A stretch of DNA of 32,448 bases, taken from NCBI GenBank assembly GCA_001462345.1, contig LIUM01000016.1, forward strand, positions 1 to 32,448. The letters run 5' to 3'. Position 1 is the first letter of the stretch; every line of letters begins with the position of its first letter. Below the pieces are notes generated by a model that was given only the letters and a program-made list of their open reading frames with translations, ran no database searches and had not been told where the DNA came from. This DNA comes from Fibrobacteria bacterium AD312 (GTDB lineage Bacteria > Fibrobacterota > Fibrobacteria > Fibrobacterales > Fibrobacteraceae). The translations under genes and the position numbers were made by a program. Positions 1 through 32,448 of the stretch are shown piece after piece.

Positions 1-456
1 TATTTTTTTCTACTCGAACCTTCACTATTTGATTATCCAATCAAATAACGTTCGGTTCTTCATGAAAAAAACTGTGTTAGTTTAGAAGGGCTTCTCATTT
101 TCGTGCAATTGCATTTCAAAAAAGCTCATCAATAACAGCCATTCCCGTCTGCTATGCAACTATTGGGATTTAATTGAAATAGGTTATTTTTTCATTTGAA
201 TCTTCGCTATTGAATTTACAATTCAATATACGCTTGATTCGGCATGAAAAAACTCAGTTAGGCTTAGATGAGCATCCTATTTTCATGCAATTACATTTTA
301 AGAGGAACTCGTCGGCAACAACCATTCCCGTCTGCTAATTAGCTAGTGTTTGTTAATTGAAGTCCATTATTTTTTTCATTTGAATCTGTGCTATTTGCTT
401 TACAAGTCAATGACGCTTGATTCGGCATGAAAAAACTAAGGCGGATTAGTCTCGCG
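1..456. repeat. Tandem intergenic repeat, unit about 186 bp, roughly 2.4 copies
   Basis: Three successive blocks (about 1-185, 186-371, 372-456) share the same order of motifs: a segment ending in a 'ttgattcggcatgaaaaaact'-type core, then 'ccattcccgtctgct'. The third block is cut short. No credible gene lies here. The same motif family occurs in reverse orientation at 30646-30700 and 32364-32448, so it is a dispersed, orientable repeat and not a local duplication only. Its function is unknown; a repeated terminator-like or REP-like intergenic element is a guess. Confidence 0.7.
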
Positions 457-458
457 AA

Positions 459-606
459 AATCAGTTTACGCAAAGTGGAAAATCAATTCATGCGAAGGGG
501 AGGTTGATTCATGGGAATGAAAAATCAATTCATGCGAAGGGGAGGTTGATTCATGGGAATGAAAAATCATTTGTGCGAAGTGGAAATAGATTTATGGGGA
601 TGTGAA
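459..606. repeat. 42-bp tandem repeat, about three copies
   Basis: Units start at about 481, 523 and 565. The first two are essentially identical and the third is degenerate. Each unit consists of two related half-units of about 21 bp ('tcaattcatgcgaagggg' and 'ttgattcatgggaatg'). A further diverged half-unit precedes at about 459. The repeat lies between the left-end repeat and the 3' end of dusA. No coding content is evident. Confidence 0.8.
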
Positions 607-635
607 ATTATTATTGATTCGCGCAAAAAACACAT

Positions 636-1616
636 CTAAATTTCTGAAACGGCGTTGATGGCTTTAATCACGGTTTCGATTCCTGCGCCTCTTCGATTTG
701 CTTCTTCGCTGATGATTTGTCGATATCTTCTCGCGCCAGGGATGCCATTAAAAAGACCAAAAAGATGCCTTGTCATCATGGTTAAAGGGCAACCTTCTTT
801 AAGCTGTTCTTCCATGTACGGTAAGAATGCTTTTAGTAGCGCTTTTTGATTTGGAGGAGCAATTGACTTTTGACCAAAAATACGTTCATCGGCTTCGGCT
901 AAAAACCAAGGATTTTCATAAGCTTCTCTACCAACCATTACTCCATCGACTTTTTTGAGAATTTCTTCAACAGTATTTAGAGATTGAACGCCTCCATTAA
1001 GAGAAATACTTAAATGAGGCATTTCTTCTTTAATGCGATAGACATAGTCATACAACAAGGGGGGCTTCGTTCTATTTTCTTTAGGGCTTAATCCTTTGAG
1101 CCAAGCTTTTCTGGCATGAATAATAAAAGTATTGCAACCCGTCTCTGCAATGGTCTTCACAAAATCAATAAAGAACTCATAAGAATCATCGTGATCCACC
1201 CCAATACGCGTTTTTACAGACACTGGAATTGAAACGGCTTTTTGCATTGCAGAAATACACTCGGCGACAATATTTTTTTCTTTCATGAGACAGGCGCCAA
1301 ATGCACCACTTTGGACTCGATCCGAAGGACAACCGCAATTAAAATTAATTTCTGAAAAACCAGCGTCTTCCCCCATTTTTGCACATAATGCAAGTTCGGA
1401 AGGGTTGTTTCCTCCTAATTGCAGGGCTACAGGGTGCTCTTCAGGATTATGCCTTAGGAATCGGTCAGCTCCTGCATTAATAAGGGCGTGGGTAGTCACC
1501 ATTTCGGTGTATAAAAGGACGTGTTTGCTTATTAATCGTAAAAAATAACGCTCATGACGATCCGTATAGTCGAGCATAGGTGCAATTGAAAGTCTTCTAT
1601 TAAAATTCAAATCCAT
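636..1616 (-). CDS. dusA: tRNA-dihydrouridine synthase, DusA type
   Basis: This is a 326-residue FMN-dependent enzyme that reduces uridine to dihydrouridine in the D loop of tRNA in the cytoplasm. It opens with the family signature APMLDYTDRHERYF, followed by YTEMVT, QLGGNNP and the catalytic-cysteine region NFNCGCPSDRVQSGAFGA near residues 92-109. VKTRIG and NGGVQ follow in the barrel, and GREAYENPW in the phosphate-binding region. These positions and the length fit DusA better than DusB or DusC. It is transcribed away from the aspartoacylase operon, with only 34 bp between the two starts, so any promoters must overlap the coding ends. No truncation is seen. Confidence 0.96.
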   Translation of the reverse strand: MDLNFNRRLSIAPMLDYTDRHERYFLRLISKHVLLYTEMVTTHALINAGADRFLRHNPEEHPVALQLGGNNPSELALCAKMGEDAGFSEINFNCGCPSDRVQSGAFGACLMKEKNIVAECISAMQKAVSIPVSVKTRIGVDHDDSYEFFIDFVKTIAETGCNTFIIHARKAWLKGLSPKENRTKPPLLYDYVYRIKEEMPHLSISLNGGVQSLNTVEEILKKVDGVMVGREAYENPWFLAEADERIFGQKSIAPPNQKALLKAFLPYMEEQLKEGCPLTMMTRHLFGLFNGIPGARRYRQIISEEANRRGAGIETVIKAINAVSEI

Positions 1617-1650
1617 AAGGTAAAGTTAGTTTTTCTACCTTTCTTTGCGT

Positions 1651-2547
1651 ATGGATAAGATAAAAACAATGATTATCTCCGGTGGAACCCACGGTAATGA
1701 ATTAACCGGAGTGCAATTAATTAAAAAATGGACCACTAATCCAGAACTGTGCAAAAAAAGAGCAAGTGATATTAATCTTGATATTGTTCTGGTAAACCCC
1801 TCTGCAGTGGCCGTAGTAAGACGTTATGTCGATCATGATTTAAATAGAAGTTTTGCTGATTATATGCTTAATGGGGCGCCACGTTCTCTATGTGTAGAAT
1901 GGAATCGGGCTCAAGAATTAAATCAGATGTATGGCCCCAAGGGTGATTCCACAAAAACGGATTTGATTATAGATATTCATAATACCGAATCAAATATGGG
2001 TGTTTGCTTAATCTTGTCAGAAAAGAATGCGTTCACGATGAGAGCATCTGCGGAAATTGCAAATGAATTTTCGGATGTCCATATTTATCTTCAACCAGAA
2101 AAGCGAACCACGTCTCCTTATTTTGGTACCATTGCTCGGGCGGATATCTGTGTTGAAGTGGGGCCTCAGAGCCATGGCACTTTACGGGCAAGTCTTTTTG
2201 AAAAAACGGAACAAGTGGTATACCGTTACCTAGAACTCGCTTCGGAATGGAATGCAGGGCTACTACAACAAAAAGCAAAAAAGAAAGTAACCGTGTTTAC
2301 GCAACATAAAGATATTGATTACCCTAGAGATCGTAATGGCAACATTAGTGCGATGATTCATCCTAATCTTCAAAATGCAGATTATGCGGAGTTAAAACCT
2401 CAGGATCCTTTATTTAGAACGTTTGATGGGAAAGATATTCTCTTTGAAAATGATTACAGTGTTTGGCCGTTGTTTATTAATGAAGCGGCTTATTATGAAA
2501 AGAAAATAGCGATGAGTACTACATTAAAATCAGTTGAGGAATGGTGA
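1651..2547 (+). CDS. Aspartoacylase-like zinc amidohydrolase (ASPA/AstE family)
   Basis: The protein has about 298 residues, close to vertebrate aspartoacylase. GGTHGNELTG carries the zinc ligands His14 and Glu17. YVDHDLNRSF is the substrate-binding block, IDIHNTESNMG supplies the third zinc ligand, and VEVGPQSHG carries the catalytic glutamate region. Family knowledge predicts hydrolysis of N-acyl-aspartate or a related N-acyl amino acid; the real substrate is not known from sequence. I prefer the ATG at 1651 over an in-frame TTG at 1645, because the glycine-rich strand then begins at the usual distance from the start. It is the first gene of a tight operon, and its stop overlaps the next start. 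A succinylglutamate desuccinylase role is less likely, since no arginine-degradation genes are nearby. Confidence 0.9.
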   Translation: MDKIKTMIISGGTHGNELTGVQLIKKWTTNPELCKKRASDINLDIVLVNPSAVAVVRRYVDHDLNRSFADYMLNGAPRSLCVEWNRAQELNQMYGPKGDSTKTDLIIDIHNTESNMGVCLILSEKNAFTMRASAEIANEFSDVHIYLQPEKRTTSPYFGTIARADICVEVGPQSHGTLRASLFEKTEQVVYRYLELASEWNAGLLQQKAKKKVTVFTQHKDIDYPRDRNGNISAMIHPNLQNADYAELKPQDPLFRTFDGKDILFENDYSVWPLFINEAAYYEKKIAMSTTLKSVEEW

Positions 2548-3149
2548 TGAGCAAAAGTGATTTAGAAAAAAAAATGCAGACCTTTTTAGGTACTCTTCAA
2601 GAACAAAAAGAGCTTGGATGGGAGTCTCATTTTAATGAAATTTTGGATGCTTTTGAAGATTTTTTAATCAACAGACCAGAGCCTCCAGAAGAGTGGAAAG
2701 CTCGTTTAGGAGCGAATGCAAAAAAGTTTGATTACTACCAAATTGTGCTACCAGCTGATTTTGAAGACCCATACGAAGAAGATTTAGGCAATATTCACCG
2801 TTTAAGGGCCGAATTTGAATCTGTTCCTGTGACAATGGCTATAGAGCATTTGCTTATTAGCCGAAATTACTTTATTTTTGAGAATAGGCATGCAGAACCA
2901 ATACCTGCTCCTCGTCCGTTGTTAATGCTTGAAAGCGTCGATGATGAAGGCTCGAAAATAGATTGGGATTGTTGTATTACAGTATTTTCAGATGGGAGCT
3001 TTTACGCCTACAACATTCGTAACGACCAAGAAGAGGTTTTGGGAGAGGACATTAAGTTAGTACTAGAAGATCAAATGGATGTTCTTTCGGAGATGCAGCT
3101 TGTGATCCCTGTTGAAGGCAGAGATTATGGTATTTTAAGGAGTGAATAA
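2547..3149 (+). CDS. Conserved-looking protein of unknown function, acidic
   Basis: I do not recognise a family. The predicted protein has about 200 residues, is strongly acidic, and lacks a signal peptide or membrane segment, so it is probably cytoplasmic. The N-terminal 50 residues look helical and charged. The rest contains mixed strand-like segments (WDCCITVFSDGSFYAYNI). The ATG at 2547 is chosen over 2541 because it overlaps the aspartoacylase stop (TGATG) and sits 6 nt after a GAGGA ribosome binding site at 2536-2540. Its stop overlaps the next start by one base. This spacing indicates translational coupling within a four-gene operon, which is the only functional hint. Confidence 0.8.
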   Translation: MSKSDLEKKMQTFLGTLQEQKELGWESHFNEILDAFEDFLINRPEPPEEWKARLGANAKKFDYYQIVLPADFEDPYEEDLGNIHRLRAEFESVPVTMAIEHLLISRNYFIFENRHAEPIPAPRPLLMLESVDDEGSKIDWDCCITVFSDGSFYAYNIRNDQEEVLGEDIKLVLEDQMDVLSEMQLVIPVEGRDYGILRSE

Positions 3150-4429
3150 TGTTTTGGAAAAACGTCTCCATTGCTTTAATTAGCATCCTCTATACGGGGA
3201 CGTTTGCTTCTTTTATTCAAACGCCTATTCCTCCTTCATTTAATAAAAACTTTTTTCAAGATACCAATGCCGATGGAAAAATGGATCGAATTGTATTTCA
3301 GTTTTTAGGGGGAATCACCCAAGAATATATCGACGGGATGATTGATAGTATTGTGGTTGTATGGATAGATAGTTCTTCTCAAAGAACCTCTTTCACCATA
3401 TTGCCCTCTTCCTTAAAAATAGATTCCTCCTATAACCGTCTAGTTTCTTATGATCTTTCAGAAAATGAACCAACACAATCTTATTTGACTTCGTTAAATG
3501 AATTCATCTATGGCGATTATGGGACAGCTGTTTTGTATCAAGGCAATGGGGAAGCTATTCCCATTAGCATGAAAGATCAAATGGCTCCAGTGATTCAAGA
3601 AACATTTTTTAAGAGTTATCGTGGTCAAGGAAGTGATACTTTAATAATCACCTTTTCTGAACCTTCTTTTGAAAATCAGAATTGCGGTTTTATTGTGGAG
3701 TATAAATCTATAGATGAGAATGTGTTCGAGTGGCAGTACTCTTCCTTTTATTGGAACGTTCTACATCGCAAGGCATTCTTTATTTTAGATCAAGAATTTT
3801 CTAGTAAAGAGACAATGACTCCTAGAGATTCTATTCGGATTAAAGCGAACTGCATTATGGATTCATCGAAAAATCAAAATCCAGAATCGACTCCTTTTGT
3901 GGCATTAAAGGGCTCTTATCCTCTTGAAATTTATACCGTAAACAAAGCCACTTTTATTGAAAACAATCAATTAAAAAATAGGCCTGCTTTTGAATTAGAA
4001 TTTTTGCCTTTCGCTTCTAACTACCCAAATGATACGGCTATAGGAGTGGGTGTTGATATTGGTGGTCAGGAATTTGAAACAGTGATTCGAGAAGAACTCC
4101 GTTTGCGTTACCCTTCACTTGAAATAGGAAAAGATGAAAAAATTGATTTATCGAAAATCAAGATTGTAACTAAAATGAGTGTTTTCACAAGCCTTGGTAC
4201 TTATGTCGCGAGTGATGAGGCTTCTTTTAAGGGTTCTGATTCTCGATTAGAAAATCAAGGAAAACGAGTTTTCTTCCGTTGGAACTTCTTAAGTGATGAA
4301 GGCCGTTTTGTGCAAACAGGCGTTTATTTAGTCGATGTGGATGTCCGTATTTCTTACAATGGCCATGCTGTTTATCAAACAAAAGATAAAGAAAATCGAA
4401 TGCAGTCATGGGGTGTTTTAAGACGATAA
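3149..4429 (+). CDS. Exported protein with DxNxDGxxD calcium-type loop, unknown function
   Basis: The 426-residue product begins with a signal peptide (about residues 1-20, ending GTFA). Right after it comes DTNADGKMDRI (residues 38-46 carry the Asp/Asn ligands), a calcium-binding loop of the EF-hand/TSP3 kind. The middle is strand-rich with no recognised catalytic motif. Near the C terminus, FRWNFLSDEGRFVQTGVYLV resembles the FlgD/Ig-like template seen at the end of many secreted proteins in Fibrobacter and Bacteroidetes-type genomes. The start codon overlaps the stop of the upstream gene (TAATG). A cell-surface or periplasmic structural role is inferred only from export and fold hints. Confidence 0.75.
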   Translation: MFWKNVSIALISILYTGTFASFIQTPIPPSFNKNFFQDTNADGKMDRIVFQFLGGITQEYIDGMIDSIVVVWIDSSSQRTSFTILPSSLKIDSSYNRLVSYDLSENEPTQSYLTSLNEFIYGDYGTAVLYQGNGEAIPISMKDQMAPVIQETFFKSYRGQGSDTLIITFSEPSFENQNCGFIVEYKSIDENVFEWQYSSFYWNVLHRKAFFILDQEFSSKETMTPRDSIRIKANCIMDSSKNQNPESTPFVALKGSYPLEIYTVNKATFIENNQLKNRPAFELEFLPFASNYPNDTAIGVGVDIGGQEFETVIREELRLRYPSLEIGKDEKIDLSKIKIVTKMSVFTSLGTYVASDEASFKGSDSRLENQGKRVFFRWNFLSDEGRFVQTGVYLVDVDVRISYNGHAVYQTKDKENRMQSWGVLRR

Positions 4430-4432
4430 TTT

Positions 4433-5293
4433 ATGGAACCATTAGAACTAGAAATTCATAAAAAATATATTGAACGATTAAATGTTTCTTTTCAAACGAC
4501 AGAAACGAAAATAAATACATTAGAACAATTAGCATTTAAATACGACTTATTTTTTTTAGATGCTTTCGGCACTCTCTATAATCAAAATCATTACGTATAT
4601 CCTGGTGCTTTAGAAATGGTTCGCTATTTAAGGCAGAAGGGGAAAACAATCCGCTTGCTTACTAATGCTGCCTCACAACCAGTAGTGAAATTATTAAAAG
4701 AGTTATGGGTTATGGGGTTTGACTTTTTACATGAAGAAGTGGTGACTTCAGGCGATCTTTTAACGCTTGAAAATCAAAAGCAAAATATTCAGGAAGCGTT
4801 TTATTTAGGACGCGAAACAGGCGTTGCTTTTTTAGAAGCGGCGGGGATTACTTTTTCTGAAAACCCAAAATATCCAGTTGTGATCCTTTCAAATGTAGTG
4901 CGCGAAGTGGAGTTACGAGAAAAAGCAATCGAAATATTAAAAAGACCAAATAGCAAATTGATTGTATTAAATCCAGACCCTTGGGCTCCAAGTATCGATG
5001 GCTCTCGAAAGCCCGTTTCAGGAGCTTTTGCATATTATTTGATTCAGCAAACGAATGCCGAAGTGATTTATTTAGGAAAACCTTTTACGACCATATTTTC
5101 TGAAGCCTTGAAAAAATTCCCTAAATCCACAAAAGCCATTATGATTGGAGATTCTCTTGGAACAGACGTATTGGGCGCCTGTGCTGCAGGAATCGATTCT
5201 GCTTTGATTTTAGGGCGTAACACACCAAAAGAAAGCGTCGCCGAAGATGAAGTTAAGCTAGGCATACGCCCTACGTACTATTTGAATATTTGA
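4433..5293 (+). CDS. HAD-superfamily class IIA (NagD-like) hydrolase
   Basis: The 286-residue protein shows the class IIA HAD layout. Motif I is FLDAFGTLY with Asp43, motif II is LLTNAAS near residue 77, a C2-type cap lies in the middle, the lysine motif is YLGKPFTTIF, and motif IV is MIGDSLGTDVLGA near residue 240. The usual second aspartate of DxDGT is replaced by Phe45. This fits the subgroup I recall as TIGR01459, whose consensus has an aromatic at that place, so phosphatase activity is uncertain. It starts 3 nt after the upstream stop and ends the operon. A role in phosphate-ester or nucleotide housekeeping is plausible, but no substrate can be read. Confidence 0.88.
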   Translation: MEPLELEIHKKYIERLNVSFQTTETKINTLEQLAFKYDLFFLDAFGTLYNQNHYVYPGALEMVRYLRQKGKTIRLLTNAASQPVVKLLKELWVMGFDFLHEEVVTSGDLLTLENQKQNIQEAFYLGRETGVAFLEAAGITFSENPKYPVVILSNVVREVELREKAIEILKRPNSKLIVLNPDPWAPSIDGSRKPVSGAFAYYLIQQTNAEVIYLGKPFTTIFSEALKKFPKSTKAIMIGDSLGTDVLGACAAGIDSALILGRNTPKESVAEDEVKLGIRPTYYLNI

Positions 5294-5319
5294 TGGATTA
5301 AATAACTTATCAAATAAAA

Positions 5320-5358
5320 ATGGGCCTTATGCATTTATTTGTATAGCATCAAGCCCAT
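5320..5358 (+). terminator. Probable hairpin ending the 1651-5293 operon
   Basis: ATGGGCCTTATGC at 5320-5332 pairs with GCATCAAGCCCAT at 5346-5358 (11 of 13 positions), 27 nt after the HAD stop codon. A clean T-tract is missing, so it may be a stabilising or weak terminator hairpin. Confidence 0.5.
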
Positions 5359-5417
5359 TGAATTTCATTTAAGATTTATTATACGCAAATTTTGTAATAG
5401 CGAAAGAGATCTTTTTT

Positions 5418-5692
5418 TTACCTCTTTACAGCAGTGATTGTCTTTGAACCATTGCGAACGAGATAAAGGCCAGCGTTTAAGTTTTGCAAGTGCAAAACAC
5501 CGTCCATTAATTCTGCATTCGTGAGTTTTCCAGTCCAAAGCAAATTCCCTTGCAAATCAAAAACTTGAGAAATCGGACTCGTTGCATTTGAATTCAAATG
5601 AATTTCGGCAGGAATTACTCGATTACTTTCGCCGCTAAAAACAAAAGTCGTTATCGATTTTGCAGGAAGCGTGTAAGAATTCGCTGTCGCGA
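5418..5692 (-). pseudogene. Orphan C-terminal remnant of a secreted GH30-like xylanase or glucanase
   Basis: This open minus-strand frame of about 91 codons has no start. It begins just after a stop at 5693-5695. It first reads ATANSYTLPAKSITTFVFSG, which is the closing strand of the beta domain in GH30 glucuronoxylanases and related enzymes. A short spacer follows, then a sorting-type tail containing ISQVFDLQGNLLW and LNAGLYLVRNGSKTITAVKR, like the tail of the enzyme at 24114. The catalytic domain is gone: the DNA upstream changes directly to a short spacer and the 12-cysteine protein gene. I read it as the 3' scar of a deleted plant-fibre enzyme. The GH30 assignment rests on one motif. Confidence 0.7.
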
Positions 5693-5728
5693 TTTATTCT
5701 CCTATAATTTTACATACGCATTTTGAAC

Positions 5729-6559
5729 TTAATTATTTTTGCATCGCATCGCTGCACCTGTCGCATAATTTTCAATGAATGTCGGATCTGCCATCGTTTT
5801 GCGCAGCAATTGTTCTAGCGTAAAATTTTTCTTGATGTCTTTTACAATGCAACTGCAAATATTTTTCGTTGCCTTCGTTTGGCAAGAGCTCATTAAGAAC
5901 TGCTCCATTTGTGGCGTATACGTTTTAGGAATGCATGGCATAAAAAGTTCAACGGTCAAAGAGTCATCTAATTTCCCTTCCTCATTGATTGAACTCAAGA
6001 TTTTTTGTATGTAACCACTAGAAAGTATTTTCTCGTAACTGCATTCACAAGTGCTCGTTGCCTGTTTGTTACCAAAGTATGGAATCAACTCTGTATCGCA
6101 TTGCGCCATGAACATGTTTTTGAATTGGGGCGATTCTATCATGGCGGCCATCATTCCTTGAGCAAAGGCAGCTTCAATGTCCATATTTTCCATTGCCTCA
6201 AAATCTCCACTCGAAAGAGTGGATTGCGTTTTTTGATTACTTTTATTTTCGTTTGCGGCCATTGCCCCGAGGGACGTGCCCGATTTGGTTTTTGCATTGC
6301 ATTCTTTAGAAGTACTTTTGATAAAATTGGAATAGCCTAGGTCGCTTTGTCCGCTTTGCATTTTAAGTTCAATGGCGTCGATTTGCGATTGGGTATATTT
6401 TTGTTCCATCTTTTTGAAAACACATTCGCAAAAAACACTTGACGAGCCTCCATCAATACAGCTGCTGACAAAGTTTGTGCGGGTTTCTTTAGAAAGTGTT
6501 GCAAAGGAAAAAACGGCGATAAATAGGATAAGGCAAAGAATTTTCATAGAATTTTTCAT
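5729..6559 (-). CDS. Exported protein with three C...CxC...C modules, unknown function
   Basis: The 276-residue product has a signal peptide (about residues 1-20, ending FSFA). The mature part contains twelve cysteines in three equal sets: C34-C44-C46-C87, C154-C171-C173-C209 and C226-C235-C237-C273. Each set is C-x(8 to 16)-C-x-C-x(35 to 40)-C inside a helical, charged segment. The first spacer region (88-148) is Ser/Asn/Met-rich and has no cysteine. The regular pattern suggests three disulfide-knotted helical modules, or metal binding at CxC, in the periplasm. I know no named family with this arrangement. Upstream of its start lies the 3' end of the GH16 gene on the same strand, 35 bp away. 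Confidence 0.8.
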   Translation of the reverse strand: MKNSMKILCLILFIAVFSFATLSKETRTNFVSSCIDGGSSSVFCECVFKKMEQKYTQSQIDAIELKMQSGQSDLGYSNFIKSTSKECNAKTKSGTSLGAMAANENKSNQKTQSTLSSGDFEAMENMDIEAAFAQGMMAAMIESPQFKNMFMAQCDTELIPYFGNKQATSTCECSYEKILSSGYIQKILSSINEEGKLDDSLTVELFMPCIPKTYTPQMEQFLMSSCQTKATKNICSCIVKDIKKNFTLEQLLRKTMADPTFIENYATGAAMRCKNN

Positions 6560-6594
6560 AGTATGATAGTATAGTAAATTGATATTAAATACAT

Positions 6595-7593
6595 TTAGTT
6601 ACTAGTGTTCTTGTACACTCTTATGTAGTCCACGAGCATTTCGGTGGGGAACTGTGTGTCGTCCACTTCGAAACCAGGCCAGGTGCCTGCTACCGCGACG
6701 TTCAAGATAAAGAAAAATTTCTTGTGGAAGGTGTCCATGTCGCCTGCTTCGGCGATCGCGATTTCTTGGTACTTAAAGTCGTCTACGTACATGGCGATGG
6801 CATTCTTATCCCAAGTCATTTTGTAAGTGTGAAACTCTGAAATATCCATAGGGTAGCTAGTGCCGTAATAGTCTCTGGTGCTGTTGCCGTAGTTTGCGTG
6901 TGCACCGTCGTGAGCCCAGTGGTGTGTGCCGTAGACAACGCTCTCGTCGTTGATGGCTTCGATAATGTCAATTTCACCGCAGGCAGGCCAGCTGACCTCG
7001 TCGATGTTATCGCCGAGCATCCAGAAGGCAGGCCAGATCCCTTTACCCACGGGGAGTGCAATACGGGCTTCGATTGTCCCGTAGACGAAACTGAACTTGC
7101 CCTTGCTAATAATGCGGGCCGATGTGTAGCTCGCTGTTTCGAAGTTTTCCTTAATCGCACGAATATGCAGGATTCCGTCTTTGATGTAGGCGTTTTCTGC
7201 ACGGTCGGTGTAGTATTCCCATTCGTTATTGCCCCAGCCGCTGTTGCCAATTTCAAAACTCCAATTGGCGTTATTGATGGTGGTGCCATTGAATTCGTCT
7301 GCCCATAGAAGGTTTGAGTCAAGAGCAAGCTCTGAGGAGCTGCTTGATGGCTCGGAACTTGATGATGTCATTGTTGATGAACTACTTGATGACTCGGCAT
7401 TCGATGATACATTGTTCGCAGAAGAGCTGCTGACAGTTTCTGAACTGCTGATTGGTTCGGCATTGGAACTGCTTGCGATTTCGGAACTGCTAGTAATTTC
7501 ATTTTCGTGAGCATCGTTTACGTCAGAAGAACAGGCGTAAAAGTTCGCCATAAGTGTTGCGGTGGCAATAATGCTGAAATACTTAAGACCCAT
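6595..7593 (-). CDS. GH16 endo-beta-1,3-glucanase (laminarinase-type) lipoprotein
   Basis: The 332-residue enzyme probably cleaves beta-1,3 or mixed-linkage glucans at the cell surface. A signal segment ends at a lipobox-like FYAC with Cys21. A poly-serine linker (about 35-90) leads into a GH16 domain (95-329). The domain contains WADEFNG, NNEWEYYTDR, YGTIEARIALP, FWMLG and the active site GEIDIIEAI, with nucleophile Glu207, Asp209 and acid/base Glu212. The extra residue in ExDxxE is typical of laminarinases as opposed to lichenases. It is not circularly permuted like the classical Fibrobacter lichenase. The coding DNA is visibly richer in GC than its neighbours, which suggests acquisition or a different expression class. 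Confidence 0.93.
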   Translation of the reverse strand: MGLKYFSIIATATLMANFYACSSDVNDAHENEITSSSEIASSSNAEPISSSETVSSSSANNVSSNAESSSSSSTMTSSSSEPSSSSSELALDSNLLWADEFNGTTINNANWSFEIGNSGWGNNEWEYYTDRAENAYIKDGILHIRAIKENFETASYTSARIISKGKFSFVYGTIEARIALPVGKGIWPAFWMLGDNIDEVSWPACGEIDIIEAINDESVVYGTHHWAHDGAHANYGNSTRDYYGTSYPMDISEFHTYKMTWDKNAIAMYVDDFKYQEIAIAEAGDMDTFHKKFFFILNVAVAGTWPGFEVDDTQFPTEMLVDYIRVYKNTSN

Positions 7594-7680
7594 AAGTTAA
7601 AAATACGATTTTATAAAGCAATGAAGTGTAAATCTTTATATTAGTGTTCGAAAGCGGGGTTTGCAATACAAAACATTATA

Positions 7681-7714
7681 AAAAGCAAGTGCATTTAAGG
7701 TTGCACTTGCTTTT
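7681..7714 (-). terminator. Rho-independent terminator of the TIGR02171-type gene
   Basis: There is a perfect 13-bp stem, AAAAGCAAGTGCA at 7681-7693 and its complement at 7702-7714, with an 8-nt loop. On the minus strand it follows the stop at 7729 by 14 nt and is followed by T residues. Confidence 0.85.
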
Positions 7715-7728
7715 AAGTATTCTTGCTC

Positions 7729-10551
7729 CTATTTACTTTCTAGAAACTGGATCAATGAATCAAGACGGTGAGATAGTATCTCGGCTCCTAAATACGCTAA
7801 ATGGTCATCGTCACTTGCCATTTCACTTGTGTAATCGTGGTTTCCCATTTTGTTTTCATCCATGAAAATAAAATGAGGATTGTCTTTAGAGATATCTTGA
7901 ATGGTTTTAATCATATCGGGAGCTTTGCTTCTCAATATGCCGTTCCTTCCGTAAGCACCAGTATTTTGATAAGCAGGATTTTGTGGGGTTTCAAGAGCGA
8001 TGACGTAAAAATTATTTTGTTCTCCAATTTGTGCGATTTCTCGCAATAGTTCAACGCCTTTGTTAAACGCATCCATGTCTGATGAATTCCAGGTACTATC
8101 TCCACGTATGGATGGAATGGAATCGTTCCATCCATTAGTTGAATGAGATGAGAATCCATAGTGTGTAAGAATATAGTCTTTTATGTGTTGTTTATTACTT
8201 GGGGATTCACTTGTAAAGAGGAACAATTTTTCTGGATATTCATCAACCCAGTAATTGTGGGATCTATCGTATACGTAGCCAGGGTAAGTAAAGGCTTCGT
8301 CTTCCCAAAAACTATCAAGGAATTTAAGTCGATCGATATCGGTTCCGATCACAAGATACTTAAGATTTTTGACATGAGGTAAAATATACGTTTTAAAGAA
8401 AAAATGTGAACCGATAAGTGTGTTATGGTCGTTTGCCAAATTGAGAGCGGAAGAAGGCTTTACAAAAAAGATAGGATTAATGGTATAGAATAAGCGAGAG
8501 GATCCAAGAATGATAATGCTTGCGGAATCCTTATATTGCCATAGAAGCTCCATTTTGTAGCGATATTTTTCCGCATCACTGCTGCCATTTACTGTGTAAT
8601 AAATTCCTGCACTATCTGGATCTAATTGGAACCCTGTATCTGGTTCCACAATGGAATCGTCTGGAGGAAGAATTTTTTCTACCCAAAGAGTAGGATGCCA
8701 TAGTTCGTCACCTTCAGCGAGTTCGATGATACTACTGTCGCTTGGGTTTACCAGCACGATTTTGGGATGAGCTCCGTTTATATTGGAAAGAGTGGCTACA
8801 ATATTGGATTGCTTTCCATTCGTGGCCCATTCTGTATGATCGAAGGTATAACCCGTTGGGGATTTGATTGTTTGTATTAGTGTTCCAGTACTATCTAAGA
8901 TTAGAATTCTTTCATGAACGGCATAGGTTTCTTGGGCGAATTTTCGACCAGTATCTCCACCGAAATCGAGAAAAGCGGTGCGTTTGCTTCCATCTTGTAC
9001 AAGAGAGGCATTACAAGCCTGTTCTTCGTTGTACCAGATTGTGTCTTGCCCATTTTCGGTAATGGAATTTCCATTTTTTGTGATTCGTGTACGGAGGAGT
9101 CTTGCTCCCGTAACTGCTAGAGTATTGTCTTCGCTGATGCCTCCGTGATAGGCTCCGTCAAAAAGTTTTTGTGGTGTTCCAAACTTACCGTTTGTAAAAG
9201 GGACGTGCCAAGTGGATGTATTCTTGAAGGTGGCTTCTTCTTTGTTGTTCCCTGCATCGGTTACATAGACAATGACGGTGTCCCCATTTTCAAGAACTCT
9301 CCAACGAGGGATAGCTGCAGACTTTACATCCAGCTTTACAAGATTTTCTCCTTTGGCGGTAAGGTCTCGAACGTAGAGTGTGGAAATTCCGCTAAGACCC
9401 TCTGCTCGGGTGCAGAAGGCGACGTGTTTTCCGTCGGGAGAAATGTCGGGGTGATAAACTTTTAAGGTGTCTTCAATTTCTATGACCGACAAAGAACCGT
9501 CGTTGTAATCCACAAAAGCGAGATTTTCGCTCACGTCGTTTCTGAAGACTAACTTTGTGTTGTAGGATCCTGTGAATAATTTTAAGGTAGCTGCATTCGC
9601 GAGAACAGTCACTACGTTTTCTTTCACTTTTCCGCTGGCATCAAGCCAGATAGGGTTTGGAATGGCTCCAAACGCTAGTCGTAGTCCAATGCGGTCTGCA
9701 CGAATTTGAGCATCTACGGTATATTCGTCACCTCGAACCACCATGTTCATTTCGGAAGGTCTGTCAGAGAAATAGCCTCCCTTAAGAATTCGTTCTCCAA
9801 TATCGCTACCATCGGGGGCTCCAAGATAGTTTGTGACGGTAGTATCTCGCAATTGCCCTGCCCAATCATTAACCCATTCCCTTAGATTTCCTGCTAGGTC
9901 ACAAAAACTGGCGGAGTCAATCCCTGCTGTGCAAATTGGATGAGATTTGAAATCTGAATTGTCGGCATTCCAACTGAATTTTTTGGGATCCCAACTTTGT
10001 GATGCAGCCAATACCCATTCGGCTTCGGTGGGAAGGCGGTAAGCGTTTGCTTCTGGATTAAAGGCGAAACCTTCTAAGTTAATACAGTGATTTTCGCTGT
10101 CATAGGTTTTGCTGCGATAGGTGTATGCGGTGTCTTTTTTTTCGCTTTTGCTTTTTGCATTTGCAATGAGAGCGGCATCGTAATAGGTCACATCAGCAAG
10201 GGGAAGACTATCGTTTTCGCAGGAACTAAAGTCTTTCAGATCTTCTATTTTTGTTAATTCTTGAAATTCGCCACAGGTAAACTCGTGGATCCCCAGATAG
10301 AAATCGTAATCCAAAATCACCTTCATTGCGGGGCGTTCAGAAGGTTTGAACTGATTATCATTGCTCCCAAGGGTTAGCGTATCTCCGCGAACGAAAATCA
10401 TTCCATTTAATGAATCAATGATGTCTTCTGGTACTTCGTTGCTGCTAGATGAATCTGGATCTTGATCATTGCTATAGGAGTTTTTCCCATCGTCACTGCA
10501 ACAAGTAAGAAAAAATAGTGAGAATACGATTAATGGCAGAATCTTTTTCAT
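7729..10551 (-). CDS. Large lipoprotein: FGE-sulfatase domain + beta-propeller + SGNH-like domain (TIGR02171-type)
   Basis: The 940-residue protein starts with a lipoprotein signal (LFFLTCC, Cys17/18) and an acidic serine linker. Residues about 50-300 form a formylglycine-generating-enzyme-like domain (YRLPTEAEWVLAA, LAGNLREWVNDW, ILKGGYF, RIGLRLAFG). A TolB-like propeller follows (about 310-630; YHPDISPDGKHVAF). The last 290 residues look like an SGNH/GDSL-type domain with IIILGSSRLF near 682 and DDDHLAYLG near 917. Length and lipobox match my recollection of the TIGR02171 paralogous family of Fibrobacter succinogenes, which has no assigned function. The FGE part may only bind, since catalytic cysteines are not evident. 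A GAGGAG ribosome site precedes the ATG. Confidence 0.85.
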   Translation of the reverse strand: MKKILPLIVFSLFFLTCCSDDGKNSYSNDQDPDSSSSNEVPEDIIDSLNGMIFVRGDTLTLGSNDNQFKPSERPAMKVILDYDFYLGIHEFTCGEFQELTKIEDLKDFSSCENDSLPLADVTYYDAALIANAKSKSEKKDTAYTYRSKTYDSENHCINLEGFAFNPEANAYRLPTEAEWVLAASQSWDPKKFSWNADNSDFKSHPICTAGIDSASFCDLAGNLREWVNDWAGQLRDTTVTNYLGAPDGSDIGERILKGGYFSDRPSEMNMVVRGDEYTVDAQIRADRIGLRLAFGAIPNPIWLDASGKVKENVVTVLANAATLKLFTGSYNTKLVFRNDVSENLAFVDYNDGSLSVIEIEDTLKVYHPDISPDGKHVAFCTRAEGLSGISTLYVRDLTAKGENLVKLDVKSAAIPRWRVLENGDTVIVYVTDAGNNKEEATFKNTSTWHVPFTNGKFGTPQKLFDGAYHGGISEDNTLAVTGARLLRTRITKNGNSITENGQDTIWYNEEQACNASLVQDGSKRTAFLDFGGDTGRKFAQETYAVHERILILDSTGTLIQTIKSPTGYTFDHTEWATNGKQSNIVATLSNINGAHPKIVLVNPSDSSIIELAEGDELWHPTLWVEKILPPDDSIVEPDTGFQLDPDSAGIYYTVNGSSDAEKYRYKMELLWQYKDSASIIILGSSRLFYTINPIFFVKPSSALNLANDHNTLIGSHFFFKTYILPHVKNLKYLVIGTDIDRLKFLDSFWEDEAFTYPGYVYDRSHNYWVDEYPEKLFLFTSESPSNKQHIKDYILTHYGFSSHSTNGWNDSIPSIRGDSTWNSSDMDAFNKGVELLREIAQIGEQNNFYVIALETPQNPAYQNTGAYGRNGILRSKAPDMIKTIQDISKDNPHFIFMDENKMGNHDYTSEMASDDDHLAYLGAEILSHRLDSLIQFLESK

Positions 10552-10650
10552 GATGGTTTACTCCTCTATAATAAGATAGATTAAGTTATTGAATCCATCA
10601 TCACTTATTAAGAGAAATGTGACGATTGCATACTTAAATTTCTTTTTGTT

Positions 10651-10753
10651 CAAATATATCGGTTTTGATACACTCACTGGTTTTCGTTGCAATTTTCACA
10701 GAATTTTTTCGCAAAAAATTACACAAGTATCTAAAAATCTTGGGTATACAATG
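10651..10753. repeat. 103-bp direct repeat, left copy
   Basis: It aligns without gaps to 13074-13176 at 81 of 103 positions (my hand count). It contains an imperfect outer dyad (TTTTGATAC near the left, GTATCTAAAA near the right) and ends in a -10-like TATACAAT. It lies about 200 bp upstream of the glycosyltransferase genes, so it may be a promoter region, a MITE-like element, or a recombination border. The surrounding 10552-10650 stretch holds only the upstream region of the lipoprotein gene. Confidence 0.75.
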
Positions 10754-10797
10754 TATCCAATCAAATTCTTGATTAATATGAACTGAAAAAACACAAG

Positions 10798-10911
10798 TGT
10801 CTTGAGCCACAGCACATGGGCCTCCCATTCGGGAGTGACTGCCTTCACTAAATTCAAGGTCAAGCGCTCAAAACAGGTACACTCTTTCTTATCACAAACA
10901 AAAAGGATCAT
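10798..10911 (-). pseudogene. Possible N-terminal remnant of a GT4-type glycosyltransferase
   Basis: Reading from ATG at 10911 on the minus strand, the frame gives MILFVCDKKECTCFERLTLN followed by LVKAVTPEWEAHVLWLKT. This resembles the first beta-strand and helix of GT4 glycosyltransferases (typically 'ILFVCDK...GGAER...NL...L'). About 38 codons later the similarity ends and the frame runs into the 103-bp repeat. It is oriented opposite to the adjacent GT2 genes and shares their higher GC content. I infer a truncated gene at the edge of a transferred polysaccharide locus. The missing GGAE motif and short length keep confidence low. Confidence 0.4.
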
Positions 10912-10949
10912 CTTCACAAGTTGAAAAATACTTTATTATATTGTGGACT

Positions 10950-11900
10950 ATGGCACAGCTTTACATCGTAATGGCAACATACAACGGCGAAAAATACCTT
11001 TCGCAAATGCTAGATTCACTTGTCTCCCAGACAAGGCCTGCAGATTCTATCGTTGTCGTCGATGATGGTTCCAAGGATGCAACCGTTCAAATTCTTAAGA
11101 GTTACGCGAACAGGCTCCCTCTAACGATTATCCAGTTCGAGAAGAACCAAGGGCATCGCGCCGCCTTTTCTCGAGGGCTAGAAGAAGCTAAGAAAAACGT
11201 AGGGGAAAACGACTATATCGCCCTAGCTGACCAGGACGATATCTGGCTCCCCTGCAAGCATGAACTTCTCATGGCTGAAATCGAGAGAAGCAACGTGGAC
11301 CTAGTCCTAGGAGATGCCGAAGTCATCGATTCCAAGGGCAAGAAATTTGGGGATTCTTGGAGAGCCTTGAACTCAATTCCCGAGCATCTTTCCTTGCACG
11401 CCCTCATGACTGGTTTCACCAACGTGACTGGCTGCATGGTTCTTTTTCGGGCAAGCCTCCTCAAAAGCGTGCTTCCCATTCCTGTGGATGTTTTCGTTCA
11501 TGATCAATGGATTACATTCTGCGCTGCGGCAAGAAACGGTTATGCTACCATCAAGACTCCCGTTATCCAGTACCGCATTCACGAATCCAACGCCATCGGG
11601 CTGGGCCACAATCACACTTGGACGGGCAACCTAAAGTTGAATTTGCAATGGGCGAAAATGCTCCAGCAGACGCCCCACTACGAGCGCCTTCCAGAAAACG
11701 GCCAGAAGTTTCTCGACGTTTATATTTCCTACGTGGAAAAAAGACTTTCCCGTTTTTTGTTGCCAGGCTACCTTCCCTGGATTGCTAAAAACGCAAAGAG
11801 CCTGTTTCCGCACATCCATAATTTCCTCCCCATGATTCCGAGAGTTCTTTACGGAATCATGGGAGCAAAGTTTGCTACCAAATTTCTAGGAAAATCCTGA
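10950..11900 (+). CDS. Family 2 glycosyltransferase (rhamnosyltransferase-like)
   Basis: The product of 316 residues transfers a sugar from a nucleotide donor to a growing glycan on the cytoplasmic side of the membrane. The GT-A fold signature is clear: YIVMATYNGEKYLSQMLDSL at the start, VVVDDGS near residue 40, NQGHRAAFSRGL, and the metal-binding ADQDDIW near residue 90. VHDQWITF follows near residue 185. The C-terminal third has basic, hydrophobic helices that could touch the membrane. The ATG at 10950 is preferred to an in-frame TTG at 10941. Its stop overlaps the next start (TGATG), so the two transferases are cotranslated. GC content is higher than in flanking DNA. O-antigen or exopolysaccharide assembly is inferred. 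Confidence 0.9.
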   Translation: MAQLYIVMATYNGEKYLSQMLDSLVSQTRPADSIVVVDDGSKDATVQILKSYANRLPLTIIQFEKNQGHRAAFSRGLEEAKKNVGENDYIALADQDDIWLPCKHELLMAEIERSNVDLVLGDAEVIDSKGKKFGDSWRALNSIPEHLSLHALMTGFTNVTGCMVLFRASLLKSVLPIPVDVFVHDQWITFCAAARNGYATIKTPVIQYRIHESNAIGLGHNHTWTGNLKLNLQWAKMLQQTPHYERLPENGQKFLDVYISYVEKRLSRFLLPGYLPWIAKNAKSLFPHIHNFLPMIPRVLYGIMGAKFATKFLGKS

Positions 11901-12820
11901 TGAAAACCCGGGTAATCCTAGTCAACTACAAAAACGCCGAGCTAACGGTGCAGTGTTTGCGTGCTTTGGAGCGGGGTACCATCAAGCCAGAAAAGGTGTA
12001 CGTCATCGACAATACGCCCATGCTCGAATCCCGAGCCGTTTTTGAAACGTACCAAATGGAAAGGGGAAAAAAATCGACGGAAAACACGTTCCCCATCCAG
12101 TTCATCTACAACGAAAAGAATGTGGGTTTTGCAGCCGCTTGCAACCAAGGGGCTCGCCTCGCCCTAGAGGAAGGATTCAAGGGCTATATCTGGCTATTGA
12201 ACAACGACACCGAACCCGAAAAGGAAGCGCTGGAAAAACTTCTGCAGAAGACGAAATCAACAGGTGCAGGCATCACAGGTTCAAGGATTGTGGACGAAGA
12301 AGGAAACTTTCTCGGCGGTGTGGGAATCACCCATCCGAAAATGGCCTGCGTCAGCCGCCCCAAGGACACAAGCGTTACTCAATTCGATTACGTGGAAGGT
12401 TCCTCTTTTTTGATTTCCCATTCGTGCATTGAAAAAATCGGTCTCCTGAGCGAAGACTACTTCTTGTATTTTGAGGAAAGCGATTACTGCTACCGGGCTC
12501 GGAAGGCGGGACTCACTCTTGCTTGGGCCACCGACAGCGTGGTTCTCCACCGTATCGGTTCTAGCACGGGAAGCGAAAACGCCAAGAAAAACGTACCCTT
12601 CTTTATCGATTGCCTCATGATTCGTAACCGAATCCATTTTGCGTGGACAAACGGATTTTCCAAGCTGGGAATCCTTGTAGGACTTATGATTTCCCTTGCA
12701 CTCCGAATCAAGCGGGGCCAACTGAACCGAGTGGCAAAGATTTTAAGCATTACGGCCTCCACGAAAAAGTTGAAGCAGTTTATTGAAGAGAACGGAGGTT
12801 TCTATGAACTTCGTCCATAA
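11900..12820 (+). CDS. Family 2 glycosyltransferase (RfbF/rhamnosyltransferase-like)
   Basis: The 306-residue GT-A enzyme contains VILVNYKNAELTVQCLRAL, VYVIDNTP, NVGFAAACNQGARLA and the nucleotide-sugar/metal site WLLNNDTEPE near residue 100. Later, DYVEGSSFLISHSCIEKIG and FLYFEESDYCYRARKAG mark the acceptor region of rhamnosyltransferase-type GT2 enzymes. A short hydrophobic stretch (GILVGLMISLALRI) near residue 260 suggests membrane association. It overlaps the first transferase by one base, and its 3' end overlaps the start of a broken exported-protein gene. Together the pair are the only intact members of what was probably a longer surface-polysaccharide operon. Confidence 0.9.
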   Translation: MKTRVILVNYKNAELTVQCLRALERGTIKPEKVYVIDNTPMLESRAVFETYQMERGKKSTENTFPIQFIYNEKNVGFAAACNQGARLALEEGFKGYIWLLNNDTEPEKEALEKLLQKTKSTGAGITGSRIVDEEGNFLGGVGITHPKMACVSRPKDTSVTQFDYVEGSSFLISHSCIEKIGLLSEDYFLYFEESDYCYRARKAGLTLAWATDSVVLHRIGSSTGSENAKKNVPFFIDCLMIRNRIHFAWTNGFSKLGILVGLMISLALRIKRGQLNRVAKILSITASTKKLKQFIEENGGFYELRP

Positions 12821-12969
12821 GATTTTTACTGCCTTTGCTATTCTTGCACCCAGCTTTTTCGCAGCCCCTGCCAGCCGCTGACCTAGAAGGACGCCACATA
12901 AAAGTCATTGACCCATCTCTTCACCATCGTAGACAGAAGACTGCTAAAAGCCAAAAGCTGTGCCCTTAA
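12804..12969 (+). pseudogene. Broken exported-protein gene: signal peptide followed by frameshift and truncation
   Basis: A strong GGAGG ribosome site (12794-12798) precedes ATG at 12804. The frame encodes a convincing signal peptide (MNFVHKIFTAFAILAPSFFA) and stops after 25 residues at 12881. In the +1 frame the sequence continues as AADLEGRHIKVIDP and so on to a stop at 12969, as expected if one frameshift separates the signal from the mature protein. After 12970 the DNA becomes AT-rich and nothing gene-like remains. I read this as the 5' end of a third operon gene cut off at the border of the glycosyltransferase block. Confidence 0.6.
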
Positions 12970-13073
12970 ATCGTTTTCATTCCTATATATAAATGTTCTT
13001 TTTTTGCATATCGCTCCAAATTTATCCGCAATCCAATCAAGACATGGTATACCTATGATTTATAAATCTAGGT

Positions 13074-13176
13074 CAAATGTATAGGTTTAGATACATTCGG
13101 GCAGTGTTGTTGCTTTTTTCGCAGATTTTATTCGCAAAACTTTACACAAGTGTCTAAACATATTGGGTATACAATG
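13074..13176. repeat. 103-bp direct repeat, right copy
   Basis: Partner of 10651-10753 in the same orientation, 2,423 bp further on. The outer dyad arms are TTTAGATACA and GTGTCTAAA, and the end is again TTGGGTATACAATG. Several differences between the copies fall in the arms but keep the dyad recognisable. The interval 12970-13073 before it is AT-rich with no feature that I can support. Confidence 0.75.
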
Positions 13177-13239
13177 GCTATTTTTTAGCCGACGGAGTAA
13201 AGTAGAAATGGAACGTGTAGTTTTAAGGATCATCGTCGT

Positions 13240-13437
13240 ATGGATAACAAATTGAAAAAACGAGCAGACAATCATTCGAATGCCGATGCCAAAACCACGA
13301 CACCTGACGACGTCGAGACCTATTTTCAACTTAAGAAAATGAAGAAATGGCTTGACGTAAACGGCACAACGAACGTTTTCGATAACGAAGGGGATCCCGT
13401 TTCTTATGGAGACGGCCATTCTGGCTGGAATCGGTAA
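13240..13437 (+). CDS. Small hypothetical protein, 65 residues
   Basis: The short frame has an AAGGA about 10 nt before its ATG and a more balanced base composition than the surrounding AT-rich spacer. The product is hydrophilic and lysine-rich at the start, then VETYFQLKKMKKWLDVNG and a Gly/Asp/Ser end. No signal peptide, membrane segment or known motif is seen. It begins about 60 bp after the right 103-bp repeat, whose TATACAAT could serve as its promoter. It could equally be a fragment of a larger lost gene, since the stretch resembles the GC level of the truncated glycosyltransferase block. Confidence 0.4.
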   Translation: MDNKLKKRADNHSNADAKTTTPDDVETYFQLKKMKKWLDVNGTTNVFDNEGDPVSYGDGHSGWNR

Positions 13438-13624
13438 GAAAAGATAAATCTTGTTGAATACTGATTTCGTTCAAACGAAAATAGCACAAGGTATTAGCTT
13501 TGCCGAGTGTAATCGAGCTCGCTTACTTTTCAGCTAGGTCAAAGCTATTTGCAAAGAAAAGTATTTATCAAGTATTATTATCAAAGTTGGCAGATTAAAA
13601 TGGGTTTATTTATATTTAGCATTA

Positions 13625-13999
13625 ATGAATGTTTCACAGAAAAAAGAAATCCTTGCAAGCCTTAACTGGGATTCATCGGTTACCATCGATGAACTCTTAA
13701 ATCTTGTTGAAGGCAAATCTCTGATTGAGGCTGGAATTAGTCGAGAATCCTTTTTTCTTCGCTGTCTAGAACGAGTTCCATGGCACAATTTGATTGTTCT
13801 ATGGGATGGAGTAGAAAACAGCAAAAAATTGTATACGAACAATGTAAGAAGAGGATTGCGAAATGGAAATCTCCGAAGAAAATTTGACTTTGTATTCGGT
13901 ATTTTACGAGGAGAGTCTGTACAAGCTCCAGAATGGAGTTCTGAATATTGTCAAAAACTTAAACGTACCTTTTTACCTGACCGGTGGAACCGCGCTTAG
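13625..13999 (+). CDS. Partner protein of an AbiEii-type nucleotidyltransferase (putative antitoxin)
   Basis: The 124-residue protein is soluble and mostly helical. It contains a block LIEAGISRESFFLRCLERVP followed by WHNLIVLWDG and RRGLRNGNLRRKFDFVFGIL. Small proteins of this build often stand directly upstream of AbiEii-like nucleotidyltransferases, so I infer an antitoxin or accessory role; no biochemical function is known to me. The last 45 codons overlap the nucleotidyltransferase frame by 137 nt, ending DRWNRA over the same bases that encode LTGGTAL in the other frame. If the overlap is not real, the protein would need a frameshift near 13863. It differs from classical AbiEi, which is found in the second pair at 22856. 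Confidence 0.65.
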   Translation: MNVSQKKEILASLNWDSSVTIDELLNLVEGKSLIEAGISRESFFLRCLERVPWHNLIVLWDGVENSKKLYTNNVRRGLRNGNLRRKFDFVFGILRGESVQAPEWSSEYCQKLKRTFLPDRWNRA

Positions 14000-14579
14000 T
14001 AGAGGCTACTATAATCATCGTTATTCAGACGATTTAGATTTCTTTTTAAATCACGATTCAAATTTTGATTCTTATGTGAGTTCTGTTCTCGAGGAACTCA
14101 AAACCAAAGGTTTTTATTGGAGTAACGAGATAGGTTTTGTTAAATCTATGGACTTTTATTCTTTAATAGTTCAGCATTCAGATTTTTGCACTAAATTAAA
14201 ATTGGATTTTGTCAATGATATCGTCGCTCATTTTGGTGATATACAAAATACAGACGTATATTATAGAACTGATTCAATACGCAACATTCTTTCAAATAAA
14301 ATTACTGCAATATTTAGAATGTCTGCCAAGGATGTTGTTGATATTCGAGAAATCTGTATACATGAAAAATTTGATTGGAATGAAATTTTTACAGAAGTTC
14401 GCGAGAAAGAATTGGGCATTGAACCATTAGAAGTAGTAGAAATTCTTAAAGGCATTCCGAAAACAGCTTTTAATAGTATTAAATGGATCCAAACGACAGA
14501 TTACGAAACATTCATGTGTGATATAGAAATTATTGCTAGAGATATGCTTGGACTAACTTTTAATAGTTTAGTAAAATGA
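13863..14579 (+). CDS. AbiEii/AbiGii-type nucleotidyltransferase toxin-like protein
   Basis: The 238-residue protein belongs to the DNA-polymerase-beta-like nucleotidyltransferases used as toxins in abortive-infection and toxin-antitoxin pairs. YLTGGTALSRGYY (residues 38-50) is the GG(S/T) nucleotide-binding motif. NHRYSDDLDFF supplies the catalytic aspartates Asp57 and Asp59. Later, SNKITAIFRMSAKDVVDIRE matches the lysine/RxxKDxxD region common in these enzymes. An AGAGGA site precedes ATG 13863. The related enzyme AbiEii/MenT is proposed to modify tRNA acceptor ends; the target here is unknown. It is cotranscribed with the overlapping partner and converges with the ATPase operon, whose last frame overlaps this gene by 12 nt. 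Confidence 0.88.
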   Translation: MEISEENLTLYSVFYEESLYKLQNGVLNIVKNLNVPFYLTGGTALSRGYYNHRYSDDLDFFLNHDSNFDSYVSSVLEELKTKGFYWSNEIGFVKSMDFYSLIVQHSDFCTKLKLDFVNDIVAHFGDIQNTDVYYRTDSIRNILSNKITAIFRMSAKDVVDIREICIHEKFDWNEIFTEVREKELGIEPLEVVEILKGIPKTAFNSIKWIQTTDYETFMCDIEIIARDMLGLTFNSLVK

Positions 14580-15004
14580 AAAAAGGATAAGCATATTATT
14601 TCTTTGAAATGCTTGCCCTGTGATAAGCCCAGAAGTGGTTATCACAATATGCAAAAATCCTTTATTGTATCTTCGCAGAAAAAGTTTATTGACCCCTTGT
14701 TCTGCAATCAACGCCGCACCAGTCAATGTTGAAATAATACAGCCAGCATATTTTGCTCGAGTTTTATCAAAATGATAGTCTCGGCCACCACAAAGGTGTT
14801 TAGCCCGGTTTTCTAGAGTTTTAGGCTCATCTTCTTTTCCATCAGGAACGTTTAGATTGATAACAATGCCGTCAACACCTTTTACTTCGGAGTTGTTTTT
14901 AAAAACTGTGGTGGACGAAGCTCTTTTTCATCAGGTTTAGGTGAACCCTTCAACGATTTTAACATTTCATTAAAAGCTTTCGCATCTGTTGTATTTTTAG
15001 GCAT
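14568..15004 (-). pseudogene. Frameshifted small gene coupled to the AAA ATPase
   Basis: ATG at 15004 overlaps the ATPase stop by 8 nt. The frame gives MPKNTTDAKAFNEMLKSLKG and stops at 14883. A good reading frame continues in the -1 frame (SEVKGVDGIVINLNVPDGKE, then AKHLCGGRDYHFDKTRAKYA and so on) to a stop at 14568. The two frames can be joined at T-TTA-AAA within a T5A5 run (about 14897-14907), a heptamer of the slippery X-XXY-YYZ type. It may therefore be a programmed -1 frameshift, a phase-variable or mutated homopolymer, or a sequencing error. The joined product would be about 145 residues and matches no family that I recognise. Pairing with the ATPase suggests an effector or regulator role. 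Confidence 0.6.
14619..14646. repeat. 8-bp inverted repeat near the convergent gene ends
   Basis: TGTGATAA at 14619-14626 pairs with TTATCACA at 14639-14646 across a 12-nt loop, just after the AbiEii-type gene. It lies inside the frameshifted gene. It has no T-tract, so it is only a weak candidate for a terminator hairpin. Confidence 0.45.
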
Positions 15005-16343
15005 TATTAGCGTTCTCTTTTTCGGAAAATAATCCGCCGAAAGAATTTAGCTTTGGAATGCCACCAAGTTGTCCACTTAAATAAAGTTTTGTCAAACAAT
15101 GATCTTTTCGAATATATCCTTTAGGCATTTTATATTCGTAAAGCGCTGTTAAAGAGGTTGCTCCGTTTCGTTCATTTCTTTCTGAAATCCATATTTCATC
15201 ACGACGTAAAACTTCTTGATCCATCTGCAAAATATCATGATTAGTCAAAATTAACTGTGAGCGAGTGTCTTGATTTCTTGTCTCTAAAAAAGAAACAAGC
15301 AGTTGCTTAACTAGATTAGAATGCAGACTTCGATCTAGTTCATCAACGACAATGCATACATCAGAGCCTTGTGCTGTTAAAGAATGAAAAGCAGGGAATA
15401 AATGTAAACAACGCCTAAAACCATCTGAGTTTTCTTTTATTTCAAAACGAACTTCTTCATCATTTTCGTTTTTGTGATAAGATACCATTTTGAAAACAGT
15501 TAATTGGCTATTTCGAAATTCAAATTTGCAAAAATCATCGGCAAGATTGACAGCCCAGACCATCTTGTTTCCAGCGGAAAGTGTTTGTTGTATATCTTCT
15601 AGATCACTGCTACTAAATCCACTAGCTTGTGGAGTTATTTCTTCAAAATCGATACGAGAAATCCCTGTATCAATTAGACTCAGTGTATGAGACAGATTAC
15701 GAACAGGTAAAGTTCTATCGTTAAATTGAATCAGTTTGCTTTCTGGGCTTAATATCATTAAGGAAGTACGAAACCAGTTAAAAACTTTTTGAATAGAATC
15801 CATTCCTTCAAGTTTTTTTGTCAAAACGCTGGATAGAGCCAGTTTGTTTGGTAAGGTTGATTGGAAATGTTCTTTTGATGTTTTAGGTATATTGGGACTG
15901 AATTTATAAACTCCATTTTCTCGAGAGAAAAGAAGAGATTTTCTTTTTTCATTGAAGCAGATAAGCGTTTCTTTTGTTACTTCCGAATTAAAAAGTGAAA
16001 AATCATAATGGAATAATTTCTCATCAATAATTAAATCAAAGGCGAAGAAGCTCGGTTTATCAGCACACTCCTTTGACAAACGAAAATAATCGAGAAGAAA
16101 TTTGCCAAACGGATTAAAATCTGTCGATGTAATCATTTGTGATGCAAAAGCAATCGCCTTGACTAGATTTGATTTTCCAGAAGCGTTTCCACCATAGATA
16201 AGGGAAATTGGCAACACATTTAAGTCGTATTCTGGAACATATTGAATATGATTAGAGTGTTGTTTCTCTTTTTGTGCAACAAATGAGATAGAGGTTGGCT
16301 CTTTAAAGGACTTCCAATTTTCAACGGTAAAGCGAACTAGCAT
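14997..16343 (-). CDS. AAA_15/AbiL-RloA-type ATPase, candidate defence protein
   Basis: The 448-residue ABC-like ATPase begins MLVRFTVENWKSFKEP, typical of AAA_15/AAA_21 proteins. Walker A is GGNASGKS (51-58), a signature-like ENSDGFRRCL lies near 304, Walker B is IVVDELD (331-337) with a following LH, and the H-loop is LTNHD near 366-370. Such stand-alone ATPases occur in OLD-like, RloA/RloB, PrrC-type and retron-associated systems, where they sense infection and control a toxic partner. No TOPRIM or HNH domain is fused here. An AGGAG site precedes the ATG. The next frame overlaps its stop, and the large restriction enzyme lies 135 bp upstream. The defence role is inferred from fold and neighbours. 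Confidence 0.85.
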   Translation of the reverse strand: MLVRFTVENWKSFKEPTSISFVAQKEKQHSNHIQYVPEYDLNVLPISLIYGGNASGKSNLVKAIAFASQMITSTDFNPFGKFLLDYFRLSKECADKPSFFAFDLIIDEKLFHYDFSLFNSEVTKETLICFNEKRKSLLFSRENGVYKFSPNIPKTSKEHFQSTLPNKLALSSVLTKKLEGMDSIQKVFNWFRTSLMILSPESKLIQFNDRTLPVRNLSHTLSLIDTGISRIDFEEITPQASGFSSSDLEDIQQTLSAGNKMVWAVNLADDFCKFEFRNSQLTVFKMVSYHKNENDEEVRFEIKENSDGFRRCLHLFPAFHSLTAQGSDVCIVVDELDRSLHSNLVKQLLVSFLETRNQDTRSQLILTNHDILQMDQEVLRRDEIWISERNERNGATSLTALYEYKMPKGYIRKDHCLTKLYLSGQLGGIPKLNSFGGLFSEKENANNA

Positions 16344-16478
16344 AATAACTCCTGCATGCTTTACAAATATATGAAATTTAAATCAAAAAGTTGAATATGA
16401 AGAGAAAAAATCTCCATAAATGATTGTTTTTACCGTTTTTTATAAGAGAAACATCTGTTTTTTGCTAAATCAAGCTAA

Positions 16479-19400
16479 TTACTCTCCGAAATCTAATTTG
16501 GGTAATCCATTTACGATGTCCATGGTTTTGAGGCTTAAGTCGATGACAGAGACGAGGGTGTCGAGGATGTAGCGGGGGTTTTGGTGCTCGAGTGCCCAGT
16601 CGTTGCAATCGTTGGTGATTAGGCTGTCTTTGTCCTGCGTGACGGCGTAGCGTTCGAGGATCCAGTCGATGGCGGATTTGCCATTGACGATGTATTCGTA
16701 AGCACGCTCGGGGATGTTTTCGATTGTAATGGAATTGTTGTAGAATATTTTCGATTTGTCGGCCTTGCTTGCAAAGCGCATTTTGTCGGGGATGCGGAAA
16801 TACTTGTATTCTTCAGGGGTATAGGTTTGGCCTGTTGTTTTTATAAGTTTATTGCCTGTGATGTTTATGCCGAGTGTTTTGGCTATTTTTTCTGCTTCGT
16901 CACTTGATTTTTCGTAGTTCAAGTGAAGGTTTGCGAGGGCGCGGCCTGCACGCTCAAAGGCAGAGAAATCTTCGTATTTAGAAACAAAGATGATTTTGGG
17001 TAGAGATTTTTTGAGATCATCTTTGAAAGTTTCTCGGTAGTCTTTGCTGTGAAGGAATCCATAGACATAATAGAAGATGTTTTCTTTGGTTATTTTTTTG
17101 GATGAGCCATAAAGGCGTTTGGCTTCGGCGAGGGCCCAGTTAGAGATACCGTCTCTTTTTTCGAGTTCTTGTGCAAAGAGGTCGCTTTTATTTGGTTCCG
17201 CATAGTAGTAGAGAGGGAAGCATTGACTTTTGCCAATGAGTTCAAGATCAGGAAGAATATTTGAAATGATACAAGAAAAATCTTTAGTTACACCAATTCC
17301 AGAAACGCAGATGACAAGGTTTTGCGTGTCGGGGGTGGGGAAAATGGTCAACTGTTGATAGGTTCTTTGAATAAATTTTTTCTCATAGCAAAAATTCTGC
17401 TTGAAGAATGGACGATACATAGATATAATATTTTTTTCTGGGCTTTTAGAATACGTGATGTTATTTTCTAAATCTTTCAAGAACATATCTGTCCAAGTAA
17501 TCTTTGTTGTATCATATTTGACAAAATCTTTAGAGCTCTTGTTTGTTTTTGATTGGTGGAAAAGATCTTTTTGTTCGTTATAATATTCAACCATTTTTTG
17601 AATGTTTTTAGTCAAATTTTTTTTCGAAGAATTATAAAGCCAGCAATCTTTATTTGTTGCAATACCTAATGAATAGTTCACAAACAAACTTTTCGTCCCC
17701 ATATCAAACTTCTTTTCTGGAGCGAGTGGTGTGAGTGTATCAAATACATCACCGCGTTGGTTAATCCAGTCGGCTTTTTCATTAGGTGTAATGGATTCCC
17801 ATTTAATCTGCTGAATCGAGGAGGCTTCTTTTAAGATTTCGAGTTTCCGCTCACGAGTCAAGTAATCGCCAATATCGTGGTAATGGATTTTGCAGGGTTC
17901 CTGTTTTTTACTCGGGTTATAAACAAGGAAAGTAATTGTCACTGGGGTACGGCTACCACTACCGAAAATTTTACCCCCTTCTTTTCGAGAAAGTTCTCCG
18001 CTTGTGCGTTGATTCCCACGAAGATTTAATACCCAAATGCTTGTGAATTCTTCGACAAGGCTTTTTCGCATGCCGTCTTGCCCGTTACCGTCTAGCCAAC
18101 TTCCATTGGTAATAAAAGCAACGATGCCGCCTTCTTTGTTTTTTTGAATACGGTCACTGGCGAGGCGAAATGCTTTGATATAGGAATCGTAAAGAGACTT
18201 TTTTAAATTCGCAGAGGACTTTGCTGCATAGGTATCTTCAATACGGGCGTCTAAAATGGGGTAGCTTAAATTTTGAGCGTTGTCGTTTGCACTTTTTTGC
18301 CCCACAGAATAAGGAGGGTTTCCAATGATCACGCGTACAGGGGTTTTTCGCTGTTTTTCTACTTCTTTATAATTGTCGCTAAAGTAATCGTCTAATTTTA
18401 CACTTTCTTGGCTGCTGCCTTTGTGTTCGGCTGTTTGGAATGTATCTGTTAGGCATATTCCATTGAAGGGTAAATATGCTTTAGACTTATTCAAGTAATG
18501 GTAAACGCTTTCAATGTTTACATCGGCAATGTAGTAAGCTAGGAGTACTATTTCGTTCGCGTGGAGTTCTTTTTTATATTTGCGTTCCAAGTCTTCTTTT
18601 TTTATTAGGCCACTTTGCAATAATCTGGTAATAAACGTGCCTGTGCCTGTGAAGGGGTCTAAAATATGAACGTCTCGGTTTGTCAAATCGGTATGGAATT
18701 CTTCGTGCAAAAGGATATTTACGGAGTGAACAATAAAGTCCACGCATTCAATGGGTGTATAAACAATGCCGAGTTTTTCAACGGTAGTGGGGAATGCTGA
18801 TTTGAAAAACTTTTCGTAGAGTTCTTTAATGACTTTCTGCTTGCCTTCTAGATTATCTAATTGCCCCACATTGGTACGCACAGAGGTATAGAATTTTTCA
18901 AGTTCATCGACTTCTTGATCCACGCCTTCTTTGCGAAGTTCTTTAATAACACGCGTCATGGTGCGTGAGATAGAGTTATTTTCAATAAATTTGTAATCTC
19001 CAAAGAGTGCATCAAAAACAGGTTGTGTGATCATGTGCTGGGCAAGCATTTGCACGGCATCTTCTTCTGTGACAGAATTATTGATGTTCTTGTGGAGAGC
19101 GGCTAAATATTTTTCAAAAAGTGCACTTATTTTGCTGTTTTTTAAATCACGTAAATAATCAATACGTGCAATAAATTTCTTGGCAATAACACCAATGCTT
19201 TTGGCCCAGTTTTCCCAATAATATTTTTCTCCCACCTTTTCTACAAGGCGTGCTTTGAATGCGGCTTCAAATTCATGGAATCGCATTTCGATTTGGCTCG
19301 GGTCAAACGGAATGGGTTCATCATTATTTCGAGCACCAAATGGTTGCCTTTTGTGCTGTGCCGCAGGTTTGACAGCTACAATTCTCGGTGGTGTTTTCTT

Positions 19401-21416
19401 GTTTAAGAGAACGCTGTTGACCTCGGCATTGAATCTGTCATCATGAGAACGGAGTGCATTTAAAATATCCCACACTACCTTAAAACGTTTGTTGTCGTTG
19501 AGAGCTTCATCTGCCGTTTGATCTAGTGGAACTACCACAGGAATAATGATGTAGCCGTATTTCTTTTCGTTTGGAGACCCTTTTTTAAACGTGCGCATCA
19601 CGCGGCCTACGCTCTGGACTACATCCACTTGCGAATTACGTGGGCTCATAAAAATCACGGCATCTAGTGCTGGAACGTCAACTCCTTCGGACAAGCAACG
19701 CACATTACTGACTATACGGCAGGTGTTGCTTTCGGTTTCTTCTTTAAGCCAATCAAGGGTGCTTGTTCGTGCAGAGGCACTCATGGAGCCATCGACATGG
19801 CGAGCTTCAATATTTACCAAATGATTTTTAGAATTATTTTTGAGGTCTTTTTCGTATTGCTCTGAAATGTAGGGCATTACTTTTTCAAAATTCTTCGAAG
19901 AGCTTGGCATATTGGGTTTGCCAATTTTTTGGCAGAACGCCACGGCTCGTTTCATTACGCCAGGGTCTGCATTCCATGTGACTCCATCATCGCCTTGAAT
20001 CAGTTTGGAAAGCGCGCTAATGACCCCTATCATTTTTGAGGAATCGTCAAAATCGAATTCTTTGCTCTCATTGTTTTTAAGCGTGGTCAATAGGCTTGGT
20101 GGTAAATCGTACTCGTTGACCGAAAGGACAAGTACTTTGTAATCGGTGAGAAGCCCTTTATCGACCGCATAACCAAAACCTACGCGGTAAAATTCTTCTC
20201 CAAAAACTTTTGTGTCGTCCATAGAAAACAGAATGCAATCGTCTTGTTCTTTGGCTTTACTTTTCGCGCTTTCTCCGTATACGCGCGGTGTGGCTGTCAT
20301 GTATAGGCGTTTGTGGCCTTGGATAAATTGATTGCTATGGATTTTTACAAAATGACTTTCGTCTACACTTCCGTATTTTACGCCTGTGGTGCGGTGGGAT
20401 TCATCGCAAACAATTAAGTCAAAGGCTCCAAAAGAGTTTTTCGTTTCTTTAAGGATTGCTTTTTGTGCTTGTGATACTACGTCGATGGATTGATAAGTAG
20501 AGAATATGACGGGGAGTTTTTTTTGCGCTCGGGCAAGTTCAATGTGTTTTATAATTGTTTTTACATTGGTGCTTGCAGGTATAGAAAGTTCGCTTAAGTT
20601 GTCTTCGATTTCGTCGAAATCTTCTTTTGCGTTTTTCTTAATTTCAGAAGCGGTAGCATCAGAACACACCCCTATTGGGTAAATGTCTTTTGATGTGTCT
20701 GCCATCCAAGAATTTAACGCTTGGCCGAGGAGTGCAATGGAAGGAACCATAAACAACACAAACCCATCATTTTTTACCATACTTTCGGTAATCAGGAGTG
20801 ATGTATAGGTTTTACCTGTTCCGCAAGCCATAATGAGCTTGCCTCTGTCGTGGTCTTTGAAGTAATCGTTAGCCTTTTGAACCGCCTCTTTTTGGTGGTC
20901 CATCGGCTTTTTTGTTTTATGCTTAATCTCTGTCTTGCCCTGCCATAAGGCATTCCAATCTAAAGAGGATTCATCAAGATCGGCGGTAGTTAGGCGTGTT
21001 ACAGGAGGATTTTGGTTGTTAAGCGTTTCTTCGGCGTTTGCGCCCCACTTGTTAGAAGTTGAAACCCATACACGAAGTGCAAATTTCAATTTGCCTTTTT
21101 CACCAAAGCCGCGGCTTGATGTGGCAATAAAGGAATCGACTGCTTTTTTGTCTATGACGGTTTCTTTGGCGTAGCATTTGCATTGAATAGCCCAGTAGGT
21201 GTCTTCGTTTGTTTTAGCGACAAGGTCTATCCCTAAATCACGCCCACCTAAGTCTTCTTTGTAAGGAAATTCGTCCCAAAGCCAAACGTCGGAGAGTAAG
21301 CCTTTATAACGGTTATCGTTTTGAAAAAAGCGTTTCATTAACTTTTCAAACTTATTCCCCTTTTCTTTTTCGGTGGCAGACTGACGGACTAATTCAAGAA
21401 TATCGGCAAAGGTCAT
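16479..21416 (-). CDS. Type ISP restriction-modification enzyme (LlaGI/LlaBIII-like single polypeptide)
   Basis: About 1645 residues combine nuclease, translocase and methyltransferase. The N-terminal Mrr-like nuclease has GNKFEKL, GIDLVAK and the QCK end of D...QxK near residue 78. The SF2 helicase shows HQKEAVQKA, ACGTGKT near 197, CDESHRT near 336, MTATPRVYGE, and VGRVMRTFKKG. After a helical coupler comes the gamma-class N6-adenine methyltransferase, with DPFTGTGTF near 922 and IGNPPYS near 1030. The C-terminal portion is the target-recognition region. The family cleaves DNA between head-to-head sites. MTFADILELVRQ is the usual family N terminus, so I use ATG 21416 and not the in-frame ATG at 21458. 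No breaks are seen, so it should be active. Confidence 0.95.
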   Translation of the reverse strand: MTFADILELVRQSATEKEKGNKFEKLMKRFFQNDNRYKGLLSDVWLWDEFPYKEDLGGRDLGIDLVAKTNEDTYWAIQCKCYAKETVIDKKAVDSFIATSSRGFGEKGKLKFALRVWVSTSNKWGANAEETLNNQNPPVTRLTTADLDESSLDWNALWQGKTEIKHKTKKPMDHQKEAVQKANDYFKDHDRGKLIMACGTGKTYTSLLITESMVKNDGFVLFMVPSIALLGQALNSWMADTSKDIYPIGVCSDATASEIKKNAKEDFDEIEDNLSELSIPASTNVKTIIKHIELARAQKKLPVIFSTYQSIDVVSQAQKAILKETKNSFGAFDLIVCDESHRTTGVKYGSVDESHFVKIHSNQFIQGHKRLYMTATPRVYGESAKSKAKEQDDCILFSMDDTKVFGEEFYRVGFGYAVDKGLLTDYKVLVLSVNEYDLPPSLLTTLKNNESKEFDFDDSSKMIGVISALSKLIQGDDGVTWNADPGVMKRAVAFCQKIGKPNMPSSSKNFEKVMPYISEQYEKDLKNNSKNHLVNIEARHVDGSMSASARTSTLDWLKEETESNTCRIVSNVRCLSEGVDVPALDAVIFMSPRNSQVDVVQSVGRVMRTFKKGSPNEKKYGYIIIPVVVPLDQTADEALNDNKRFKVVWDILNALRSHDDRFNAEVNSVLLNKKTPPRIVAVKPAAQHKRQPFGARNNDEPIPFDPSQIEMRFHEFEAAFKARLVEKVGEKYYWENWAKSIGVIAKKFIARIDYLRDLKNSKISALFEKYLAALHKNINNSVTEEDAVQMLAQHMITQPVFDALFGDYKFIENNSISRTMTRVIKELRKEGVDQEVDELEKFYTSVRTNVGQLDNLEGKQKVIKELYEKFFKSAFPTTVEKLGIVYTPIECVDFIVHSVNILLHEEFHTDLTNRDVHILDPFTGTGTFITRLLQSGLIKKEDLERKYKKELHANEIVLLAYYIADVNIESVYHYLNKSKAYLPFNGICLTDTFQTAEHKGSSQESVKLDDYFSDNYKEVEKQRKTPVRVIIGNPPYSVGQKSANDNAQNLSYPILDARIEDTYAAKSSANLKKSLYDSYIKAFRLASDRIQKNKEGGIVAFITNGSWLDGNGQDGMRKSLVEEFTSIWVLNLRGNQRTSGELSRKEGGKIFGSGSRTPVTITFLVYNPSKKQEPCKIHYHDIGDYLTRERKLEILKEASSIQQIKWESITPNEKADWINQRGDVFDTLTPLAPEKKFDMGTKSLFVNYSLGIATNKDCWLYNSSKKNLTKNIQKMVEYYNEQKDLFHQSKTNKSSKDFVKYDTTKITWTDMFLKDLENNITYSKSPEKNIISMYRPFFKQNFCYEKKFIQRTYQQLTIFPTPDTQNLVICVSGIGVTKDFSCIISNILPDLELIGKSQCFPLYYYAEPNKSDLFAQELEKRDGISNWALAEAKRLYGSSKKITKENIFYYVYGFLHSKDYRETFKDDLKKSLPKIIFVSKYEDFSAFERAGRALANLHLNYEKSSDEAEKIAKTLGINITGNKLIKTTGQTYTPEEYKYFRIPDKMRFASKADKSKIFYNNSITIENIPERAYEYIVNGKSAIDWILERYAVTQDKDSLITNDCNDWALEHQNPRYILDTLVSVIDLSLKTMDIVNGLPKLDFGE

Positions 21417-21673
21417 AAAACAAATTCCCGCAAAAAGAAGAAGGTAATCAATCATCAAATTATATAAAAAAATAAGACAAAGGTTTTTTTATGCGTTTTT
21501 TACGAACGGCCATTTGGTCATAAATAGGCAAGCATTTTTATGGCAATCATTTAGTATATTAACCCATTTTTAGAGATCGCCGAACTTGAGTTGCCCATAA
21601 GTGCTTTTTTTCTGCTCAAAGGCTTTCCATTTCGGTCTTTAATTTGTTATATTACAGCTCGTTCAACCAACAT

Positions 21674-21815
<142 letters not shown>

Positions 21816-21828
21816 CTACAACATTTTT

Positions 21829-21860
21829 TATGAAACCCAAAACCCCCTTTGGATTTCATA
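21829..21860. other. Hairpin downstream of the AbiE operon
   Basis: TATGAAACCCAA (21829-21840) pairs with TTGGATTTCATA (21849-21860) at 11 of 12 positions, 76 bp after the AbiEii stop. It may limit AbiE transcripts from running into the convergent tRNA. There is no T-tract on the minus strand, so termination is uncertain. Confidence 0.4.
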
Positions 21861-21935
21861 GAATTTCTGGAAATCCCTGCGCGAGCACGAGATTGAAATG
21901 TGAAGCGATTCACCAGAGAGAGTCGCAAGGAATAT

Positions 21936-22859
21936 TCACAAAGTCCATCCCTTCGATGGAATCCAGTGCGTAAATGGGAATGATTCCTGTTCTGATATTA
22001 AATTCAATACGGGTAGAATAAATTGTGCAATTTCACTAATGGCATCCTGTAAAGATCCCACTGTTTCCAAGGGCTTGGACTTTTTCACAAAACCATGCCA
22101 TTGACTTTGCTTCGATAAATCAGACCAAAACTCTTCGGTCAATGCAATTGGGGGTTTATTGGGAAAACTTGTTTTACGCCGCTCAAAAGTACTTTTGATT
22201 GCTTCAGAAAATTGTGTTTGTTCAAATTCAAACATTCGGGATAAAAGACAAAGATCATAAAAGTCCTTCATGCGACTATTCGCGATGCCGAGCTTGACCA
22301 TTGCTTCGATTTTTTCTGCGGCAAGTGTATAATGCGAATAACCCCTGATGTGAGCTTGTGGAAAATCTAGAATGGATGGAAAATCAATAAATTCAGCTTT
22401 AGGCACAACGGCATCACCAAAGCCAATATCAATTTGAATGGGGATGCGAGCCTTTCCAAGCATACCAACCATAGTGATCCGCACACCATTATATTCCTGC
22501 CATTCTTTTATTGGTTCTACTTTCAAAGAATTGATTTGAAACTGAACGCCGTCATCCTCATAAGGATCTGAAATCACTTCGGTAAAAACAGTATGGAGTC
22601 TTTCAATGCTGGGATCACCAAAGCCAAGAAGGTCCACGTCCTTTGTGACTCGGAAGTTTTGTCCTTTCCAAACCAGGAACATGCTTGCCCCTTTAAGAAT
22701 GAATTGATTCACATACTTGGATTGACTCAAGCGGTAAAGTAACCGTTCCTGTCCATATCTCGTCAGTAACAATTCAAAATCCGCTCCAAGTTCCTTTGAT
22801 TTACGCGTAAGCTGTACACGAACAAAATGAGCCGCATCGGGTTGGTTGGGTTTACTCAA
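21936..22859 (-). CDS. abiEii: AbiEii nucleotidyltransferase toxin
   Basis: The 307-residue toxin of a type IV toxin-antitoxin pair has the AbiEii core: a helical leader with DFELLLTRYGQERLLYRLSQ, then FILKGASMFLVW with the Gly-x-Ser motif (Ser59), and VTKDVDLLGFG with catalytic Asp74 and Asp76. IQIDIGFGD, YTLAAEKIEAMVKLG and MKDFYDLCLL follow in family order. I place the start at TTG 22859, which overlaps the AbiEi stop and sits 7 nt after a GGAGG site. The product then begins MSKPNQPDAA as in relatives, whereas the in-frame ATG at 22904 would extend it into AbiEi. AbiEii/MenT enzymes are thought to block tRNA function. All catalytic motifs are intact. Confidence 0.93.
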   Translation of the reverse strand: MSKPNQPDAAHFVRVQLTRKSKELGADFELLLTRYGQERLLYRLSQSKYVNQFILKGASMFLVWKGQNFRVTKDVDLLGFGDPSIERLHTVFTEVISDPYEDDGVQFQINSLKVEPIKEWQEYNGVRITMVGMLGKARIPIQIDIGFGDAVVPKAEFIDFPSILDFPQAHIRGYSHYTLAAEKIEAMVKLGIANSRMKDFYDLCLLSRMFEFEQTQFSEAIKSTFERRKTSFPNKPPIALTEEFWSDLSKQSQWHGFVKKSKPLETVGSLQDAISEIAQFILPVLNLISEQESFPFTHWIPSKGWTL

Positions 22860-23455
22860 ACGATAGCCTCCATGTATGGTTTCATGACTTTCAGTACTCT
22901 GCAAACTTTTGCCGCTTCGGTGATTTCGTCCATGGTGGCTTGTTTATTTTTCCATACTTCACGCAAGGCTTCAATTGCCACGTCAAGGCCGACCTTGCTT
23001 CGGAATTTAAAACAATCAGCAACCGTTCTTGCCGGAGAATAAATCTGAAAACGAAATTGTCCCACAAGATGATCTTGCCTTCCAAAGGAATACGTTTTAG
23101 GATCTACAATGGTGTAGTTGATGGGAGGATACTGTACTTTGGTTTTTCTCCTACCTCGGGGAAGGGTGATCCACACTTCGTGAGGAAGTTGCGTAGTTAT
23201 TCCATAAACGCTCAGAGCAGACAGCAGAGAAACAGTACATTCACCAACTTGGCGGACCGCCTCAATAATGGAACTGTGCTCTATGGCGTGAAACCCATCC
23301 TTATCAATAAACAATCCCTTCGCTGATTTTTCTAGAAAACCCTGAGCATAGAGCTTATAGAGGTACCTTCTAGAAACTCCCAGGCTTTCTGCATCCGCAG
23401 CTGAGATAAACCCATTTTGTTTAATTTGCTCTAGAAGAAGCTCTTTTTTATTCAT
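22856..23455 (-). CDS. abiEi: AbiEi antitoxin and autorepressor
   Basis: The 199-residue antitoxin has an N-terminal winged-helix segment (FISAADAESLGVSRRYLYKL, then GFLEKSAKGLFI; about residues 10-52). A C-terminal domain typical of AbiEi follows: LSALSVYGITTQLPHEVWIT, YSPARTVADCFKFRSKVGLD and AIEALREVW. In known systems the N domain binds the operon's own promoter and the C domain neutralises the toxin. ATG 23455 is preferred over an in-frame TTG at 23470. The gene precedes the toxin with a four-base overlap of stop and start, giving coupled synthesis. A promoter flanked by perfect inverted repeats lies immediately upstream, consistent with autorepression. Confidence 0.93.
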   Translation of the reverse strand: MNKKELLLEQIKQNGFISAADAESLGVSRRYLYKLYAQGFLEKSAKGLFIDKDGFHAIEHSSIIEAVRQVGECTVSLLSALSVYGITTQLPHEVWITLPRGRRKTKVQYPPINYTIVDPKTYSFGRQDHLVGQFRFQIYSPARTVADCFKFRSKVGLDVAIEALREVWKNKQATMDEITEAAKVCRVLKVMKPYMEAIV

Positions 23456-23460
23456 TTTAA

Positions 23461-23512
23461 TAGTTCTCAATTTGTATACAAATATAAATTAATGTAATCA
23501 ATATGAGAACTA
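23461..23512 (-). promoter_or_regulatory. AbiE promoter flanked by 9-bp inverted-repeat operator
   Basis: On the minus strand TTGATT and TATACA are separated by exactly 17 nt. The sequence TAGTTCTCA at 23461-23469 is repeated as its perfect complement TGAGAACTA at 23504-23512, 43 nt apart, so the two arms bracket the -35 and -10 elements. A TTTGTATACAAA palindrome overlies the -10. Published work on streptococcal AbiEi shows binding to inverted repeats around its promoter, which fits this layout. Confidence 0.7.
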
Positions 23513-23709
23513 GAAATTTTAAAATTTTTGAAATTCATTGCATCTATCTAGTGTAATGGATTAAGAAATACCTTCATGATTTGTATGATCTGTAAAAATC
23601 ATATAATTTATTGCATTCTGTTGAAGTGGTTAGATAATAAAAAAAGTATTGTAAAATCTAGGGTGAATTTCTTAAATACTTAGTAATTTAGCTAAATTAA
23701 GCATGTATT

Positions 23710-23826
23710 GTCAGCTTCCCAAGCTGAATGTCGAGAGTTCGAACCTCTTTTCCCGCTCTTTAGAAATCGCCTCAATGTGGGCGATTTTTTTTGTTTTCGG
23801 GGCAATTTCGCCAAATTTCATGTCAA
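23710..23826 (+). repeat. Attachment-type direct repeat, right copy (truncated tRNA-Gly + terminator)
   Basis: It starts at the anticodon stem of tRNA-Gly and lacks the acceptor 5' strand and D arm, so it cannot give a tRNA. The following terminator stem is kept (AAATCGCC/GGCGATTT with T8). It is the probable attR of the AbiE cassette. Identity to 21699-21815 ends sharply at both sides. Confidence 0.85.
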
Positions 23827-23954
23827 GGGTACCTCTGAAAATGATAACACGTAATCTTTGACGGCGTTATTCGGTCATGCCAACGAACAAGCTTGTTGTC
23901 GCGACACTCTCCTTGCTCGCTTTATGTATCATCAAAGCATTTTTAGAGGCACCC
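23827..23954. mobile_element. 128-bp MITE-like element with 17-bp terminal inverted repeats
   Basis: GGGTACCTCTGAAAATG at 23827-23843 matches the complement of 23938-23954 (CATTTTTAGAGGCACCC) at 15 of 17 positions. No ORF fits between; the interior has a 12-bp palindrome AACAAGCTTGTT. No convincing target-site duplication is seen. It abuts the end of the right attachment-type repeat. DNA from 23955 to 24050 shows no gene. Confidence 0.6.
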
Positions 23955-24050
23955 TGTAGAAGGTGTGGTGGTTTTGGGGAGAAAATGGGGTGATTTTTTT
24001 GGTGAAAATATTGCATAAAAGTGAAAGAAAGACAAACAGAGAAATCAAAA

Positions 24051-24079
24051 AAAATCCCTTGTGTTACACAAGGGATTTT
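24051..24079 (-). terminator. Rho-independent terminator of the secreted enzyme gene
   Basis: A perfect 13-bp stem AAAATCCCTTGTG (24051-24063) and complement (24067-24079) with a 3-nt loop is followed on the minus strand by eight T. It lies 34 bp beyond the stop at 24114. Confidence 0.92.
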
Positions 24080-24113
24080 GCATTAGATGCTTTTCTGAAT
24101 TAGTATTTGTGAA

Positions 24114-25952
24114 TTAAAAATTATTCACTCTCTTGAATTCGGAGTGGTTTCCGTTATTGGAACGGATAATATAAAGGCCTGCTGGTAGTTTGGATAAATC
24201 TAAGAACGAGCCTCTAGTTTGTGATATTTTGTTGCCGTTCATATCAAATACTTCAAGTGTGGTTTGATGTGTAACATTCCAATGAATGGTGCGGCCATTA
24301 CGTAATAGTACAGAAGATTGGATCTGCCCTAAAGAAGCGATGGTGCGAATAGGTAGAATGTCGCCACTGGGGCCTACCAACTGTAGGTTTGTAATGGTTA
24401 GAGTTTCCCAACGCTCGCCTGGAACAGTAAATTGAAGAGTTACGGATTCTGTTTTTGAGGCGGTAAAAGTGCATGTATATTTGGCAACATCTCCAGAACT
24501 TGAAACATGAAGAGGTTCTGAACAATATTCGTTTAATGTGACTTCGACATCCATCGAAGCTCCGCCTCTTGATACACTGGCTTCAAAAGAAAGTGTGTAG
24601 GCTGTGCCAGAATTGACTGTAGCAAGAGTTCTCGAAACAGTTCTTGTTTTACCCCAGTCAGAGCCTTGCCCAATCGAGACTCCATTCACTTTTTCATTGG
24701 AGAGGTTTGAATTTTCTGCAGTCCATTCAGCAGATTCTACAACTGTAGAAGAAGAACTTGAAGAGACTGAAGAAGAACTAGGTGAAGTAACAGAAGAGGA
24801 ACTTGGAGTTACTGAAGAAGAGCTCACAGGAACAGAAGAGGAGCTTGACTTCACGGAAGAAGAACTTGGAATTATTGAGGAAGAGCTCACAGGAATAGAA
24901 GAAGAGCTAGACTTCACGGATGAAGAACTTGGAGTAACTGAAGAAGAGCTCACAGGAACAGAAGAGGAACTTGATTTCACTGAGGAAGAGCTTGGAGTAA
25001 CTGAAGACGATGATTGTCCGCTGCAAGTATTCAAATTGGCATTGGATTTTGCAAAAGTGTAATAGGAATCAACAGGTTCTTGAATGGTTAATCCTATAAC
25101 GCCATCTGCAATTCTAGCATTTAGGTTTGAAGTGTTCATCCATTCTTGATAGTCCGAATTACTCCCTCCACCAACTCCATAACCATCATCGGCAATTATA
25201 CTTTTGCCTAACCATGATTTAACATTAGCCCATGTGACATTGTTATTGTTGTCTCCTCTGATTCGAGCATTGTCTCCTTGAGTGCGACCTCCAGAAGTAA
25301 AGGCATAGTCAATTTTACTTTTATCAAATAAATTATACCATGTGGCCAGATCATTATTAAACCAAGGGGAAATATCTACAGCTATTTTAGCATTTGGTAG
25401 TTTTCCTTTAATGGTAGAAACGATTTCATTAAAATATTTTCCAGCAAGATTGGCATCTGGAATGCCTCCGCCATCTTGGTTCCAGGAGGATTTTGCATCT
25501 CCCGTGACGGAGTATTGGACAAAGTCAGGTTCAATCAACCAGATGATGGCTTTATCAGTTCCATAATCGGAGGCGATTCCTTGTGCGTAATTGGAGTAAC
25601 GTGAAATAATAGAACTCCAATGGTTACGAATCATATTCGCTCCACCAGTACAATGGTTGGGAGAACCCATGTCGCAATCTACTAATCCATTGTCTTTGCC
25701 GTACTCGGCAATCACATAGGCATAGATTACTGGGGTGACGTTATTCGATTTGGCTGTTCGAATCATTTCGCCTTCCCAATAAGTATTATAATCGTTGTTG
25801 TCACCCAACCATATAGCCACATGGTCTAAGTTGGATAAAGAAGCGCCGCTTTTCCATTGACGGCCAAAATTAAATGTGCAATTTTCAAAGCCTGCAAAAG
25901 CAGTTGAAAAAGCCATTAACGAGAAGAAAAGAACTTGTAATTTTTTTTGCAT
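24114..25952 (-). CDS. Secreted glycoside-hydrolase-like enzyme with Ser linker, binding module and sorting-type tail
   Basis: The 612-residue product starts with a signal peptide (MQKKLQVLFFSLMAFSTAFA). Residues about 22-300 form a probable barrel-type catalytic domain. It contains GRQWKSGASLSN, HVAIWLGDNNDYN, PVIYAYVIAEYG, AIIWLIEPDFVQY, KIAVDISPWFNND, SIIADDGYGVGGG and LTIQEPVDSYYTF; the EPD glutamate and the second E are plausible catalytic acids. I do not recognise the GH family. A poly-serine linker (about 305-405) leads to a CBM4/9-like beta-sandwich (ESAEWTAENSN to TITNLQLVG). The tail has LEVFDMNGNKISQ and LPAGLYIIRSNNG, like Fibrobacter export tails. ATG 25952 is chosen over TTG 25982 because it begins the signal peptide. 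Plant cell-wall breakdown is inferred. Confidence 0.82.
   Translation of the reverse strand: MQKKLQVLFFSLMAFSTAFAGFENCTFNFGRQWKSGASLSNLDHVAIWLGDNNDYNTYWEGEMIRTAKSNNVTPVIYAYVIAEYGKDNGLVDCDMGSPNHCTGGANMIRNHWSSIISRYSNYAQGIASDYGTDKAIIWLIEPDFVQYSVTGDAKSSWNQDGGGIPDANLAGKYFNEIVSTIKGKLPNAKIAVDISPWFNNDLATWYNLFDKSKIDYAFTSGGRTQGDNARIRGDNNNNVTWANVKSWLGKSIIADDGYGVGGGSNSDYQEWMNTSNLNARIADGVIGLTIQEPVDSYYTFAKSNANLNTCSGQSSSSVTPSSSSVKSSSSSVPVSSSSVTPSSSSVKSSSSSIPVSSSSIIPSSSSVKSSSSSVPVSSSSVTPSSSSVTSPSSSSVSSSSSSTVVESAEWTAENSNLSNEKVNGVSIGQGSDWGKTRTVSRTLATVNSGTAYTLSFEASVSRGGASMDVEVTLNEYCSEPLHVSSSGDVAKYTCTFTASKTESVTLQFTVPGERWETLTITNLQLVGPSGDILPIRTIASLGQIQSSVLLRNGRTIHWNVTHQTTLEVFDMNGNKISQTRGSFLDLSKLPAGLYIIRSNNGNHSEFKRVNNF
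24802..25011 (-). repeat. 63-bp in-frame minisatellite encoding the Ser linker
   Basis: Units begin at 24802, 24865, 24928 and (partial) 24991, exactly 63 bp apart. Each encodes 21 residues of the pattern VTPSSSSVKSSSSSVPVSSS plus one Ser. Unit number can change without breaking the frame, so linker length is probably variable between strains. Confidence 0.88.
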
Positions 25953-26352
25953 ACGATTCCCAATGATAAATGTTTTTTTCAAACACCACCCTAACGACTA
26001 ATGCATAATTAACAGTAGTCGTATCCCACACTAATATCCATCTCTAATTTACAGTTTTATAGCATAAATGCTTGTAAAAAAGACATTTACAGAGATTTTT
26101 TAGTGTCGTTTTTATGTGACCTAAAACAAGTTGATACAAAAAGACTCAGTTTTCTGAACCTATTATCGTTAATGTTTTTTGAAAAATAGGCATTTCTTTT
26201 ATGAAGCCCTATTATTGCTTAAAGGGTATTATTTGATGGTAAACCCACTAGGAAAAATCAAGGTGGTTTTTATTGAAAAAAGTATGCCTATAAAACAACG
26301 AGTAAAAAAAGATATGCTTGATCAATGAGACGAACATATCTGACTTTTATTC
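25953..26352. other. AT-rich intergenic region
   Basis: About 400 bp separate the secreted enzyme start from the end of speA. It should hold the minus-strand promoter of the enzyme gene and the speA terminator, but I could not identify a convincing -35/-10 pair or hairpin with T-tract. No ORF or RNA gene is supported. Confidence 0.5.
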
Positions 26353-28248
26353 TTACTCTAAATAGGTATAGCCGTACAAACCAGAACGATAAATATTCAG
26401 AAATTCCTTACCTTCTTGCAAGGAAATTTTGCCTTCTTTAACAGATCCAGCAACCCAGTTTTCCATAGTACGAACAAGAGCTTTATCACTAAAATTAACG
26501 TAGTCTAATACATCTTCAACAGACTCGCCATCAATAATCTTTTCGATTTTATAGGTGTCTTCATCGCAGACAATATGGACTGCATTGGTATCACCAAAAA
26601 GATTATGTAAGTCGCCTAAAATTTCTTGATAAGCACCTACAAGATAAACGGCCATGTAATAAGGTTCGTCTTTTTTTAATGGATGTAAAGGCAGTGTTCT
26701 TGAAACTTCTCCGCCGCGCACAAACATGTCAATTTTTCCATCGGAATCACAGGTGACATCTTGTAATGTGGTTTCTACAATAGGCTCTTCATTTAAGCGT
26801 TGGATAGGCATAATAGGGAAGATCTGGTCGATGGCCCAACTATCAGGAAGGCTTTGGAATAAAGAGAAGTTTCCAAAGTATTTTTCTGCTAAAAGACGAG
26901 GAAGGCTGCTCAGTTCATAAGGAGGGTGTCTCAAGTCTTTGGATAAACGATTGACGTCTCGTGCGATACTCCAAAAAAGTCTTTCGGCCATGGCACGCGT
27001 TTGTAAATCAATCGAGCCCATTTTGAATCCGCTTAAAGAGTCATCATTTAATTGAATGGCATCATGCCAGTTTTCTAAGAGATTCTTTGGGGTAAGGCCT
27101 TTGTAAATCGAATAAAGGTCTTTTACAATATCAGGAGCGTCTTCTGCAATTTCATGGGTTTCTTCATCAAAAAAAGCTGGCCCTGCGGTTTCCAAAATAT
27201 TAAAAATCAAAATAGAGTGGTGGGCTGTTAAGGCTCGCCCCGATTCTGCAATGACGTTTGGATGAGCTATTTCATATTTATCACAGGCTTCTGTTATAGA
27301 ATAAATAACGTCATTAGCGTATTCTTGAACTGAATAGTTCACAGAACTTGCGTTACTGCTTCTTGTTCCATCATAATCTACGCCAAGCCCGCCACCGATA
27401 TCTACAAACTCAAGGTTCATGCCGAGTTGCTTAAGTTGTATGTAAAACTGAGAAACTTCACGAAGCCCAGATTTGATTTTTCGGATATTGGTGATTTGGC
27501 TACCAAGATGGAAATGGATTAATTTGAAGCAATCGCACATTTGTTCTTCGCGAATGTAGTCGAGGGCTTCCAAAAGGTCTGAACTGTTTAATCCAAACTT
27601 ACTATGGTAACCGCCAGACTCTTCCCATTTACCAGAGCCGTTACTAGCGAGTTTAATGCGAATACCAATATTTGGCCTAACTCCAATACGTCTTGAGAGT
27701 TCGACCACTAAATGAAGTTCATTCATTTTTTCTACGACAATAAAAATGTTTTTACCCATTTTTTGTGCAAGTAGAGCGAGCTCAATAAAATCTTCGTCTT
27801 TATAACCATTACAAATGATTAAGGCTTCAGGGTTATCCATGTTGGCAAGAACAGCATGGAGTTCTGGTTTAGAACCAGCTTCTAAACCGATATTAAACTT
27901 TTTTCCATGGCGAACGACTTCTTCTAAAACGGCGCGTTGTTGATTTACTTTAATTGGAAATACGTTAAAATAGGTACCATTAAAATTGTACTCTTTTATG
28001 GATTTAGAAAAGCATTCATTTATTTTTTCTATTCGGTTATCTAAGATATCTGGAAAGCGTAAAAGCATTGGGGTAGAAACATCACGAATAGCGAGTTCTT
28101 GAAGAAGTTCAAAAAGATCAATCGAAGGTCCTTTGGCTTTTAACGGACTGACTGTGGCATGCCCTTTTTCATTGATGTCAAAATAGTTGATTCCCCAACC
28201 TTTAATATTGTAAAGGTCTCTAGAATCATCAATACGCCATTTTCTCAT
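26353..28248 (-). CDS. speA: Biosynthetic arginine decarboxylase
   Basis: The 631-residue PLP enzyme converts arginine to agmatine, the first step of one route to putrescine and spermidine. Length and order match SpeA: WRIDDSRDLYNIKGWGINYF at the start, PMLLRFPDIL, the PLP-lysine motif FPIKVNQQ with Lys100, GLEAGSKPEL, FHLGSQI, VDIGGGLGVDYDGT, the ESGRALTAHH motif and a C-terminal TMENWVAG region. It is a fold-III alanine-racemase-like barrel enzyme of the cytoplasm. It is monocistronic here; no agmatinase or agmatine deiminase gene is adjacent, so the pathway continues elsewhere. No obvious leader regulation is seen. Confidence 0.97.
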   Translation of the reverse strand: MRKWRIDDSRDLYNIKGWGINYFDINEKGHATVSPLKAKGPSIDLFELLQELAIRDVSTPMLLRFPDILDNRIEKINECFSKSIKEYNFNGTYFNVFPIKVNQQRAVLEEVVRHGKKFNIGLEAGSKPELHAVLANMDNPEALIICNGYKDEDFIELALLAQKMGKNIFIVVEKMNELHLVVELSRRIGVRPNIGIRIKLASNGSGKWEESGGYHSKFGLNSSDLLEALDYIREEQMCDCFKLIHFHLGSQITNIRKIKSGLREVSQFYIQLKQLGMNLEFVDIGGGLGVDYDGTRSSNASSVNYSVQEYANDVIYSITEACDKYEIAHPNVIAESGRALTAHHSILIFNILETAGPAFFDEETHEIAEDAPDIVKDLYSIYKGLTPKNLLENWHDAIQLNDDSLSGFKMGSIDLQTRAMAERLFWSIARDVNRLSKDLRHPPYELSSLPRLLAEKYFGNFSLFQSLPDSWAIDQIFPIMPIQRLNEEPIVETTLQDVTCDSDGKIDMFVRGGEVSRTLPLHPLKKDEPYYMAVYLVGAYQEILGDLHNLFGDTNAVHIVCDEDTYKIEKIIDGESVEDVLDYVNFSDKALVRTMENWVAGSVKEGKISLQEGKEFLNIYRSGLYGYTYLE

Positions 28249-28337
28249 GATTAACCGTTTTTGAAAAGTGAAACGAGATAAACGATAGAAAAATCAAAAG
28301 AAATTATAAATAAGGAATCACTGGAATTTAAAAAAAA

Positions 28338-28374
28338 GACGCCTCTAAGTAAAGGAGGGTAACTTAAAGGCGTC
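28338..28374 (-). terminator. Rho-independent terminator after the outer-membrane protein gene
   Basis: GACGCCTCTAAGT (28338-28350) pairs with ACTTAAAGGCGTC (28362-28374) at 12 of 13 positions with an 11-nt loop. On the minus strand it is followed by eight T, about 90 bp past the stop at 28466. Confidence 0.85.
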
Positions 28375-28440
28375 AGGGAGTGTTTGGGTATCAATAAACT
28401 ACTTAAATAAAACGACCAGAACAAGAATTTCTAAATTTTC

Positions 28441-28460
28441 TTGTATACTCGAGTATACAA
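28441..28460. repeat. Perfect 20-bp palindrome
   Basis: TTGTATACTCGAGTATACAA reads the same on both strands without a spacer. It lies 5 bp past the stop of the 28466 gene and ahead of its terminator. It could be a protein-binding site or form a hairpin in the transcript tail. Confidence 0.85.
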
Positions 28461-28465
28461 TAAAA

Positions 28466-29782
28466 TTAGTATTCTAAAGAGAAGGAAACGCCAGCTCTGT
28501 AAGGCAGAATGGATAAAGGCTTTTGTATTTGGACTTCAAAATGGCTTAAAAAAGACCAATAGGGGCTTGTTTGGATTTGCAAACTTTGTCGCCAAGAAAC
28601 CCCTTTTTTTGACTCGTTTTCGGCAAAAAGAAACTCGTTTTTAAAAGAAATGGCCTCTTCTGGATTTAGAGTAATTCCAAATAATAGTTGAGGGCGGTGA
28701 TTCCAATCAGAAAAAGAATTACCTTGAAGACGTATTTTGGAAAAGAGTTCCAACTTTTTAGGGGCATGGATTAATGCGTAAAAGCGCCATTGAGGTTTTC
28801 CACATTTTTGACGAATGTCTCGGCAAGACCACGTAGATTCGATAAAGCCTATAGACTGTGTGGCTTTTAATGAGGCGTCTGCACTCGCTACGGTGGCTCC
28901 TGTGTCTATGGGAATACTTATTTTTTGAGACAGATTTAATTCCAAAAAAGAAAAACTGAATTTTTGATTTTGAGTAGACCAAAGGGTGCTTTGAGCTACG
29001 CTTTTTGGAAGCAGCAGGGGACTTTGGAGAGAGTCTTTTGAATGAATGTATAGTTCGCTTTTCCATTGCCACGGGCGATTCTTTTGAGATGGCGTTTTGA
29101 GCCTGAGTCGAGCTAGTGGTTGTTTCTTTTGAATATCATACCATAAACTAAAGTCTGCCGTTTTATTTTGATACCTTGTCAGGAAATAATGCCTTTTAAA
29201 AAAAGAGTATAGGTGCAGTTGAAGCTGGTGCTCGCCTTTTATAAAATGACTTTGAATCCCATAGTTTGTATCTGTAGTGAAGAGCATTGATAGAGAATGT
29301 TTTCTAATAAAAAACCGACCAAAGTACCCTTTCATAGGCTCAAGCGGGATTCCCGTATTTAAATGAGAATAGGTTAAATTCCCTAAAATAGCCGTGTTCT
29401 TTTTTCTTTTGTATGTTAAAGTAAAAATGGAATCAGGCCTTGCTTCCAAATGGAAAGGCGTAAAATTGGCTTTGAATTGGAGTCGTTGTTTTTTTAATTC
29501 TGAAAGAGAATCAATTTCTGTTTTCCAATTCATTTTTGCATATTGGTATTTTCTTTTGATTGTTTTTATAGAATCTGTGGAACAGCTTTGACTTAAATAA
29601 GCTTCCATATGAGAACAAAAGCCCTCTTCGTCTTCGTGCTCCAGTAACACTAAAAACTCTTCCACTTGCTCGTAAGAGATAAGACCATCATCCCACCACC
29701 AAAAAATTTCTTCTGTTTGAGGTAGTGCCTTAGATAGACAATTAAAGGTAAAAAGTAGCCAGATTATTTTTTTGCTTATCAC
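28466..29782 (-). CDS. Putative outer-membrane beta-barrel protein, unknown function
   Basis: The 438-residue product has an N-terminal signal peptide (IIWLLFTFNCLSKALPQ). A short helical domain follows (IFWWWDDGLISYEQVEEFLV, then LEHEDEEGFCSHMEAYLSQS), resembling small helix-hairpin segments found at the start of some Fibrobacter exported proteins. From residue 110 on the sequence alternates hydrophobic and polar residues in many short strands and ends in FSLEY, an aromatic C-terminal signature of outer-membrane barrels. I recognise no family. It is monocistronic between speA and rsmG, is followed by its own terminator, and no partner gene hints at the function. Confidence 0.65.
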   Translation of the reverse strand: MISKKIIWLLFTFNCLSKALPQTEEIFWWWDDGLISYEQVEEFLVLLEHEDEEGFCSHMEAYLSQSCSTDSIKTIKRKYQYAKMNWKTEIDSLSELKKQRLQFKANFTPFHLEARPDSIFTLTYKRKKNTAILGNLTYSHLNTGIPLEPMKGYFGRFFIRKHSLSMLFTTDTNYGIQSHFIKGEHQLQLHLYSFFKRHYFLTRYQNKTADFSLWYDIQKKQPLARLRLKTPSQKNRPWQWKSELYIHSKDSLQSPLLLPKSVAQSTLWSTQNQKFSFSFLELNLSQKISIPIDTGATVASADASLKATQSIGFIESTWSCRDIRQKCGKPQWRFYALIHAPKKLELFSKIRLQGNSFSDWNHRPQLLFGITLNPEEAISFKNEFLFAENESKKGVSWRQSLQIQTSPYWSFLSHFEVQIQKPLSILPYRAGVSFSLEY

Positions 29783-29915
29783 TTGTTTGTACCACTTGGC
29801 AATGAAACCATTGTTCCTGTATTTGTTCAGTTAATAGGTATTACCCCTTTCTTTAAACGAATAAAACAGCAAAAAGAATCATCTGTCATAGAAAAACTTT
29901 TTTTACATTTAGAGA

Positions 29916-30641
29916 ATGGCTTTTAATAAGAAAAATAAAGTACGTACAGAGTTTCCTTTGTTTAATGGAAAACGAGTGTCTCCTTCAAAGGAAGGCTTAA
30001 ATAAGCTCATGCTGTTTCATGGTGTTGATCTTCAAAAAGAAACGCTTGAAAAGCTTTGGGCTTATCATCAAATGATTCGAGAACATAATGGCGATCAAGA
30101 TTTAACTCGATTAAATGCTTTTGAAACCATTGTGGAACGTCATTATGCGGATTGTACTTTAATCAACGCTTTTGTGCCTGAATGGCCATCTCGGATGATT
30201 GATGTTGGGAGTGGCGCTGGGTTTCCAGGAATTCCTTTAAAGCTAGTGAATCCTGAAATTCGCTTGACTTTATGTGAACCAAGGCCTAATCGAGTGGAGT
30301 TTTTGAATAAGGTGATTCAAAAATTGGATCTAAAAGGGATTGATGTTTTTGGCCATAAAGTCACTAGTCGAAGCATGACGATTGCAATTAATGGAGTGAT
30401 TAGCCGTGCGTTTGAATTGATGGAAAAAACGCTCCCACGCCTTGAAAATTCATTGAAAGTGGGTGGCCGAGTGTATTTTATGAAGGGCCCTGCTGTCCGT
30501 GAAGAACTCGCTACTTTACACCCAGAAGACTATGGATATAAACTAGTAGGAAAGCATTTTTACACCATTCCACAAAGCACACAAGATCGCGCCTTGATAA
30601 TCTTAGAACGCACCGAAGAAAAACCCTCTAACGCCCGTTGA
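29916..30641 (+). CDS. rsmG: 16S rRNA (guanine527-N7)-methyltransferase RsmG
   Basis: The 241-residue S-adenosylmethionine-dependent enzyme methylates G527 in the decoding centre of 16S rRNA. The diagnostic SAM site MIDVGSGAGFPGIPLKL starts near residue 92. It is preceded by HNGDQDLTRL (the N-terminal domain motif) and followed by LCEPRPNRVEFLNKVIQKL and ISRAFELMEKTLP, with VYFMKGP near residue 188. An N-terminal extension of about 25 basic residues (KKNKVRTEFPLFNGKRVSPS) exceeds the usual start; a later methionine (residue 28) could be the real one. The gene is not followed by parA/parB as in many bacteria. It reads towards a repeat-rich spacer. Confidence 0.96.
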   Translation: MAFNKKNKVRTEFPLFNGKRVSPSKEGLNKLMLFHGVDLQKETLEKLWAYHQMIREHNGDQDLTRLNAFETIVERHYADCTLINAFVPEWPSRMIDVGSGAGFPGIPLKLVNPEIRLTLCEPRPNRVEFLNKVIQKLDLKGIDVFGHKVTSRSMTIAINGVISRAFELMEKTLPRLENSLKVGGRVYFMKGPAVREELATLHPEDYGYKLVGKHFYTIPQSTQDRALIILERTEEKPSNAR

Positions 30642-30700
30642 GTTTTTTTATGAAGAACCAAGCGTCATTTGCTTGGAAAGCAAATAGCGAAGGCACGAAT
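30642..30700 (-). repeat. Inverted partial copy of the left-end repeat
   Basis: The complement of 30642-30700 contains a 'ctatttgcttt...caaatgacgcttggttc...aaaaaaact' order like positions 391-437. It immediately follows the rsmG stop, so it may act as a transcript end. Confidence 0.6.
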
Positions 30701-30750
30701 AAAAAAATATTACAATTCAATTAAATCATAATAGTGAATTACTAGACGAA

Positions 30751-30813
30751 AATGGATTTTACTTTAGAGCGACTCTTGTGTGGCACACAACGGAGCGAGA
30801 AAGTAAAACCATT
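30751..30813. repeat. Long nested hairpin in the rsmG-Rpn spacer
   Basis: AATGGATTTTACTTT (30751-30765) pairs with AAAGTAAAACCATT (30800-30813) with one bulged base, and inside it TTGTGT (30776-30781) pairs with ACACAA (30785-30790). A second 'accatttccgtcaa' follows near 30848. The rest of 30814-31048 shows no gene. Confidence 0.65.
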
Positions 30814-31048
30814 TCCGTCAACAAGAGTAACATTGAGCTTTAGTGAAAAAACCATTTCCGTCAATAATGGTTATATAGAATCATATCGTAATGAAAAAAA
30901 TGCTTTTCCATGAAAAAAAACAGACGTAAACTATGTAAAAAATGACTTCGCCATTAAAAAAGCACATCCTTTTTTCGTTTAAACAACTGAACAGAAGCTG
31001 ATTCTGTTCTTTTAGCCGAGAATGTCGGTAAAACGAAAATAAGGAAAA

Positions 31049-31936
31049 ATGATGAATCAAACCAATACAAAATACCCTTACGCTAATTTGATGACAGATC
31101 TTACTTTCAAAAAAGCGTTTAGCCCCGATAATGAAAACACAAAAGTCAATTTAATCAACTTACTCAACGATTTACTAGATTCTCAAATTCCAAACCCCAT
31201 TGTCGATGTATTTTCACAAGATAAAGAAATAAATCAGACAGGGAGCAAAACTTCTAAAACCTCGGTTGTTGATTTACGTTGTCAAGATTCCTTAAATAAC
31301 ACTTTTGTGGTTGAAATTCAAATTAAAATGAAAACGAATTTTTTCAAACGTATTGTCTATTACTCCAGTCAGCTAATTGTCCAGCAAGGCATTCTAGGTC
31401 AAGTATGGGATTATGATGTTAAACCCGTATTTATTATCTCAATAGTTGATTTTGAACTATTCCCCGACCAAGAACTTGTCCATAGAGCAAGCATTTGTAA
31501 CATCGAATCAGGCATTCAATTAATCGATTCGGTCAATTATACTTTTATAGAACTACGGAAATTGAAGAAATTAGATAAGCATACGGATGATTTAAGAAAA
31601 TGGATCTATTTATTTAAGAATTTGAATAAACTAGAATCGTTACCCGAAGCTCTTCACCAGAAAAAATTCAAAAACTTGCTTTCTTATACCGAAGTAGCTA
31701 AATTTACAAAAGAGGAATTTCAACAATACTTAAAAGAAATGCACTTTGAATGGGATACATACGCTGAAGAGCTCTATACCAAAACCCGGATTGAAGAAGG
31801 GATAAAAAAGGGTATTGAACAAGGTGCGCTTAACGCTAAACGAGAAATGGCAAAAGGGCTGCGTGATGATGGCATTCCGTTACCAATTATAATGAAAAGA
31901 TCTGGCCTTTCCGAAGAAGAAATCAAGTCGCTGTAG
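31049..31936 (+). CDS. Rpn/PD-(D/E)XK transposase-family nuclease (PDDEXK_2, TIGR01784 type)
   Basis: The 295-residue protein belongs to the recombination-promoting nuclease family. The N terminus YANLMTDLTFKKAF is the family hallmark. The nuclease core reads VVDLRCQDSLNNTFVVEIQI with Asp75, Glu89 and Gln91/Lys93. RIVYYSSQLIVQQG and the FxLxKxL-type FKNLNKLESLPEAL region follow. The C-terminal EGIKKGIEQGALNAKREMAK coiled segment and GLSEEEIKSL end are typical. Relatives cut DNA and stimulate RecA-independent recombination; many copies per genome are common. An AAGGAAAA site precedes the double ATG. It lies in a repeat-rich region and has its own terminator. Confidence 0.9.
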   Translation: MMNQTNTKYPYANLMTDLTFKKAFSPDNENTKVNLINLLNDLLDSQIPNPIVDVFSQDKEINQTGSKTSKTSVVDLRCQDSLNNTFVVEIQIKMKTNFFKRIVYYSSQLIVQQGILGQVWDYDVKPVFIISIVDFELFPDQELVHRASICNIESGIQLIDSVNYTFIELRKLKKLDKHTDDLRKWIYLFKNLNKLESLPEALHQKKFKNLLSYTEVAKFTKEEFQQYLKEMHFEWDTYAEELYTKTRIEEGIKKGIEQGALNAKREMAKGLRDDGIPLPIIMKRSGLSEEEIKSL

Positions 31937-31951
31937 AATTATTCTTTACTT

Positions 31952-31987
31952 AAAACACCTTTTGTTATTTTGCAAAAGGTGTTTTTT
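31952..31987 (+). terminator. Rho-independent terminator of the Rpn-family gene
   Basis: A perfect 13-bp stem, AAAACACCTTTTG at 31952-31964 and its complement at 31973-31985, with an 8-nt loop, is followed by T residues, 15 bp after the stop codon. Confidence 0.92.
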
Positions 31988-32193
31988 CATACCGAATCAA
32001 GCGTTTAATTGTCCCACAGGGGTATCACTTTCACGCTAACCATGCATGTATGAAAATGAGAAACCCCTCTAAAACAACCCTGTTTTTTCATGAAGAGACA
32101 ATAAAACGCTCATCTAAACCAACCCCGTTTTTTTTCATGCAGAGACAAGCGTATTTTGATCCCATAAAGGGATCATTCCCGCAAGGGGATCAC

Positions 32194-32293
32194 TACCACA
32201 AGGGTATCACTCTCACGTAAAACTTCTAAGTGTTCGTGTTTACCACAAGGGTATCACTCTCACGTAAGTAGTAAACTACTAAGTGTTCGTGTT
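32194..32293. repeat. Tandem repeat of about 50 bp, two copies
   Basis: 'taccacaagggtatcactct' begins at 32194 and again at 32241, and both units end in 'aagtgttcgtgtt'. Units are 47 and 53 bp; the second carries a small insertion. A related 'cacaggggtatcactttcac' is at about 32017. There is no coding content in 31988-32448. Confidence 0.8.
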
Positions 32294-32363
32294 ATTGTAA
32301 ATCAACTAGCGTAGACGCAAATGAAAAAAACAATAGTATTCAATTAACAAATACTATTAAAAT

Positions 32364-32448
32364 AGCAGACGGGAATGGCTATTATTGATGAGCTCTTCTG
32401 AAAAAAAGAAAAGCTCATCTAAACAAACCGAGTTTTTTTTATGAAGAA
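32364..32448 (-). repeat. Inverted copy of the left-end repeat at the window's right edge
   Basis: The first 31 bp here are the reverse complement of about 123-153 with a single mismatch, and the following bases continue in the same order (gctcatcta, then a poly-A/T 'cat gaa' core). The copy runs off the window. Shorter related pieces occur at about 32080-32150. Confidence 0.75.

Follow-up and report, generated by a model that had tools for sequence, protein, structure and literature searches.

MITEs are short, non-coding, intergenic elements that are dispersed in genomes and carry terminal inverted repeats (TIRs). The TIMEs are Tn3-derived miniature elements of 262 bp with 38-bp termini, which have been recently active and produce target duplications of 5-6 bp, and a case with two such mini-elements in the same orientation (TIME-COMP2) has been published (PMC4133298). 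The other system closely related to the locus described here is a conserved but unnamed surface-polysaccharide module of Fibrobacter, with the arrangement GT4(-) / GT2a(+) GT2b(+) Wzi-like(+), which we identified in F. succinogenes-type genomes with a GC content of 48-53%. Both edge genes of the module are full length in loci L029, L030, L031, L033, L034 and L036, and in L034 one additional gene separates GT2a and GT2b. The last gene encodes a protein of ~485 aa, whose match to the Wzi capsule assembly protein (PF14052) is weak (33.2 bits, cut-off 30.1). No paper on a Wzi-type module in Fibrobacter was found in the literature.

The stretch of DNA analysed here (the window, 32,448 nt) is contig C16 of a Fibrobacteraceae genome, G000, which has a size of 2.83 Mb in 50 contigs, a completeness of 99% and a GC content of ~38%. 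For comparison within the genus, two further genomes were used, G001 (74% complete) and G002 (77% complete), both of which are partial.

Gene content of the block between the repeats

Two direct repeats at 10650-10753 (+) and 13073-13176 (+) can be aligned over 104 nt without gaps at 79% identity (E 4e-19 across the whole genome), in agreement with the preliminary description of this DNA, which had reported a gapless pair at about 79%. They are the core of copy 1 (10625-10755, +) and a part of copy 2 (13044-13178, +) of a longer element with TIRs, which were matched by the element profile with E 1e-26 and 1e-32, respectively; these E-values are flattering, since both copies belong to the model's own alignment. 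All the genes previously described between the repeats, namely two intact GT2 genes between a minus-strand GT4-like stub and a signal-peptide stub, were present.

The first of these is the N-terminal stub of a GT4 glycosyltransferase gene (about 10784-10911, -; ATG at 10911). The minus-strand stretch 10786-10917 shows 64-72% identity over 43-44 aa to the N-terminal end of GT4 proteins that are full length in Fibrobacter (E about 1e-17). The homology of the stub ends near 10784, from where the frame continues into repeat copy 1 and then reaches a stop. A divergent intergenic stretch (10912-10949, +) follows, containing TATATTGTGG, which is common to the closest relatives. A promoter-like stretch was located at 10913-10942, upstream of GT2a, by the promoter scan and the DNA alignment of the relatives. 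The divergent stretch is likely to serve as the module's own promoter, and this may be why the head of the GT4 gene was retained.

GT2a (10950-11900, +) and GT2b (11900-12820, +) encode intact GT2-family glycosyltransferases of 316 aa (PF00535, E 3e-31) and 306 aa (PF00535, E 2e-15). GT2b resembles a rhamnosyltransferase (TIGR01556, E 1e-20), though its score of 73.8 bits is under the curated model cut-off of 200.55. Both genes are complete and presumably still expressed, and their products are likely to transfer sugars onto a surface glycan. They are followed by the broken 5' part of a gene for a Wzi-like outer-membrane protein (12804-12935, +; ATG at 12804), consisting of a signal peptide of 25 codons and then a stop, at the position where the protein of ~485 aa begins in the relatives. 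A frameshift had been proposed in this stub. The early stop was confirmed, and the likeness beyond the frameshift is weak, out of frame and suggestive only (HIKVIDPSLHH vs HIxFxDSxRHH, E about 1.5).

In the DNA alignment to the relatives, similarity starts at about 10784 (in the GT4 gene, near codon 44) and tails off around 12930 (in the Wzi-like gene). The repeats therefore flank the recognisable module, as had been described, but do not touch it, being separated from it by 28 bp and about 110 bp. Gene order and orientation are the same as in the Fibrobacter module (L029-L036), as are the GT2a/GT2b and GT2b/Wzi overlaps and the divergent promoter stretch. The adjacent GT2 pair orthologous to that of the module is present, with protein identities to the nearest Fibrobacter copies of up to 77% (GT2a) and 65% (GT2b). 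Unlike in the Fibrobacter module, the full-length divergent GT4 gene and the full-length Wzi-like gene are absent, only the broken 5' stubs being left, and the background GC is lower by about 10 points. Because the gene order is kept, the Wzi start overlaps GT2b and the similarity ends inside both edge genes, the comparison indicates a single module cut at both edges, i.e. a truncated derivative, and not unrelated genes that were assembled.

A GT2a-GT2b pair was also found near nuo-like genes in a low-GC relative (L032, 7048-8915, the same locus as L148 in G109). The ORF list of that locus contains neither a GT4 nor a Wzi-like gene; therefore, the pair may stand alone.

Origin of the module

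The composition of the GT2 genes is foreign to the window. Their GC3 is 0.56-0.58, against 0.29-0.32 in the core genes, which have a GC content of 0.36-0.40. GC is 0.48-0.49 within the GT2 genes vs mostly 0.33-0.42 around them, which bears out the rise in base composition reported before; this rise is not unique in the window, the GH16-family gene having a GC3 of 0.58. That gene (6598-7593) lies near the glycosyltransferase block and is likely an import too.

In the GT2b tree, the window copy clustered with G020/L029 and G031/L030 (support 100/98), a position within the main Fibrobacter genus. The GT2a tree gave the same placement less firmly (83/87 at the nearest fork; 97/99 with G048). The midpoint rooting and a few long branches limit what the trees can say about the direction of transfer, for which composition is the main guide. 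No match to the GT2 module genes was found in the incomplete genomes G001 and G002. Composition and tree topology together favour a lateral import of the module from a Fibrobacter lineage of higher GC. The best identities (77% and 65%) suggest that the donor is unsampled or that the transfer was not recent; for a core gene, speA, the identity between G000 and the main Fibrobacter genus is 81-86%. The full-length relatives, GC3 and the trees thus uphold the earlier proposal that the block was cut out of a longer surface-glycan locus and acquired from elsewhere. On a small scale, it clearly illustrates how surface-glycan genes pass between gut Fibrobacteraceae and are pared down to two glycosyltransferases. 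The site of the module is flanked by a TIGR02171 lipoprotein gene and an AbiEii-like gene, and the latter, taken as a syntenic anchor, had no match among six relatives.

The dispersed repeat element

A whole-genome search of G000 gave four full copies of the element, the two in the window and two others at C23 52515-52653 and C49 45527-45662. The C49 copy has an orthologue in G001 (C287), which carries an internal deletion, and the same genome has what is probably a short copy upstream of rplM (G001:C83, E 5e-4). A DNA search of the remaining family gave short matches only (E 0.001 or worse), which were taken as chance, and no exact match to the TIRs was found in viral contigs.

The element is ~130 bp long and non-coding, with imperfect TIRs of the CATTGTATACCTATGATG type at its ends. 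In the TIR test, 72% of the cells in 26 terminal pairs matched, vs 28-51% with the partner slid, which gives moderate support as the structure was drawn from the same sequences; a shuffle control was not above chance because of the conserved termini and is uninformative. The model also matched the C23 copy on the opposite strand (E 8e-4). Single-strand DNA folding of the repeat was moderately better than that of shuffled sequences (z -1.5 to -3.1). A structured RNA was considered as well and rejected, as no Rfam match except a tRNA was obtained in the window.

No clear target-site duplication was seen at any copy, the comparisons for the rplM and C23 copies having unclear borders and no clean empty site, and no parent transposase was found. 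The element is like MITEs in being short, non-coding, intergenic, dispersed and bounded by TIRs; unlike them, it has only four copies here and neither a demonstrated target duplication nor a parent insertion sequence. It is thus likely a MITE-like, low-copy element, which was presumably mobile in former times. Since one copy is common to the sister species, the element is old. No paper on it was found in the literature, and it is apparently an undescribed dispersed element to be added for Fibrobacteraceae.

Relationship between the repeats and the module

We regard the locus as a laterally acquired, truncated glycan module beside MITE-like repeats, produced by ordinary gene transfer and decay. 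It is quite probable that a Fibrobacter module fragment was laterally transferred into a spacer which probably already held two such repeats, and that it is now decaying. According to this model, a conserved surface-polysaccharide module GT4 / GT2a-GT2b-Wzi-like would have passed into a Fibrobacteraceae genome of ~38% GC, where a fragment of it would have landed in a spacer that probably contained the two small non-coding repeats beforehand. The outer genes would then have broken, while the divergent promoter region and the two complete glycosyltransferase genes remained, and this pair could still act in attaching sugars to a surface glycan. A simple reading of the present arrangement may be that the block was inserted into a short spacer between two copies in tandem.

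The age of the repeats is important for this model. Full-length comparison gives an identity of 73% for copies 1 and 2, 60-71% for the other paralogous pairs and 83% for the orthologous C49 and C287 copies. Because copies 1 and 2 are less alike than the orthologous copies of two species, the bracketing repeats probably predate the capture of the module, with one orthologous pair serving as the measure. The absence of the module from the incomplete genomes G001 and G002 hints that it arrived after the divergence from G001; in that case, the repeats were already distinct at that time.

It had been suggested that the module was exchanged or captured like a cassette through its repeated borders, and that further copies in the genome might flank other inserts. 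Two more full copies were found, neither beside an insert; these and the G001 copies are solitary. No copy of the element was found at the module edges in the sampled donor-type loci. A search of G001 and G002 gave no empty site, as their contigs stop short of this region. As for integron or cassette-array features, no integrase family was detected among the scanned window proteins, and there is one insert only. With copies 1 and 2 probably older than the capture, cassette exchange through the repeats is unsupported. Foreign DNA that is flanked by direct repeats need not have been moved by them.

A further possibility is that the locus is a composite non-autonomous transposon of the TIME-COMP type, in which the two mini-elements carried the module along as a cassette, the transposase being supplied in trans. 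Like TIME and TIME-COMP (PMC4133298), the locus has small non-coding elements with imperfect TIRs, which share one orientation and enclose 2.3 kb of compositionally foreign DNA with broken edge genes, and the match of the C23 copy on both strands agrees with such a structure. That two of the four copies in the genome bracket one insert in the same orientation has a chance of about 0.5% (an estimate), which also counts toward an involvement of the repeats. Unlike TIME, the element is only about 130 bp long, its copies are strongly diverged, and no target duplication or known transposase partner was seen. The two copies are about as different from each other as unrelated copies, no direct repeat was found outside the pair when the outer flanks were read by eye, and there is no transposase ORF between them. 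Only one gene of the window matched a transposase-like family, a PD-(D/E)XK gene at a distance of 18 kb, and no further insert bracketed by the element was found. A composite transposon is thus an unlikely explanation.

The 10-bp sequence ATCCAATCAA occurs as a direct repeat immediately within the left (10755-10764, +) and the right border (13031-13040, +). Shuffles of the two spacers contained a match this long, at any place, in 1.2% of cases (tested for the stretch minus its first base); the repeat was spotted after the fact and is a lead only, although its position at both edges makes it more striking. The pair could conceivably be an insertion scar. It is rather improbable that a genus-specific mini-element brackets and moves foreign surface-glycan genes among Fibrobacteraceae, with ATCCAATCAA marking an insertion between tandem copies.

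The repeat might also be a shared promoter or operator, flanking the module merely because each copy is upstream of a gene. A motif WTTACA-N21-TATACAAT near the right end is conserved in copies 1, 2 and C23; the C23 copy precedes a gene by about 45 bp and is suitably oriented, and copies 1 and 2 point toward GT2a and a 65-codon ORF, respectively. However, the spacing of 21 nt exceeds that of a standard sigma-70 promoter, the promoter scan gave no site inside either repeat, and the module retains its own promoter-like stretch. In the C49 copy the motif is degraded, and both this copy and its G001 orthologue are located between the convergent ends of two genes, which by eye were named from their sequences as malate dehydrogenase-like and as coding for a small membrane protein. 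Since the copies are dispersed and these two lie between convergent genes, an ordinary promoter is excluded as the whole explanation, contrary to the alternative named in the preliminary description that all copies are promoters, and we consider the promoter reading of the flanking repeats improbable. Vertical inheritance in the genus with decay at both ends is very improbable, for although related genes in G109, G106, G107 and G004, which belong to other genera of this family, make an old presence possible, the GC3 is unlike that of the core, the GT2b tree places the window copy inside the main Fibrobacter genus and the two incomplete same-genus genomes gave no match.

Neighbouring features

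Upstream of the block, 7732-10551 encodes the TIGR02171-family lipoprotein of 940 aa (1144 bits), a member of a large paralogous family in Fibrobacter. It is 66% identical to one Fibrobacter copy, and two more paralogues are found on contig C7 of G000. Downstream, a defence-type cluster at 13863-21458 comprises a gene for a Type ISP-like restriction-modification enzyme of 1659 aa and, next to it, genes for an AAA ATPase and an AbiEii-like protein. In the region 21674-23826, a sequence made up of the 3' part of a tRNA-Gly(CCC) gene and what follows it (21699-21815) is repeated at 23710-23826 with 96% identity, and these repeats bracket an AbiEi/AbiEii-like type IV toxin-antitoxin pair with no integrase between them. 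This region resembles the product of a tRNA-directed integration in which one end was duplicated, and it is a better cassette candidate than the glycosyltransferase block. Another family of intergenic repeats of about 40-110 nt, in direct and inverted orientation, occurs near the window ends (1-560 and 30641-32448).
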